Of a DNA stretch of 64,000 bases, positions 1 to 64,000 are shown in pieces. This stretch comes from an uncultured Gammaproteobacteria bacterium (lineage in GTDB: Bacteria > Pseudomonadota > Gammaproteobacteria > Eutrophobiales > Eutrophobiaceae). Made by a program: the position numbers and the translations under genes. Within the stretch, counting starts at the first letter, position 1; each line of letters opens with the position of its first letter. The notes under the pieces were generated by a model. The model had not been told where the DNA came from. It did not search any database and saw only the letters and a program-made list of their open reading frames with translations. The stretch covers positions 1 through 64,000 of the forward strand of contig CALSOP010000007.1 of NCBI GenBank assembly GCA_943788005.1, given 5' to 3'.

Positions 1-167
1 ATGCATATAACAGTAAACTTTTGGTCAAGGAAGGAGATAGAGTTAATGCGGTCAGCAATCTCTGAAATGGGACAAGACCATACTGGACGTACGGTGCTTC
101 ATTTTGAAATCCGTAAGAATGGCAAGCCCGTCACGCCTACAAGCATCTCCCTAAAAAACGCGCATAA
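1..167 (+). CDS. nlpD: NlpD-like murein hydrolase activator, C-terminal end (frameshifted, 5' truncated)
   Basis: This is the end of an M23-family (LytM) domain protein that activates the septal amidase in the periplasm. Frame 3 reads LLVKEGDRVNA and frame 1 continues ISEMGQDHTGRTVLHFEIRK, the conserved end of NlpD/EnvC M23 domains. A third frame supplies the last residues, LPKKRA, and the stop at 165-167. About two single-base losses near 50-60 and one indel near 135-140 are needed to join the frames. NlpD directly before RpoS is the usual gammaproteobacterial order, which supports the call. The 5' part lies outside the window. The indels match the damage seen in the next genes and are probably sequence errors. 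Confidence 0.75.
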
Positions 168-189
168 TTTTCATCGTACGGTGATTGAT

Positions 190-1181
190 ATGAAAGACGA
201 TATCGACAAACTCAAATCAGAACAGCAAAATCATAGAAAATAATGGAGTGATGACGCATTCGATAACGATGAGCTGGAAGCTATAAGGAGTTGATGCATA
301 AAAATACTAAAAAATAATACTGAAGCAGCACCTGTATCATCTGGAGATCTGGATGCAACGCGTTTGTATTTAAATGAAATTGGTTTTTCTCCCTTATTGA
401 CGGCTGAAGAAGAAGTTTATTTCTCACGCAAGTTACTTAAAAGGTGATGAAAGCGCAGAAAACGCATGATTGAAAGTAATTTGCGGCTGGTCGTAAAAAT
501 CGCTCGACGTTATATGAATCGTGGCTTAGCTCTGCTTGATTTAATAGAAGAAGGTAATCTTGGATTGATTCGTGCTGTTGAGAAGTTTGATCCGGAAAGA
601 GGGTTTCGATTTTCTACTTATGCCACCTGGTGGATTAGGCAGACTATCGAACGTGCATTGATGAATCAGACGCGTACAGTCCGATTGCCAATACACGTCG
701 TTAAGGAAATCAATATTTATTTACGGGCTGCTCGTAAACTTGCTCAAACACTGGATCGTGAGCCCAGCCCGGAAGATGTAGCTGAAATGCTTGACCAACC
801 CATCGATGTTGTAAAGCGCATGCTTGGTCTGAATGAACGAATCACATCCTGTTGACACCCCCAGTCCGTATGATTCGGAAAAAACATTATTAGATACTTT
901 GCCAGACGAACAAAACCTGGATCCATCTCGTTATTGCTACAGAATAGTGATGTAAAAGAGCATATCGATACCTGGTTGAGTTTACTCAGTGATAAACAAT
1001 GCGCAGTTGTTGAGAGGCGTTTTGGTTTACACGGCAGTGAAGTGTCTACTCTGGAGGAAATCGGGAATGAATTGGGTGTGACACGGGAACGTGTCAGGCA
1101 GATTCAGATTGAGGCAATCAAACGATTGCGACAAATCTTGCAAAGAGAAGGATTCTCACTGGACACTTTGAATATGGAGAA

Positions 1182-1185
<4 letters not shown>
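190..1185 (+). CDS. rpoS: RNA polymerase sigma factor RpoS (frameshifted)
   Basis: Stationary-phase/general-stress sigma factor. The parts read in order: an acidic N-terminus from ATG 190; region 1.2 ([21 protein letters not shown]); region 2 from about 466 ([20 protein letters not shown], then [16 protein letters not shown], the -10 recognition helix); region 3; and region 4 from about 934 ([19 protein letters not shown], the -35 helix-turn-helix). The frame changes near 243, 290, 445-460, 853 and 930, each explained by a one- or two-base indel. Total length corresponds to about 331 codons, normal for RpoS. It follows nlpD, where the rpoS promoter usually lies. With every conserved region intact at protein level, sequencing error is more likely than a dead gene, but the sequence as given does not encode one continuous protein. 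Confidence 0.88.
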
Positions 1186-2304
<1,119 letters not shown>

Positions 2305-2310
2305 ACATTT

Positions 2311-2340
2311 TTGTTAAGCATGCATATTGTTGTATATAAT
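2311..2340 (+). promoter_or_regulatory. Candidate sigma-70 promoter upstream of the lysine-rich protein gene
   Basis: TTGTTA (2311-2316) and a perfect TATAAT (2335-2340) are separated by 18 bp, with a TG pair shortly before the -10. It lies in an AT-rich 200-bp gap after adk and points at the gene starting at 2505, implying a leader of roughly 155 bases. No experimental support; spacing and match are good but the region is AT-rich. Confidence 0.45.
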
Positions 2341-2504
2341 AATGATAAAAAAAGTATCTATTTTAGGATCAATAAACATTAATTTATAAAAAAATTATAG
2401 AAAAAAGATAAAACATGACTATAATTGTTTGCGTGTATGTTTAATGTGATGTATACATTCATTTTGTTAAATCTAATATTCAGTTTCTAGGGGAGTCTCT
2501 AAAC

Positions 2505-2865
2505 ATGGCAAAGAAGAAAGCAAAGAAGAAGACTGCGAAAAAGAAAGTCGCAAAAAGACTGCTAAGAAGAAAGTAGCTAAGAAAAAGCTAAGAAAAAAGT
2601 AGCTAAGAAAAAGGCTAAGAAAAAGGCCAAGAAAAAGGCTAAGAAAAAAGTAGCCAAGAAAAAGGCTAAGAAAAAAGTAGCCAAGAAAAAGGCTAAGAAA
2701 AAAGTACCAAGAAAAAGGCTAAGAAAAAAGTAGCCAAGAAAAAAGGCTAAGAAAAAAGCTAGCCAAGAAAAAGGCTAAGAAAAAAGCAGCCAAGAAAAAG
2801 GCTAAGAAAAAAAGCTAAGAAAAAACAGCCAAGAAAAAGGCTAAAAGAAAGCCAAAAAAAAATAA
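2505..2865 (+). CDS. Histone H1-like lysine/alanine-repeat protein (frameshifted)
   Basis: ATG 2505 follows GGGGAG. The protein is almost entirely a short tandem repeat of the type AKKKAKKKVAKK, encoded by near-identical units such as AAGAAAAAGGCT and AAGAAAAAAGTAGCC. Such proteins (AlgP/AlgR3, chlamydial Hc2, eukaryotic H1 tails) bind DNA non-specifically and compact the nucleoid or affect transcription. There is no other domain. The frame breaks several times, as expected when homopolymer-rich repeats are sequenced poorly. The end is uncertain: a TAA at 2863-2865 fits the repeat frame, while another frame continues to a stop at 2984-2986 with a basic non-repeat tail. The true repeat number cannot be read from this sequence. 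Confidence 0.7.
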
Positions 2866-2941
2866 AGATACGCAAAATTTGACAACTGGCCAGCGTGATA
2901 ATGACGCAGAGAACAAGCCAGAGCGTCATAGATGCGAGAAA

Positions 2942-2957
2942 AAGCGCCGAAAGGCGC
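2942..2957. other. Small hairpin AGCGCC-GAAA-GGCGCT
   Basis: A perfect 6-bp stem closed by a GAAA (GNRA) tetraloop lies between the repeat protein and the terminator. In RNA this would be very stable for its size. No U-tract follows, so it is not a terminator by itself; it may protect the 3' end or be part of an uncharacterised 3' UTR. Confidence 0.35.
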
Positions 2958-3022
2958 TAGTTGAGCACTTGCTAAAGTCTGTATGAAGATCAGGCCAGGC
3001 TGAGACTCTCTAAAACACTGAT

Positions 3023-3048
3023 AGGCCCCGTTTTCGGGGCCTTTTTTA
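3023..3048 (+). terminator. Rho-independent terminator
   Basis: GGCCCCG-TTTT-CGGGGCC stem followed by a run of six T. It ends the transcript of the lysine-rich protein gene. Confidence 0.9.
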
Positions 3049-3227
3049 TTGTATATAGGGATGAAAATAAGGGTTCTGGTCAGAAAACCCTCTTAAATGG
3101 AAATGGTCAAAATTCTCATATACCCTGAATTTGATAAGCCAGCATGCATTGCTATAGCATACTAAATCGATGACATTGTTCTACAAAATGTATTAATTAT
3201 CATAAGATTATTTCAACAAGCATTTCA

Positions 3228-5505
3228 ATGCCCAAAAAACGCACAACTCCCGTAAACGAAAAACACAATCGAAAGAAGAAACGAAAGGCCGTCTTATTTA
3301 AACGAATGGTGCTTGCAGATATATTGTCATCTGGTTGTGTTTTTTTATCGTATTGTGTGTGGATTGATTTTCAGATCAGAAAAGAATTTGATGGCAAACG
3401 CTGGTCTATTCCGGCCAGAGTTTATTCACAGCCATTGGAATTATATGCCGGTCGTCGTTATGAACAAAATCAGTCATTGAAAGACTGAAAAAAGCCGCTT
3501 ATAAAATGTTCTACATTACAGGTCCTGGACAGTTCGACTTCAGTGATTCATCGATTGAAGTCTATTACGCGTCAATTTCATTATTGGGATGGTATCGAAG
3601 CAGCAAGAAAGTTACGAAAATACGTTCAGCGGACAACAAATCACAGATATTACTCAGATAATGATAGCGGCCAAAAGTTTCAGATCATAAGATTGACGCC
3701 GACTGTTAATTGGAAAGATGTTCCCGTCTACACGATGAAGATCGTGTTCTTATCACCTATGAGGATATTCCCGAAACTTAATAAAGGCATTAATTGCAGT
3801 TGAAGACAGGCATTATTTTGAGCATTTCGGACTAGATCCCTTCGGTATTTTGCGATCGCATTTATGTCAACCTGATGGCGGGAAAGTTGACGCAAGGCGG
3901 CAGTACGCTGACGCAGCAGTTAATTAAAAATATGTTTCTAACTCGCTGAACGGACGTTTACACGCAAGATTAACGAGATGTTGATGGCATGATGCTGGAA
4001 TATCACTATTCGAAAGAAAATATTTTAAGTGCTTACGTCAATGAGATATATTTGGGCCAAAATGGTCAGCGTAGCATTCATGGATTTGGTACGGCTGCAG
4101 AATTCTACTTTTCTAAACCGCTGGCTGAATTAATAATGCTGAAATTGCCTTATTAGTCGGAATGGTAAAGGAGCCTTCATACTATAATCCACGTAAACAA
4201 TCCTGAAAGAGCCTTAGAACGTCGAAACCTGGTGCTTAATTTACTGCATGAGCAAGATTTTATCAGCGATGCAGAATTAATACTTGCCACATCTACAGCC
4301 TTGGGTGTATCAGCTAAACCGCGATGGAGTAGTGCAAAATATCCAGCATATATTGATTTGGTAAGACGTCATTTAAAGCGTGATTATCGTATTGATGACC
4401 TCAGAAATGAAGGCTTGCAAATACATACCACTCTAGATGTTAGATAAGCAGGAAATATGCCCAAAACAGTGTTACACGTAGTCTTTCTAAATTGGAAAAA
4501 GAGAAGGGGTTTAATTCAGGCACCTTACAATCGCGCTGGTTGTTGTAGAGCAGCATAGTGGCGAGGTACTTGCTTTGATCGGAGACAGGAATAAAGATAA
4601 AAATGCATTTAACCGCGCTTTGGATGCAAAACGCCCGATAGGATCTTTAGATTAAACCGGCGATATACATGACGGCACTTAATCATCCTGCAAATATAAT
4701 GTGCTGTCATCGCTTGATGATTCTCATCTGGTGTTACAACAGAAAAATGGAAAACGTTGGGAGCCTAATAATTACGATAAAAGAACGCATGGCAATGTTC
4801 CTTTAGTAAGATCAATAGCAAAATCATATAACCTTTCTACTGTAGACTAGGTATGGCACTGGGTCTTGAAAATGTCATTCAAACCTTAAAAAACCTAGGT
4901 GTGACTTCCGCTATACCTCGACTACCTTCAATCTTACTTGGCGCACTTAATCTCTCACCTTATGAAGTGACACAAATGTATCAAACAATTGCCAGTGGTG
5001 GCTTACAAATACCGTTAAGGACAATTCGTTCTGTATTAGATAGTAATGGTCAGCCATTAAAACGCTATGATCTGGCAGTACGCGAATATATAAAACCTGA
5101 AACAGCATTTTTGACGCAATATTTATTAACTGAAGTTGTTCAGAATGGTACAGCTAAGCGTTGACGCGAGAATTACCCTCATTGATGCCTCTAGCAGGCA
5201 AAACAGGAACGACTAATGCTTTGCGCGATAGTTGGTTTGCCGGATTTGGTGATCGACTATTAGTCTGTAGTCTGGGTTGGACGTGATAATAATCAAACCG
5301 CTAAACTGACGGGTTCGACTGGCGCGATGCAAATATGGGTCGATATGATGAAAAAAATAAAACCGGAACCTTTATTATTGATTGAACCTGAAGAAGTTGA
5401 ATGGCGAGATTATCCCGACATGAGTAACCCAAGAGCTCTTGTGCTCAAGCCAAGTCCTATCCGTTTATAAAGAAATATGCTCCTGATTACATAGATTGTT
5501 ATTAA
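3228..5505 (+). CDS. mrcB: Penicillin-binding protein 1B, bifunctional transglycosylase/transpeptidase (frameshifted)
   Basis: Inner-membrane peptidoglycan synthase. From ATG 3228: basic cytoplasmic tail (KKRTTPVNEKHNRKKKRK), a membrane segment, then IPARVYSQPLELYAGRRY, typical of PBP1B. In successive frames come the transglycosylase motifs VEDRHYFEHFG (about 3800) and GGSTLTQQLIKN (about 3895), then YLGQNGQRSIHGFGTAAE. The transpeptidase KTGTT motif lies near 5200 and the C-terminal FIKKYAPDYIDCY ends at TAA 5503-5505. The span is about 759 codons, normal for the family, but the reading frame changes at least eight times. All motifs are recognisable, so dense sequencing or assembly errors are more likely than true decay. 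Confidence 0.85.
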
Positions 5506-5537
5506 ATAAAATTGAATCGAGTTTTATTATGAGATGA

Positions 5538-6026
5538 TTGTCGTCTTTTTTTAGTATTGTGATGTTGTTTCTTACGGCTTGTGCTGAACAAGCGACAAAA
5601 TCTGTGGTGTTAGTTCCTGTAGAAGAACGCAACGCCCCAGTTACTGTTAAGAACAAATCAGCATCAATCCATAAAGAGAAAAGTAGAGAAGTTAATAAAC
5701 AACAAGAGCCAGTAATAATTGCGTTGCTCAAAGATGCGGATAAATTTTCTGGACAAGGGGAGAGTGCAAAAGCAGCGGCAACCATAGAACGTGCACTGCG
5801 TATAGAGCCCAGAAATGCATTGTTATGGCATCGTTTGTCAGTAGTCCGCTTTCAACAACAACAATGGCAACAAACAATCGCTATGGCAAGAAAATCGATC
5901 GCTTTAGCAGGGAATAATCGTAAATTGAAATCGGATAATTGGGGGTTGATTGCCAAGGCTTATGGCAAGTTAGGTGATAAACGCAAAGCCAATGATGCAC
6001 GAAATAAACAAACTAATCAGGGCTGA
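5538..6026 (+). CDS. TPR-type lipoprotein
   Basis: Putative outer-membrane-directed lipoprotein of 162 residues. The N-terminus has a hydrophobic stretch ending in the lipobox LFLTAC with the lipidated Cys at about residue 15. A charged linker is followed by a tetratricopeptide-like helical pair (LLKDADKFSGQGESAKAAAT, then RIEPRNALLWHRLSVVRFQQ). The start is uncertain: TTG 5538 is used here, but an in-frame ATG at 5529 is separated only by a TGA (5535-5537) that may be a base error like those upstream. Partner and function unknown. It overlaps the end of the opposite-strand gene by ten bases. Confidence 0.6.
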   Translation: MSSFFSIVMLFLTACAEQATKSVVLVPVEERNAPVTVKNKSASIHKEKSREVNKQQEPVIIALLKDADKFSGQGESAKAAATIERALRIEPRNALLWHRLSVVRFQQQQWQQTIAMARKSIALAGNNRKLKSDNWGLIAKAYGKLGDKRKANDARNKQTNQG

Positions 6027-6298
6027 GTATCTGGCAGTTTACCTTTGATTATGTATGCGAAGGCGATCACTTCTGCTGCAGCGACATAGAGTTCTCTTGG
6101 AATTTCTTCACCCAGCTTTAATGTTGCCAACAGGTTAACCAACTCAGGTTCTTCGTGTATCGGGATATTATGTTCTTTAGCCAAAGCAATGATGTCTCCG
6201 GCAAGTTCATTAGTCCCTTTTGCGGACAGGGTTGGCGCTGTTACGCCATCGTAGAATAGTGCAACTGCTTTCTTTGGGATTTCTGGTGAATTGTTCAT
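6017..6298 (-). CDS. FlhB C-terminal-domain-like protein (EscU/YscU family)
   Basis: A 93-residue protein matching only the cytoplasmic C-terminal domain of the flagellar/type III export switch protein FlhB (KKAVALFYDG, then AKEHNIPIHEEPELVNLL and GEEIPRELYVAAAEVIAFAY). The NPTH autocleavage motif of full FlhB is absent and no membrane segment is present. Such small FlhB-like proteins (FhlB type) can partly substitute for the FlhB C-terminal domain in some bacteria. It starts with a 4-bp overlap with the upstream fliK-like gene, so the two are one transcription unit. No other flagellar gene is in the window. Confidence 0.75.
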   Translation of the reverse strand: MNNSPEIPKKAVALFYDGVTAPTLSAKGTNELAGDIIALAKEHNIPIHEEPELVNLLATLKLGEEIPRELYVAAAEVIAFAYIIKGKLPDTQP

Positions 6299-7551
6299 AC
6301 GCTGATATTTATCAGGTTATTAGCGCTCAAATGCTCATCTTTAATACTGGGGTTTCCTGCTAGGCATACGATCTTTCCCAGAGACAAACCGCACTTTTCA
6401 ATTCGTCTTCTTAGTAGTGATAAATTGTTATCGATAAGATCATTTAATGTTTGTTCTTCTGACCATAGAGAGGCGCTCACTTCTTTGTCTAGTATTGATA
6501 GTCTTGCAGACACAGCGCCTTTATTTTGAAAATTAATTTTCAGATTTACTGACCAGACTTTCTCTTTTTCACTATCAGGTTTTGAATTTCGATCATGCTG
6601 AATATCGAGTTCCAATAAATCAATGTTATGTTTGTCTTTAACGGGTACTTCAATCGACCATGCCGGGAGTTGATTGTCATGTGTGACGACTGCTTTTGAT
6701 TGGTTTACCTCGATTCGTGCTATAGATGATTCAAGTTGTTTGCTGATAGTTTCAATATCAACTTTAGTGTCAAGGTCGATTAAAGCAATTGTATTTCGGA
6801 CTTCAAGTTTAGTGTTCGTGTTTAGATTCTTTGCTCCTTCAAACAATGAAATGACTTGTGCTGGCTTTATCAATTGGGGAACAGGTTTTTGTATCTCCTG
6901 CTTATATTTAGTAATTAATTCAGAAAGTTGCAATAGATTGGTTTTTAGATCTTTAGCTATATCCGGGCTATGTTTATGAGTTGTAGTTTGTGTAAGATTA
7001 ATTGGTTTTTGTTTATTCATAACCTCAGCTAATAATTTTGATTCGAGAAATATGCCTGAGTTTTTTACAGCTGTTTTCAATCCAGATTCATTTTTTATAT
7101 TTATTTGTGTTGGTAACTGTTCAATAAGTTTTTTTATTTGTTGTGCTATTGGCCTAGGCAAACCTTTAATTATGCTATGCGTATTATTAGTAAGCTGGCT
7201 TAATGAGTTGGTTAATTTCTCCATACTTGCTTGTTTGGGAATGTTCTCTCGAAGTAATTGTTGTTTAGTCTCCTGTATTAATTTTGGAGACTCATGTTGT
7301 AACACACGAAGGACTGCAGGCGAGCCTTGTTGTTCTACGACAAGCTTCAGTTGTGCACCGACATCTATGGGTTTGTTTGAATTTGTTTTAGCCTGAATCG
7401 CTTGGTTATTGATTTGCAAGATAAGCGTGTCGGCTGATTTTCGGCTTGTCACAGTGGCATTCAAAACTTGTCCAAGCGTCCATTGCGGTGGATTTAGCGA
7501 TACTGCTTTATTTGGAAAAGAAGCAGATAAAAGTGTTGATTGAATATCCAT
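6295..7551 (-). CDS. FliK-like flagellar hook-length control protein
   Basis: A 418-residue protein with a low-complexity Gln/Asn/Lys-rich N-terminal two thirds and a folded C-terminal domain from about residue 300. The core there is WSVNLKINFQNKGAVSARLS followed by SLWSEEQTLNDLIDNNLSLL and a late leucine-rich segment, resembling the Flg_hook domain of FliK that interacts with the FlhB C-terminal domain. The coupled FlhB-tail gene downstream supports a FliK-type role. The isolated location away from other flagellar genes is seen for this pair in other gammaproteobacteria, so the pair may have a role outside hook length control. The assignment rests on the C-terminal domain only. Confidence 0.6.
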   Translation of the reverse strand: MDIQSTLLSASFPNKAVSLNPPQWTLGQVLNATVTSRKSADTLILQINNQAIQAKTNSNKPIDVGAQLKLVVEQQGSPAVLRVLQHESPKLIQETKQQLLRENIPKQASMEKLTNSLSQLTNNTHSIIKGLPRPIAQQIKKLIEQLPTQINIKNESGLKTAVKNSGIFLESKLLAEVMNKQKPINLTQTTTHKHSPDIAKDLKTNLLQLSELITKYKQEIQKPVPQLIKPAQVISLFEGAKNLNTNTKLEVRNTIALIDLDTKVDIETISKQLESSIARIEVNQSKAVVTHDNQLPAWSIEVPVKDKHNIDLLELDIQHDRNSKPDSEKEKVWSVNLKINFQNKGAVSARLSILDKEVSASLWSEEQTLNDLIDNNLSLLRRRIEKCGLSLGKIVCLAGNPSIKDEHLSANNLINISV

Positions 7552-7600
7552 TCTCTATAAAACGTCATTTTGGCATGAAACTTGAGTTGTTCTTGCATTG

Positions 7601-8497
7601 ATGAATGGGAGAAATGGTTTGGTTGAGAGAAAAACATGGTTTGTCAGGCGAGACAATGTGGTGAAAGGGCCATTTTTATCGGCTCAAATAACAAGAAATA
7701 TCTTGCTTGGACGCCTACATCCTGATGATGAATTAAGTTTAGATGAGCAACAATGGCAAGAAGTTGCCATGCATAAAGAACTATACCCGGCTGTTTTACA
7801 GAAAAGTCCTGTCGATAAAAAAGCAGTCGATATTGCCAGAATACAGGTAGATGAGCGTGTAGCAGATCAACGGCGGGCAAAAAACAAAATGGAACAAGAT
7901 CGGCGCCGAACCAGAGAACGACGTGCAACGGAGTCTGAAGCAGTATTAGTTCATCGTCAGCATAGAAAAGAAATTGACGATGCCTGTAAAAATAGTGTTA
8001 AGCGCCCCAAGATGCCTTTTCGATCTGTCGCATTAATGGTCATTATGATTATTGGTCTGGGTCTGAAATTCAACACTGAAAATCAGTCTTCACAGGCAGA
8101 CTGTAGCTCGCCGTCTGGTATAAAGGTTAATTGGAGTAATTGCACTTTTATTAATCTAAACATCGAGAATCAGAATCTGGCATTCTCAAAACTAACGGAT
8201 GCAATTTTAAACGAATCGAATTTGTTAGGTGTCAATCTTTCAGGGGCTGATATGGCGTACGCGGAAATTACCAAGAGTGATCTTAGTTATTCGAATCTTG
8301 AAAATGTTCGATTAATAGGTGCCAATTTACAATCATCTGATTTACGTTACGCAAATTTAAAAAATGCCGATTTTTCTTTTGCAGATCTCAGTAATGTTTT
8401 GTTAGCAGGGGCTGATTTATCTAATGTTAAGTTTGATAATACTATATGGACCGATGGGCGAATATGTAAAAAAGGGTCTATTGGAACTTGCCTATAA
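7601..8497 (+). CDS. GYF-like domain / pentapeptide-repeat membrane protein
   Basis: Unnamed protein of about 298 residues. The N-terminus (WFVRRDNVVKGPFLSAQITR, then LHPDDELSLDEQQWQEV) resembles the GYF_2/DUF4339 fold used for peptide binding. A long charged, Arg-rich linker follows, then one membrane segment near residue 150 (ALMVIMIIGLGLKF). The C-terminus is a pentapeptide-repeat beta-helix of A(D/N)Lxx units (SGADMAYAEITKSDLSYSNL and more), expected in the periplasm or outer face. ATG 7601 is used; TTG 7619 sits about six bases behind GGGAGA and is a good alternative. It is divergent from the fliK-like gene. The function is unknown. Confidence 0.6.
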   Translation: MNGRNGLVERKTWFVRRDNVVKGPFLSAQITRNILLGRLHPDDELSLDEQQWQEVAMHKELYPAVLQKSPVDKKAVDIARIQVDERVADQRRAKNKMEQDRRRTRERRATESEAVLVHRQHRKEIDDACKNSVKRPKMPFRSVALMVIMIIGLGLKFNTENQSSQADCSSPSGIKVNWSNCTFINLNIENQNLAFSKLTDAILNESNLLGVNLSGADMAYAEITKSDLSYSNLENVRLIGANLQSSDLRYANLKNADFSFADLSNVLLAGADLSNVKFDNTIWTDGRICKKGSIGTCL

Positions 8498-8507
8498 CCT
8501 CTTTTGA

Positions 8508-9875
8508 TCAGGAATAATATTCAGCAGTATAACGCCAGGCCTTATCCGGTGAATCAGATGTTTTTATCCCTGCTTTCCGTTTTAATTCATTCAGAAATTG
8601 TTGTTTATTATTAATTGATTCCCAAACGGCGGGTAAGAAGGTTGCCCTGGCGTTATTTTTAGCAATTATTAATCCATCAATATTTTGTCTTAACTGGGCA
8701 ACTAGATCCTGTTCGTCTTTAAATGGAAATGCTGTGGCAGCCGTTAATATAGATAAGCTAATTTCAACTTTCTCATACTCATCAACAGAGAGCGGTTTAA
8801 ATCGAGGATCAGAGAATGCAGCAGCATATGCATAATGAGCAACAGCATTGATTAATGGCATTGTAGCTTCGATTGTTCCTATACAACCACGCAGCTGCCC
8901 GTTAAGTTTTAATGTAATAAATACGGCATACTTTTCCTGTAAATTGTCCGGATAGCTTGCTGTTTCGGGATTATAAACGCTGCCACTCTCTAAACCTTGT
9001 TGAATGCTTTTGTTAATAACATCAAAGACAGTAGCTTTGTCATTTTCGTTAAGTATCAATCCATTAAATAATGCATAGGCGCCATAGCCAACAACACGGT
9101 CTTTTGTGCCAGCCGTATCACCTGAGTTACGAAGATCAAGTGTTTGAATTGACATGTTTTTTTCATGTGCATATTTCAATAAACCACGCATTGGCATGCA
9201 GCCACAAGCCTGTTTTGAACCAATGTTTTTATAATCAAAATTTTCGATTAGACGAGTTGTGTTGTTATCCGTTTCACGTGCTGTTTTATAATCAAGAAAA
9301 TGACTTAAATCAGAGCTAATAACTATTAATGTTTCATCACCGCCCCATAATGCTTCCAGGATTGTCGCAACCTGTTCAGGTTCCGTATCACCGACTAATA
9401 ATGGAATAAGGGTGAAGTCATTTAATACTTTTTGTAAAAAAGGGAGATGTACTTCAAGGCTGTGTTCCTGTTCATGTGCGGCGTCTGAAAATTGCACGTA
9501 AGAATGATGCGCTAGTTTCTTTAATATATTGGTATCAATAGACACATTGCCTAGAGGTGTAGCAAAGTGTGTATTTGAGGGTAGGGCAATACCCTTAACG
9601 TAAACTCGATGTGCAGGACCTAATAAAATGACTCGGGAAATTTGAGCCTTTAATTTTCCTATATTTCTGTAAGCATTGGCTGCGATTTGTCCAGAGTAGA
9701 TATAACCCGCATGTGGCGCAATGATGGCCTTGGGCGGTGTAATATCCACATAACTGGCAGATAGATAATTGTCCAACAGTTCATTTAACTGACTCGCATT
9801 TTTTGGGTAGAAACTACCCGCAACTGCAGTTGGTCTTATAGAAAGTTGTCGCTGATTTATTGAGTTTGAGATCAT
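8508..9875 (-). CDS. amrB: AmmeMemoRadiSam protein: Memo-AMMECR1 fusion
   Basis: 455-residue fusion. Residues about 1-275 are a Memo-like domain (related to extradiol dioxygenases) with metal-site signatures APHAGYIYSG (His55) and EHSLEVHLPFLQ. Residues about 285-455 are an AMMECR1 domain with the hallmark LRGCIGTIEA and a late FKDEQDLVAQLR segment. In many bacteria and archaea the Memo and AMMECR1 proteins and a radical SAM enzyme are encoded together (the AmmeMemoRadiSam system), but the substrate and product remain unknown. The radical SAM partner is the divergent gene starting 85 bases away, so the full system is present. The fused gene is complete and in frame. Cytoplasmic; no signal peptide. 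Confidence 0.9.
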   Translation of the reverse strand: MISNSINQRQLSIRPTAVAGSFYPKNASQLNELLDNYLSASYVDITPPKAIIAPHAGYIYSGQIAANAYRNIGKLKAQISRVILLGPAHRVYVKGIALPSNTHFATPLGNVSIDTNILKKLAHHSYVQFSDAAHEQEHSLEVHLPFLQKVLNDFTLIPLLVGDTEPEQVATILEALWGGDETLIVISSDLSHFLDYKTARETDNNTTRLIENFDYKNIGSKQACGCMPMRGLLKYAHEKNMSIQTLDLRNSGDTAGTKDRVVGYGAYALFNGLILNENDKATVFDVINKSIQQGLESGSVYNPETASYPDNLQEKYAVFITLKLNGQLRGCIGTIEATMPLINAVAHYAYAAAFSDPRFKPLSVDEYEKVEISLSILTAATAFPFKDEQDLVAQLRQNIDGLIIAKNNARATFLPAVWESINNKQQFLNELKRKAGIKTSDSPDKAWRYTAEYYS

Positions 9876-9960
9876 TTTTCCTAGATTTATATATTGATAA
9901 TTAAATTATAGGACTAATATAAAAAGAACGTTATCTAAATTGAAGGCGTTAAGGCAATAG

Positions 9961-11043
9961 ATGGAAACGACTGTAAAGACTAAGTACTGGCACACACTTG
10001 ATGATGGTCGAGTGCAGTGTGACCTTTGTCCACGGGAATGTAAGTTAAAGAACGGTCAACGTGGGCTCTGTTTTGTTCGTGCCTGTGAAGAAGATCAGAT
10101 TGTCTTAACGACTTATGGACGTTCCAGCGGTTTTTGTATCGACCCAGTTGAAAAGAAGCCACTAAACCATTTCTATCCAGGCACATCGGTCCTCTCGTTT
10201 GGCACCGCGGGTTGTAATCTAGCCTGTAAATTTTGTCAAAATTGGGATATCAGTAAGTCACGCGAGATGGACACATTAGCTGACTCTGCTAGTCCACAGG
10301 CCATCGCGCTAGCTGCAAAAAAAACAAACTGCAGAAGTATTGCCTTTACTTATAATGATCCGGTTATATTTCATGAATATGCAATTGATGTAGCCGCGGC
10401 ATGTCATGAAAATGATATAAAAACTATTGCGGTCTCTGCAGGATATGTTTGTCCAGAACCTAGAACAGAGTTTTACAAATGTATTGATGCGGTAAATATA
10501 GATCTTAAGGCATTTACAGAAGATTTTTATCATCGCATTACAGGCAGTCATCTTGCGGCGGTATTGGAGACATTGCTATATATAAGGCACGAAACAGATG
10601 TCTGGCTCGAAATAACTAATTTAGTTATCCCTGATGAAAATGATTCAGATAAAGAATTGAATCAAATGACTGAATGGATAGTTTCAGAACTAGGGCCAGA
10701 TGTGCCACTACATTTTTCAGCATTTCACCCCGATTGGAAAATGCGTAATAAACCAAGAACATCATTACAGGCCTTACAAAAAGCAAGGTCGATAGCAATT
10801 ATGAATGGATTGAAATACGTCTATACGGGTAATGTCCACGATCGAGAGGGTGATACGACATTTTGTTATGAATGTGGTGGCGAATTAATTGTTCGCGATT
10901 GGTACGAGATTAAGGAATGGTCTCTTGATCAAGCAGGAAAGTGCCCAACGTGTTACTCGAGCTGTGCCGGCGTCTTTGATTCAGTCCATGGAAACTGGGG
11001 TTCAAAACGGGTTCCAATACGCTTAAACCAATATGGCTTATAG
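9961..11043 (+). CDS. amrS: AmmeMemoRadiSam system radical SAM enzyme
   Basis: Radical SAM protein of 360 residues. The [4Fe-4S]/SAM motif CNLACKFC gives Cys85, Cys89 and Cys92, followed by QNWDISKSR. An N-terminal CDLCPRECKLKNGQRGLC motif carries four more cysteines, typical of the PflA-like AmrS group. The C-terminal part has zinc-ribbon-like pairs (CYECGG and CPTCYSSC). The substrate is unknown; the family is thought to act with Memo and AMMECR1, which are fused in the divergent neighbour. ATG 9961 is used. Expression is probably coordinated from the 85-bp shared intergenic region. Confidence 0.9.
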   Translation: METTVKTKYWHTLDDGRVQCDLCPRECKLKNGQRGLCFVRACEEDQIVLTTYGRSSGFCIDPVEKKPLNHFYPGTSVLSFGTAGCNLACKFCQNWDISKSREMDTLADSASPQAIALAAKKTNCRSIAFTYNDPVIFHEYAIDVAAACHENDIKTIAVSAGYVCPEPRTEFYKCIDAVNIDLKAFTEDFYHRITGSHLAAVLETLLYIRHETDVWLEITNLVIPDENDSDKELNQMTEWIVSELGPDVPLHFSAFHPDWKMRNKPRTSLQALQKARSIAIMNGLKYVYTGNVHDREGDTTFCYECGGELIVRDWYEIKEWSLDQAGKCPTCYSSCAGVFDSVHGNWGSKRVPIRLNQYGL

Positions 11044-11111
11044 TAATTAAATCAATTGCATAAAGTGTCTTGAAAATGATCATCGAGCCCTGTACTATGC
11101 GCCAACTCTGA

Positions 11112-11188
11112 TGCGGGGTGGAGCAGTCTGGCAGCTCGTCGGGCTCATAACCCGAAGGTCGCAGGTTCAAATCCTGCCCCCGCTACCA
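11112..11188 (+). tRNA. tRNA-fMet (initiator, anticodon CAT)
   Basis: 77-nt cloverleaf with encoded CCA at 11186-11188. The anticodon CAT is at 11146-11148 within GGGCTCATAACCC, whose three G-C pairs below the loop are the initiator hallmark. The T-loop is GGTTCAAATCC. The first acceptor pair is a T-T mismatch (positions 1 and 72), again typical of initiator tRNA, where this pair must be unpaired for formylation. It precedes the rimP-nusA-infB operon, as in E. coli, where metY occupies this place. Confidence 0.95.
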
Positions 11189-11222
11189 AATATTGCAATA
11201 TATTTTGGTTAAAGAAAGTTGA

Positions 11223-11245
11223 GGCCCCTGTTTAGGGGCTTTTTG
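11223..11245 (+). terminator. Rho-independent terminator after tRNA-fMet
   Basis: GCCCCT-GTTT-AGGGGC stem followed by TTTTT, 35 bases after the tRNA. Confidence 0.85.
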
Positions 11246-11327
11246 CTATGTAGGGAGTGGTAATGAGGGCCGCAAGATCTTTAATAAGCGGCAATAACGG
11301 GATAATTACTTATATAAGGTCGTTGTG

Positions 11328-11356
11328 TAGCAGACCAGATATAAACTGGCTATAAT
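11328..11356 (+). promoter_or_regulatory. Candidate promoter of the rimP-nusA-infB operon
   Basis: A perfect TATAAT at 11351-11356 lies between the tRNA terminator and rimP. The -35 region at the usual distance (about 11328-11333) is a poor match, so recognition may depend on the -10 or on an activator. Confidence 0.4.
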
Positions 11357-11383
11357 TATCACACGTATTTTTAGATTTTAATA

Positions 11384-11409
11384 AGTGGGCCTTGAGCCCA
11401 CTTTTTGTT
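11384..11409 (+). promoter_or_regulatory. Leader hairpin with T-tract just before rimP (attenuator candidate)
   Basis: A 7-bp perfect stem AGTGGGC-CTTGA-GCCCACT (11384-11402) is followed by TTTTTGTTT. It looks like an intrinsic terminator placed 15 bases before the rimP start, downstream of the candidate promoter. An attenuator-like structure at this position is known in the rimP-nusA leader of enteric bacteria and would suit autoregulation by NusA; equivalence here is inferred. Confidence 0.6.
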
Positions 11410-11417
11410 TGCGACTT

Positions 11418-11873
11418 ATGTATAGACAAAACCAAGCCTTACTCGATTTGTTCGAGCCGGAAGTAACGGCAATCGGTTACGAATTATTGGGCATTGAGCT
11501 TACACAAAATGGCCATGGCTCAATATTACGTGTCTATATAGATAAAGATAGCGGCATAGACGTTGATGATTGTGTAGCAGTAAGCCATCAGCTGACTGGA
11601 ATACTGGATGTTGAAGACCCAATCTCTGGTCACTATGATCTGGAAGTTTCGTCACCAGGACTGGACCGCCCATTGTTTACCTTAGAACAGTATAAAAAGT
11701 TCATTGGTGAAACAGTTAAGGTCAAGCTATATGAAAAACATAATGGCAGGAAACGCTTTATAGGAATTTTAAATGCAGTTGATGACGAAGAAATTGTGAT
11801 TAACTGTGAAGATGAGGAATACAAGGTGCCATTCAGATTAATTGAACGCGCTCGATTGGTTCCCCAGTTTTGA
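11418..11873 (+). CDS. rimP: Ribosome maturation factor RimP
   Basis: 151-residue factor for 30S maturation. Conserved features are LFEPEVTAIGYELLGIELTQ at the N-terminus, LRVYIDKDSGIDVDDCVAVS, and the YDLEVSSPGLDRPL motif that defines the family, followed by a C-terminal SH3-like domain. The start at ATG 11418 matches the family N-terminus (MYRQNQALLDLFEP) and lies just beyond the leader hairpin. First gene of the rimP-nusA-infB-rbfA-truB operon; nusA starts 20 bases after its stop. Confidence 0.95.
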   Translation: MYRQNQALLDLFEPEVTAIGYELLGIELTQNGHGSILRVYIDKDSGIDVDDCVAVSHQLTGILDVEDPISGHYDLEVSSPGLDRPLFTLEQYKKFIGETVKVKLYEKHNGRKRFIGILNAVDDEEIVINCEDEEYKVPFRLIERARLVPQF

Positions 11874-11893
11874 TATTTTAAACGGTAGATTAA

Positions 11894-13414
11894 ATGAACA
11901 AAGAAATTTTAATGGTTGTTGATGTTGTCTGTAACGAAAAAGGTGTCGCTAAAGACATTATTTTTGAAGCAATTGAGCTTGCTCTAGCAAGTGCAACCAA
12001 GAAACGTAATCGAGAAGATATTGAATCGCGCGTTAGTATTGACCGTGAAACGGGCGACTATGATACCTTCCGTTGTTGGGAAGTGGTCGATGATGAACCT
12101 GAGTCATTAGAGGCGCCAACTAGGCAGGTCAGCTTCAAAGATGCAAAAGAAAAAAATCCTGAAATTGAGATAGGTCAATTTATAGAAGAACCAATGGCAT
12201 CTGTAGAATTCGGCCGTATTGCAGCTCAGGCAGCGAAACAGGTCATTGTACAAAAGGTTCGTGAAGCCGAACGTGCTCAGGTCATTGATGCCTATGAGGA
12301 TCGCGTTGGCGAGATGGTTAGTGGTGTTGTTAAGCGTTCTGAGCGGAGTGGCGTGATTATGGATTTGGGCAATAATGCTGAGGCATTTATCCCTAGAGAA
12401 GAATTGATTCCACGAGAGGCGGTTCGTCCTGGCGATCGTATTCGAGCCTATTTGAAAGAGGTCAAGCCAGAGATAACACGCGGACCACAACTGTTCCTAA
12501 GTCGTACCGCACCTGAACTCTTGATTGAATTGTTTAAAATTGAAGTGCCTGAAATCAATGAAGGAATGATTGATATCATTAATGGCGCAAGAGACCCCGG
12601 CGCCAGAGCCAAGATTGCCGTAAAGGCGAATGATCCGAGAATTGACCCTATTGGTGCTTGCGTTGGTATGCGCGGCTCACGAGTGCAAGCCGTATCTAAT
12701 GAACTGGGTGGTGAACGTGTTGATATCATCCTTTGGGATGATAACCCTGCTCAATTTGTTATCAATGCTATGGCGCCAGCAGAAGTTGCCTCGATCATGG
12801 TTGATGAAGATGCACACACCATGGACGTCGCTGTTGATGAAGAGAATTTGTCACAAGCCATCGGTCGTGGCGGGCAGAATGTTAAGCTCGCAAGCGAATT
12901 GACCGGCTGGGAACTCAATGTCATGTCCGTTGAACAGGCAGATGAAAAAAGTGAAGCTGAAGCTGAGACCTTGTCTGCCATGTTTAAGGAAGATCTTGGC
13001 GTCGATGAAGAAGTTGCCATTATCTTGGTACAAGAAGGCTTTTCGAGTATCGAAGAAGTCGCCTATGTCCCAGAGAAAGAAATGTTGGCTATCGAAGAGT
13101 TTGATGATGATTTAGTCAATGAACTACGTGAACGTGCCAAGGATATTATGTTGACACGCGCCATTGCCAGTGAAGAAAAACTGGGTGATGAAAAGCCTGC
13201 TGAAGATTTGCTGACTATGGAAGGCATGGATGAACCCTTGGCTTTTGAGTTGGCTAGTAAAGGTGTGATATGCATGGAAGATTTGGCAGAACAGTCCGTT
13301 GACGAATTAATGGATATAACCGGTATTGATAAAGATCGTGCCGGCGAATTAATCATGACTGCACGTATACCATGGTTTGAATCAGAAGAATCTAATAGTG
13401 AGAGTGCTAATTAA
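11894..13414 (+). CDS. nusA: Transcription termination/antitermination factor NusA
   Basis: 506-residue RNA polymerase-associated factor for pausing, termination and antitermination. Domains in order: N-terminal polymerase-binding domain (1-125, beginning [20 protein letters not shown]); S1 (about 135-200, [20 protein letters not shown]); KH1 and KH2 (about 225-345, including [20 protein letters not shown] and [18 protein letters not shown]); and two acidic C-terminal repeats that bind the polymerase alpha subunit. Complete, with length close to the E. coli protein (495). Its stop overlaps the infB start by one base, so the two are translationally coupled. Confidence 0.97.
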
Positions 13415-15996
13415 TGCCTGAAGTTACTATCAGTGAGTTTGCCAGCGATGTTGGTGTGTCTGTTGAACGCATACAGGAACAACTAGTCGAGGCCGGACTT
13501 CCCAATAAAAAAGCTGAAGAGGTTATTACCGATTCGGAAAAGTCAGTGTTATTAGGGTTTTTGAGGAAAAAGCATGGCAAAGATGAAGACTCTGAACCAC
13601 GCAAGATTACCTTACGTCGCAAAACTGTCAGCGAACTTAAAGTGCCTGTTGCGACACAGGGTAGGGCAAAGCCACGCTCAAAAACAGTAAACATTGAGTT
13701 TCGCAAACGTCGCACCTATGCAAAACGTGGCGATGTTGCTGAAACCTTAAAGCAGGAAGAAGAAGCCGCAAAATTAGTCGAAGAGCAGGCGGCGGCAGAA
13801 CTTGAACAACAACAGCAAGTTGCTGATGCCGAGACAAAAGCTACTGAAATTCAGAATGAAGCTCCTGTTGTTGAAGAAGTTATTGCTGAAGAAGAAATAG
13901 TCGAAATAGAAGCAGCACCTTTAGTAGATGCACCGGTTGAAAGCGTTCAAGTAGAAACAAGCATTCAAGCAAAGAGCGATGCTCCTGCAGAGGAAGAAAT
14001 CAAAAAGGCACCAGAAACAGTTATAACACCGCCAGTTATAAAACCGACTGTAGTTAAAGAAGCTGCTAAACCGTCAAACAAAGAAAAAGAAAAGGCGCGT
14101 AAAGAAAAAGCGCGACACGGACGACAAGAATTACATGTTGCGAGCAAAGGCTCTGGTAGAAGACGCAAAAAGGCTAGACATACACCCGTCATTCATCAAT
14201 CAGGGGATAATCAACACGGCTTCGAAAAGCCAACAGCACCGGTCGTTAAGGAAATTGAGATTCCAGAAAGTATAACGGTCGCCGAGCTAGCCCAGCGTAT
14301 GTCTGTCAAAGGTTCTGAAGTGGTAAAAGTGATGATGGGCCTAGGCACTATGGCAACGATCAATCAAACCATTGATCAGGATACAGCGGGTATTGTAGTT
14401 GAGGAAATGGGGCATAAGCCTAAATTTCAAAAGGACAATGCACTAGAAGAAGAAATGATTCAGGCTGCTCAGCAAGGTGGCGATCAAGTCACTCGCGCAC
14501 CAGTTGTGACTATCATGGGTCATGTTGATCATGGCAAGACATCATTGCTAGATTATATTCGACGTACCAAGGTAGCTGCTGGCGAAGCTGGTGGAATTAC
14601 TCAGCATATAGGTGCTTATCGGGTGTCGACAGATAATGGTGATATCACCTTTTTGGATACACCTGGACATGAAGCGTTTACCGCGATGCGCGCACGAGGC
14701 GCAAAAGTAACTGATTTGGTCATCATCGTTGTTGCCGCAGATGATGGCGTTATGCCGCAGACTGAAGAAGCAGTAAAACATGCTAAAGCAGGTGATGTGC
14801 CTATCATCATTGCTGTTAATAAGATGGATAAAGAAAATGCAGATCCGGAACGCGTCAAACAAGAATTATCGAAATTTGAAGTTATCCCTGAAAGTTGGGG
14901 TGGTGACACGCAATTTATACCTGTCTCTGCACTGACTGGCGATGGTGTTGATGATTTGTTAGAAAGTGTTTTACTACAAACTGAACTCCTTGAGTTACAG
15001 GCGATAGAAACGGGACCGGCTTCAGGCGCTGTTATTGAATCACGTTTGGATAAAGGTCGAGGCCCTATAGCAAGCATTCTTGTTCAAAACGGTACGCTCA
15101 AGAAAGGTGATGTCATATTAAGCGGGCATGAGTTTGGCCGTGTCAGGGCGATGATTGATGATAGTGGTCATGAAGTGACTTCAGTAGGCCCATCTACTCC
15201 AGTTGAAGTGTTGGGATTATCAGGCACGCCTAATGCGGGTGATGAAATGCTGGTAGTGCCAGACGAAAAGAAAGCTCGGGAAATTGCACTTTTTCGACAA
15301 GGGAAATATCGTGAAACGAAGATGGCACAACAACATGCCTCTAAGCTCGAAAATGTGATGAATCAGATGCAGGAAGGTGAAGTTTCTTCGCTAAACCTGT
15401 TGATTAAAGCCGATGTTCAAGGTTCATCAGAAGCATTGGTAGATGCATTAACACGATTAAGCAATGACGAAGTAAGAGTAAATATTATTAGCAGTGGTGT
15501 TGGTGGTATCACAGAGTCTGACATCAACCTTGCAATGGCATCAAGTGGTGTCGTGATGGGCTTTAATGTGCGAGCAGATGCAAGCGCACGTAAATTAATA
15601 GATGCAGAAGGTATTGATCTTCGATATTACAGTATTATTTACGACCTTATTGACGATGTTAAAGCAGCGCTTAGTGGCATGCTATCTCCCGAGATCCGAG
15701 AAGAGATCACCGGTATTGCAGAAGTTAGAGAAGTATTCAGATCTCCAAAATTCGGCGATATAGCAGGTTGTATGGTGACAACAGGCCGTGTTAATCGAAA
15801 CAATCCTATTCGTGTTTTACGCGACAATGTCGTTATTTATGAAGGAGAACTTGAATCCTTGCGTCGTTTCAAAGATGACGTTAATGAAGTCAAGTCAGGG
15901 ATGGATTGTGGCATCGGCGTGAAAAATTACAGTGATGTGCAGGCGGGCGATCAGATCGAAGTGTTCGAACGAACCAGCGTTGAACGTAAGATCTAG
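13414..15996 (+). CDS. infB: Translation initiation factor IF-2
   Basis: 860-residue GTPase that brings initiator tRNA to the ribosome. An N-terminal IF2_N domain (residues 1-55) and a long charged Glu/Ala/Lys linker (about 95-240) are followed by a second IF2_N domain ([20 protein letters not shown]). The G domain has G1 GHVDHGKTS (about 369-377), G3 DTPGHEAF and G4 NKMD (about 469). Domains II, III and the tRNA-binding C2 domain follow ([19 protein letters not shown] near the end). Complete and typical. The initiator tRNA it uses is encoded about 2.2 kb upstream. Confidence 0.97.
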
Positions 15997-16005
15997 TCAT
16001 TAGCC

Positions 16006-16377
16006 ATGCCGAAAGAATTTGGGCGTCACCAACGCGTAGCCCAGTTTATTAAAGAAGAACTTTCTGTTCTTATTCAACGCGATTTCCCATTGAACGAACA
16101 TGGAATGATTACGCTAGCAAATGTGGATGTTAGTCCAGACTTGAGTAATGCCACTATTTATATTACTTCGTTTAACAATAAAGGTTCACACGAAGAATTA
16201 GTAAAACAAATGAATGATCAAGCCGGTCATTTTCGCCATGAGCTTTCACGTATGATGACCACCAGAAGTGTGCCGACAATAAGGTTCAAATATGATGAAT
16301 CAATTGAGCGTGCCCAGCGTCTGACTGACATTATCAATTCCGTAAGCCATAGCGATAAAGATGAATCAGATGGGTAG
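16006..16377 (+). CDS. rbfA: Ribosome-binding factor A
   Basis: 123-residue KH-fold protein for 16S rRNA 5' helix maturation and cold adaptation. Visible motifs are the start RHQRVAQFIKEELSVLIQRD, the central VDVSPDLSNATIYITSF and the end VPTIRFKYDESIERAQRLTD. It starts nine bases after infB, and its stop overlaps the start of truB, consistent with one operon. Confidence 0.96.
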   Translation: MPKEFGRHQRVAQFIKEELSVLIQRDFPLNEHGMITLANVDVSPDLSNATIYITSFNNKGSHEELVKQMNDQAGHFRHELSRMMTTRSVPTIRFKYDESIERAQRLTDIINSVSHSDKDESDG

Positions 16378-17308
16378 ATCTCCAAAAAAACGTGGTAGAG
16401 ATATCAATGGTATTTTAGTGTTGGATAAACCTGCAGGTATGAGTTCCAACGGTGCCTTGCAGCATGTAAAACGACTTTATAATGCCAACAAAGCAGGGCA
16501 CACTGGCAATCTTGATGTGCCTGCGACAGGCTTATTACCAATATGCCTGGGCGAAGCAACTAAAGTTTCAGCTTATCTTTTAGATTCAAGTAAAACTTAT
16601 CGCGCAAGATGTCGATTAGGCGTTACTACCACAACCGGTGATGCGGATGGTGAAATTCTTACAGAAAAAACGGTGCCTGAGTTGTCTACGGCTGATGTAA
16701 GACAAGCCTGCAATAAGTTTACAGGTGATATAGAGCAAGTCCCACCAATGTATTCGGCGCTAAAGCATAATGGAAAACGACTCTATGAACTTGCATACAA
16801 AGGCATTGAAGTAGAACGAAAACCAAGAAAAATCACCATTCATAGAATAGACCTACTTGATTTCAAAAATAACGAGTTCGAGATAGAGGTGTTCTGCACG
16901 AAAGGTACCTATATCAGAACCTTGGCAGAAGATATTGGCAATGAACTAACTTGCGGGGCTCATATTCTAGCCTTACGTAGATTAGGAGCAGGCCCTTTCC
17001 ATGAATCACAGATGGTGACACAAGCGCAATTACAGGCAGTTGCTGAAGAGGGGATCGAACAACTCGACAACTTGCTATTGCCTATGGATAGCGCATTGAA
17101 AGACATGCCCGAGGTTCGATTATCAGAAGATGTGGCATTTTATCTCTGTCAGGGGCAAGCAGTTACTGCTTCAGGTCTACCTAAATCAGGTCAATTAAGA
17201 ATTTATGATCATTCTGCTAATTTTCTTGGTTTAGGCGAAGTTACAGAGGATGGACGGGTTGCCCCTAAGCGTTTGATTAATATGGCAGAAACAGTAACAA
17301 GAGACTGA
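16370..17308 (+). CDS. truB: tRNA pseudouridine(55) synthase TruB
   Basis: Makes pseudouridine 55 in the T-loop of tRNAs. ATG 16370 gives MGRSPKKRGRDINGILVLDK, aligning with the E. coli N-terminus; ATG 16361 in the same frame is the alternative. The catalytic Asp is in GHTGNLDVPATG (Asp49 from this start). The motif reads LDVPATG where most TruB have LDPLATG, but the aspartate is kept. YRARCRLGVTTTTGDADGE and a C-terminal PUA-like domain follow. About 312 residues. It overlaps rbfA, so translation is coupled. Confidence 0.95.
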   Translation: MGRSPKKRGRDINGILVLDKPAGMSSNGALQHVKRLYNANKAGHTGNLDVPATGLLPICLGEATKVSAYLLDSSKTYRARCRLGVTTTTGDADGEILTEKTVPELSTADVRQACNKFTGDIEQVPPMYSALKHNGKRLYELAYKGIEVERKPRKITIHRIDLLDFKNNEFEIEVFCTKGTYIRTLAEDIGNELTCGAHILALRRLGAGPFHESQMVTQAQLQAVAEEGIEQLDNLLLPMDSALKDMPEVRLSEDVAFYLCQGQAVTASGLPKSGQLRIYDHSANFLGLGEVTEDGRVAPKRLINMAETVTRD

Positions 17309-17331
17309 GCTGAAACAAATTAATGTTTCGC

Positions 17332-17360
17332 TTGTTAGAGAGGATATGCGCGGGTACAAT
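17332..17360 (+). promoter_or_regulatory. Promoter of rpsO
   Basis: TTGTTA (17332-17337) and TACAAT (17355-17360) are separated by 17 bp. The -10 lies inside a short inverted repeat, GCGCG (17348-17352) and CGCGC (17361-17366), which may be a binding site or a leader element. It is 46 bases before the rpsO start. Confidence 0.65.
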
Positions 17361-17405
17361 ACGCGCGAATTTTGATATCAGTAGGTTTGCGGGAGCATAT
17401 AGAAT

Positions 17406-17675
17406 ATGGCAATGAATTGTGAGCAGAAAGCAGGAATAGTTAAAGATTATCAGCGTGGTACAAACGACACCGGTTCTCCAGAAGTGCAGGTGGCATTGCT
17501 GACATCACGTATTACTGATCTGTCAGGACATTTCAAAGAACACAGCAAAGACCATCATTCAAGACAAGGTCTATTACGTATGATTAATCAACGACGTAAA
17601 TTGCTTGATTATCTAAAAGATAAAGACCTCAATCGTTATCGCGATTTGATTGGTCGACTTGGTCTACGTAAATAA
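17406..17675 (+). CDS. rpsO: 30S ribosomal protein S15
   Basis: 89-residue primary 16S rRNA-binding protein of the small-subunit platform. Typical motifs are [35 protein letters not shown] and [17 protein letters not shown]. Own promoter upstream and terminator downstream, with pnp following, the order known from E. coli. Confidence 0.97.
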
Positions 17676-17718
17676 TATTCTTTCTGGCACATTTGCCAAT
17701 GAAGAAACGATATCAATA

Positions 17719-17745
17719 AACCCGCTACTGCGGGTTTTAACGTTT
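17719..17745 (+). terminator. Rho-independent terminator between rpsO and pnp
   Basis: AACCCGC-TACT-GCGGGTT stem followed by TTAACGTTTTT. The T-run is interrupted, so termination may be partial and allow read-through into pnp. Confidence 0.7.
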
Positions 17746-17802
17746 TTATAATTTAAAAATCATCTTTAAATCAACATCAACATATCTTGTTAGGGAAAAT
17801 CC

Positions 17803-19908
17803 ATGAGCGTGGTCACAAAAGAATTTCAGTTCGGTAATCATAAAGTCACTCTAGAAACAGGCAGAATCGCCAGACAAGCATCCGGTGCTGTCATGGTGAG
17901 TATGGGAGACACAGTTTTACTGGTCACCTGTGTTGCTAAAAAGGAAGCGAGAGAAGGGCAAGACTTTTTCCCATTAACCGTCGATTATCAGGAAAAGACC
18001 TATGCCGCAGGTAAAATACCGGGTGGTTTTTTCAAACGAGAAGGACGCCCATCAGAGAAAGAGACTTTAACGTGTCGATTAATTGATCGTCCTATTAGAC
18101 CTCTTTTCCCGAAAGGATTTAAAAATGAAATTCAGATCATTGTGACGGTCATGTCACTCGACCCTGAAATAGATCCTGATATCCCGGCAATTATTGGTGC
18201 TTCGGCTGCAATCAGTCTTTCCGGCGCTCCATTTAGTGGCCCTGTTGGCGCTGCACGCGTTGGTTACATTGATGGACAGTACGTACTCAATCCATCACAT
18301 ACAGCACTAGAAGATTCGCAGCTGGAGTTAGTTGTTGCTGGTACAGATACATCGGTGCTGATGGTCGAGTCTGAAGCGAAGCAATTGTCAGAAGATATTA
18401 TGTTAGGCGCTGTTATGTTTGGTCATGAACAGTTTCAAGTCGTTATTGAGAACATTAGAGCTTTAGCTGCAGACGCAAACACGAAATCATGGGATTGGAT
18501 CGCAAAAGAAAAAGACGAAGCACTTGGAAATGAAGTTCAATCGCGCGCGGGTGATTTAGTGCGTGAAGCCTATAGCATTCAAGACAAGCTTGAACGTCAA
18601 GAACGTCTGCGTGAGATTAAGAAAGAAGTTGTTGAAGGAATGACTGAAGGCGAAGACGCTCAATGGTCTGCCGGTGTGATTGCAGGTGAAATAGAAGCTC
18701 TCGAAAGTCACATTGTTCGTAGCAGTGTATTATCAGGTGAAAATCGTATTGATGGACGTGATTCAAAAACCATACGTCCGATAACTGTTGAAACGGGCAT
18801 ATTGCCTCGTACGCATGGTTCAGCATTATTTACTCGTGGTGAAACGCAGGCTATTGTCGTTGTTACTCTAGGCACACAACGTGATTCACAAATTATTGAT
18901 GCTATTGAAGGTTCATATAAAGACCCTTTTATGTTTCATTACAATTTCCCTCCATTCTGCGTAAATGAAACGGGTCGTGTTGGAACACCAAAACGTCGCG
19001 AGATTGGTCATGGTCGTTTAGCCAAACGCGGTATATTAGGTGTTATGCCTGACATGGAAGCATTCCCTTATTCTATTCGTGTTGTTTCAGAAATCACTGA
19101 ATCTAATGGTTCAAGTTCTATGGCCTCAGTTTGCGGTAGTAGTCTGGCGTTAATGGATGCTGGTGTTGAGTTGGATGCCCCTGTTGCGGGTATTGCGATG
19201 GGATTGATTAAAGAAGCAGACAAGTTTGTTGTTCTGTCTGACATTATGGGTGATGAAGATCACTTAGGTGATATGGACTTCAAGGTAGCTGGTTCTGAAA
19301 ATGGTATTACGGCCTTACAAATGGACATCAAGATTGATGGTATTACCAAAGAAATTATGGAAGTTGCTTTGACTCAGGCAAAAGAAGGCCGCTTGCATAT
19401 TCTGGGTAAAATGAATGATGTGCTAAAAGTTCACAATGAAGAAATGTCAGAGTTTGCACCGCGTATAACCACTATAAAGATTCATCCAGATAAAATTCGT
19501 GACGTTATTGGTAAAGGTGGCGCAACCATCCGAGCAATCACTGAAGAAACAGGCGCTACGATTGATATTGATGATGATGGTGTGGTCAAGATTGCTGCTA
19601 CTGATAAAGCTGCCGGTGATGCAGCATTAAAACGTGTTGAACAAATTACAGCCGATATCGAAGTTGGTAAGATCTACGAAGGTAAAGTAGCCAAGTTAAT
19701 GGACTTTGGCGCTTTTGTGAACATACTGCCTGGTAAAGATGGTCTGGTGCATATTTCACAAATTTGTGAAGAACGTGTTGAAAATGTCAGTGATAAGCTC
19801 AGTGAAGGCGATATGGTTCAGGTCAAAGTACTTGAAGTTGATCGTCAAGGTCGTGTACGACTCAGCATGAAGGCTGTACATGAAGCCGAGGCGAGTACTA
19901 GCGAATAG
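17803..19908 (+). CDS. pnp: Polyribonucleotide nucleotidyltransferase (PNPase)
   Basis: 701-residue 3'-5' phosphorolytic exoribonuclease, part of the RNA degradosome. Two RNase PH domains (about 10-225 and 310-540; [20 protein letters not shown], then [19 protein letters not shown] with the metal-binding aspartates) surround an alpha-helical linker. KH (about 555-610, [20 protein letters not shown]) and S1 (about 620-690, [20 protein letters not shown]) domains follow. Complete. ATG 17803 is preceded by a weak TTAGGGAAAAT Shine-Dalgarno region. No long stem resembling the E. coli RNase III autoregulation site was recognised in the leader. Confidence 0.98.
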
Positions 19909-19934
19909 TGTAAATACTTTACAGTTAACAGAAA

Positions 19935-19957
19935 AGGGGCTTTTAGCCCCTTTTTTT
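19935..19957 (+). terminator. Rho-independent terminator after pnp
   Basis: AGGGGCT-TTT-AGCCCCT stem followed by TTTTTTT. Confidence 0.93.
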
Positions 19958-20011
19958 ACGTCTATGAATTGGGACCGTCATGATTCTTGTTCTAGACGCA
20001 TGAAAAGTACT

Positions 20012-20082
20012 TGCATCCATGCAGGCACGAACAGTATGCGCTTTAAGCGATGTCGCGAAAGGACACGACTACATGGATGTAG
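20012..20082. repeat. Pair of related palindromes (TGCATCCATGCA and CTACATGGATGTAG)
   Basis: The first, 12 nt at 20012-20023, and the second, 14 nt at 20069-20082, are each near-palindromic. They share inverted cores (CATCCATG/CATGGATG), so they can also pair with each other over a 45-nt loop. They lie in the pnp to VWA-gene gap. A short open frame across this region has no coding character. Similar ATGGATG-type intergenic palindromes are familiar from other gammaproteobacteria, but I cannot name the family; the role is unknown. Confidence 0.4.
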
Positions 20083-20170
20083 GAGAAAGCACGAAGTAAC
20101 GGTTTATTTTAACCCATTATTAATTTTCTAACGTTTATAGCGGTGAAAACTATAACGCAGGAGAATTAGC

Positions 20171-22024
20171 ATGCAAAAACAAACTATTTATGCGCTTGGA
20201 ATATCAATCTTGATATTTAGTACGGCGTGCTCACAAAATAACAGCCCAACAGATCATCCAGTATCACAATCAACTAAACCAGCATCACAGCAGGTATTTA
20301 TCGACAGTGTTGCCGTGCCTCGTGGTCGTATTGATCAAGATCATCTGATTGAAAAGAATCATAGTGAAGATGAAATAAGAACAAAAATAGCTAAAAACAG
20401 GGCATTGCCTGAGATAAAAGAAGAATTTTCAGCGGATATGGCCTTAGGTGTTGCTGGTCCTTATCGAAATAAACAAAAACAAAGTAAGAACATAGCAAAA
20501 CGTATGGTTATGCATGATCAATCCTTATTGCAAAGCATACGCCATGCCTCAGAACCAACTAACCGTGAAAACTATGCGCACTTTGATGATAATCCGATTA
20601 GGTTAGTGACAGAACATGCTGTTTCAACTTTCAGTATTGATGTTGATACAGGTGCCTATGCAAACATTCGACGATTATTAAAGGCAGGGCAATTACCGAC
20701 ACATGATGCAGTTAGAGCAGAAGAGTTGATTAATTATTTTTCATACGACTATCCTGAAGACACAGTTATCGAAAGTCCATTTGTAGTCATAAAAGAGATA
20801 GCGGCTTCTCCTTGGAATAAGAATAATTATTTGCTTCACGTCGGAATCAAGGCGCAAGACTACACGCAAACTCAATTACCCAATGCGAACCTTGTCTTTT
20901 TGGTTGATGTATCGGGTTCAATGCAATCCCCTGATAAACTCGAGCTGTTAAAAACATCACTTAAACTACTTAGTAAACAATTATCAGTAAAAGATAAAGT
21001 GTCCATCGTTGTCTATGCTGGGGCATCAGGTGTTGTCTTGAAGCCAACGGCAGGAAATCAAACAGCAACAATACAAGCTGCACTAGGACAGCTAACAGCA
21101 GGAGGTAGTACCAATGGCGCAGCAGGGATAGAACTCGCTTACAACCTGGCACAGCAGGAATTTATTCAAGGAGGAATTAACCGGGTTATTATAGCAACCG
21201 ATGGGGATTTCAATGTGGGCACGGTGAATCATGAACAATTAATGAGTTTGATAGAAGAGAAGCGCAACTCAGGTATTTCATTAAGCACACTAGGGTTTGG
21301 AACGGGTAATTATAACGATCATCTAATGGAACAGCTTGCGGACAAAGGTAATGGTAACTACGCCTATATCGATACTTTGAACGAAGCACAAAAAGTTTTG
21401 GTCGATGAAATGAGCTCAACGCTATTGACTGTTGCAAAAGACGTAAAGATTCAAATCGAATTTAATCCTGCACTTGTTAGCGAGTATCGCCTTATTGGTT
21501 ATGAGAATCGTCATTTAAAACGTGAAGATTTTAATAATGATAAAGTTGATGCCGGTGAAATTGGCGCAGGTCATTCAGTTACTGCCTTGTATGAAATTAA
21601 AATGAATGATGGACAGTCTGGCATGATAGATCCATTACGATACCAAAATGAGAATAGTCATTCTGTAGAGAATCAGAATGTTGATGAAATAGCTTTTTTG
21701 AAATTGAGATATAAAGCACCAGAAGAAGATACAAGCCGTTTACTGGAATGGTCAGTAAAACGTGCTGAACTTATTGATGATATCAATAAGACATCCGATA
21801 GCTTTCAATTTTCTGCTGCCGTTTCTGCTTTTGCGCAAAAGCTAAGAGGCGGAAAATACCTGGGTAAATACAGTTATCAGGACATTAGTAATTTGGCTCA
21901 AAATTCCAGAGGTCAGGATCAGTTTGGATACCGAGGAGAGTTTCTCTCGTTGGTCAATTTGGCGCAGTCTTTAAGTATCGTCGCCAGCAACAATACTTAT
22001 TCTGAAAATCACACCATACAGTAG
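20171..22024 (+). CDS. VWA-domain lipoprotein (YfbK-like, DUF3520)
   Basis: 617-residue protein with a lipoprotein signal (SILIFSTACSQ, lipidated Cys at about 17). A conserved N-terminal region (STFSIDVDTGAYANIRRLL) precedes a von Willebrand factor A domain with MIDAS motif DVSGS (Asp246, Ser248, Ser250) and GGSTNGAAGIELAY, DGDFNVG. The C-terminal DUF3520-like region ends at RGGKYLGKYSYQDI. The layout matches E. coli YfbK. VWA domains bind metal-dependent protein ligands, but the ligand is not known. The genes behind it encode an ECF sigma factor and a membrane protein, suggesting an envelope sensing or stress unit, though a strong terminator separates it from them. Confidence 0.85.
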   Translation: MQKQTIYALGISILIFSTACSQNNSPTDHPVSQSTKPASQQVFIDSVAVPRGRIDQDHLIEKNHSEDEIRTKIAKNRALPEIKEEFSADMALGVAGPYRNKQKQSKNIAKRMVMHDQSLLQSIRHASEPTNRENYAHFDDNPIRLVTEHAVSTFSIDVDTGAYANIRRLLKAGQLPTHDAVRAEELINYFSYDYPEDTVIESPFVVIKEIAASPWNKNNYLLHVGIKAQDYTQTQLPNANLVFLVDVSGSMQSPDKLELLKTSLKLLSKQLSVKDKVSIVVYAGASGVVLKPTAGNQTATIQAALGQLTAGGSTNGAAGIELAYNLAQQEFIQGGINRVIIATDGDFNVGTVNHEQLMSLIEEKRNSGISLSTLGFGTGNYNDHLMEQLADKGNGNYAYIDTLNEAQKVLVDEMSSTLLTVAKDVKIQIEFNPALVSEYRLIGYENRHLKREDFNNDKVDAGEIGAGHSVTALYEIKMNDGQSGMIDPLRYQNENSHSVENQNVDEIAFLKLRYKAPEEDTSRLLEWSVKRAELIDDINKTSDSFQFSAAVSAFAQKLRGGKYLGKYSYQDISNLAQNSRGQDQFGYRGEFLSLVNLAQSLSIVASNNTYSENHTIQ

Positions 22025-22039
22025 CTAATGAGTTACATT

Positions 22040-22087
22040 CACAGGTATATGTTGATGTATCGCATATACCTGTGTTTGTTTTATTTT
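22040..22087 (+). terminator. Rho-independent terminator after the VWA gene
   Basis: A perfect 12-bp stem CACAGGTATATG/CATATACCTGTG with an 11-nt loop (22040-22074) is followed by TTTGTTTTATTTT. It lies before the sigma-factor gene and argues against starting that gene at the upstream ATG 22028, which would run through the hairpin. Confidence 0.75.
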
Positions 22088-22120
22088 AGTTTGAGAGTAG
22101 TTCGATATAAACTGTGTGCA

Positions 22121-22678
22121 ATGGGTTTTAATCATTCAGATGAAGAGTTAATGCTGCAATATGTTGCGGGTGATGCCGTCGCATTCGAAAGTTTGTATTC
22201 AAGGCATAAAGGCCCTGTTTATCGCTACATGTTAAGGCTTTGTCGAAATGAAGCTGTTGCTGAAGAATTATTTCAGGAGGTCTGGATGAAGCTTATAAAA
22301 GCCAGAGAAAATTACATTGCTTCAGCAAAATTCACGACCTATCTTTACAAATTAGCACATAATCTTTTCATTGATCATTATCGAAAACAAAATGTCAGGA
22401 TAGTTGAAGACCTTTCAGTTGAAGTAGATGATATTGAACATGAGCAACAGTTAGCTAATAATCCTGAATATCTGACTCAGACCAATCAGGTAATGGGTAA
22501 ATTGACTTCCTTGTTAGAATCTTTGCCTAATGAACAACGAGAAGTCTTTTTGCTGAGAGAAGAAGCAGGGATGACTGTCTCCGAAATTGCTGAGACAGTA
22601 GGGGTCAATAATGAAGCGGCGAAGAGTCGTTTACGTTATGCCATCGCAAAATTGCGATCAGGCTTGAATGGTGAGTAA
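22121..22678 (+). CDS. ECF-type RNA polymerase sigma factor
   Basis: 185-residue group 4 sigma factor. Region 2 (DAVAFESLYSRHKGPVYRYM, then EAVAEELFQEVWMKLIKAR and FTTYLYKLAHNLFIDHYRK) and region 4 (LESLPNEQREVFLLREEAGM, then VSEIAETVGVNNEAAKSRLR) are complete, with no region 3. ATG 22121 is chosen because region 2 starts 10 residues later and the terminator hairpin lies upstream; ATG 22028 is a longer alternative. The gene right after it (three bases) encodes a single-span membrane protein in the place of an anti-sigma factor. Target promoters are unknown. Confidence 0.85.
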   Translation: MGFNHSDEELMLQYVAGDAVAFESLYSRHKGPVYRYMLRLCRNEAVAEELFQEVWMKLIKARENYIASAKFTTYLYKLAHNLFIDHYRKQNVRIVEDLSVEVDDIEHEQQLANNPEYLTQTNQVMGKLTSLLESLPNEQREVFLLREEAGMTVSEIAETVGVNNEAAKSRLRYAIAKLRSGLNGE

Positions 22679-22681
22679 GTT

Positions 22682-23491
22682 ATGGTAAACGAAGAAAAAG
22701 AATTAGACGATTATCTTGAGGGCAACTCGGAGTTGTCAAATCAATATCATGCCTCTGCTATGGTAGAACCTTCTGAACGTCTAAACGAAAAAATATTATC
22801 AGCGGCAAAAGACGCTGTTATACCTAAACATAAAAAAAAGGTTCTAGTTCATAAATCGCCTTGGGTTAGGCCAGTATCAATCGCAGCAATGATTACCTTG
22901 AGTGTCAGTCTAGTTGTGACGATGCAACAAGAATCGGGACAGCCATTAATTAGTGCGCCTGAATTAAGTATTGAACCGCATAGTTCAACAGCATTATCAG
23001 AAGAGATAGTTATGCCTCAAACAGTCACAGCTGATGATGATATCTTGGTGCTTGATGAATTAGAGTTAAGACAAAGAAATGGTGGTCGTGCAGATGTACC
23101 GACTGCATCAGGCGCAGTTGGAAGCTCCCGTTCTGAAAGCAATACAGATGTAATGAAAGATGAAGCTGCTATAATTAAACCGGCAAAAAAGGGAACGTTA
23201 AAACAAAAAGCACGATCAAAAGAGACAGAGAAAAGAGTCTTTGCTAAAGAACATCTGTTGAAATCAGCTCCCATGGAAGCAGATGTTGCGGCATCTGTGA
23301 ATTTCAAGCCTGATCTTCAGGTTGGACAGGGAGAAAAATCCTTGTTGAAGATTAAATCAATGTGGGAGGCTGGTAAATATTCAGAAGCAAAAAAAGGTTA
23401 TCAAGAATTTTATAAGACGCACCCTGGATTTTCTGTAGAAAAAATAAAAGAAATATTAGGGCCTGATTTGTATCAGGCTCTAATATTATAA
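22682..23491 (+). CDS. Putative membrane-bound anti-sigma-like protein
   Basis: 269 residues. A short cytoplasmic N-terminus (LDDYLEGNSELSNQYHASAM) is followed by one membrane segment near residues 60-80 (PVSIAAMITLSVSLVVTMQQ). A long, charged, poorly conserved periplasmic part ends in a helical repeat-like tail (SMWEAGKYSEAKKGYQEFYK, TPR-like). No zinc-binding HxxxCxxC anti-sigma motif is visible, so the anti-sigma role is inferred only from position three bases behind an ECF sigma gene and from topology. A TPR-like outer part could contact the VWA lipoprotein encoded upstream. Confidence 0.5.
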   Translation: MVNEEKELDDYLEGNSELSNQYHASAMVEPSERLNEKILSAAKDAVIPKHKKKVLVHKSPWVRPVSIAAMITLSVSLVVTMQQESGQPLISAPELSIEPHSSTALSEEIVMPQTVTADDDILVLDELELRQRNGGRADVPTASGAVGSSRSESNTDVMKDEAAIIKPAKKGTLKQKARSKETEKRVFAKEHLLKSAPMEADVAASVNFKPDLQVGQGEKSLLKIKSMWEAGKYSEAKKGYQEFYKTHPGFSVEKIKEILGPDLYQALIL

Positions 23492-23509
23492 ATAGAATTA
23501 CTGTAGCTA

Positions 23510-23803
23510 TTATTTTTTATGGTTTATTAATTTAGCTATTTTGCCTTCGATCTCGTGATACTCAGACCAATCGATATCATCCCAATTCCCTTGGTCAGCT
23601 TTACTTGCAGCATCTAATTTTATTTCTGCCATTCGTTGATACAAGCCTGCAATATGATGCTTCCCGCTTTCATCGTATTTTTTTGCTTTTTCTTGATATT
23701 TATAAGCAGTGTCTCTAAAGCCATCACCACCATTAGAATCACCTTCAGCGAATGAAATATTACAAAGTGCAAGTGATAGCAATAAAGTGGTAAATAATTT
23801 CAT
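23510..23803 (-). CDS. Small secreted protein of unknown function
   Basis: 97 residues with a clear signal peptide (MKLFTTLLLSLALCNISFA, cleavage after SFA). The mature part of about 78 residues is hydrophilic and rich in Asp, Lys and Tyr (AYKYQEKAKKYDESGKHHIA), probably helical. I do not recognise a family. It is a single gene, convergent with the anti-sigma-like gene. Confidence 0.55.
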   Translation of the reverse strand: MKLFTTLLLSLALCNISFAEGDSNGGDGFRDTAYKYQEKAKKYDESGKHHIAGLYQRMAEIKLDAASKADQGNWDDIDWSEYHEIEGKIAKLINHKK

Positions 23804-24011
23804 GGTCAGTTTCCTGTTTTGTTAATCATGTTACGAGCATAATCAATTTTTTCAGTCCTATAAATATTATTAGTGTGTTATGTGATGTATTTCAAATATT
23901 TTGATCTAGTGTATGACTTATAGAATTTGGATTATATAAAATGAGCCATGCTGATAGCATGGCTCTAGTGTTTAACAAATTACGGGGCAGAAAGAATGTT
24001 AAGCGTTAATC

Positions 24012-24746
24012 TTATTTAGAAGCCAAATAAGCATCTAAATCATCTGCTGTACCAATCAACTTCCCACCGATAAAAACTTGTGGGGTTGTTGTTGCGCCAG
24101 AAACTGCTCTGAGTGTACGACTGGTTACACCATGGCCTAATTCAATTTCTTCATAAGGCATGTCGTTTGCTTCCAGTGCTTTTCTAGCTCGTTCACAGTG
24201 GATACAACCTTTACGTGAAATCATTGAAACAAATTCGGGCTTTACGGCGTTTGCATTGATGTAATTTAGCATAGTATCGGCATCAGAAACTTCGAACGGG
24301 TCTCCTTCGACTTCTGGTTCGATAAACATCTTTTCGATCTTTTTATCTTTAACCAGCATTGAGTAACGCCATGAACGTTTGCCAAAACCTAAGTCTTCCT
24401 TACCTACTAACATGCCCATGCCTTCGGTGAATTCACCGTTGCCATCAGGCAGTACGGTTATATTGTTTGACTCCTGGTTTTCTTTCCATGCATTCATAAC
24501 AAAGGTGTCGTTAACGGACATGCAAATTATTTGGTCTACGCCATTTTGCTTAAATACTGGTGCCAGCTCGTTAAAACGAGGTAAATGAGTACTAGAGCAT
24601 GTCGGTGTGAATGCTCCAGGCAAAGAAAAAACAATTACAGTCTTGCCTTCGAATAGTTCATTTGTTGTTACATCTTTCCAATTTCCTTCATCAATTACTC
24701 GGAAAGTGACATCAGGTATGGATTTACCTTCTCTATTTTCTAACAT
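24012..24746 (-). CDS. Peroxiredoxin-glutaredoxin fusion protein (hybrid Prx5)
   Basis: 244-residue glutathione-dependent peroxidase. Residues 1-160 are a Prx5-type peroxiredoxin with the peroxidatic Cys50 in PGAFTPTCSSTH. Residues about 170-244 are a glutaredoxin with active-site CIHC (Cys181, Cys184) and the GSH-binding TTPQVFIGGKLIG. The built-in glutaredoxin regenerates the peroxiredoxin with glutathione, as known for Haemophilus, Vibrio and Chromatium homologues. Cytoplasmic. Single-gene unit; no OxyR-type site was recognised upstream. Confidence 0.92.
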   Translation of the reverse strand: MLENREGKSIPDVTFRVIDEGNWKDVTTNELFEGKTVIVFSLPGAFTPTCSSTHLPRFNELAPVFKQNGVDQIICMSVNDTFVMNAWKENQESNNITVLPDGNGEFTEGMGMLVGKEDLGFGKRSWRYSMLVKDKKIEKMFIEPEVEGDPFEVSDADTMLNYINANAVKPEFVSMISRKGCIHCERARKALEANDMPYEEIELGHGVTSRTLRAVSGATTTPQVFIGGKLIGTADDLDAYLASK

Positions 24747-24863
24747 GAATAAGCTCCTATAAAGGGTTAAAGTTTGATTAGGTAAATATTAGGCTAAAGC
24801 AATGATTGTATGAAGTTTATTTTATTAATGGGCTTGATAGCAGGAAACTATCAATGGATGTCA

Positions 24864-25349
24864 TTAATGCAGCTGACTGTTCGGGGTTTGTTCACCGAAT
24901 TGGCCAATCTGCCATTCTGACCGCTCGATACTTTGCATCAGCAGTGAATAAAACATATACAGTAAAGAGTCATTCAAGGTTAAGGTAATACCTTGTTTGG
25001 TGTCTGATTGAAGTTCAAGAATCAGGTTGCCACTATTATCGACTCCCGTCTTTATGCTAAAGGCTAATACGCCATGTTCTCCTAATGGTCGCGTTTTCGG
25101 TTTTTCTTCAGCATAAGGTTTTTCAAAAGCACCGTCAGTATAGAGTTTCTTGGTTTCTTTCTTAGAGCCTAATGACGTTGTTCCGCCACGTTTATCGATT
25201 TCTTTATCCAAAATATCGAGTAACAGTTTTGTAAACCGACGCGTTAACCAGATCAAATATTCATTATCATTCTCTGTCGACGTGCGTATTAGTATTCGGT
25301 CTTCCTTGTTTGAATATTGAGCATTGATTTGATGAAGTTTGTCAGCCAT
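24864..25349 (-). CDS. Hypothetical cytoplasmic protein
   Basis: 161 residues with no signal peptide or membrane segment. Starts MADKLHQINAQYSNKEDRIL; it contains an alternating hydrophobic pattern (YLIWLTRRFTKLLLDILDKE) and a beta-rich C-terminal half (GITLTLNDSLLYMFYSLLMQ). I do not recognise the family. It is transcribed divergently from the BASS transporter gene with about 190 bases between them. Confidence 0.55.
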   Translation of the reverse strand: MADKLHQINAQYSNKEDRILIRTSTENDNEYLIWLTRRFTKLLLDILDKEIDKRGGTTSLGSKKETKKLYTDGAFEKPYAEEKPKTRPLGEHGVLAFSIKTGVDNSGNLILELQSDTKQGITLTLNDSLLYMFYSLLMQSIERSEWQIGQFGEQTPNSQLH

Positions 25350-25542
25350 AGAGGATTATAATTTACCTTGTGTACATGAGAAAATCTTGATTTTCTGTTT
25401 ATCGTGTCTAATTATTTTGAATAGCAAGATAAAAGACATTGTTTATTTAGATAGCATTGGTGCCGTCGTTATAATAGTGCAGGGTGGTTAAACATGTAGG
25501 ATGGTTTATTATTTAACATAAATTAAATTATGAACACTCAAT

Positions 25543-26469
25543 ATGCAAACTCGTAGTATTTTGTTATTACCTATAGGTGCAATAATCATTTCCATTGTCG
25601 CCATAAATTTTCCAGCGTTATTAGCTGATTATGATAAGGCAATTGTTCCGATGTTAGGTATCGTAATGTTTGCAATGGGAATGACGCTTAAACCTGCAGA
25701 CTTCAAACGTATATCCGAAGAACCAGCATTAATTGTAATTGGTGTTTGTTTACAATATGTCCTGATGCCATTGATAGCATGGTCCTTGTCATTATTGTTA
25801 GATTTGCCTGTTTTATTAGCGACAGGCTTGATTTTGCTCGGTGCTTGCCCAGGAGGAACAGCTTCAAATGTTATCTGTTTTTTGGCGCGCGGTGATGTTG
25901 CTCTCTCAATATCATTAACAGCAGTTTCAACCTTACTAGCAGCGGTAGTAACGCCGTTGATTATGCTGGTTTATGCCGATCAAAATATTGATGTGCCCGT
26001 TCTCAATATGATGAAGAATCTTATGCTAATTGTAGTTGCTCCAGTCTTGTGTGGTGTCTTGATCAATTCTTTATGCCAGCAACGAATTCAGAGAGTTAAA
26101 TTATTTTTACCTCTACTTTCTGTATTATTTATCATTTTTATTATAGGTGTGATTGTTGCAAAGAATCAGGCGCATATAACTGAGCTAGGTCTGTTGTTGT
26201 TTATGGCAGTTGTTTTACACAATCTTCTGGGACTGATTGCAGGTTATAGCATTCCAAAGTTGATGGGCTATGATGAGGCGATATGTAAAACGATTTCCAT
26301 CGAGGTTGGAATGCAAAATTCAGGGTTAGCTGTTGTATTAGCAAATCAATATTTTACAACTTTGGCTGCATTGCCAGGGGCAATTTTTAGTATCTGGCAC
26401 AATATCAGTGGCTCAATTATAGCCGTTATTTGGTCAGAAAAAAAAACAGATCTGCAAAAACATGATTAA
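25543..26469 (+). CDS. Bile acid:sodium symporter (BASS) family transporter
   Basis: 308-residue inner-membrane protein with about nine to ten hydrophobic segments throughout. Family signatures are the early PMLGIVMFAMGMTLKPADF, the sodium-site region LLGACPGGTASNVICFLARG (the discontinuous helix) and the late EVGMQNSGLAVVLANQYF. The family carries sodium-coupled organic anions (pantoate, pyruvate, bile acids in animals); the substrate here cannot be told. It overlaps the next gene by eight bases, suggesting a two-gene unit. Confidence 0.85.
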   Translation: MQTRSILLLPIGAIIISIVAINFPALLADYDKAIVPMLGIVMFAMGMTLKPADFKRISEEPALIVIGVCLQYVLMPLIAWSLSLLLDLPVLLATGLILLGACPGGTASNVICFLARGDVALSISLTAVSTLLAAVVTPLIMLVYADQNIDVPVLNMMKNLMLIVVAPVLCGVLINSLCQQRIQRVKLFLPLLSVLFIIFIIGVIVAKNQAHITELGLLLFMAVVLHNLLGLIAGYSIPKLMGYDEAICKTISIEVGMQNSGLAVVLANQYFTTLAALPGAIFSIWHNISGSIIAVIWSEKKTDLQKHD

Positions 26470-27196
26470 TCAATATTACTCAGCTATTAATTCATTTAGA
26501 TGCGGTAGCATTGTTTGCATCTTCATCTTTTTGATCTGTTCAGGATGTTCAAAAAAAGAATCATCTTATTTTCCGCTCAGCAATGGTTATAAATGGCGTT
26601 ACGATGTTTTGTTAGAAACACGAGATGGAGTGCAGAGACAAAAATACATCCTCAATAATCTTGGTGAAAGTGAGTTAGATGGATCACCGGTATATTTGCG
26701 AGAATCACTCGATGGCACCGTTTTGTACTACATAGATTCGAATGAAGGTATTTATTATTTAGGTAGTATAAATGATAAGAAAATCAAGCCAGAATTTAAT
26801 AGAGATAAACAACTAGTTATTCCTGACCCGCATGAGTTGAATACGACATGGGAACAATCGACAACAACAAAATTATTGAAAAAAACAGGGCCTCCACAAA
26901 AGACAGTATTTGAAATTTTTGCAAAAGTAGATTTAGAAGCAAGAATTGAATCACTAGACGATGTAGTTACTGTTCCAGCAGGGCGTTTTAAACATTGCAT
27001 GAAAATCACGATGAATGGCTCATCTTATAAAGATGCAGGAAACTATGTTGGCCTAACACTAGTGAACGTAGAACAAACTAGCTGGTATGCTGCAGGTGTA
27101 GGTCTTATTAAAATGGAGCGGGTTGAAACAACTAAAAGTGATGCCTTAGACAAGGGAACATTGCTTATAGAATTGGCGGATTTTCAGATTGATTAG
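26462..27196 (+). CDS. Lipoprotein of unknown function
   Basis: 244 residues with a lipoprotein signal (FIFLICSGCSKKE, lipidated Cys at about 29). The mature protein opens with YFPLSNGYKWRYDVLLETRD, a pattern common to a group of uncharacterised secreted beta-sheet proteins, and contains a conserved VPAGRFKHCMKI strand with GLIKMERVE near the end. No enzyme motif. Co-transcribed with the BASS transporter by overlap; convergent with the next gene. Confidence 0.6.
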   Translation: MINQYYSAINSFRCGSIVCIFIFLICSGCSKKESSYFPLSNGYKWRYDVLLETRDGVQRQKYILNNLGESELDGSPVYLRESLDGTVLYYIDSNEGIYYLGSINDKKIKPEFNRDKQLVIPDPHELNTTWEQSTTTKLLKKTGPPQKTVFEIFAKVDLEARIESLDDVVTVPAGRFKHCMKITMNGSSYKDAGNYVGLTLVNVEQTSWYAAGVGLIKMERVETTKSDALDKGTLLIELADFQID

Positions 27197-27207
27197 AACA
27201 ACAGTCT

Positions 27208-27783
27208 TTAGAATGCTTTTCTCAGATCGATAATCCGTTCCTCAGTGACGAGTATATCCAGAGAAACATCTGTTTTTTCAGTTGGTAATTGCTCAACTAG
27301 CTGAATTTCGAAAGCAACACCGATTTTTGTCTTGACTTTATTTTGAGAAAACCATCGATCGTAATAGCCTTTGCCGTAACCCAGCCGTTCGCCAGTAGCT
27401 GTAAATCCCACTCCAGGAGTGATGGCTATATCGAAGGGGGCAGATGCTGATTGATTATTTTTAGGAGTCAAAATACCCATTTTGTCAGGTTCCAAATCAG
27501 ATAAATCAGAGAGTGGGACGGCAATCATCTCTGATTTTTTTATGATCTTGGGTACGGCTAAAGCTAGATTTTGCCCTATAAAGTCATTTATTAGAGTATG
27601 AGTTTCGACTTCACTAAGGTAAGAAATATAGCAAAATATGCTTTTTGCATGGCTAAATTCATCTATTTCATATAAATATTTATAGATTTGTTGGCTCATG
27701 ACCCTACGTTTACTCTCAGAGACAAGCGATCGGCGTTGTTTTAAAACAGTACGAAGATGCTTTTTTTGTTCAAGTAAAGTCAT
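27208..27783 (-). CDS. 5-formyltetrahydrofolate cyclo-ligase
   Basis: Converts 5-formyl-THF to 5,10-methenyl-THF using ATP, salvaging a dead-end folate. About 191 residues from ATG 27783 (MTLLEQKKHLRTVLKQRR); an upstream in-frame ATG at 27813 would add ten hydrophobic residues and is less likely. The family motif GERLGYGKGYYDRW near residue 140 binds phosphate and magnesium, and the N-terminal basic residues bind ATP. It lies alone; no 6S RNA, a common neighbour in gammaproteobacteria, was recognised beside it. Confidence 0.9.
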   Translation of the reverse strand: MTLLEQKKHLRTVLKQRRSLVSESKRRVMSQQIYKYLYEIDEFSHAKSIFCYISYLSEVETHTLINDFIGQNLALAVPKIIKKSEMIAVPLSDLSDLEPDKMGILTPKNNQSASAPFDIAITPGVGFTATGERLGYGKGYYDRWFSQNKVKTKIGVAFEIQLVEQLPTEKTDVSLDILVTEERIIDLRKAF

Positions 27784-28022
27784 AGGTATAAATAAAATAG
27801 ATATATTAATCAATATTATACAATACTATTGTAAATACAATATTAATATAGAAAGTTAGTTGGGTATTATGATTTTTAAGGCTAAAGCCAATGGTATTTG
27901 GAATAACGTTAAACCACTGTCTTTACTTTCTTTTTCGGAGTTTTTACGTACAATAGCGCCTTTTTTCGGACGGGTGTTTTCTACTCGTTGTAAATTTCAG
28001 AATAAATGAGGTCATCAGACTG

Positions 28023-28280
28023 ATGGTAACAATTAGAATGTCTCGAACAGGCTCAAAGAAAAAGCCTTTTTATCACATTGTGGCAACAGATAGCCGTAAT
28101 AAACGTGATGGTCGTTCATTAGAACGTCTTGGTTTTTTCAATCCAACGGCTACAGGTCAGGAAGTTCCTTTGAAGCTTGATATGGAACGTGTCGATTACT
28201 GGGTATCGCAAGGTGCACAGACGTCTGATCGCGTAGCGAAATTGCTTAAAGATAACGCAGCAGCAGTTGCAGCGGCGTAG
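28023..28280 (+). CDS. rpsP: 30S ribosomal protein S16
   Basis: 85-residue small-subunit protein; [20 protein letters not shown] and the [20 protein letters not shown] motif are unmistakable. First gene of rpsP-rimM-trmD-rplS. A TACAAT at 27949-27954 is the likely -10, but I see no good -35 at the right distance. The leader of about 65 bases is GC-richer than its surroundings. Confidence 0.97.
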
Positions 28281-28302
28281 TTAATAGTTTTACAGAAACT
28301 CT

Positions 28303-28332
28303 GTTGCTTAAATCCTTAAGGAATTTAGGCAA
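28303..28332. other. Imperfect hairpin between rpsP and rimM
   Basis: TTGCTTAAATCC (from 28303) can pair with GGAATTTAGGCAA (to 28332) around TTAA, with one wobble and one bulge. No T-run follows, so it is more likely an RNA processing or stability element than a terminator. Confidence 0.35.
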
Positions 28333-28355
28333 TAACTTTACCGGCATTTAGCCTA

Positions 28356-28880
28356 ATGCAGGAAAATGAAAATCCAATAATCGTCGGACGTATTGGCGGT
28401 GTGTATGGCGTACGGGGCTGGTTAAAGATTGAATCGTACACTAGACCTAAAGAAAATATTTTTACGTATTTCCCTTGGTTGATTCATGTGAATTCAAGTT
28501 GGAAAGAAGTCGACATCGAAGAAACCCAACAACGGGGAAGTGCTCGACTACTAGTGAAAATGACAGGAATAGATACTCCTGAAGAAGCCCGAGAGTATGT
28601 TCATTGCGAACTAGCGGTGACACAAGCAGTTTTCCCAGCGCTAAATGAGGGTGAATATTACTGGCATGATCTAATAGGCCTTGTTGTTTTTAATCAGGAT
28701 GAGATCAACATCGGCGAGATTAAGGACATAGTTGAAACTGGTGCTAATGATGTGCTTGTTATCAAGAAATCCGGCGGGAATAAAGCCAAGACGTTAATTC
28801 CGCTAGTAATGGACGTATATATAAAACAAGTTGATTTAATTGCCAAAACGATGCACGTCGAATGGCTGATTGAAGAATAA
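28356..28880 (+). CDS. rimM: 16S rRNA processing protein RimM
   Basis: 174-residue 30S maturation factor that binds S19. The N-terminal barrel starts [20 protein letters not shown]; the PRC-barrel C-terminal half begins [20 protein letters not shown] and ends [17 protein letters not shown]. Its stop overlaps the start of trmD by one base, so translation is coupled. Confidence 0.95.
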
Positions 28881-29629
28881 TGTATCAACTAGATGTGATA
28901 ACGCTTTTTCCGGAAATGGTTTCTACGGTGTTTGAGCACGGCGTTATTGGACGAGCTGTAACAGATAGCTTGCTTGAATTTAGAGCTTGGAATCCTCGAG
29001 ATTTCAGTTGCGACAAACACAAGACAGTAGACGACCGTCCTTATGGCGGGGGGCCAGGCATGGTAATGATGTATGAACCTGTTTCTTCAGCTATTGCCAA
29101 GGCCAAACAGGCGCAGCCAGAAAGCAAGGTGATTTATTTATCGCCACAAGGTAAGCGACTGGATCAGGATGGGGTTCGTGAACTGTCTGAACGTAGTGGG
29201 ATGATATTGGTCTCCGGTCGATATGAAGGTATCGATGAGCGGCTGATAGAATCTGAAGTAGATGAGGAATGGTCAATAGGTGACTATGTCCTCAGCGGCG
29301 GAGAACTGGCTGCAATGGTATTAATTGATAGTGTATGTCGAACCTTGCCGGGCGTCTTGGGACATGAAGATTCGGCTAATGAAGATTCATTTGTTGACGG
29401 TTTGCTAGACTATCCGCATTATACGCGCCCAGAGCAGGTAAATGGCCATCAGGTGCCCGAAGTATTACTCAGTGGTAATCATGAGCATATACGTCGTTGG
29501 CGGTTAAAACAGGCGCTTGGAAAGACCTGGCAGGTGCGACCAGATTTAATCGAGTCTATTGAGCTCGATGAAGAACAAAAAGGATTGTTACATGAGTTCA
29601 TTACTGAATCTGAACAATCTAATAGTTAA
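28880..29629 (+). CDS. trmD: tRNA (guanine(37)-N1)-methyltransferase TrmD
   Basis: 249-residue SPOUT methyltransferase that methylates G37 next to the anticodon and prevents +1 frameshifting. Motifs include [19 protein letters not shown], the YGGGPGMVM loop, and the knot residues [15 protein letters not shown] with [14 protein letters not shown]. The C-terminal helical domain contains DYPHYTRP. Complete and typical. Confidence 0.97.
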
Positions 29630-29652
29630 TAACAAGTAATAGTGATTGGAGT

Positions 29653-30015
29653 ATGAAAATGGTGAACATAATCGAACAACTCGATGCTGAGCAGATGACA
29701 CGCGAAGTCCCTGAATTTGGTCCAGGTGATACTGTTGTAGTTCAGGTGAAAGTAAAAGAAGGTCAACGCGAACGTTTACAGGCCTTTGAAGGTGTTGTCA
29801 TTGCGGTTAAAAATCGTGGCCTGAATTCAGCATTTACCGTTCGTAAAATATCCTATGGTGAAGGAGTTGAGCGTGTTTTTCAGACTTATAGCCCCAGCGT
29901 AGCCGAGATTCAAGTTAAACGCAGAGGCGATGTACGCCGCGCAAAACTGTATTATATGCGTGATCTTCGCGGTAAAGCAGCACGTATTAAAGAGAAAATT
30001 AAGGCTAAAAAGTAG
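29653..30015 (+). CDS. rplS: 50S ribosomal protein L19
   Basis: 120-residue large-subunit protein at the 30S-50S interface; [20 protein letters not shown], then [20 protein letters not shown] and [20 protein letters not shown]. Last gene of the rpsP operon. Start ATG 29653 is used; ATG 29659 (MVNIIEQLD) is equally possible and aligns slightly better with E. coli L19. Confidence 0.97.
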
Positions 30016-30037
30016 TTTTCCTAACAAGTCTCTAAAG

Positions 30038-30060
30038 CCGGGCTGGTTAGTCCAGTCCGG
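30038..30060 (+). terminator. Candidate terminator stem after rplS
   Basis: A 9-bp stem, CCGGGCTGG with TCCAGTCCGG-type pairing and one G-T wobble, lies 22 bases after the rplS stop. No T-run follows, so it is weak as an intrinsic terminator. Confidence 0.4.
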
Positions 30061-30169
30061 TATCTGTAATATCTGGTTTAATAATTTTTCTATCGACCAG
30101 ATCCTTGAATATAATATATCCACAAGATTCTGATAAATCACACACATACCCTTTAATGGGTCGAGTTGC

Positions 30170-31096
30170 TTGAATATGAATCAAGCTGCTGATCAGCAAA
30201 CGGGCATTTCAAATAAATCTAATCAAGTTATTGATTCTTTCCTAGATACATTGTGGATGGAACGTGGCTTAAGCAAGAATACACTTTCCGCATATCGCAG
30301 TGATCTAATACATTACTCAATATGGTTGCAGCCTAAAAAAGTTGATTTAGTCAAAGCAGAATCCAAAGATATACTTGCTTATTTGTCATCATCAGACAGT
30401 GTTTCCGCCAGAACCGTCGCGCGTAGATTATCAAGTCTGAGACGTTTATATGAATATTTATTGAGAGAAGACCAGATAAAGCACAACCCGGTAAGTAATA
30501 TTGATGCCCCCAGACTCGGACGAACATTACCCAAATCCCTAACTGAAGCTGAAGTAGAAGCGTTACTCAATGCGCCTGATACAAAACAAGCTACAGGGGT
30601 GAGAGACAAAGCCATGCTTGAGCTTCTCTATGCGACAGGCTTACGTGTATCTGAACTCGTTGGCTTAACCATTCAGCAGGTCAACTTAAGGCAAGGTGTG
30701 GTGCGCGTAACAGGGAAAGGAAACAAAGAGCGTTTAATACCGATGGGAGAAGAGGCCAATTTATGGCTCGAGCGTTACTTGTCATCATCACGTAGTGAAA
30801 TTCTTAACAATGTCTTAAGCGATGCGATGTTTCCGAGTAATCGCGGTAAAGCGATGACGCGTCAAACTTTTTGGCATATTGTCAAACGTTATGCAAAAGT
30901 TGCCGGGGTAAAAAAAACATTATCTCCGCATGTTCTGCGTCACGCATTTGCAACACATTTAATAAATCACGGTGCAGATCTAAGGGTCGTGCAGATGCTA
31001 TTAGGGCATAGTGATATATCTACCACACAAATTTATACACATGTAGCAAGAGAACGGTTGAAAGATTTACATGCAGAACATCATCCCAGAGGATGA
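30170..31096 (+). CDS. xerD: Site-specific tyrosine recombinase XerD
   Basis: 308-residue recombinase that resolves chromosome dimers at dif with XerC. The N-terminal SAM-like core-binding domain contains FLDTLWMERGLSKNTLSAYR. Catalytic residues of the tyrosine recombinases are seen in LYATGLRVSEL (Arg I), HVLRHAFATHL (His and Arg II), LLGHSDISTTQIYTH (His III and nucleophile Tyr). The sequence agrees better with XerD than XerC (for example GADLRVVQMLLGHSDISTTQ), but the two are close paralogues. Length is normal. ATG 30170 or 30176 may be the start. Not flanked by repeats, so not part of a mobile element. dsbC lies about 2 kb downstream, and xerD-dsbC is a known gammaproteobacterial pairing. 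Confidence 0.92.
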   Translation: MNMNQAADQQTGISNKSNQVIDSFLDTLWMERGLSKNTLSAYRSDLIHYSIWLQPKKVDLVKAESKDILAYLSSSDSVSARTVARRLSSLRRLYEYLLREDQIKHNPVSNIDAPRLGRTLPKSLTEAEVEALLNAPDTKQATGVRDKAMLELLYATGLRVSELVGLTIQQVNLRQGVVRVTGKGNKERLIPMGEEANLWLERYLSSSRSEILNNVLSDAMFPSNRGKAMTRQTFWHIVKRYAKVAGVKKTLSPHVLRHAFATHLINHGADLRVVQMLLGHSDISTTQIYTHVARERLKDLHAEHHPRG

Positions 31097-31104
31097 ACTG
31101 AGTA

Positions 31105-32892
31105 TTAATTCCGGTGTTGTGGTAGCACTGAAAAGGCTTCTTCAAGCGTGGTTAAGCCATCAGCAACCTTTTGTGCTGCACCAATCTTCAATGACCGCAT
31201 CCCCGTCTTTATTGCGATCTCACGTAAGGTGTCCAGGTTTGTTTGTGCTGAAATATTTTCTCGCAGTGTTGAATTCATTCTTAATATTTCATAGATAGCA
31301 GTGCGGCCCATATAGCCTGTATGACGACATTCGTCACAGCCAACAGGCTTGCAAATATTAACGGGCATTTTTAATTTATTAGGGTGAGAAAACTCAATCC
31401 AGCTTTGTTTGTCTGATGGTGTAAGCTCTTTACAATGCACGCATAATGTTCTTAACAGTCTTTGGGCAATTACACCTTGTATCGTCGCATTCAATAGGAA
31501 GGGTTGCATGCCTATATCTATAAGGCGTGTTATTGCGGAAGGCGCATCATTGGTATGTAAACTCGATAAAACAAGGTGCCCTGTTAATGCTGCCTGGATG
31601 GCAATATCAGCAGTTTCTTTGTCACGAATCTCGCCGATCATTATTATGTCTGGGTCTTGTCTAAGCAATGTTCTGACGCCAGATGCGAAATCAACCCCGA
31701 TAGATTGTTGTACCTGCATTTGATTGAATTTTGGTTCAACCATTTCTATAGGATCTTCAATCGTACATATATTTATTTCTGGACGGGAAATATGGTTAAG
31801 TGTTGAATATAAAGTAGTCGTTTTACCAGAGCCGGTTGGACCGGTTATTAAAATAATGCCATGTGGGTTGTCCACCATTTCATTTAGTTGTGTCTGGTCA
31901 TGATTAGTAAAACCTAGCTCTTTGTAACTTTTAACCAGCATCTCAGGATCAAAGATTCTGATAACAAGTTTTTCACCAAAGGTGGTGGGCATGGTTGATA
32001 GTCGCATTTCGACTTCTTTGCCAGAAGGGGTGACCGTTTTAACTCTTCCGTCCTGTGGTCTTCGACGGTCGGTAACATCCATTCGGCCAAGAGATTTTAA
32101 TCGACTTGTTATTGCTCCCATTAGAACGACAGGTAATTCATGCACGACATGTAAAATACTGTCTATGCGAAAACGAATGCGGCCTTTTTCACGGCGTGGT
32201 TCAAGATGAATATCACTAGCACGTTGTTCAAATGCAAACTGCAATAACCAATCAACAATACTAACGATGTGCTGATCATTAGCATCCGGTTCACCTGCTT
32301 TACCTACCTTGACTAATTGTTCAAAATTTTGAATTAGGGCAATAGGCTCATCTCTTTTTTCGTTTACTGCCCCGATAATAGTTCTGCTGACACCATAAAA
32401 TTCAATTAGATAACGTTCAAGATCCCTAGGATTAATCATAACGCGCTTAATCTTGAGATTAGCAATACGCGCCAATTCACTTTCCCATGCTGTGATAAAG
32501 GGTTCGCATGTCGCGATAGTGAGTTCTGTTTTATTTACATCAACGGGTAATATTTTTAATTTAGCTGCATAGGCTTGTGACACAATCGACGTAATTTTTT
32601 GAATATCAGTTTTTAGAGGGTCTACACGTAAGTAAGGTTGGTTAACTTTCCCTGCGAGCCATTTTGTCAGTGTTTCAAGACTGAGTGGATAACTGGGTTT
32701 GTTTGATGATTGCCAGCCTTGTTCGGCTACAGCAATTAAGGGATGAATTTGTACTTTAGTTTGTTCTGCGCTGATATTAGAAAGCTGGATGCGTTGCTGT
32801 TTGTTTATGAATCCATCTTTTTCCAATAAATCAAGGATATAGCCGAGAGTAAGCTTTGCTTCCGACAATTGTGTTTTGGTAGAGCTATTCAT
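31105..32892 (-). CDS. GspE/PilB-family secretion or pilus ATPase
   Basis: 595-residue hexameric ATPase of type II secretion or type IV pilus systems. An N-terminal MshEN/T2SSE_N domain (about 30-190) precedes the motor domain with Walker A GPTGSGKTTT (Lys357), Asp box LRQDPDIIMIGEIRD, and the C-terminal tetracysteine zinc motif (CVHC, then CDECRHTGYMGRTA). Whether it drives secretion or pilus assembly cannot be told: no gsp or pil genes are adjacent. Convergent with xerD, eight bases apart. Confidence 0.9.
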   Translation of the reverse strand: MNSSTKTQLSEAKLTLGYILDLLEKDGFINKQQRIQLSNISAEQTKVQIHPLIAVAEQGWQSSNKPSYPLSLETLTKWLAGKVNQPYLRVDPLKTDIQKITSIVSQAYAAKLKILPVDVNKTELTIATCEPFITAWESELARIANLKIKRVMINPRDLERYLIEFYGVSRTIIGAVNEKRDEPIALIQNFEQLVKVGKAGEPDANDQHIVSIVDWLLQFAFEQRASDIHLEPRREKGRIRFRIDSILHVVHELPVVLMGAITSRLKSLGRMDVTDRRRPQDGRVKTVTPSGKEVEMRLSTMPTTFGEKLVIRIFDPEMLVKSYKELGFTNHDQTQLNEMVDNPHGIILITGPTGSGKTTTLYSTLNHISRPEINICTIEDPIEMVEPKFNQMQVQQSIGVDFASGVRTLLRQDPDIIMIGEIRDKETADIAIQAALTGHLVLSSLHTNDAPSAITRLIDIGMQPFLLNATIQGVIAQRLLRTLCVHCKELTPSDKQSWIEFSHPNKLKMPVNICKPVGCDECRHTGYMGRTAIYEILRMNSTLRENISAQTNLDTLREIAIKTGMRSLKIGAAQKVADGLTTLEEAFSVLPQHRN

Positions 32893-33087
32893 TTAAACCC
32901 ATTTTTTTAACAGCTTAATATTATAAATGATGACTTTATCACGTAAAAAATAACACATCGAATTTTAAAACTGGAGAAGCTTTTTAATGTAAGGGAACAC
33001 AAGCCCTGTATAATGGTCTGACATTTTCATATGTTTTAGTTTACTGTTGCATACAGTAACTGTTGATAGTTTGGTTCAGGAGTTAAT

Positions 33088-33795
33088 ATGAAGTTTAGTA
33101 AGTTTTTATTGATAGGTTTATTTATTTCATTTTCAGCTATAGCCGAAGGTGAGCTTGAAGCTGAATTAACTTTAGCCTTATCAAGGATGCTCCCAGATGT
33201 TGAAATAGACGATGTTTCACCAACACCTATCAATGGGCTTTATCAAGTGGTGATCGGTTCCGACGTTATCTATATGACACGTGATGGAAATTATGTCATT
33301 AAAGGTGAAATACTGGATCTTGAAGAACGTCGGAATCTAACTGAAGATGTGCGTGCTGGATCCAGAGTGAAGATCTTGGGCAGCATTAAAAAAGAAGATT
33401 ATATCGAGTTCTCATCAAATAATATGCAAGATGCAATTTATGTTTTCACAGATGTTGACTGTGGATATTGCAGAAAATTGCACCTTGATGTTCCTGAATT
33501 AAACTCGTTGGGTGTGTCCGTTCGTTATTTAGCATACCCCAGGGCGGGCGTTGATTCAGCCGCAGGCCATGAAATGAGTAATGTTTGGTGTGCCAAAGAC
33601 AGGCAAAAAGCATTAACCGCGGCAAAGAACAGAGAGCATGTCGAACCAATACCTTGTGATGACCCAGTTGCTGAACAATATGCTTTGGGACAGAAACTCG
33701 GCGTACGTGGTACCCCTGCAATTTATCTACAAAATGGTAGGACGCTTCCCGGCTATATGCCACCAGATGAAATTATCAAACAGCTCAAACGTTAG
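33088..33795 (+). CDS. dsbC: Thiol:disulfide interchange protein DsbC
   Basis: 235-residue periplasmic disulfide isomerase. The signal peptide is at 1-19 (LLIGLFISFSAIAEGE), followed by a dimerisation domain and a thioredoxin fold with active site CGYC (Cys125 and Cys128) and the cis-Pro loop GVRGTPAIYL. In this methylotroph it may assist the disulfide-containing XoxF encoded 6 kb away, which is an inference. Complete, with the AGGAG Shine-Dalgarno upstream. Confidence 0.95.
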   Translation: MKFSKFLLIGLFISFSAIAEGELEAELTLALSRMLPDVEIDDVSPTPINGLYQVVIGSDVIYMTRDGNYVIKGEILDLEERRNLTEDVRAGSRVKILGSIKKEDYIEFSSNNMQDAIYVFTDVDCGYCRKLHLDVPELNSLGVSVRYLAYPRAGVDSAAGHEMSNVWCAKDRQKALTAAKNREHVEPIPCDDPVAEQYALGQKLGVRGTPAIYLQNGRTLPGYMPPDEIIKQLKR

Positions 33796-33808
33796 CTGCT
33801 AACTGTAA

Positions 33809-34540
33809 TTAATCCGTACTGAGGCCTAGTCCTTTTAATGATTTGATAATAGCTGTAGATATACGGTCATCTTTTTCAGTATTAATTACTTTTACGGGTA
33901 AAAAGTCTAAGTCGTAAGCGCACCATAAATAAGTTTCTTGCTTACTATTTAACTTATGACGAGCAAGCTTCATGGTATTAAATTCGCCTAATGGGGTTTT
34001 AATTATTTCATCTGCTATATGTTCAAATTGATATTCTTTTATTTTGCCTCCATCAGCAATGAAATAACTCTTTGGTACAACTCCTGATTTTAGATCAGAC
34101 ATAATAGTTAGTTGATAAAGTAGTTTATCAAGTACCCCTGGCTGAGTTTGCATATGCCATGTCGAATCATTGACCCGATTTATGATTCGTTTTGTCTGCC
34201 AATTAAAATTAATGTCAACGTCTCGTTTCTTTTTTCCTTTGGTACGATTGTATGTGTAGTGTAGGGGCGTGAAGCTTGATTCGATTAAATCCCAGTTGCT
34301 AACTTCGAGAACGTGGACTTTTTTAAAAAGTGCAATAAAACCGGTAGTTTTACTCTCTGAACGAAAGGCATATTTGCCATCATCCTTTTGAAAAAAGCTG
34401 CGTTCCATAAGCCCAACTTTCATATCGTTACTGTATAAGGTGTAGTTCACCTCAAAAAAACCCGGTATTTCATTGTCTGCCATACAAAATGATGTATAAA
34501 ACAGCAAGTAAAGTATAAATAGACGCTTTTTAACCAACAT
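33809..34540 (-). CDS. DUF3108-domain secreted protein
   Basis: 243 residues with an N-terminal signal peptide (LFILYLLFYTSFCMADNE). The body is a beta-rich DUF3108 domain: FEVNYTLYSNDMKVGLMERS at the start, then YAFRSESKTTGFIALFKKVH and a late TYLWCAYDLDFLPVKVINTE. The family is periplasmic with unknown function. It is convergent with dsbC and divergent from hldE. Confidence 0.75.
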   Translation of the reverse strand: MLVKKRLFILYLLFYTSFCMADNEIPGFFEVNYTLYSNDMKVGLMERSFFQKDDGKYAFRSESKTTGFIALFKKVHVLEVSNWDLIESSFTPLHYTYNRTKGKKKRDVDINFNWQTKRIINRVNDSTWHMQTQPGVLDKLLYQLTIMSDLKSGVVPKSYFIADGGKIKEYQFEHIADEIIKTPLGEFNTMKLARHKLNSKQETYLWCAYDLDFLPVKVINTEKDDRISTAIIKSLKGLGLSTD

Positions 34541-34610
34541 ATTGAATACTATGATAATTATCGTGTGTTAAAATTTCTAAATTAGACAAAAGTTAAGAGT
34601 AATAGTTGTA

Positions 34611-36039
34611 ATGCAAGAAATAGTTTTTTAAACCTAGTAGCACAACAAAAGTATTAGTCGTCGGCGATATTATACTAGATCAGTATATATATGGTGAAAC
34701 CAACCGGATTTCACCAGAAGCACCTGTACCCGTTGTACGAGTAAAAAATATGGAAGAGCGCCCTGGCGGTGCTGCCAATGTTGCCATAAATATTTCATCA
34801 CTGGGTGTTAATACGCAACTATTGGGAATAACTGGACAAGATGAAGCCTCAAGAAGACTGGAAGAAATACTTGGAGAAAAAGGTGTGACATGCCACTTTA
34901 TTCATCAGGATGGTTTCCCAACGATTACAAAACAACGTGTATTGAGTCAGCACCAACAGTTACTCAGGCTTGACTATGAAGAAGACTCGATTGCTCCTGA
35001 AACAGATGCTCTGATTGAGCAATATTTAGCTTTACTTGAATCAATCGACGTCATCGTATTGTCAGATTATGCAAAAGGAAGCTTAACGAAAGTTCAAACA
35101 CTTATTAAACATGCCAATGATAAAAATATAACTGTTTTAGTTGATCCTAAGTCATCTGATTTTAGCTGTTATTCTGGCGCAAGTATTCTTACGCCTAATC
35201 TAAAAGAACTCGAAATTGTTGTTGGCGATTGTAAGACTAATGAAGTTTTAATTAGCAAAGCTGAAGAACTCAGAAAGAATCTACAGTTAGATGCAATATT
35301 GGTAACACGCGGTGAAAAGGGCATGACTTTATTTCGCGAAAAACAAAAGCCATTGCATCTTAAGGCACAAACTCATGAGGTTTATGATGTCACTGGCGCT
35401 GGAGACACTGTGATTGCTTCGCTAGCTGCAACATTAGCTTCTGGATATGAATTAGAGCAAGCAACTTTTTTAGCTAATACTGCTGCTGGATTAGTTGTAG
35501 AAAAGCTTGGAGCAGCGACAATTTCAGCAGAAGAATTAAATAGTGCTAGCACGAACAAGTATCAATCGCAGTTTTTATTAGATAGCAATTCAGCATTAGA
35601 AGTTGTCAATCGCGCTAAACGAAAAGGCGAGCAAATAGTTATGACTAATGGATGCTTTGATATACTCCATGCAGGACATATTAACTACTTAGTAAAAGCA
35701 AGAACACTGGGAGATCGTTTAATCGTGGCAATCAACGATGATGATTCTGTAAAAAGATTAAAGGGCAATTCAAGACCAATAAATGCATTAAAGAACAGAA
35801 TGACAGTTTTAAATGCATTGGCCTGTGTTGATTGGGTTGTGCCATTTAGTGAAGATACCCCCGAACAACTTATTTCAATAGTTCAGCCAGACTTTCTTGT
35901 GAAAGGTGGCGATTACACAGAAGAACAAGTTGCTGGCGCAGCAGGCGTTAAAAAATCGGGCGGTGAAGTTGTCATCTTGCCTTTTGAAGACGGATGTTCA
36001 ACGACATCAATGTTAGAAAAAATAATAGAGAATAACTAG
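34611..36039 (+). CDS. hldE: Bifunctional heptose-7-phosphate kinase / heptose-1-phosphate adenylyltransferase HldE (one-base frameshift near start)
   Basis: Makes ADP-heptose for the LPS core. The N-terminal PfkB-type kinase domain begins [20 protein letters not shown] and contains [18 protein letters not shown] and [15 protein letters not shown]. The C-terminal nucleotidyltransferase (from about residue 340) has [23 protein letters not shown] 34611 reads MQEIVF and then hits a stop; dropping one T from the six-T run at 34624-34629 joins it to the frame ([19 protein letters not shown]). The corrected protein is 475 residues, the normal size. As written, the first in-frame ATG is at 34750, which would cut off the kinase N-terminus. 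hldD follows directly. Confidence 0.92.
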
Positions 36040-36047
36040 AGGTCACC

Positions 36048-37001
36048 ATGATCGTTGTTACTGGAGGAGCAGGGTTTATAGGTAGTCAGCTTGTGGCGGG
36101 CTTAAATAAACTTGGCAGGAAAGATATTGTTGTAGTTGATGATTTAACAGATGGGAAAAAATTTGAAAACCTTGTTGTAAATAATATTGCTGATTATTTT
36201 GATAAAACAGAGTTCAGACAATTAATAGAAAGACGCGACAGTCTGTGTGACCAAATTGAGATTATTTTTCACCAAGGTGCTTGCTCGACTACAACAGAAT
36301 GGAATGGGCAATACATGATGGATAATAACTACACCTATTCAAAAGAATTGCTACATTTTTGCCTTGATCGCGAACTCCCTTTTATTTATGCATCAAGCGC
36401 TGCAGTCTATGGCATTGATTCAAAGTTCATTGAAGAGCCAGAACATGAGAGCCCAATCAATGTCTATGGATATTCAAAATTATTATTTGATAATTATGTT
36501 AGAAATTTAAATGCCAAGAAAAACTCACAAATAGTAGGTTTACGTTATTTTAATGTCTTTGGTCATGGAGAGGCACATAAGAGCAACATGGCGAGCGTCG
36601 CTTATCATTTTAATAATCAAATTCGGGAAACAGGTGAGTTAAAGTTGTTTGAGGGGAGTCACGGATATGCCGATGGAGAACAACTAAGAGACTTTATCGC
36701 TGTTGAAGATGTTGTTGACGTTAATTTATGGTTTATGAGTAAGCACAATGTCTCAGGAATATTTAATGTTGGCACAGGCCAGTCTAACAGTTTCAATAAT
36801 GTAGCTAATGCCGTTATTGATTGGCACAAAAAAGGGAAAATAAATTATATTTCATTCCCAGATTCCTTGAAGGATAGTTACCAAAGTTTTACTCAAGCGA
36901 ATCTACTTAAATTACGCTCCACTGGGTATGATCATAAATTCACTTCTTTAAAAGATGGTGTGAATTCATATTTGAACATTCTAAATTCAAACTCAAATTA
37001 A
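36048..37001 (+). CDS. hldD: ADP-glyceromanno-heptose 6-epimerase
   Basis: 317-residue short-chain dehydrogenase-type epimerase that converts ADP-D-glycero- to ADP-L-glycero-D-manno-heptose. The Rossmann motif GGAGFIGS at residues 6-13 is followed by [16 protein letters not shown] (typical of HldD) and the catalytic Tyr-Lys in [15 protein letters not shown]. Starts eight bases after hldE; the next gene is waaA, so this is an LPS inner-core operon. Confidence 0.96.
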
Positions 37002-37021
37002 AGATAAAGAATATTTAAAAG

Positions 37022-38290
37022 TTGCGATATCTGTATACCTTTATAATCTACTTGCTCGTGCCTTTAGTTCTGCTAAGGCTTTTTTTGCTTGGATCAAAAA
37101 ACCCTGCTTATAGGCAAAGATGGAAAGAACGCTTTGGTTTTCTCTCTTGGAGGAAAGTAAATAATCCTGTCATATGGATCCATGCGGTATCCGTCGGTGA
37201 AGTTAATGCTGCAAACCCCTTTATTAATAACTTGCTGGAACATTATCCAAACCATTTATTATTGGTGACGACAGTTACTCCTACTGGAGCAGTTACTGTT
37301 GAAAAACAATTCGGTAATAATGTTAGGCATTGTTATTTGCCTTATGATTTGCCGTATTCAGTCAAAAAATTTCTCAGTGTCGTCAAGCCTTCAGTTTTGA
37401 TAACGATGGAAACTGAAATATGGCCAAATTTATATCAAGCATGCAATCAGCTAAAAATACCTATACTTATAATAAATGCGCGATTAAGCCAGCGATCTGC
37501 GAAAAGATATCGTTTGGTGTCAACGTTAATGCAAGAAACGCTGAGCCTTGTCGATATTATTGCTGCGCAAACCAAGAGTGATGCTGAACGGTTTATTTCT
37601 TTTGGTGCAGTAAGTGACAAAGTATTTGTCACCGGTAACTTGAAGTTTGATATTAATGTGCCACCCAGTATTAAAGAACAAGCACAATCATTAAAACGAT
37701 ATTTTTCTGTAAATCGCCCTATTTGGATAGCTGCTAGTACTCATGATGGAGAGGATGAAATCATCTTGAATGCCCATATTAATATAATGAAAGAACATCC
37801 TGATGCAATATTGATTTTAGCTCCACGCCATCCTGAACGATCTGATAAAATCGCATCGCTTTGTAAGAACTTCGGATTAAATTTTGTAAAACGCAGCAAT
37901 AAAGAAACATTTACAAGCGATCATGCTGTGTACTTGCTGGATACACTAGGTGAACTTCAATTACATTATGCTGCATCGCAAGTCGCTTTTGTAGGCGGTA
38001 GTTTGGTAACAACGGGCGGACAAAATATGATGGAACCGGCGAGCTTAGGTTTACCCGTGATTACTGGCCCACATACCTTTAATTTTACAGAAATAACTGA
38101 ATTGCTCGCAGCACAGGATGCCCTGATACGTGTCTCAGATGGCCAACAGTTAAGGCAAGAAGTTTGTATGCTTTTGGCTGATGCTAATGAACGGCATCAT
38201 AGGGGTGAAATAGGCCGAGAAGTAATCGAATCTAATAAAGGTAATATTGATAGGCTTATGACGTTGATTAAACCGTATTTATCACGCTGA
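37022..38290 (+). CDS. waaA: 3-deoxy-D-manno-octulosonic acid (Kdo) transferase
   Basis: 422-residue membrane-associated GT-B glycosyltransferase that adds Kdo to lipid A. The N-terminal membrane anchor (MRYLYTFIIYLLVPLVLLRL) is followed by KERFGF and the family motifs IWIHAVSVGEVNAANPFI and METEIWPNLYQAC (acidic catalytic residue). The nucleotide-binding half holds FVGGSLVTTGGQNMMEPASL. TTG 37022 is the start, 20 bases after hldD; no ATG is available before the anchor. Confidence 0.94.
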   Translation: MRYLYTFIIYLLVPLVLLRLFLLGSKNPAYRQRWKERFGFLSWRKVNNPVIWIHAVSVGEVNAANPFINNLLEHYPNHLLLVTTVTPTGAVTVEKQFGNNVRHCYLPYDLPYSVKKFLSVVKPSVLITMETEIWPNLYQACNQLKIPILIINARLSQRSAKRYRLVSTLMQETLSLVDIIAAQTKSDAERFISFGAVSDKVFVTGNLKFDINVPPSIKEQAQSLKRYFSVNRPIWIAASTHDGEDEIILNAHINIMKEHPDAILILAPRHPERSDKIASLCKNFGLNFVKRSNKETFTSDHAVYLLDTLGELQLHYAASQVAFVGGSLVTTGGQNMMEPASLGLPVITGPHTFNFTEITELLAAQDALIRVSDGQQLRQEVCMLLADANERHHRGEIGREVIESNKGNIDRLMTLIKPYLSR

Positions 38291-38391
38291 TATGCAACTT
38301 TTATATTGGACAACACCTCTAATCGAGCAAATTTGGATAATTTAAAGAATTTTTGGATTCAAAACTAATTTTAAATCAGGAGAAATAAATC

Positions 38392-38766
38392 ATGAGTAAG
38401 TTACTTATTAGCATATCTTTACTGTTGTTCGGGAGCATGTCTGTAATGGCGGATGAATATCCGACTGATGAAACGGTACGTTATGCTTTGAAATGTATGG
38501 CTGAACTGGGTGGTCAGACTGACGAAAATCTTTATACCTGTACATGTCGGTACGATAGTATTAGAGCTAATATGACTTATAGCGACTACGAAGAAGGTTA
38601 TACCTTCGAAAGAAATAAAAAGATGCCCGGTGAGAAAGGTTCTTCTTTCAGAGATAATAAGCGTGCCGAAGGATTCTATGAAAAATTATTGGAAGTGAGA
38701 GAAAAAGCAAACTCAAGCTGTATCGTGGTTAAACAGGTCAAAATGATAAAACCAACAAGTAAATAG
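38392..38766 (+). CDS. Small secreted cysteine-containing protein near xoxF
   Basis: 124 residues. Signal peptide LLISISLLLFGSMSVMADEY, then a compact domain with four cysteines (KCMAELG, YTCTCRYD and a late SCIVV), suggesting two disulfides. Conserved-looking stretches are MTYSDYEEGYTFERNK and MPGEKGSSFRDNKRAEGFYE. I do not recognise a named family. It has a good Shine-Dalgarno (CAGGAGA) and stands directly upstream of the xoxF promoter region, so a role with periplasmic methanol oxidation is possible but unproven. Confidence 0.6.
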   Translation: MSKLLISISLLLFGSMSVMADEYPTDETVRYALKCMAELGGQTDENLYTCTCRYDSIRANMTYSDYEEGYTFERNKKMPGEKGSSFRDNKRAEGFYEKLLEVREKANSSCIVVKQVKMIKPTSK

Positions 38767-39265
38767 ACGACATAATGGTACCTTTTAAGCATTTGGGGCG
38801 TAAGCCCCTCTGCAGATCAATGATAATTGTTTTAAATTCATATTCTGTAATTCATACTTAAAAATGGATTATAAGGAGATAAATACCATAGTACTGAATA
38901 TAGCAATAACTGCTGCAGCGCAGCAATATTTGGGATTAAACATGATAAGAAAAACAGTAATTTAGTTGTCTAGGTATATGTTTTTTATATGGTAAAAATA
39001 TCTTGCGCCGATTGGGAAAATTTCCTAATATATAAATATGCAACTAACTGCATTTGTTTCATCCAATTACGTAAATCTGACCTTCTTGTCAGAGCACAAT
39101 CCTTTCGTTTTCAGAAAACTATTAAAACCCGCTGCCGTTATGCAAGGTAGCTACTAAAACCGCTTTCAAAACTCTATAGCACTTTATGATCTCGAGGTGC
39201 TATATAGTTATTTGTTACATTTAATGAGATCAAGATACATGATCAACTAAATAGAGGAGGAGGTC
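38767..39265. other. Gene-free xoxF upstream region with an inverted repeat
   Basis: About 500 bases without a plausible gene. It holds a short GGGGC-GTAA-GCCCC stem near 38795-38810 without a T-run. Closer to xoxF is an inverted repeat, TATAGCAC (39175-39182) and GTGCTATA (39197-39204), with a 14-nt loop. The strong Shine-Dalgarno GGAGGAGG (39256-39263) lies just before ATG 39266. The promoter must be here, but I cannot assign -35/-10 boxes with confidence. The length suggests regulated expression. Confidence 0.5.
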
Positions 39266-41233
39266 ATGAGTAAACAATTAATAAAGAAATGGCTCATTGC
39301 TGTATTGGCATTGGGACTATCTACCTCAGCACTTGCGAATGATGAAGTTCGTAAACTGAACGATAATCCTAATTACTGGGCTTTCCCAGGTGGCAACTAT
39401 AATAACTGGCGTTATACCGAGTTGAATCAAATCAACACGGACAATGCAAGTAAGATAGTAACCGCTTGGACATTCTCAACCGGCCGTCTACAAGGTCATG
39501 AAGGTGGACCATTGGTCTTACCAGCAAGCGCAACTGGCTTATCTGGTGATACCCTTTACATCCATTCTTCATTCCCGAATGACGTTTTTGCTATCAGCTT
39601 AGATACCCTAGAAATCGTTTGGTATTACGAGCCACAACAAGACGAAGCAGTAACTGTTCCTGTTATGTGTTGTGACATTGTTAACCGTGGTTTAGGTTAT
39701 TCAATGGGCCAAATCTATCTACAACAAGCTGACACCACTTTAGTTGCTTTAAGCGCTAAAGACGGTGCTGTTAAATGGAGTGTAAAACAAGGTGCTAGTG
39801 TTACTGGCGATCTTAACTCCAAAGATGGAATCGGTGTTGGCCCAGAGAGTGGCATGACTAATACCAACGCACCACATCCTATGAAGGATAAAGTCATCAC
39901 CGGTTGTTCTGGTGCTGAGTTTGGTGTTCGTTGTTGGTTAGCTGCTTTCAATGCGAAAGACGGTTCACTCGCATGGCGTGCCTTCAGCATGGGTCCAGAC
40001 GAAGACATTCTTTTCGACGAAAATACCACTTCATTAGGTAAGAAAGTTGGCAAGAACTCTTCATTGAACTCTTGGTGTGCTAACTCCGATTGGAAAGCTC
40101 CTTCTAGAGGTCCTAATAAGTGTAAAACTTTAAGTGACCAATGGAAATCAGGTGGCGGTTCAACTTGGGGTTGGTGGCCAGCGGATTTTGAAGAAAATCT
40201 TCTTTACTACGGTAATGGTAACCCATCTACCTGGAACCCAGTGGTACGTCCTGGCGACAACAAATGGTCTATGACCATGTTCGCTCGTGACATCGACACT
40301 GGTGTTGCTAAGTGGGTCTATCAAATGACTCCACATGATGAGTGGGATTATGATGGCATTAACGAAATGATTCTTGCTGACATCAAAGTTAAGGGCAAAA
40401 TGACCCCAGCTTTGGTTCACTTTGATCGTAACGGTTACGGCTATACCATGAATCGTAAAACGGGTGCTTTACTCGTCGCTGAAAAGTATGACCCAGCAGT
40501 CAACTGGTCAACTCACGTTGACATGAAGACGGGTTATCCTCAAACAGTTGATAGTAAATCAACTCACTTCCAGGGTGAAGACGTCGTGTCTAAGGACATC
40601 TGTCCTGCAGCACTTGGTACCAAAGATCAGCAGCCTGCTGCTTTCTCTCCACGTACCAACCTGTTCTACGTCCCAACCAACCACGTGTGTATGACTTATG
40701 AGCCTGTAAGTTATGCTGCTGGTGGTAACCAATACACCGCTGGTCAAGCATATGTTAACGCTAACTTGACCATGTATCCTGCTGGCGCTGTCTGCCCAGA
40801 TTGTCCTAACAACAATGCTGCTAAGGACAACATGGGTAACATGATCGCTTGGGATGCGGGTACTGGTAAGATCGTATGGAGCATTGCTGAGCAATGGTCT
40901 GTCTGGTCTGGTGCACTTGCTACAGCTGGCGACGTCGTGTTCTACGGAACATTAGACGCCTATGCTAAAGCGGTTGATGCTAAAACCGGTAAGTTGCTTT
41001 GGAAGTTCAAAGCGCCTTCTGGCATTATCGGCAACTTCAACTCATGGGCACATAAAGGTAAGCAATACGTTGGTATCCTATCAGGTATCGGCGGTTGGGC
41101 TGGCGCGGTTGTCGCTATCCCTGGCTTAGCTGCTGCTCCAGGTGAAGCTGCACTGGGTGCTGTTGGTGGTTATCGTAAACTGTTGAACTCATCACGTAAC
41201 AGTGGTGTGTTGATGGTTTTCTCACTACCTTAA
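39266..41233 (+). CDS. xoxF: Lanthanide-dependent PQQ methanol dehydrogenase XoxF
   Basis: Periplasmic quinoprotein that oxidises methanol. Signal peptide about 1-25 (LGLSTSALA-ND). An eight-bladed propeller with W-motifs follows. The vicinal disulfide is Cys135-Cys136 (VMCCDIVNRG). In DEWDYDGIN, Asp361 is the catalytic base and Asp363 is the extra Asp that marks the lanthanide-type (XoxF) enzymes; calcium-type MxaF has Ala there. At 655 residues it is longer than usual because of an insertion at about residues 265-295 with two extra cysteines (SWCANSDWKAPSRGPNKCKT). Codon use is visibly more GC-rich at third positions than its neighbours, as expected for high expression. No mxaI is present. 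Confidence 0.96.
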   Translation: MSKQLIKKWLIAVLALGLSTSALANDEVRKLNDNPNYWAFPGGNYNNWRYTELNQINTDNASKIVTAWTFSTGRLQGHEGGPLVLPASATGLSGDTLYIHSSFPNDVFAISLDTLEIVWYYEPQQDEAVTVPVMCCDIVNRGLGYSMGQIYLQQADTTLVALSAKDGAVKWSVKQGASVTGDLNSKDGIGVGPESGMTNTNAPHPMKDKVITGCSGAEFGVRCWLAAFNAKDGSLAWRAFSMGPDEDILFDENTTSLGKKVGKNSSLNSWCANSDWKAPSRGPNKCKTLSDQWKSGGGSTWGWWPADFEENLLYYGNGNPSTWNPVVRPGDNKWSMTMFARDIDTGVAKWVYQMTPHDEWDYDGINEMILADIKVKGKMTPALVHFDRNGYGYTMNRKTGALLVAEKYDPAVNWSTHVDMKTGYPQTVDSKSTHFQGEDVVSKDICPAALGTKDQQPAAFSPRTNLFYVPTNHVCMTYEPVSYAAGGNQYTAGQAYVNANLTMYPAGAVCPDCPNNNAAKDNMGNMIAWDAGTGKIVWSIAEQWSVWSGALATAGDVVFYGTLDAYAKAVDAKTGKLLWKFKAPSGIIGNFNSWAHKGKQYVGILSGIGGWAGAVVAIPGLAAAPGEAALGAVGGYRKLLNSSRNSGVLMVFSLP

Positions 41234-41263
41234 GTACTAAACAGACGTAAGTTTGTTAAAATG

Positions 41264-41296
41264 TCCCCGGCACTTAGGTGTCGGGGATTTTTTTTT
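41264..41296 (+). terminator. Strong Rho-independent terminator after xoxF
   Basis: TCCCCGGCAC-TTAG-GTGTCGGGGA, ten base pairs with one wobble, followed by nine T. It separates xoxF from the cupredoxin/xoxJ genes. Confidence 0.95.
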
Positions 41297-41579
41297 AAGT
41301 ATTCCCTGATTGTGTTAAGTTAAGATTTAAAGTTCAGTATTTATCTGTTTTATCTACAAGAACTTGTTAGTATTTTTGAAGTCTGATGTATTGAGTCTGT
41401 TAAAAAACCCGAGATTAAATGGTTTTACAAAATGTCTTCCCGTTGCTTATAAAGTAATAAATAAGCATATATTACAAGGGTTTAGATATTTATGATTCAG
41501 CTGCAAATTAATATGTATATACAACGAAATTAAATATACAAATAAATATAAATGAATAATATTAAATAATTATCCGGAG
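41297..41579. other. AT-rich gap between xoxF terminator and cupredoxin gene
   Basis: About 280 bases, very AT-rich (for example around 41500-41570), no gene recognised. It must contain the promoter for the cupredoxin-xoxJ genes; many TATAAA-like sequences make a choice unsafe. Confidence 0.4.
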
Positions 41580-42030
41580 ATGAGTAAGATGAAATTAACC
41601 AATATTCTAGCCAAAATTATGATTGCATCTGCAATATTACTACCTAATTTTGTCTATGCTAGCGATCACGTAATAAAAGCGGGTTCACGAGCCTTTGAAA
41701 CACCGATCCTTTATGTTGCGGAAGGTGACAGAGTTCATTTTTCAAACATGAACTCGCATAATTCTGTATCTGTTGATGGTTTAATTCCTGATGGTGCAAC
41801 ACCTTGGGCCGGTGATATGGGGGAAAATGTTGCCCCAGGATTAGAAAAAAGCAGGCATCTATTCATATGTTTGCGCACCACATATTGGTTTCGGTATGGT
41901 CGGTGTCATCGTAGTAGGGGATGTTAGTGCTGATGACATAGCCGCTTATAAGCAAAAGGCGATTGACACATTAGAAGGGCCGTATCGAAGATTGCTTGGC
42001 AAGATTAACAAGATTAAACCAACCATATAA
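41580..42030 (+). CDS. Pseudoazurin/plastocyanin-like cupredoxin (one-base frameshift)
   Basis: Small periplasmic type 1 copper protein. Signal peptide MIASAILLPNFVYA (about residues 14-27), then VAEGDRVHFSNMNSHNSVSV, with the first copper-ligand His in the NSHN motif. Removing one A from the run at 41846-41851 gives YSYVCAPHIGFGMVGVIVVG, which supplies the Cys, second His and Met ligands (C-x2-H-x4-M), and the protein ends at TAA 42028-42030 with about 149 residues. As given, the frame runs into nonsense after LEKSRHLF. The gene sits where methanol dehydrogenase clusters normally carry cytochrome cL, and could be the electron acceptor. Confidence 0.82.
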
Positions 42031-42099
42031 TCTTACTGTTTTGATTAAAATTACCAATCAACTGGAATGCCCGCTGCTAACCGGCGGGCTACATAACTT

Positions 42100-42948
42100 A
42101 TGAAAACAATTTACGCAATTATATTATCAATATCGTTTATACAACCTGCCTTCGCAAAAGAAGACCCAGGTATGCCTGATGCAGAATATCTTAAGGTATG
42201 TGCAGACCCGTACATGTTACCTTTTTCTAATCAAAAAGAAGAAGGCTATGAAAATAAAATAGCGCAATTGTTAGCTAAGAAACTTGGGTTAAAATTGAAG
42301 TATGAATTTTTTCCACAACGTATGGGCTTTATAAGAAATACACTCAGAGCAGATTCAGAAGAAAAGCCCGGGTATAAATGTGACCTGGTCATTAGTGCAC
42401 CATCGAATTTTGAATTAGCCGCAACAACTGAACCTTATTTCACATCTACATATGTACTGGTTTATGCCAAGGGTAAAAAACTGGATTCAATAACTGATCC
42501 AGCGATGTTAAATAAATTTGTCAATGTAGACGGCAATGACATAAAGATTGGTCTTCCTGATCGTGGACCTCAACAATTATGGGTGTTTTACAATGAACTC
42601 ATGGGCAGTATGGTTCGTTATCCTGGTCAATCAGGTGATCCAAAAGTTAACCCAGGCCAACAAATGGTTGAAGATGTGGCTTCTGGGAAGATTGATGCGA
42701 CCATCATATGGGGGCCAACGGCAGGTTATTTCGCTAAAGAACTGAAAAAAGATAATGTTGAATTGGTTTTGATACCTTTACCTGATGACCCCAAAAAGCC
42801 AGAAATGCGATTTTCATACAGCTTTTCTATGGCTGTTCGTTATGGTGAAAAAATCTGGAAGGAAAAAATTAATAGCTTAATTAAAGATAATAAATCTGAA
42901 ATTGAGCAGATATTAACTGATTACGGTGTTCCGTTAATTAAACAGTAG
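42100..42948 (+). CDS. xoxJ: XoxJ/MxaJ-family periplasmic protein
   Basis: 282-residue periplasmic-binding-protein fold. The signal peptide is at 1-19 (ISFIQPAFA-KE). The region LKVCADPYMLPFSNQKEEGY is the characteristic start of MxaJ/XoxJ, followed by GLKLKYEFFPQRMGFIRNTL and the CDLVISAPSNFELAATTEPY segment. XoxJ is required with XoxF in other methylotrophs and is thought to help activation or maturation of the apo-enzyme. It lies 69 bases after the cupredoxin gene and 12 bases before the next gene, so it is probably transcribed with both. Confidence 0.85.
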   Translation: MKTIYAIILSISFIQPAFAKEDPGMPDAEYLKVCADPYMLPFSNQKEEGYENKIAQLLAKKLGLKLKYEFFPQRMGFIRNTLRADSEEKPGYKCDLVISAPSNFELAATTEPYFTSTYVLVYAKGKKLDSITDPAMLNKFVNVDGNDIKIGLPDRGPQQLWVFYNELMGSMVRYPGQSGDPKVNPGQQMVEDVASGKIDATIIWGPTAGYFAKELKKDNVELVLIPLPDDPKKPEMRFSYSFSMAVRYGEKIWKEKINSLIKDNKSEIEQILTDYGVPLIKQ

Positions 42949-42960
42949 AGTTATAACCTT

Positions 42961-43758
42961 ATGAAATTTAGTAGATATATATTTTTGTCATTTTGTATAG
43001 TTGCCATGATTAACCACAATGTGATGGCTGAACAACAAAAAGAAACTGTAGTTACTCCGAGTGGAGGTACGCCCTTAACACAGGAAGAGATTGATTCAAG
43101 AATAGGTCGTTTTGGAGAAGTTGATGAGATACCGGAAGATTTTCAATTCAATGAGGCTGAAGTATTGTTATGGCATGAGGATCACTTAGGAAATATTGAA
43201 GAGCCTGTTAGCTTATATTATGAATTTGTTAAATCTGGTTCGTTTGAAGAAGGTTTTACCGATTCTGTCTATTTGAAGATTCTAGAATTAAATGAAGATG
43301 GATCTAAAAATGCCATGATGGAGTTCTTTACTGCAGAGAAGAAACAAGTAGTAACGCCTGATAATGTTACAAATATAAGAGGTAACCCGGCAATTGGTAT
43401 CTATATGCAAGGCGATGTGTACGAAATGAATCGTATAGCCGAGGGTCATTGGAGACATTTTCAAAAATCTATTAAGATTTCTTTAAGAAATGATGCAGTC
43501 GTAGAACCGACTACTTTTAAATTTAACGGTAAAGATTATAAAGGTGAAAAAGTATTTTTCTCGCCTTATCTAAATGATCCACACAGACGTAATTTTGAGA
43601 AATTTGCTGATAAATATTATGAATTCATCTTTTCAGATGAAATTCCCGGCAGTCTTTATCAAATAACAACAATCATTCACGATAGAAGTAAAGAAGATGC
43701 AGAACCACTAATATTGGAGACCTTGACTTTAATTGATGTTAAATCAAACGCATCTTGA
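42961..43758 (+). CDS. Secreted protein of unknown function in the xox cluster
   Basis: 265 residues. Signal peptide FLSFCIVAMINHNVMA (about residues 9-24). The mature part begins with an acidic linker (GGTPLTQEEIDSRIGRFGEV) and continues as a beta-rich domain (EEPVSLYYEFVKSGSFEEGF, then GDVYEMNRIAEGHWRHFQKS and FFSPYLNDPHRRNFEKFADK). No cysteine and no haem or metal motif are visible, so it is not cytochrome cL. I do not recognise the family. Its tight spacing to xoxJ suggests a function in methanol dehydrogenase assembly or in the envelope. Confidence 0.65.
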   Translation: MKFSRYIFLSFCIVAMINHNVMAEQQKETVVTPSGGTPLTQEEIDSRIGRFGEVDEIPEDFQFNEAEVLLWHEDHLGNIEEPVSLYYEFVKSGSFEEGFTDSVYLKILELNEDGSKNAMMEFFTAEKKQVVTPDNVTNIRGNPAIGIYMQGDVYEMNRIAEGHWRHFQKSIKISLRNDAVVEPTTFKFNGKDYKGEKVFFSPYLNDPHRRNFEKFADKYYEFIFSDEIPGSLYQITTIIHDRSKEDAEPLILETLTLIDVKSNAS

Positions 43759-43801
43759 TTTGAATAGTCCTGTTTGCATTGTTGGCCTAGAGTAATTTAA
43801 A

Positions 43802-43843
43802 CATCTATCTTAGTTGTGATTAACTAAGATAGATGATGTTTTA
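43802..43843. terminator. Bidirectional terminator with 14-bp perfect stem
   Basis: CATCTATCTTAGTT (43802-43815) and AACTAAGATAGATG (43822-43835) pair perfectly around a 6-nt loop. The flanks give T-containing tails in both directions. It lies between the convergent xox and formate dehydrogenase units. Confidence 0.8.
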
Positions 43844-43850
43844 TTTCCGC

Positions 43851-46640
43851 TTATATCTTCTTCCTGTTGATTTCATCATTAGCACGCGTTCCCTTTTTCA
43901 AAGCGACGGCACAAAATTTAAATTCTGGTATTTTACCAAAAGGGTCTAACTCCTCATTGGTAATCAAATTTGCTGCTGCTTCACTAAAAGTAAATGGCAT
44001 CATGACAACGCCTTCCAACATATGTTCATCTGCACGTGTCGTGGCCGCTATCCTGCCTCGGCGTGATTCAATAACCAGCATATCGCCTGTTTTAATTTTA
44101 AACTTAGCCATATCTTTTGGGTTAATCATGACGCATGGACCAGGCTCAAGTGCATCTAGAACGCGTGAATGTCGCGTCATGGTTCCTGTATGCCAATGCT
44201 CTAATTGACGACCAGTAACGAATACATAAGGAAATTTAGGATCAGGCATCTCTGCAGCTTCAATATATTCAGCTGGTACAAATCGACCTTTACCGTCATC
44301 TGTCGGGAAGACGCCATCTTTAAAAATAATGGGTTCACCAGGGTCGCCTTCTTTTAACAGTGGATATGTTAGGGAGTCTTCTTGTTCCAGTCTTTCCCAT
44401 GTAATGCCTCCCATACTTGGTACAGCCTTACGGATTTCATTAAAGACATCTTTAGGACCCTTATAATTCCAATTAAGACCAATCCGATTTGCAATCTCTT
44501 GAATTATCCACAAGTCTTGCTTAGCCTCACCAGGAGGGTCAATAGCTTGTCTACCCATTTGCACCCGACGATCAGTATTGGTAAACGTTCCCGTTTTTTC
44601 TGGAAATGCGCTAGCAGGTAAAATTACGTCTGCATAACTGCAGGTCTCGGTAAAGAATATATCCTGAACTACGCAGTGTTCAAGGTTTGCCATTGCAGCG
44701 CGCGCATGATTTAGATTTGGATCAGACATAGCAGGGTTTTCACCCATTATATATAGACCATTTATATCCCCATCATGAATGGCATGCATAATCTCGACTA
44801 CGGTCTTACCAACATTATGATTTAGTTCCTGACCCCAAAGTTTTTCAAATTTTTCTCTGACTTTTGGATCAGAAACAGGTTGGTAATCGGGATAAACCAT
44901 AGGGATTAAACCAACGTCTGAAGTGCCTTGTACATTGTTTTGGCCACGTAAGGGATGTAATCCTGTGCTGACTCGACCAATCTGTCCGGTCATAAGTGCC
45001 AGAGAAATAAGGCAACGGGCATTATCTGTTCCATGGATATGTTGTGATATTCCCATTCCCCAAAATATTATTGCTGTTTCTGCCTTTGCATATAGTCGTG
45101 CAACAGTTTTTATTGTGTCAGGTGGAATTGCACAAATGGGTGCCACATCTTCTGGACTGTATCTAAGTACAGTTTCTTTTAACGCCTCAAAACCATCGGT
45201 GTGTTTATCAATAAATTCCTGGTTTTGTAAGTTTTCAGTAATAATTGTGTGCATCATTGCATTAAGCAGTAATACATCTGTGCCAGGTCTTAATTGCAAT
45301 AAGTGCTCTGCATGGAGGTACATTTCTGAACCATAGGGCTCAATCAGTATTAATTTGCTTCCACGATCTGTGGCATTTTTAATAAATGTAGCAGCAACAG
45401 GGTGGTTGTCATTTGGACGAGCTCCAATAACAATGATGACTTCTGCTTTTGAACCATCAGCAACCTGATTAGATACAGCTCCAGAACCAATCGTCTCTAA
45501 TAGGGCTGCTACCGATGATGCGTGACAAAGGCGTGTGCAATGATCAACATTGTTGGTACCAAAACCTGTGCGAACAAGTTTTTGTACTAGATAGGCTTCT
45601 TCATTACTGCCTTTAGCACAACCAAAACCAGCTAATGCTTCTGAACCTTTATCATCTCTAATGGTTTTTAATCCATTGGCAGCATAGTCCAAAGCTTCTT
45701 CCCAACTGGCTTCGCGAAAATACTTGTGCATATCTAATGGGGCGATTAAATCAGGAGTTTTCTCTGCATCATCACGACGAATTAATGGTGTACTTAGTCG
45801 ATCTGGATGATGGACATAATCAAATCCATATCTTCCTTTTACACATAGTCTGCTTTTATTTGAAGGACCATCGCGGCCTTCAATATATTGAATATGATTG
45901 TTTTTAACGTTATAGGTAAGTAAACATCCTACTCCGCAATAAGGACATGCCGATTCAACTTTTTTATCTGGTTCGATTAAGCCAACATTTTTTGCCGGCA
46001 TCAACGCACCTGTAGGGCATGCCTGGACACATTCGCCACAAGCTACGCAGGTACTTTCACCCATGGGCTCGGCCATATCGAAGGTAATCTCTGCATGTTT
46101 GCCACGATAAGCTAAACCAATAACGTCATTAACCTGCTCTTCACGACAGGCCCTGACACAACGTGTGCATTGAATGCAAGCATCAAGATTTACAGCTATA
46201 GCCGGGTGAGAGAGATCTGGTTTGGGTTGTTCACGAGATTCAAAGCGTGGATTGAAGACGTTAAGTTTTTCAGCCCAATAATCTAGTTCAGAGTGTAATG
46301 TATAGGGTGATTTCCCTTGTTGGGGCATATCAGATAATAATAATTCCAATACCATCTTTTGAGAAAGCTGAGCTCGTTCATTATCACTTGTTACTTCCAT
46401 GCCTTCAGCAGGTTGGCGACAGCAAGAGGGTGCTAATACTCTTTCTCCATCAATCTCTACCATGCAAGCGCGACAGTTGCCGTCAGGGCGGTAGCCTTCT
46501 TTATAACAAAGGTGAGGTATTTCTATGTCATTTCTTTTTGCAGCCTGGAGTATAGTTTCGTCACCATAGGCATCGATTTCATTTCCGTTAAGTTTAAAAG
46601 TAGTGGCCTTTTCATTCATGAATTTTGGATTAGCAGCCAT
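43851..46640 (-). CDS. fdhA: NAD-dependent formate dehydrogenase, catalytic alpha subunit
   Basis: 929-residue Mo/W-bis-MGD protein that oxidises formate to CO2. In order: an N-terminal [2Fe-2S] domain (CYKEGYRPDGNCRACMVEID, about 45-65); a His/Cys region; two [4Fe-4S] clusters (CIQCTRCVRAC and CVACGECVQACP); a third at ACPYCGVGC (about 230); and the catalytic domain. DHCTRLCHASS places the active-site Cys at about 372, where selenoproteins have Sec. The C-terminal MGD-binding domain has FPYVFVTGRQLEHWHTGTMT. With the fused 51/24-kDa-type subunit upstream it forms an Fdh1-type two-subunit enzyme; whether Mo or W is used is not visible. It completes formate oxidation for the H4MPT pathway. Confidence 0.93.
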   Translation of the reverse strand: MAANPKFMNEKATTFKLNGNEIDAYGDETILQAAKRNDIEIPHLCYKEGYRPDGNCRACMVEIDGERVLAPSCCRQPAEGMEVTSDNERAQLSQKMVLELLLSDMPQQGKSPYTLHSELDYWAEKLNVFNPRFESREQPKPDLSHPAIAVNLDACIQCTRCVRACREEQVNDVIGLAYRGKHAEITFDMAEPMGESTCVACGECVQACPTGALMPAKNVGLIEPDKKVESACPYCGVGCLLTYNVKNNHIQYIEGRDGPSNKSRLCVKGRYGFDYVHHPDRLSTPLIRRDDAEKTPDLIAPLDMHKYFREASWEEALDYAANGLKTIRDDKGSEALAGFGCAKGSNEEAYLVQKLVRTGFGTNNVDHCTRLCHASSVAALLETIGSGAVSNQVADGSKAEVIIVIGARPNDNHPVAATFIKNATDRGSKLILIEPYGSEMYLHAEHLLQLRPGTDVLLLNAMMHTIITENLQNQEFIDKHTDGFEALKETVLRYSPEDVAPICAIPPDTIKTVARLYAKAETAIIFWGMGISQHIHGTDNARCLISLALMTGQIGRVSTGLHPLRGQNNVQGTSDVGLIPMVYPDYQPVSDPKVREKFEKLWGQELNHNVGKTVVEIMHAIHDGDINGLYIMGENPAMSDPNLNHARAAMANLEHCVVQDIFFTETCSYADVILPASAFPEKTGTFTNTDRRVQMGRQAIDPPGEAKQDLWIIQEIANRIGLNWNYKGPKDVFNEIRKAVPSMGGITWERLEQEDSLTYPLLKEGDPGEPIIFKDGVFPTDDGKGRFVPAEYIEAAEMPDPKFPYVFVTGRQLEHWHTGTMTRHSRVLDALEPGPCVMINPKDMAKFKIKTGDMLVIESRRGRIAATTRADEHMLEGVVMMPFTFSEAAANLITNEELDPFGKIPEFKFCAVALKKGTRANDEINRKKI

Positions 46641-48301
46641 TATTTAAATTCCTCAGGGAAATATTTCATCGCACAACGTAAAGGATTTGGTGCAGCTTGA
46701 CCTAAGCCACAAATAGATGCATCGACCATTGCAGTTGAGAGCTCTTCTAGCAGAGGTTGATCCCAATCATCTTTCTCCATTAGCTTAACTGCCTTAGCAG
46801 TTCCAACTCTACACGGCGTACACTGACCGCAAGATTCATCTTCAAAAAAGCGCATTGCATTTAATGCCATTTGTTTTGCACTGTCTTTGTCGGATAAAAC
46901 AACAATTGCTGCTGAACCAATAAAGCATCCATAAGGCTGTAAGGTATCGAAATCCAGAGGGATGTTAGCTAATGAAGCAGGCAAAATGCCACCTGATGCG
47001 CCGCCTGGGAAGTAACCATAAAAATCATGGCCATCTAGCATTCCACCACAATACTCATCTATTAGTTCCTGCATGGTTATGCCAGCAGGGGCAAGATGCA
47101 CACCGGGTTTTTGCACTCGACCACTGACAGAGAACGATCGCAACCCTTTCCTATCATGACGACCATTGCTAGAGAACCATTCCGGACCATTACTAATAAT
47201 GTCCCGAATCCAGTGCATACTTTCCATATTTTGTTCGAGGGTAGGATGGCCAAATAAGCCAACCTGCGCAACATATGGAGGCCGTAATCGTGGCATCCCG
47301 CGTTTGCCTTCAATAGACTCAATCATTGCAGATTCTTCTCCACAAATATAAGCACCCGCGCCGCGTCTTAAGTGTATTTCAGGTAACTCACAAGGAGGAT
47401 CTTGCTTCAGTAGTTTAAGCTCTTTTTCTAATGCTTTGCGACAACCAGCATATTCGTCTCTTAAATAAATATAAATTTTGTCAGCATCGGTAGCCCAATG
47501 AGCAATTAGAGTACCTTCGATAAAACGATGAGGATCTTGCTCGAGGTAAACCCTGTCTTTAAATGTCCCTGGTTCACCCTCATCTATGTTAATAGCAACC
47601 ATTTTAGGCTTTGGTTGTTCGCTTAAAATGCGCCATTTACGCCCAGTAGGGAACCCTGCGCCACCAAGACCGCGTAGATTAGAATCTTCCAGTAGAGAGA
47701 TAATGTTTTCTCGTTCAAATTTACCTTCAATACAATCTACTAATAGTTGATAGCCGCCATTTTTTTTATATTCTACAAAGCTTATACAATCAGCTTTACT
47801 ATCTTCAAAGGCATTATTGTCGATTGCTGATTTAACCTTCGTTATATCCGCAGTTTCTATCGGGTTCGTTCCAACAACAGCAACTGGAGCCGCGTGACAC
47901 CGCCCGACACAAGGCACTGCTTGAATACGAACGTCATCAATGTCTTCAGCCTCAAGTTGTTGGAGTAGTGTTTTAGCGCCAAACATCTCACAGGTCAGTG
48001 AATCGCACACTCGTACTGTTTTGGCGGGCGGGGGTGATTCATTTTCTTTTAATACATCAAAGTGATGATAAAAGGTTGCTGTTTCATAGACTTCAGCCAT
48101 AGGCAAGCTCATATCTATAGAGAGCGCAAGTATGTGACGGTTTGATATGTGGTGATAGTGATCTTGTATTTTATGAAGATTCTCAATCAACATATCTCTT
48201 GTGCGTGGAGCATCACCAAGAATCTGCCTGATATCGGCTAAAGCTTTATGGGGGGTAGTGCGGCCTTCTACACGACCTTTCTTTCCGCGAGTTCGTTTCA
48301 T
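46640..48301 (-). CDS. fdhB: NAD-dependent formate dehydrogenase, beta subunit (NuoE-NuoF fusion)
   Basis: 553 residues. The N-terminal NuoE-like domain (about 25-165) has a [2Fe-2S] site (CDSLTCEMFG, then VPCVGRCHAAP). The C-terminal NuoF-like domain has the FMN/NAD site (GLGGAGFPTGRKW and GEPGTFKDR), ICGEESAMIESIEG, and the [4Fe-4S] motif ESCGQCTPCRVGT. The fusion is diagnostic of the Fdh1-type enzymes of methylotrophs; complex I keeps these as separate genes and no other nuo gene is here. Its stop overlaps the start of the alpha subunit by one base. Confidence 0.93.
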   Translation of the reverse strand: MKRTRGKKGRVEGRTTPHKALADIRQILGDAPRTRDMLIENLHKIQDHYHHISNRHILALSIDMSLPMAEVYETATFYHHFDVLKENESPPPAKTVRVCDSLTCEMFGAKTLLQQLEAEDIDDVRIQAVPCVGRCHAAPVAVVGTNPIETADITKVKSAIDNNAFEDSKADCISFVEYKKNGGYQLLVDCIEGKFERENIISLLEDSNLRGLGGAGFPTGRKWRILSEQPKPKMVAINIDEGEPGTFKDRVYLEQDPHRFIEGTLIAHWATDADKIYIYLRDEYAGCRKALEKELKLLKQDPPCELPEIHLRRGAGAYICGEESAMIESIEGKRGMPRLRPPYVAQVGLFGHPTLEQNMESMHWIRDIISNGPEWFSSNGRHDRKGLRSFSVSGRVQKPGVHLAPAGITMQELIDEYCGGMLDGHDFYGYFPGGASGGILPASLANIPLDFDTLQPYGCFIGSAAIVVLSDKDSAKQMALNAMRFFEDESCGQCTPCRVGTAKAVKLMEKDDWDQPLLEELSTAMVDASICGLGQAAPNPLRCAMKYFPEEFK

Positions 48302-48564
48302 TGATATTCGTTTTTATATGGGTTTTTAGTATTAGTTAACACGTGTCATGCCAATCATTGAACACATTCACTAAATCATAAACAATAGCTGCTTAGATTT
48401 TCATTGTTAAACCACAATTATTGATAGAAACGAACATCATCCCAATCCTACCAAGTAAGTCCGTCGACAATATTGATTTAGTTCTTACAGAAAGTCAATT
48501 CCACTTTATGTATGCATAAAATGTACTATATTTCAGAAAAATTAAGCCAAGCCTACAAATGTTA

Positions 48565-49389
48565 TCATTTATAATGTTGTAAAATTAAAAGCTCTCCTTT
48601 TCCATTTCTGGCCAAGTCTCCTGAAAACCTGTGTGCTTCGGGGCCATATTTATTGAATAGGGTAAGTTCTTCATCAATACTCGCTAATTGTGTAAATAAT
48701 AGGCGTAAGAACTGCATTTTCAAATTGCCACAGCTTTTGAACGTTGCTGATAGATGAGTGGGTTTTTTAGCAAGTATTATCGTGCCACGGCGCATACCTT
48801 CTCCAGGCAATTTTCCTACTTTATCAAGGACAATTATCGTGCCTGCATGAATACGGCTGCCACAATAATTCCCGGATTTACCATGGATTATGATTATACC
48901 GCGTCGCATTCTATCGCCAACTCGGTCGCCCGCATTCCCTCTAATATTGATAAGGCCATTGGACATGCCAAACGAATCACCGGGTAATCCGGCACCAACG
49001 TAATCACCAGCATTGCCATTGATATTAATACGACCTCCAGACATGGCGTTACCTGCCCAAGAGCCAGCATTTCCAATAACCGTCAATATGCCATTCTTCA
49101 TCCCTTGTCCTAGAAAATCTCCGACATCACCTTTTATTGTAATACTGCCTTTGGTCATCCCATGACCTGCATTGATAAGCTTATCTGAGCTTTTTTCAAT
49201 AATTACCTGTGACGAATCGGAACCTTTTACAGAAAATAAAGTATCAAGTTTGATCGCTTTATTGCCATAAATGAGTTTTAAATTCTTTATATTAGTAAGT
49301 GTTTTACCTTCTAGATTATCCGGAGTTAGTGGCGTTACCTCCAAAGTGAATTCAGGTTGCTTTTTCAATGTAAATACTAACGCGCTCAT
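48565..49389 (-). CDS. fhcC: Formyltransferase/hydrolase complex subunit FhcC (copy 1)
   Basis: 274-residue right-handed beta-helix subunit homologous to FwdC of formylmethanofuran dehydrogenase and to the GltB C-terminal domain. Stacked repeats of the form GxGMxxGxIxIxGNAG are visible (GNAGSWAGNAMSGGRINING, GNAGDYVGAG, GNAGDRVGDRMRRGIIIIHG). It scaffolds the other Fhc subunits. Last gene of fhcBADC copy 1; overlaps fhcD by four bases. Confidence 0.93.
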   Translation of the reverse strand: MSALVFTLKKQPEFTLEVTPLTPDNLEGKTLTNIKNLKLIYGNKAIKLDTLFSVKGSDSSQVIIEKSSDKLINAGHGMTKGSITIKGDVGDFLGQGMKNGILTVIGNAGSWAGNAMSGGRININGNAGDYVGAGLPGDSFGMSNGLINIRGNAGDRVGDRMRRGIIIIHGKSGNYCGSRIHAGTIIVLDKVGKLPGEGMRRGTIILAKKPTHLSATFKSCGNLKMQFLRLLFTQLASIDEELTLFNKYGPEAHRFSGDLARNGKGELLILQHYK

Positions 49390-50282
49390 TTGAGTAGTTT
49401 CCTAAGGTGAAATAAATGAGGGCCTAGATTGCCACCATAATTTCCTGCACTGATACGGCAAATACCTTTTGCAGGACCAAAAGAGCATGCTGCCTTTATG
49501 CCTAAGCGCATTGCTTCGTTTATAGATTCTTCATCAAGGCCATCTATTACGATTTCAAGCACTGAACCAATCTCATCTGATAGCTCGGATTTAACCTGAC
49601 CTTTCAAGGTAGGGCAGTAAGCCTCATTGGTTGATGCAGTAAGAAATTTATACTTTGAACCTACTTTTGAACCTGAGCCAACAACACCTCCAGGGAAAGC
49701 AGTTATAACACCTGGCACCTTTTGAATTTCTTCGACTGCCTTTTCGCAGGCAGCAAGTCCATGTCTGGCAGTTTTTGCCAAGACTAGAAAGTTTCCTCCA
49801 CCGATAGCTTTTGTTACGCCCGCCGTTTCTTCAACAATGAATTCGCCATGCATCACCGGGATGCGCCAAAAACGCCTTTTATTGACTACTTTTGATATTT
49901 GAAATCCATCCCCAAAAAAACGAAGACTTTTACCCATAGAAACTTTTTGTTCGCTATCTAATCCTGAATAACAGGCAGTTGTAGCTGTGGTCATAACTGA
50001 TTGACCAACACGCGTTGCAACATGCTTTTCAAGATCTTTCATCGACATAGCAAATATCATGACGGAAATGCCTGGTCTGCCATCAGGTGTTTCAGATGGT
50101 TTAAGCTCTCGCTCAATATCTGCTTCAATGCCACACGCTATGACGGATGATGCAAAACCGCGAATTGCATTAGCAGCTCGATATGCCCATTTGAGTGTCA
50201 TTGCGGTGATGATTATGCGTGTTGCTTTCATAGGGAAAGCTTCCGCAAATGTATCATCTATCTGTACGCCATTTATTTTCAT
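49386..50282 (-). CDS. fhcD: Formylmethanofuran:H4MPT formyltransferase FhcD (copy 1)
   Basis: 298 residues. Transfers the formyl group from formyl-H4MPT to (methylo)furan. Characteristic segments are GVQIDDTFAEAFPMKATRII, FGDGFQISKVVNKRRFWRIP, ETAGVTKAIGGGNFLVL and the C-terminal ISAGNYGGNLGPHLFHL. Homologous along its length to archaeal Ftr. Preceded by fhcA with ten bases between. It differs strongly from the second copy at 55,982-56,893, so the two are old paralogues rather than a recent duplication. Confidence 0.95.
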   Translation of the reverse strand: MKINGVQIDDTFAEAFPMKATRIIITAMTLKWAYRAANAIRGFASSVIACGIEADIERELKPSETPDGRPGISVMIFAMSMKDLEKHVATRVGQSVMTTATTACYSGLDSEQKVSMGKSLRFFGDGFQISKVVNKRRFWRIPVMHGEFIVEETAGVTKAIGGGNFLVLAKTARHGLAACEKAVEEIQKVPGVITAFPGGVVGSGSKVGSKYKFLTASTNEAYCPTLKGQVKSELSDEIGSVLEIVIDGLDEESINEAMRLGIKAACSFGPAKGICRISAGNYGGNLGPHLFHLRKLLK

Positions 50283-50291
50283 AATTAATAT

Positions 50292-51947
50292 TTACATACA
50301 GGGTTGCACGATGATTTTGCCGTTACCATGCTCAACGATTTCATCATCATCAATTTTAAAATTACCAAGGCTAACCGTTTGGAAATCATCAAAATAACGT
50401 TTAAGTGATTTTTCTATCCCGTTATCATATTCCGGCCTCAGCGTATGAGTGGCGCCATTGACTACTTTTACAATTTTTCCATTACGCACTATAAGTTCAC
50501 CATTTTTAAATACGTAGTCAGGCTTACTAAACATCTTCTCTTTATCTTTATGGTTGCTGTATACAGTTATATCTGCAACAGCCCCTGATCCTAAGTGCCC
50601 ACGATTCTTTAAACCTAGACTTCTTGCCGGTGCTGCTCTTGTCATGATTGCGATATCATATAATGAATACTCTCTATCGATACTTGCTAGTGTACTTGCA
50701 GCAGCAGCCTCTTTATTAATGGTAGAGAGCATGTCATTTCTAAAGCTTCTATCCATCAATAAACGTATCAGATGCGGGTAACTTGTAAATGGTGCGCCGT
50801 TAGGATGATCTGTTGTCAAAAAAACTCTCCAGGGGTCATCGACAAGTAAAAATATTTCGAGACCTATAGCCCATTGCAATGCATTTACAAAGTTTTTGTC
50901 TCTGTATTTAAAAGGTACAACTCCACAACCCGCGTCACACTCAATATCCATAATCACCCATTTTTTTGGGTCTGCATGCCAGTGTCCAGCATATTGGTGC
51001 TGGGAATCCCCCGAGGCAGTGACAGTTTGGCCAAATAAAATTTGTCCGACATCAATAGAAATATTCGGGTTTTTATTGACGGCTTCAGCAATTTCTGCAG
51101 CACCGGATGAAAAGTTTTTATCTCCTTCAGTGCCGTAGCTGTGAAATTGAATATGAGTAAGATGCATCCGCATACCATCAACAGCACGTATAGTCTCTAG
51201 TGTAGTGTTGAGATTGCCGGGGACACCCAGGTTGCAGCCATGTACGTGTAGTGGGTGTGGAATACCTAACTCAGTAACTGCTCTAGCCAGAGACTTAAGA
51301 ATATCTCGAGGTGATACACCGTAATATTGATTTAATTCGTCTAGTTCAAGTTTACGCTGGTTAAATTTAAAAGCACTTATTCCGCCTGGGTTAACGACTT
51401 TGATTCCAAGCGCCTGAGTGGCATTAATCGTCCAACCGACATAATCACTGATTGCGGCCTGGTCTTTTTTTGATGCGAGCATGCGCAAAAAGAAATCATC
51501 ACTGCCAAGCATGGCATAGGCACCTTTATCGACCATGGGTGTGTCGGCCATTTCCATGTGTGTTTGACGAGCGTTCGAAGGTAGCATTGCTGGTTCAAAG
51601 CAGGCTGTATAGCCCATTTCAGCGTAACGGTAACCTGCAGTTAGTGTAGAGGGAGCTGCATAACCACAGCCAGAACGCGTCAATTCTGTTTTTTCAACTA
51701 AATCTGCGGCATGATCTTCTGGTAACATCATGCGGGCTATATTGATCTTGCCTCCACCTATGTGAGTATGAATATCAATAGCGCCGGCCATTATGATCTT
51801 GCCTTTCATATCATAGGTTTTACATATCTTCGTATTGCTTGAAGGTTTACGGGTTATATATCCATCGTTGATATAGATGTCCCGATGTTCACCATTAATT
51901 CCGTGTACCGGATCGTAGACAATACCGTTAGTTAATTTTATATACAT
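50292..51947 (-). CDS. fhcA: Formyltransferase/hydrolase complex subunit FhcA (copy 1)
   Basis: 551-residue amidohydrolase that hydrolyses the formyl-furan cofactor to formate. The binuclear zinc site is complete: DIHTH (His60, His62), the carboxylated Lys in GIKVVNPGG, His in LHVHGCNLG and THIQFHSYG, and Asp in TTDHPNGAPF. The segment VNPGGISAFKFNQ resembles the usual bacterial FhcA. Lies between fhcB (ten bases) and fhcD in one operon. Confidence 0.94.
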   Translation of the reverse strand: MYIKLTNGIVYDPVHGINGEHRDIYINDGYITRKPSSNTKICKTYDMKGKIIMAGAIDIHTHIGGGKINIARMMLPEDHAADLVEKTELTRSGCGYAAPSTLTAGYRYAEMGYTACFEPAMLPSNARQTHMEMADTPMVDKGAYAMLGSDDFFLRMLASKKDQAAISDYVGWTINATQALGIKVVNPGGISAFKFNQRKLELDELNQYYGVSPRDILKSLARAVTELGIPHPLHVHGCNLGVPGNLNTTLETIRAVDGMRMHLTHIQFHSYGTEGDKNFSSGAAEIAEAVNKNPNISIDVGQILFGQTVTASGDSQHQYAGHWHADPKKWVIMDIECDAGCGVVPFKYRDKNFVNALQWAIGLEIFLLVDDPWRVFLTTDHPNGAPFTSYPHLIRLLMDRSFRNDMLSTINKEAAAASTLASIDREYSLYDIAIMTRAAPARSLGLKNRGHLGSGAVADITVYSNHKDKEKMFSKPDYVFKNGELIVRNGKIVKVVNGATHTLRPEYDNGIEKSLKRYFDDFQTVSLGNFKIDDDEIVEHGNGKIIVQPCM

Positions 51948-51957
51948 TAGATTCTGC

Positions 51958-53235
51958 CTACATTCTTTCTATGACTTGTTTGAGGATAGTGTTAACACTC
52001 TCATAAGGAGATTGCCTTACTTTTTTTAATGGCAATGAAACCACACTGTCTGTGCGTAATAACTGACCAGTATCATCAACTCCTGGTGTTGATACTGGAA
52101 TGAAAACATCAGGTTTAAAGTTTAATCTAGTATCAGGCGTGCCTAAAACTATAGTTGGTATTGATGCCCGTGGAGAATTAACATCTGAACTAAAGCTTGA
52201 AATCCAGAGCAGGGTGTCCACTTCTTTATTTTTAAGAACATTGTGTGTTGAATATCGTTGAGCATCGTACTCAGGATAACCTTTGTTGAAATTAACACGT
52301 AATGGATAACCACTTTGCCAGGCACAAACGCTATTTGCACTTGTCGCACCATCATTACCTGCTAATGAAAATCCAGCAAAACGTGTATATCGTGTTAAAT
52401 ATTTAACTATTTCACAAAAGTTCTGAATCGTAAGTTCGGCGTGAGGAATATCTAGTTCGGCTGGAGACCAGACAATAACACCGTATTTTGCAGCCTTCAT
52501 TTGTTCAGCTAATGTTTGAAGTGTCTTAATTTTTATGCCGGCTATTTCGTTTACATCTAGCGTTGCCCCTGTAACTAAGGCATGCAGACCAGAAATAACT
52601 TCGCCTATCTCTTCGGTTTTACAATTGAGTGTCGTCGGAGGCTTGCCATTTGGGCTGGTTCCGGCCTTGCTATTGAGTTTATCTCCTATGTAAACGATTT
52701 GGCGTTGCTCATTTTTGAGCTTAAACATGGATTTTTTATTCCAGATGGTGCGTTCAAAAAATCGCGGATAATTTCTTGCGTCTGTACCGGCGAAAATAAT
52801 TAGGTCCGCACGGTTTCTAATTTCGGTCATGGTCGTTGTGATCCAACCGAGGTCCTGTAATACAAGTGAGTTACGGATAAGTGCATTACCATGCATATGG
52901 TCAACTATGGCGCCTGTTTTATCTGCAAGATGCATAACTTGTCGCATTCCACCAACATCAGTTCCAAGACCAGCAATTAGTGGGTTATGTGATTTTTTGA
53001 GAATATTACATATTGCAGTTATGGCATCCGAAAGCGGGACATTCTTACCATTAATTTTCGGAGAGCTTATCGCTTGTTTAGTTTCGAAAGAAGCGACTGC
53101 TTTTGGACAACCATTTTCAAGTATCTTAAGCGTCTCATCTTGATTTTGGATAACCAAATCATCACATAGTATCCCACAGAAAGGACAGGTCACATCCTTG
53201 TTGATGGTACTAGAATTAGTTGATGTTTTATCCAA
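51958..53235 (-). CDS. fhcB: Formyltransferase/hydrolase complex subunit FhcB (copy 1, without Mo/W ligand)
   Basis: 425-residue homologue of the catalytic FwdB subunit. The N-terminal cysteines CPFCGILC (17, 20, 24) and Cys43 remain, but where archaeal FwdB has the Mo/W-ligating Cys or Sec in SVCHGPS, this protein reads DHMHGNAL with Met114. It therefore cannot bind the metal in the standard way, matching the known bacterial Fhc, in which the dehydrogenase function is lost and the subunit is structural. The genes fhcB-fhcA-fhcD-fhcC follow in the standard order. A 170-bp gap separates it from the fprA gene upstream. Confidence 0.93.
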   Translation of the reverse strand: MDKTSTNSSTINKDVTCPFCGILCDDLVIQNQDETLKILENGCPKAVASFETKQAISSPKINGKNVPLSDAITAICNILKKSHNPLIAGLGTDVGGMRQVMHLADKTGAIVDHMHGNALIRNSLVLQDLGWITTTMTEIRNRADLIIFAGTDARNYPRFFERTIWNKKSMFKLKNEQRQIVYIGDKLNSKAGTSPNGKPPTTLNCKTEEIGEVISGLHALVTGATLDVNEIAGIKIKTLQTLAEQMKAAKYGVIVWSPAELDIPHAELTIQNFCEIVKYLTRYTRFAGFSLAGNDGATSANSVCAWQSGYPLRVNFNKGYPEYDAQRYSTHNVLKNKEVDTLLWISSFSSDVNSPRASIPTIVLGTPDTRLNFKPDVFIPVSTPGVDDTGQLLRTDSVVSLPLKKVRQSPYESVNTILKQVIERM

Positions 53236-53408
53236 TGATAACTCCTTAAGGTTTCAATCAATGATAATTTACGAAATGCAAAAAATCTTGTGCAACATTA
53301 TCAGCATAGCCTACAGCCAATAAAGGTGCATTATTATCAACAATTAATATTACGGAACTTGAAGGTGTATATTTGTAAAATGTAGTGTAGTAACAGAAAA
53401 ATATTCGA

Positions 53409-54791
53409 TTATTCTGTCACTGACAACATCTCATCAATATAGGTGTATTTCTCTCTAGGTTTCCCTTTGGGTTTTCCACGCTCAATTTCTTCAGCGTCTA
53501 TCTTCTTCCAATCATCATAATTTAAATGACGAATGTTCTTACTTTCTAAAGTCGTAAATATCGCAGCGGCGCCTTGTTTCTTTCTGCCGTCATCCAGCTT
53601 TGCTAGATCTTCTAATAGGCAAGTGACTGTTTCAACACTGCAGGCTCTATTTGTGCCAATTATGCCACTTGGCCCACGTTTAATCCAACCCGCCGTATAA
53701 TATTGTGGAACAACATTGTTCTTATTATCAATGACCCTGCCTTTTTCATTCGGGATGGTGCCCCAGCTTTCATGAAACGGAACGCCTTCAATGGGGATGC
53801 CTCGATAGCCTATGCTGCGAAATAAAATACCGCATTCAAGTTCTACAGTTTCTCCTGTGCCTCTTGCAGACTGTTTAAAAGGTTCTCCGGATAAGCTATT
53901 TTTTTCAAGCACGACTTTTTCTAGTCTAGATTTACCAATTAATTCTCTGGGTCCCATTAAAAAGCTGAAGAAACATTTTCTCGATTTGTTACTGTTAATA
54001 TCAAGTTTAGAAAATTCGCAAAATAGGTCATAGATTTTTTTATTTGCAACATTACTTTTTTCTTCTAATTCACTTGCGCTTTCTGAATTAAGAAGCATGT
54101 CTTGTTCGAGCACAATAGGGATGCAGTCTGCAAGTTCTCCAAACTCACGTAATTCTTTTGGAGTGAATTTAGCTTGAGCAGGACCACGTCTACCAATGAC
54201 ATGTATTTCCTTTATCTTGCTTTCAGCAAGTGTATCTAATGCATGTTGTGCAATATCCGTGTGTTTTAATTCATCGACTGTTTTAGACAATATTCTACTG
54301 ACATCAGCAGCAACATTGCCTTGTCCGATAATGACAGCGACATCGTGAGATAGATCAAATTCACGATCACGATAATCAGGGTGTCCATTATACCAACCAA
54401 CAAATTCAGTAGCCGTATAACTGCCTTTTAAATCTTCGCCAGGGATACCTAGCTTACGGTCTGACTCTGCACCACAAGTAAAGATTATAGCGTGGTGAGA
54501 TTCACATAACTCTTTAACGTCAATATCTGACCCAACAGTTACATTGGCTATTAAATTAAAATCGGATGATTCAGCAATTTTTTCATATAGCTTGATTGCT
54601 TGCTTCAACTTTTGATGGTCTGGTGCTACGCCACTTCGGACCAGACCGAATGGTGAGGGTAATCTTTCGAGTATATCTACCTTAACTGCAATATCAGACT
54701 TTATCAGGGCTTCTGCAGCGTAAAAACCACTGGGGCCACTACCAACGATGGCGACTAATAGTGGATTTTGTTCGCTTCCAAGTGTTGACAT
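53409..54791 (-). CDS. fprA: Ferredoxin-NADP reductase (adrenodoxin reductase/FprA type)
   Basis: 460-residue FAD enzyme moving electrons between ferredoxin and NADP. FAD motif VGSGPSGFYAAEALI (about 15-30), then LPSPFGLVRSGVAPDHQKLK, the NADP motif VIIGQGNVAADVSRIL and the HVIGRRGPAQAKFT segment typical of this class. The late AGWIKRGPSGIIGTNRACSV closes the FAD site. It lies six bases after the ferredoxin gene and belongs to the second fhc unit, which strongly suggests it works with that ferredoxin. Direction (NADPH formation or ferredoxin reduction) cannot be seen. Confidence 0.93.
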   Translation of the reverse strand: MSTLGSEQNPLLVAIVGSGPSGFYAAEALIKSDIAVKVDILERLPSPFGLVRSGVAPDHQKLKQAIKLYEKIAESSDFNLIANVTVGSDIDVKELCESHHAIIFTCGAESDRKLGIPGEDLKGSYTATEFVGWYNGHPDYRDREFDLSHDVAVIIGQGNVAADVSRILSKTVDELKHTDIAQHALDTLAESKIKEIHVIGRRGPAQAKFTPKELREFGELADCIPIVLEQDMLLNSESASELEEKSNVANKKIYDLFCEFSKLDINSNKSRKCFFSFLMGPRELIGKSRLEKVVLEKNSLSGEPFKQSARGTGETVELECGILFRSIGYRGIPIEGVPFHESWGTIPNEKGRVIDNKNNVVPQYYTAGWIKRGPSGIIGTNRACSVETVTCLLEDLAKLDDGRKKQGAAAIFTTLESKNIRHLNYDDWKKIDAEEIERGKPKGKPREKYTYIDEMLSVTE

Positions 54792-54797
54792 TATTTA

Positions 54798-55103
54798 TTA
54801 AAAGCCTAACTCGGACTTACGTTCTTCTGCGCCGGGCAATGGATCCATTTGTTCTTCGCAAACTGGAAGGTCGGCTGCTTTTTCAGCATTGATCTCTATC
54901 CATTTTTCTTGATCTTCCGGAATGTCATCTCCTTCATAGATGGCCTGAACCGGACATTCAGGTATGCAGGCACTGCAGTCAATACAGACATCCGGATCGA
55001 TATACAGCATTTCATCGTCATAATGAAAACAGGCGACAGGGCAGACTGTTACACAATCAGTAAAACGGCAGTTTTTACAGTTCTCAGTTACGATTGTTGT
55101 CAT
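54798..55103 (-). CDS. fdxA: 7Fe ferredoxin (FdxA-like, [3Fe-4S][4Fe-4S])
   Basis: 101 residues from ATG 55103, which follows a near-perfect GAGGAGG Shine-Dalgarno; a longer start at 55130 lacks one. The cysteines are 9, 12, 17, 21 and 25, then 40, 43, 46 and 50 (CIDCSACIPECP), the pattern of Azotobacter-type FdxA that carries a [3Fe-4S] and a [4Fe-4S] cluster. The C-terminal tail (WIEINAEKAADLPVC) is also typical. Its place between fhcC copy 2 and fprA suggests it is the electron carrier for the second complex, in the role played by polyferredoxin subunits in archaeal Fwd. Confidence 0.93.
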   Translation of the reverse strand: MTTIVTENCKNCRFTDCVTVCPVACFHYDDEMLYIDPDVCIDCSACIPECPVQAIYEGDDIPEDQEKWIEINAEKAADLPVCEEQMDPLPGAEERKSELGF

Positions 55104-55165
55104 CGTTTCCTCCTCAGCCTTAACAGGCAATTCATCTAGTGATATTTAAAGTGTTGTAATATGTC

Positions 55166-55978
55166 TTACTTACCTGCGGATAATAAAATTTCCCCTCGAT
55201 TTAATTCAATCGAGTCGCCACACCAACGTTCGAAGGGGCTATTCATTAAAGTATCATTGATAGTGAGCCCTAGTGACTGTAAATATTTAAAATAGTGACG
55301 TAGAAATGAAGGTTGATAATCACAACTTTTGCTAAACGTTGGCAATAGCTCAGTTTTAGTCTGACAAATGATTGAACCGCGTTTCATTCCAGCGCCAGAA
55401 CGAATACCCATCTCTCCAAGCACAATAATAGTGCCCGCGAGCATGTTTACACCGGTAAAGTCACCTGAGTTGCCACCTACGACAATTAAGCCACGACGCA
55501 TAACATGGCCGGTTTCATTTTTAACATTGCCATGCACAATGATTTCACCACCTTGCATGCCAATAGTACTACCGCGATAACCACTGCCGACCATATGGCC
55601 TGCATTACCTTTAATAGTAATCCTGCCACCAAGCATTTCTGGGCCTACCCAATCAGAGGCATCGCCCTCGATGATTATTTCACCGCCACTCATGGCAGCA
55701 CCTGTATGGACACCGACATTACCTGAAACAGTGATTTTACCAAATGACATGGCCGAAGCGATGTGTTTTACATCTACTAAATCACCTTCAACATCGATTT
55801 CACCATCAAAGTCACCACTGCACTCAAAGAAATCTCTTAAAGGAACCTGACGATTACCATAAAATACAGTCAGATTTTCTATTTCAGTTGTGCTGAGAGA
55901 TTGCATTCGATCAGGACAAATGCAGTCGGCTTCCAAAGGCACTTCGGGTTTAGTATGTAATTTTAATTTGAGAGCCAT
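55166..55978 (-). CDS. fhcC: Formylmethanofuran dehydrogenase/Fhc subunit C (copy 2)
   Basis: 270-residue beta-helix subunit with the same repeat as copy 1 (GNVGVHTGAAMSGGEIIIEG, GNAGHMVGSGYRGSTIGMQG, VMRRGLIVVGGNSGDFTGV). The two copies differ over most of the length. N-terminal LHTKPEVPLEADCICPDRMQ contains two cysteines not seen in copy 1. The next gene downstream is the 7Fe ferredoxin (about 60 bases), so the subunit is encoded together with an electron carrier. Confidence 0.93.
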   Translation of the reverse strand: MALKLKLHTKPEVPLEADCICPDRMQSLSTTEIENLTVFYGNRQVPLRDFFECSGDFDGEIDVEGDLVDVKHIASAMSFGKITVSGNVGVHTGAAMSGGEIIIEGDASDWVGPEMLGGRITIKGNAGHMVGSGYRGSTIGMQGGEIIVHGNVKNETGHVMRRGLIVVGGNSGDFTGVNMLAGTIIVLGEMGIRSGAGMKRGSIICQTKTELLPTFSKSCDYQPSFLRHYFKYLQSLGLTINDTLMNSPFERWCGDSIELNRGEILLSAGK

Positions 55979-55981
55979 ACG

Positions 55982-56893
55982 TTAAGTTTCCCCACTCCAA
56001 TCTTTCGAGGCCAAGAGCTGATGTAAATGGATATGATATTGACCAAGCCCACCACCATAATTACCCGCTGATATTTTCTTGATACCAGGTTTAGCCGCAG
56101 CGGTTACACCGATTCGCATTGCTTGTTCTACGGCTTCCAGCGTTAGTCCATCAATGACGATTTCAAGAACACTGTTTATACCCTCATCCAGTTCAGAGTT
56201 ATCGACTACGCCGCGTAATGTTGGGCAGTACGCGTCATTAGTAGAGGCAATCAATTTTTTATATTTAGAACCAACCTTACTACCACTACGAACAACCCCA
56301 TTAGGGAAGGGAAGGATGATATCGGTTAATTCACGCATTGCTTTTGTCGCAGCACTTGCTGCCTTCAATGTCGCTTTTTGATCTTTACCTAAGATTAATA
56401 AATTACCTCCACCAACAGATTCTTGGACATTAAACTGATCATCGACCAGGAACTCACCATCCATGACAGGGATGCGCCATAGTTTTGAATCACCAAGCAC
56501 CTTGCTGATTTGATGACCGTCGCCAAAGTAGCGTAATTGACCGCCGACGATAACAGGCAAGCCTTCGGCTAAGCCGTTATAACAGGCAGTCGTAGGACAA
56601 GTCATAACACATTGACCAATGCGCTCCATTAAACGTTTGCCCAGACTTTCAGCGTCCATGGCAAATATTAATACGCTTACACCGGGTCTTAGATCTGGAG
56701 AGTCATTTGCATCAATAATAGCTTCTATTCCGGCTTCACATTTACAACCAATGACGGATGTTGCAAAACCAGTTATTGACTGTGCAGCGGCCATGGCCCA
56801 TTCTTTTGTCTCTGCAGTAATGATGACGCGACTGCCATACATCTTGAAGGCTTCAGCAAAGGTATCGACAATCGTTGTTGATTTAATTTTCAT
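55982..56893 (-). CDS. fhcD: Formylmethanofuran:H4MPT formyltransferase (copy 2)
   Basis: 303-residue Ftr homologue: TIVDTFAEAFKMYGSRVIIT, RYFGDGHQISKVLGDSKLWR, QESVGGGNLLILG and ISAGNYGGGLGQYHIHLHQL. All the family regions are there, so the enzyme is expected to be active. It lies four bases before fhcC and overlaps fhcA by four bases, showing that formyl transfer and furan-dependent steps are encoded as one unit. Confidence 0.95.
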   Translation of the reverse strand: MKIKSTTIVDTFAEAFKMYGSRVIITAETKEWAMAAAQSITGFATSVIGCKCEAGIEAIIDANDSPDLRPGVSVLIFAMDAESLGKRLMERIGQCVMTCPTTACYNGLAEGLPVIVGGQLRYFGDGHQISKVLGDSKLWRIPVMDGEFLVDDQFNVQESVGGGNLLILGKDQKATLKAASAATKAMRELTDIILPFPNGVVRSGSKVGSKYKKLIASTNDAYCPTLRGVVDNSELDEGINSVLEIVIDGLTLEAVEQAMRIGVTAAAKPGIKKISAGNYGGGLGQYHIHLHQLLASKDWSGET

Positions 56894-58536
56894 GATGATG
56901 CTTTACCTGTGGCTATGATTTCATGGTCATGAAGATAGCTGTCATCTACTGCATAATTTGAAAATTCGATTGAGTAATAACTTTCGAAGAAGGGTTGTAC
57001 AACTTCTTCAATTTTCTTGTCATATTCCGGTGTGATATGTAAAAGCTTGCCGATGAAATCAGTAATAAATTCATGATTACCTATAATGGTTTTACCTGAC
57101 TTGATGACATAACGCGGAGCATTAAACATCATCTCTTTATCATCCATTTCATCGTATATTGTTATATCTGCATCTGCGCCAACACCCAAATGACCTTTGT
57201 TTTTTAAACCTAAGGCTCTTGCAGGACCTGCTCGTGTAATAATAGCAATTTCGTTCAAAGTGAATTCACGATCCAAATCACGCAGTGAACAATTCTCTAA
57301 TGCCTTTTGATTGACGCGTTTCATTTCTTCATGGCGAAACGCCTTATCCATCAACAGTTTTATGAGCTTAGGATAATTCATGAACGAACCACCGTTAGGG
57401 TGATCAGTCGATAAAATCACTCGCCAAGGATCTTTTGCCATTAAGAATATTTCAAGACCAATGGCCCATTGCAGCGTGTGCATATAAATGTGTTCTTGAT
57501 AATTGAAAGGGAGGATGCCGCAGCCACTTTCACATTCAGTATCAGCATTGACCCATTTACCTTTGCTATGTCCTTTCAATACATAAGCTAAAGGTGCATC
57601 GGCAGTCATGATGGTGGACTTGCCAAACATAACCTGACCAACATCACAGGTAATGTTCGGATGATTATCGACGTAGTCGACGATTTCCGCAGCTTTAGAG
57701 ACAGGGTTCTTGCCTAACTCTCCGCCATAACTATGAAATTGGATATGGGCAATGTGCGCGCGCATATCGCCGGCAGTTTTCATGGTTTCTAATGTGGTTA
57801 TATAGTTGCCGCTATGACCAAGGTTATTGCAGTGAATATGCGGTGGATGAGGAAAACCCTGTTTGTCTACGGATTTTATAAATGCTTCAATAATTTGACG
57901 CGGGGTGAGGCCTTCATCGGTTTGTTCATCAATGTCAGAGACATTAGAGTTTTTCTTGCCTTTCCATGGTTCATCACCACCAGGGTTAACCAGTTTTACG
58001 GTATAGGCTTTAGTTGCGTTGATCCACCAGGCTACAGCTTCATTAAACTCTTCCATGCGCTTTTCACGCAATAGGTTTTGCAAGAAAATATTTTCACCAA
58101 GTAAGACATAAAAACCTTTGTCGATGACTGGGGTGTCATGAAACTCTTCTAGCGTATGTCTGGCACCTATGGGTGTTACAGCTGCTTCCATTGCTGTTGT
58201 ATAACCTAATGTTGCATAGCGATATCCAGTAGCAAATGTTGAGGGGACAGTGCCGCCTGTACCTGATCGAGTAAAGGGTGTGCCAGGATGAACATCATGA
58301 CGATGATCTTCAGGTTGAAGTTTTCTTGCTGCGTTTACTTTAGGGCCAGCAATGTGACAATGGATGTCAACACCACCGGGCATTATGACCATGCCTTGTG
58401 CGTCTATCACAGTTGCATCTTCAGGAACAGAATCAACTATTTTGCCGTCCTGAATGCAAATCTCTTTTATCTTGCCATCTATATTATTGGCAGGGTCATA
58501 GACCTTGCCATTTACGATGCGCATAGCTGCGGACAT
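56890..58536 (-). CDS. fhcA: Formylmethanofuran dehydrogenase/Fhc subunit A (copy 2)
   Basis: 548-residue amidohydrolase. The zinc site is complete: DIHCH (His59, His61), carboxylated Lys in AYTVKLVNPGG, His in PHIHCNNLG and AHIQFHSYGG, Asp in STDHPNGGSF. After VNPGG it reads GDEPWKGKKNSNVSDIDEQT, an insertion absent from copy 1. ATG 58536 is preceded by AGGGG; a GTG one codon earlier is possible. In archaeal Fwd this subunit interconverts formyl-furan and formate, which tunnels to the FwdB metal site. A 221-bp gap separates it from fhcB copy 2. Confidence 0.94.
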   Translation of the reverse strand: MSAAMRIVNGKVYDPANNIDGKIKEICIQDGKIVDSVPEDATVIDAQGMVIMPGGVDIHCHIAGPKVNAARKLQPEDHRHDVHPGTPFTRSGTGGTVPSTFATGYRYATLGYTTAMEAAVTPIGARHTLEEFHDTPVIDKGFYVLLGENIFLQNLLREKRMEEFNEAVAWWINATKAYTVKLVNPGGDEPWKGKKNSNVSDIDEQTDEGLTPRQIIEAFIKSVDKQGFPHPPHIHCNNLGHSGNYITTLETMKTAGDMRAHIAHIQFHSYGGELGKNPVSKAAEIVDYVDNHPNITCDVGQVMFGKSTIMTADAPLAYVLKGHSKGKWVNADTECESGCGILPFNYQEHIYMHTLQWAIGLEIFLMAKDPWRVILSTDHPNGGSFMNYPKLIKLLMDKAFRHEEMKRVNQKALENCSLRDLDREFTLNEIAIITRAGPARALGLKNKGHLGVGADADITIYDEMDDKEMMFNAPRYVIKSGKTIIGNHEFITDFIGKLLHITPEYDKKIEEVVQPFFESYYSIEFSNYAVDDSYLHDHEIIATGKASS

Positions 58537-58757
58537 CACATACCCCTAAATATTATCGTTATATTTTTATGAGTAATTTTACGACGGCAGCAATCTGCTA
58601 ATCTGTAATCAGAATACTTTTTAGCTTTATACAAATAAGCGTTTGTATTTAGATCAGTACTTATTTTCTCGTAAATGGTCTCAATTAATTCTAATAAATC
58701 AGACTATAGAAATACTATAGTTTATACAAAACTAAAATTAAAGTGACGCCTTCTTGC

Positions 58758-60119
58758 TTATACAGGAGCAGCCACTTTTACTTCGCCGCTAGCACCACTT
58801 GCATAGTGTTTCGCCAACATTAATTCATTAACCCTTTTATTAATACCCTTCAAAATAGTTTCGTCATCTGGAAATGGTGATTCAAATGCAGGACGTAATG
58901 TAATTGGTACATCGTCCATGCGGTAAACAGTTCCTGTTGTATTGATGCCATAGGTAGAAGTACGAAACGCTACATGGGCATCTTTGCTGGTCTCTGTACA
59001 TTTCGTATCTAAGACAACGATGGGAATACTCTTTAAGTGTTGTATTGCCTTTTTTGGGAAATTAGATGCTGGGTCACTGGCAATTATCATTGCAGCATCG
59101 GCATGAGCGTTTGCCAATGTATCGACTGTAGTGAACTCGCCTGGATTAAAACGTGGGTAGCCGCGGCTGAAATTGACTCCGAATGGGTAGCCAGTCTGCC
59201 AAGAAACAACATTATCGGCTCCGGTTACATTACCATGTCCTCGAACAGGCTTGGCAACGAAATGTGTAAACTCATTCAAATCAGTCGCCAAAGCGAGTAG
59301 AGCGCCAGAATTAAAATGGCGACCACGCGTCATTGTCAGACCCATGCCAAAGAAAAGCACACCAAATCGGCAATTCTTCATTCGATCACTTAGATCTTGC
59401 AATACTGCCAATGGGACGCCGGTACGTTCTTCAATGTCATCTGATAATTTTTTACCTTTTACCAGTGCACGTAAGGCCCATAAGACTTCAAAATCTTTGC
59501 CCGGCTTCGGTCGAATTAGAATATCTGCGACTGGAGAGCTTTTTGTCTTGCGAACATCGACAAGAACAACAGTACGATCTTTTTTGCCTCTGGGGGTAAA
59601 CATGCCTTTTGGTGTTACGGCATAACGACCAAAGTGACGTGGGTGAGATTCGGCAGGATTTCCACCCCAGTAGATAACCAAGTCGGCTCTATTCTTGACT
59701 TCGCCTAATGTACTGGTGCTTTCGCCGACCCCTTGAAAAGCAAGTCCTGATGGACCATGGCAGACCGAAGTCGTGGTATCAATGTTACCTTTGATTCTAT
59801 CGGTGATTGCGACTGCTTGTCGTTGTGCTTCGCAGGTTGTATCACTAAGGCCATAGGTAATAGGAAATTTTGCTTTTGTCAGCGTTTGTGCGGCTTCTTC
59901 GATGGCTTCTTCAATACTGACTTCTTTGCCATCGATCATCGCTGCAGGAGCATCTTCTTCAATGGTATGTTCCGCGAACCAGGCCCGACCAAGAACACAG
60001 GCATTTTTTGATTTAATGATTTTTTTTTCGTCTAGGTCAACGGTGAGGATCATGTCGTCACAGACACAGCCACAGAATGTGCACGTTGCATTTTCAATGA
60101 TCTTGGTATTTTCAGTCAT
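58758..60119 (-). CDS. fhcB: Formylmethanofuran dehydrogenase subunit B with intact Mo/W-ligand cysteine (copy 2)
   Basis: 453-residue FwdB-type protein. [4Fe-4S] cysteines are in CTFCGCVC (13, 16, 20) and Cys41 (KNACVLGRAWF). SVCHGPSGLAFQGVG keeps Cys120, the position that ligates Mo or W in archaeal FwdB/FmdB. Further FwdB-like stretches are GEVKNRADLVIYWGGNPAES, HPRHFGRY, FGVLFFGMGLTMTRGRHF and GHGNVTGADNVVSWQTGYPF. Copy 1 has lost most of these (Met at the ligand position). The upstream gene encodes the matching FwdD-type domain. Together these make a functional formate/CO2 site likely. The metal and activity are inferred from homology. Confidence 0.93.
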   Translation of the reverse strand: MTENTKIIENATCTFCGCVCDDMILTVDLDEKKIIKSKNACVLGRAWFAEHTIEEDAPAAMIDGKEVSIEEAIEEAAQTLTKAKFPITYGLSDTTCEAQRQAVAITDRIKGNIDTTTSVCHGPSGLAFQGVGESTSTLGEVKNRADLVIYWGGNPAESHPRHFGRYAVTPKGMFTPRGKKDRTVVLVDVRKTKSSPVADILIRPKPGKDFEVLWALRALVKGKKLSDDIEERTGVPLAVLQDLSDRMKNCRFGVLFFGMGLTMTRGRHFNSGALLALATDLNEFTHFVAKPVRGHGNVTGADNVVSWQTGYPFGVNFSRGYPRFNPGEFTTVDTLANAHADAAMIIASDPASNFPKKAIQHLKSIPIVVLDTKCTETSKDAHVAFRTSTYGINTTGTVYRMDDVPITLRPAFESPFPDDETILKGINKRVNELMLAKHYASGASGEVKVAAPV

Positions 60120-60159
60120 AGTAACTATTACACCTTAATCGAAAAATTATATTGTGAGT

Positions 60160-60507
60160 TTAAGTTGAGATTTTCTCAATATCAACTTCCATGTGCTTAG
60201 ATAATGGCATACCACAGCCTGCTGTGTCACTAGCCATTAGTTCGCTCGAAGGAGGGCCATAGGGGATAAATACCATACCATCAGGCAAATCTTCAGGTTT
60301 TTTACCTATACAAGTTACTGTTGTTTCTCCTGTTTCATTGCTGAGACGAACTTTATCGCCATCGACAAGCCCCATTTTGGCCATTTCATCTGTATTCATT
60401 TCTAGTGTTGAAGTCACTTCTTTATATTCATCCTTAAGCTTGCCTACGTTTAGACTCGTTCCTTGCTTGCTGGAACGGCCTGGAATTAAGATCATTTTTA
60501 CTGACAC
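60160..60507 (-). CDS. fwdD: FwdD/FmdD-like molybdopterin dinucleotide-binding subunit
   Basis: 115 residues from GTG 60507, six bases behind AGGAG; a longer frame to 60567 has no such site. It is a small beta-barrel of the molydop_binding class. LEMNTDEMAKMGLVDGDKVR resembles the DMEELGVKEGDNV stretch of archaeal FwdD, and DLPDGMVFIPYGPPSSELMA closely matches the EDLPEGIVFIPYGPWAN region. Ends with GCGMPLSKHMEVDIEK. This domain caps the pterin cofactor in archaeal FwdB/D and is not part of the standard bacterial fhcBADC cluster. First gene of the second unit, 40 bases before fhcB. Confidence 0.9.
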   Translation of the reverse strand: MSVKMILIPGRSSKQGTSLNVGKLKDEYKEVTSTLEMNTDEMAKMGLVDGDKVRLSNETGETTVTCIGKKPEDLPDGMVFIPYGPPSSELMASDTAGCGMPLSKHMEVDIEKIST

Positions 60508-60700
60508 GCGGCTCTCCTGATTTTGGGTTCTTGCCTGATTATAGTCTGGACTATTGCATAAGAACAAACAGATACGCTACAAGACTAATTCTTTAGGTAG
60601 AAGGCTGTTTCAGCGCTGCTGCATACAGTACAATATACCGTTTTGCATGATTCAAACTTAAATATAAAATTACCCGTTAACAATGAATAAAGGTCGATCA

Positions 60701-61711
60701 ATGAACAAATCGAGGCAGGTGAGCGTTTATGCACCTGCTAGATTACATCTAGGCTTTCTCGATCTGCATGGAGGTCTTGGCAGGAAATTTGGTAGTTTGG
60801 GGTTATCAATTGAGGATGTGGCAACCGCACTCACAGCAGAATATGCAGATGATATTGATGTGACCGGACCTTCCGCTAAACGGGCAGAGGATTATGCGGA
60901 ACAAGTATTATCCCATTTTGGAATTAATGGCGGGGTTAAAATGTCAATCACGTCTGCTATACCTGAGCACTCAGGTCTAGGTTCAGGGACTCAATTATCA
61001 TTGGCTGTCGCATCGGCTATCTCCAATTTATACGAATTATCTGGACAACATCCCAATCGACTTGCTGCGATATTACATCGAGGGGCTCGTTCAGGAATCG
61101 GTATCGGCACATTTATGCATGGTGGCTTCATAATTGATGGTGGTCGAGGAGAGAACACTGAAGTTCCCCCGGTTATCAGTCATATGTCTTTTCCAGACAA
61201 CTGGCGGATCGTATTAATATTTGATGATGAAGCAGAAGGTATCAATGGCGTGCCAGAACGACGAGCGTTTAATACCTTGCCGCCAATGGATGATGCGATG
61301 TCAGGATTACTTTGCAGATTGACATTGATGCAAGTATTGCCGTCTATTAGAGAGAAAGATTGTGAACAATTTGGGGAAGCAATTACTCAGATTCAAAATA
61401 TTGTTGGCGACTATTTTGCCGTTGCTCAAGGAGGTCGTTATACCTCACCTTTCCTTAAGCCTATTCTTGATTCGATGAAGAACAGCGGCGCGACTGGAAT
61501 GGGACAAAGTTCCTGGGGGCCGACTGGCTTTGCATTTTTTCCTGACGAGACTCTTGCATTTCAAGCAATGAAAAAAGTTCGTGAGGAGTGGCAATCAGAA
61601 GCAAGATTGCGCTTTGTAATGAGTAAGGCATGTAATTCAAAAGCTAAAATCACATTAAGTGTTCTGAATGCACCAACACAAAACGAAAACTTGAAAGTAA
61701 AAAATTTATAA
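60701..61711 (+). CDS. Beta-ribofuranosylaminobenzene 5'-phosphate (beta-RFAP) synthase
   Basis: About 336 residues; first committed enzyme of H4MPT synthesis, joining p-aminobenzoate and PRPP with loss of CO2. GHMP-kinase fold with APARLHLGFLDLHGGLGRKF at the N-terminus, the glycine loop PEHSGLGSGTQLSLAVASAI, and RSGIGIGTFMHGGFIIDGG. Late GQSSWGPTGFAFFP is also conserved. ATG 60701 is chosen because AAAGG lies seven bases before it; ATG 60683 lacks a Shine-Dalgarno site. Divergent from fwdD. Corresponds to the orf4/mptG-type gene of methylotroph islands. Confidence 0.9.
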   Translation: MNKSRQVSVYAPARLHLGFLDLHGGLGRKFGSLGLSIEDVATALTAEYADDIDVTGPSAKRAEDYAEQVLSHFGINGGVKMSITSAIPEHSGLGSGTQLSLAVASAISNLYELSGQHPNRLAAILHRGARSGIGIGTFMHGGFIIDGGRGENTEVPPVISHMSFPDNWRIVLIFDDEAEGINGVPERRAFNTLPPMDDAMSGLLCRLTLMQVLPSIREKDCEQFGEAITQIQNIVGDYFAVAQGGRYTSPFLKPILDSMKNSGATGMGQSSWGPTGFAFFPDETLAFQAMKKVREEWQSEARLRFVMSKACNSKAKITLSVLNAPTQNENLKVKNL

Positions 61712-61734
61712 CTTGAAGCGAGAACTATAAGAAA

Positions 61735-62643
61735 ATGAAAGATCCATATTTATTACACATGTTTAACCCAACAAAAAATGTCAGTCCGTTCGATGTCAAT
61801 ATGGCTTATGAAGCAGAGTTTGATTGTGTTATTCCTTATTCTGAAGTTGCACTAGATGATATTCATGCCTTGACACAAGACACAATTTTTTCACGTGGAA
61901 AAAAAGGTGTTAAACGAACCGGTATTTTTATTGGTGGCAGAGAGTTTGGATTGGCGATTGATATGTTTAATAGAGCAAAGACTGCAATGGTTCCTCCGTT
62001 TGAGGTTTCTGTTTTTGCTGACCCTAGTGGAGCAATAACCACAGCTGCAGCATTGATGGCTTGTGTAGAACAGCAATTACAAAAGAAAACAGGTGAATCA
62101 TTATCCGGAAAACGTATCGACATTATTGGCGGTACCGGCCCGGTTGGTGTCTGCGCTGGTATTCTAGCTGCAAATTGTGGTGCTACGGTCTATTTAACCA
62201 GTCGTAGAGGCACTAAAGTCGCGACCGAATATGCTTCTGAATATAACTCACGATTTGGCGTGGAAATGTTTGGAGCAGATAGTAGTACTGATGAGAAAGT
62301 AATGGAGTTTTTGCCTAAGACGAATATTGTTGTTGGTGCTGCTAAAGCCGGGATACAAGTTCTATCAAAAAGGCAATTAATTGAGGCAAAAAATCTATTA
62401 GTTGCTGCGGATGTTAATGCTGTACCTCCAGTAGGTATTGAAGGTGTTGGTATTCATGATATGGGCGTCGAGCTATCCGAAACACCGCAAAATGCAATTG
62501 GACTTGGTGCTTTGGCTATTGGTGACATTAAATACAAATTACATCTTAAATTATTCGAAATGATGAAGAGTGCAGATGAACCATTATATCTTGATCATAA
62601 TCGCGCATTTGATGTGGCCAGAGAAATTGTTAGTAAGCTTTAA
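61735..62643 (+). CDS. mtdB: NAD(P)-dependent methylene-H4MPT dehydrogenase MtdB
   Basis: 302 residues; oxidises methylene-H4MPT to methenyl-H4MPT in formaldehyde oxidation. N-terminal LLHMFNPTKNVSPFDVNMAY is diagnostic of MtdB, as is the IFIGGREFGLAIDMFNRAK segment. The nucleotide-binding motif IIGGTGPVGVCAGILAANCG is followed by SRRG, consistent with NAD(P). Starts 23 bases after the beta-RFAP synthase gene, in the same direction. Confidence 0.95.
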   Translation: MKDPYLLHMFNPTKNVSPFDVNMAYEAEFDCVIPYSEVALDDIHALTQDTIFSRGKKGVKRTGIFIGGREFGLAIDMFNRAKTAMVPPFEVSVFADPSGAITTAAALMACVEQQLQKKTGESLSGKRIDIIGGTGPVGVCAGILAANCGATVYLTSRRGTKVATEYASEYNSRFGVEMFGADSSTDEKVMEFLPKTNIVVGAAKAGIQVLSKRQLIEAKNLLVAADVNAVPPVGIEGVGIHDMGVELSETPQNAIGLGALAIGDIKYKLHLKLFEMMKSADEPLYLDHNRAFDVAREIVSKL

Positions 62644-62702
62644 AACTGTTTTTATACCTTAAAGTTCCTGTTTAGAATATTATTCTGAGCAAGTACTTAT
62701 AG

Positions 62703-63824
62703 ATGACAGACTTTCTCATTGTTGCTCGCTCAGGAAGGGCACTAGCCACATCAGCTTTTCAAGCTGGATATAAAGTACATGTGATGGATTGTTTTGCAGA
62801 TGAAGATACAAAAGCTGTGTCTAATTCTACGTATCAGCTTCAGTATCATTGCGAGGGATTTGATCAGACAGAGTTAATGGAACAAGTTAAAAGGTTGCTT
62901 TCTTCTTGTCCAAAAGCAATGTTGGTTGTAGGCACCGGGTTTGAGAAAACACCTGAGGTGCTTGAAAGTCTAGCGGAAATCATTCCTGTCTTGAGCAATG
63001 ACAAAAGTACTATTTATAGTTTGAAAGATCCGTTTACACTTTATGACATATTGAAACGTGCTTCTATCAAAGCACCTGAAATCTCGTTAACGCCACCAAC
63101 TAATTCTGACGGTTGGTTGACAAAAGAAATTGCAGGTATTGGTGGTGGACATGTGAAATGGTTGTCACAAATAAATTCGAGTAGCGGTTCTGGTTATTAT
63201 CAAAAGTATATCCAGGGACATGTATTAAGCGCAGTGTTTCTAGCAAGAGAAACTCAAGCAATACTTGTCGGCATTAACGAACAATTGCAATCAGAGCAAT
63301 TTAACGAAATGCCCTTCTTGTTCAAAGGTGTAGTTAAATTAAATTTGATTGATGAGCAGCATAGTCAAGATGTTACAGAAATTGTTAATAAGATAACAAA
63401 ACAAACTGGATTAAAGGGACTTTGCGGGATTGATTACATTGTTGATGATTCTGGAGAGATTGTTGTGCTTGAGGTTAATCCAAGACCACCATCCTCTTTT
63501 GAATTACATGAGCAGCAGTGTGCTTTATTCGATGCCCATATAGCTTGTTTTGAAGGTAAAGAGGTCGATCGTCAGTTTCAACAGGGTGGTCAATCAAGAG
63601 GTTATGCAATTTATTATGCAAAACAAGGTATCAATATTAATAGTAATATAGTTTGGCCAAACTGGGTTAAAGACAAGCCTTCAATTGGTAGTGCTATTAC
63701 GGAAAAATTTCCTGTATGTACTGTTCATGCAGAAGATGATTCGTCAAGGGATGTTAAGGCTATTTTGCAAAGGCAATTAAATCATATTGAAACAATTATT
63801 ATGGCAGAGCAGCATGCTGCTTGA
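62703..63824 (+). CDS. ATP-grasp protein of the H4MPT/methylofuran gene island
   Basis: 373 residues. ATP-grasp fold: N-terminal domain (LIVARSGRALATSAFQAGYK), the glycine-rich loop KEIAGIGGGHVKW, and the catalytic metal-binding region LCGIDYIVDDSGEIVVLEVN followed by PRPPSSFE. ATP-grasp genes recur in methylotroph H4MPT islands (the orfY-type gene) and act in ligation steps of cofactor synthesis; the exact substrate here is not visible. Lies between mtdB and mch, so it is probably co-transcribed with them. Confidence 0.8.
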   Translation: MTDFLIVARSGRALATSAFQAGYKVHVMDCFADEDTKAVSNSTYQLQYHCEGFDQTELMEQVKRLLSSCPKAMLVVGTGFEKTPEVLESLAEIIPVLSNDKSTIYSLKDPFTLYDILKRASIKAPEISLTPPTNSDGWLTKEIAGIGGGHVKWLSQINSSSGSGYYQKYIQGHVLSAVFLARETQAILVGINEQLQSEQFNEMPFLFKGVVKLNLIDEQHSQDVTEIVNKITKQTGLKGLCGIDYIVDDSGEIVVLEVNPRPPSSFELHEQQCALFDAHIACFEGKEVDRQFQQGGQSRGYAIYYAKQGININSNIVWPNWVKDKPSIGSAITEKFPVCTVHAEDDSSRDVKAILQRQLNHIETIIMAEQHAA

Positions 63825-63860
63825 GTTTTATAAACTAAATCTAGAAATGAGGAAGAAAAA

Positions 63861-64000
63861 GTGAGCAAGCAAATATCATCTCCCAGTCTTAACTCTTTGA
63901 CAGCCCCCTTGGTTGATAACTTGGTTGTTAATGCGTCGGCATTACGATTAGACATCACCAAGCTGGATAATGGATGTCGTATTATTGATGCTGGAATTAA
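63861..64000 (+). CDS. mch: Methenyl-H4MPT cyclohydrolase, 5' part (cut by window end)
   Basis: GTG 63861 follows AGGAAG. The 46 readable residues contain LNSLTAPLVDNLVVNASALR and LDNGCRIIDAGI, the typical beginning of bacterial Mch. The enzyme hydrolyses methenyl-H4MPT to formyl-H4MPT, the substrate of the Fhc complexes encoded to the left. The rest lies outside the window. Confidence 0.93.
   Translation, partial: MSKQISSPSLNSLTAPLVDNLVVNASALRLDITKLDNGCRIIDAGI

Follow-up and report, generated by a model that had tools for sequence, protein, structure and literature searches.

Formylmethanofuran dehydrogenases are known from archaea, with the tungsten enzyme (Fwd) of Methanothermobacter wolfei (PDB 5T5I, 5T5M and 5T61) and the F420-reducing, CO2-releasing Fwd of Candidatus Ethanoperedens thermophilum (PDB 8RJA; PMC11493965) as solved examples. 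In the latter, FwdF is replaced and the electrons pass to a bound F420 reductase (FwdI). In contrast, the bacterial formyltransferase/hydrolase complex (Fhc) of Methylorubrum extorquens (PDB 6S6Y) lacks the D subunit, and this absence together with loop remodelling has cost the B subunit its pterin (PMC11656701). Subunits A, B and C have been named in an operon of Methylococcus (PMC517821). Bacterial FwdB proteins with an intact site are already in print: fwdDBA-ftr-fwdC operons with the catalytic Cys118 and the [4Fe-4S] domain were reported in Hakuba actinobacteria, whose genomes lack methanopterin-synthesis genes and fwdFG (PMC7325909), and a survey counted 149 bacterial FwdB representatives, in sets partly mixed with sequences lacking the Cys, and argued for transfer from archaea (PMC10100899).

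We investigated a stretch of 64,000 nucleotides (the window) from an uncultured gammaproteobacterium (assembly GCA_943788005.1, contig CALSOP010000007.1), in which the initial annotation had noted a second FhcB with an intact molybdenum/tungsten site beside a separate FwdD-like domain, and had predicted a true formylmethanofuran dehydrogenase. We confirmed the observation, and the prediction is supported by sequence, although the protein is of the FwdB type rather than a second FhcB, and is neither the first of its kind in print nor isolated. The initial annotation overlooked a ferredoxin and reductase module in the same operon, which we consider the more telling part of the locus.

Organisation of the locus

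The window contains two sets of A, B, C and formyltransferase genes, read from the same strand (Table 1), which are 45%, 29%, 37% and 54% identical in A, B, C and formyltransferase, indicating that this is no recent duplication. The set containing fwdD and fwdB continues into genes for a 7Fe-type ferredoxin and an FprA-type ferredoxin-NADP reductase, followed by the Fhc set and by a probable NAD-type formate dehydrogenase. Beyond position 60683, on the other strand, we identified a GHMP-kinase-fold protein, MtdB and an ATP-grasp protein, and Mch and Fae were found further along the contig. The genome additionally encodes three copies of Fae in total, the furan-synthesis family PF04476, MobA and FdhD.

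Table 1. Features identified in the window, with the principal sequence evidence for each.
Feature	Coordinates	Strand	Assignment	Evidence
fwdD	60160-60507	-	Separate molybdopterin-dinucleotide-binding subunit	PF01568, 44.6 bits; solved FwdD chains, E 1.1e-14 to 3.1e-8; possible GTG start at 60507 behind AGGAG
fwdB	58758-60119	-	Catalytic subunit (453 aa) with [4Fe-4S] cysteines and Mo/W ligand Cys120	TIGR03129, 503 bits (cut-off 327.8)
fwdA	56890-58539	-	Amidohydrolase subunit of the second complex	TIGR03121, 693 bits; 8rja_A, E 2.1e-143; M. extorquens FhcA (6s6y_A), E 1.5e-100
ftr	55982-56893	-	Formylmethanofuran:H4MPT formyltransferase of the second complex	TIGR03119, 413 bits; overlaps fwdA by 4 bases
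fwdC	55166-55978	-	Subunit C of the second complex	TIGR03122, 266 bits
fdx	54798-55130	-	7Fe-type ferredoxin, proposed electron acceptor of Fwd	7Fe ferredoxin I chains, E about 1e-28
fprA	53409-54791	-	FprA-type ferredoxin-NADP reductase	FprA, E 1.8e-102; adrenodoxin reductase, E 2.5e-94
fhcB1	51958-53235	-	Paralogue that lost the metal site (hydrolytic Fhc complex)	Cys118, His119, Arg288 and His290 lost
fhcA1	50292-51947	-	Subunit A of the first set	TIGR03121, 787 bits
fhcD1	49386-50282	-	Formyltransferase of the first set	TIGR03119, 427 bits
fhcC1	48565-49389	-	Subunit C of the first set	TIGR03122, 260 bits
fdhB	46640-48301	-	Probable NAD-type formate dehydrogenase, with fdhA	NuoE/NuoF-like
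fdhA	43851-46640	-	Probable NAD-type formate dehydrogenase, with fdhB	FdhA domains
PQQ dehydrogenase	39266-41233		PQQ dehydrogenase	

Conservation of the metal site

For FwdB, we found matches to five solved FwdB chains at E 1e-99 to 3e-115, including E 1.9e-109 to M. wolfei FwdB (5t5i_B) and E 1e-106 to the chain of 8RJA, against 3.8e-11 to M. extorquens FhcB. The cysteine of its SVCHGPS motif aligns with Cys118 of M. wolfei FwdB, and the residues Cys118, His119, Arg288 and His290 (M. wolfei numbering) are retained as C120, H121, R293 and H295. The roles of the Cys, His119 and His290 near the metal are described in PMC11656701, and Arg288 is probably also an active-site residue. The cysteines at positions 13, 16, 20 and 41, taken as the [4Fe-4S] ligands, are invariant in an alignment of 28 sequences. 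In contrast, FhcB1 has lost the four metal-site residues but keeps the CxxCxxxC cysteines, as do most FhcB-type sequences for the first three positions (25, 26 and 25 of 26), so the cluster cysteines alone do not distinguish the two types.

We identified 257 confirmed relatives, of which 80 named loci, at 65% identity or more, were studied further. Together with the window, 81 of 81 bacterial FwdB-type sequences keep all four metal-site residues and 0 of 26 FhcB-type sequences keep any, so that a chance motif can be rejected. Four of 85 regions first sorted as FwdB-type lie on formate dehydrogenase alpha genes, where they show Cys, His, Arg and Gln at the four positions, and were dropped before this count. 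Of 86 columns invariant in the five solved FwdB chains, the window's FwdB keeps 71, whereas FhcB-type sequences keep a median of 45%, and twenty-four such positions are at 95% or more in bacterial FwdB and at 20% or less in FhcB. At 12 of the 15 positions that differ in the window's FwdB, the new residue is the commonest one of the bacterial clade; these 15 include His348, which is Asn in all 81 bacterial sequences. We saw no loss of other bis-MGD contacts, although this was judged without cofactor coordinates and with an AlphaFold model that is unsure exactly in the metal-site loops, and some of the 15 changed positions may be pterin contacts.

A phylogeny placed bacterial FwdB, FhcB and the solved FwdB chains each on one side of a branch (SH-aLRT 95, 100 and 98), although this was a quick search, rooted at its midpoint only, and the FhcB branches are long. 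A fold search with an AlphaFold model (mean pLDDT 77) gave M. wolfei FwdB as the best match (5t5i_J, E 7.6e-43, TM 0.76), with FhcB behind (E 3.2e-21). The model was uninformative on pterin contacts, as residues 120-135, 167-179, 259-268, 294-299 and 323-326, which include the metal-site loops, fall under pLDDT 50.

For FwdD, the five best PDB matches were all FwdD subunits, four at E 1e-14 to 2e-13 and a fifth at 3e-8. FwdD stands upstream of fwdB on the same strand in 77 of the 80 named loci; of the other three, one begins at fwdB, one has no fwdD in 10 kb upstream and one has none in 1.8 kb. None of 13 Fhc-only loci has it. In FwdA, the HxH, Lys, two further His motifs, Asp and the gate Lys, which probably include the ligands of the binuclear metal site, align with M. 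wolfei FwdA (5t5i_A).

As a marker of a working site, MobA does not discriminate, as it was found in all 10 genomes tested, three Fhc-only ones included, and other molybdopterin-domain proteins likewise occur in all ten.

A ferredoxin and reductase module associated with Fwd

The ferredoxin has the cysteine pattern of 7Fe ferredoxin I, and the reductase, which resembles FprA and adrenodoxin reductase, shares the GRRGP-Q---FT--ELRE stretch with FprA. Of 51 named loci with at least 7 kb after and 4 kb before the middle of fwdB, 43 have the ferredoxin and 42 the reductase. In all, 50 of the 80 named loci show the reductase, downstream of fwdB in 44 and upstream in 6, on the same strand and within 4.7 kb in all 50. 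As a control, we compared the 7 Fwd-only genomes identified in the two surveys described below with 13 of the 32 Fhc-only ones. The ferredoxin was found in 7 of 7 Fwd-only against 0 of 13 Fhc-only loci, and the reductase in 7 of 7 against 1 of 13 (Fisher p 1.3e-5 and 1.0e-4, without correction for relatedness), indicating that the pair follows Fwd and not Fhc. Two of the seven Fwd-only genomes may nonetheless hide an Fhc copy, because only four of their candidates were scored. The one exceptional Fhc-only locus has the reductase beside fhc, with genes unrelated to the operon upstream, in part restriction-modification-like by our reading of the sequence.

Four further loci (L082, L100, L101 and, as a fragment, L052) carry before fwdD a fused, Nfn-like protein of about 1200 aa instead. 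In L101 and L082 this protein has Pyr_redox_2 over the cut-off, and in L101 it matches both NfnI subunits, alpha at 8e-16 and beta at 3e-14. L082 adds rnfC, rnfD and rnfB, each over a family cut-off; Rnf was seen in this locus only. None of the four shows the FprA type, and all four have a ferredoxin beside fwd. That other enzymes of the ferredoxin:pyridine-nucleotide type stand beside fwd where FprA is missing is our strongest argument for the electron path, which remains an inference. In contrast, three Chloroflexota and four Planctomycetota loci with sufficient flanking sequence lack the ferredoxin/reductase pair and show none of these replacements within reach, so this coupling is not universal.

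Distribution of the two types

Of 58 genomes (37 of the same family and 21 of the same class, the source genome included), 32 have the FwdB type and 33 the FhcB type, with 30 having both. Of 369 genomes drawn from the class, again including the source genome, 14 have the FwdB type, 39 the FhcB type and 9 both; at most four candidates per genome were scored here, so the last value is a lower bound, and the types were told apart by score alone (702 bits and up for FwdB, 169 and down for FhcB). The best-matching named records are gammaproteobacterial metagenome assemblies, some labelled Thiotrichaceae, and we saw no cultured isolate among the 80 titles. Among plasmid records, 11 had a match, all at 23-29% identity. 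We found no pmoA hit, but none of the 14 control genomes gave one either, so this says nothing.

Comparison with described systems and proposed function

Compared with the M. wolfei enzyme, the locus shares subunits A, B, C and D, the metal cysteine, the second-shell His, Arg and His, the [4Fe-4S] cysteines and the FwdA metal-site motifs. We found no FwdF/FwdG polyferredoxin among the operon's genes, but a single 7Fe-type ferredoxin and an FprA reductase, with ftr inside the operon, in a bacterial methylotroph that probably uses the complex oxidatively. The Ca. Ethanoperedens Fwd resembles our proposal in being an oxidative Fwd with a dedicated reductase module, although here the module is a separate ferredoxin plus NADP reductase. 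The first set in the window has the hallmarks of the M. extorquens Fhc in lacking the metal ligand and a D subunit, and Fhc shares with the second set the A-B-C-formyltransferase gene set and pathway position. The gene order fwdDBA-ftr-fwdC is that of the Hakuba operons. In what we consulted of PMC7325909 and PMC10100899, neither describes a ferredoxin/NADP reductase in the operon or a pairing with Fhc in one methylotroph, and we found no paper on this coupling, although this is weak evidence of absence, as the search covered open-licence papers only, judged by titles and the openings of abstracts.

The best explanation, to which we assign a probability of roughly 0.72, is that fwdD-fwdB-fwdA-ftr-fwdC-fdx-fprA encodes a genuine formyl-furan dehydrogenase working in the oxidative direction. 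Following the archaeal scheme (PMC11656701, PMC11493965), formyl-H4MPT would hand its formyl group through Ftr to the furan cofactor, FwdA would hydrolyse it, and the formate would stay inside the complex, moving through the inner cavity to be oxidised to CO2 at a Mo- or W-bis-pterin site shared by FwdB and FwdD. Electrons would leave through the [4Fe-4S] cluster to the ferredoxin and then, through the reductase, to NADP+. The couple lies at about -0.53 V (PMC11656701), which is probably low enough for a 7Fe ferredoxin. In the same gene run, Fhc would hydrolyse formyl-furan to free formate, oxidised by the adjacent formate dehydrogenase, so that the cell would have two exits for one-carbon units, one giving reduced ferredoxin and NADPH, the other formate and NADH. 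The metal, cofactor, activity, channelling, electron path and direction are inferred from sequence, the direction from the neighbouring genes (PQQ dehydrogenase, MtdB, Mch, Fae) and from energetics.

A true Fwd running mainly in the reductive direction, fixing CO2 onto the furan cofactor and H4MPT for one-carbon supply with ferredoxin reduced by NADPH through FprA or by Rnf, is possible but unlikely. CO2-reducing and CO2-releasing Fwd have almost identical active sites, and the electron acceptor rather than the active site has been argued to set the direction (PMC11493965); the genome has an rnfC over the family cut-off, and no RuBisCO hit at E 0.001 in an assembly that is 85.5% complete. However, the potential of the couple is presumably far below that of NADPH, so FprA could not drive it unaided, and the locus, with its PQQ dehydrogenase, MtdB, Mch, Fae, Fhc and formate dehydrogenase, is built for formaldehyde oxidation. 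About equally doubtful is a true Fwd whose electrons go elsewhere, to an NAD-type FdhB module, another ferredoxin or a membrane complex, with the Fdx/FprA pair serving some other reaction. There is no physical evidence of contact, the seven Chloroflexota and Planctomycetota loci lack both proteins, and formate dehydrogenase genes follow fwd and the reductase in four loci without Fhc; against this stand the association of the pair with Fwd and not Fhc, its position on either side of fwd in different lineages on the same strand, and the Nfn-like and Rnf replacements. That FwdB is a structural relic in a second hydrolase, as the cluster cysteines retained in FhcB-type paralogues might suggest, is very unlikely given the contrast at the four metal-site residues and the association of fwdD with FwdB and its absence from the Fhc-only loci.

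Implications for bacterial methylotrophy

Beside the usual formate-releasing enzyme, this bacterium seems to carry an intact copy of the metal enzyme with which methane-making archaea handle CO2, packaged with its own electron carriers, which would let it turn formaldehyde carbon into CO2 while saving high-energy electrons. As far as we searched, the electron-transfer module and the side-by-side Fwd and Fhc exits in one methylotroph are undescribed. More broadly, it is slightly more likely than not that methanol-oxidising bacteria of several lineages end their H4MPT pathway with a working tungsten or molybdenum formyl-furan dehydrogenase that makes low-potential reduced ferredoxin, used through exchangeable modules (FprA to NADPH, Nfn-like, Rnf) and in many of them in parallel with the hydrolytic Fhc/formate-dehydrogenase exit, as an uncharacterised redox-splitting branch point. 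The locus also places a natural pair, one with the metal site intact and one with it lost, side by side in one cell, so that the function of each can be tested directly. Bacterial one-carbon oxidation through H4MPT is taught as ending with hydrolysis to formate by an enzyme that lost its metal site, whereas these loci suggest that a range of uncultured bacteria carry the redox-active type, with its own ferredoxin and NADP reductase.

Genomic context of fwd, fhc and associated genes

Coordinates of the loci and genes considered
Sequence	Position	Feature
L082 (gammaproteobacterial MAG RBG_16_51_14)	148-9353	rnf genes and Nfn-like protein
L117 (Fhc-only locus)	7990-14085	FprA-type reductase next to Fhc
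L098 (Planctomycetota)	6644-12549	fwdD-fwdB-fwdA and oxidoreductase-like gene
L030 (close relative, 90% FwdB identity)	upstream of 10001	region before fwdB
Window genome, contig C3	13488-21769	FdhD, MobA, PF04476 gene
Window	39266-43758	PQQ dehydrogenase, small ORF, solute-binding protein
Window contig	66814	Fae

In L082, rnfC, rnfD, rnfB and neighbours, plus a 1189-aa Nfn-like protein, stand directly before fwdD. In the Planctomycetota, fwdD-fwdB-fwdA lies back to back in L098 with an aldehyde:ferredoxin-oxidoreductase-like gene, although this scored under that family's cut-off, and a similar gene was found in L102. In L117, there is no Fwd or ferredoxin in the stretch and there are restriction-modification-like genes upstream; it looks like a locus that lost Fwd, or an assembly join. 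L030 has fwdB, but no fwdD, MtdB or GHMP gene in the 10 kb upstream; the locus is rearranged, or fwdD is elsewhere.

In the window genome, FdhD and MobA are neighbours, and the furan-cofactor synthesis gene (PF04476) lies about 6 kb away. The PQQ dehydrogenase (perhaps XoxF-like, judging by its context), the small ORF and the solute-binding protein are found on the strand opposite to the formate dehydrogenase genes; with Fae, the methanol-to-CO2 genes span about 28 kb.
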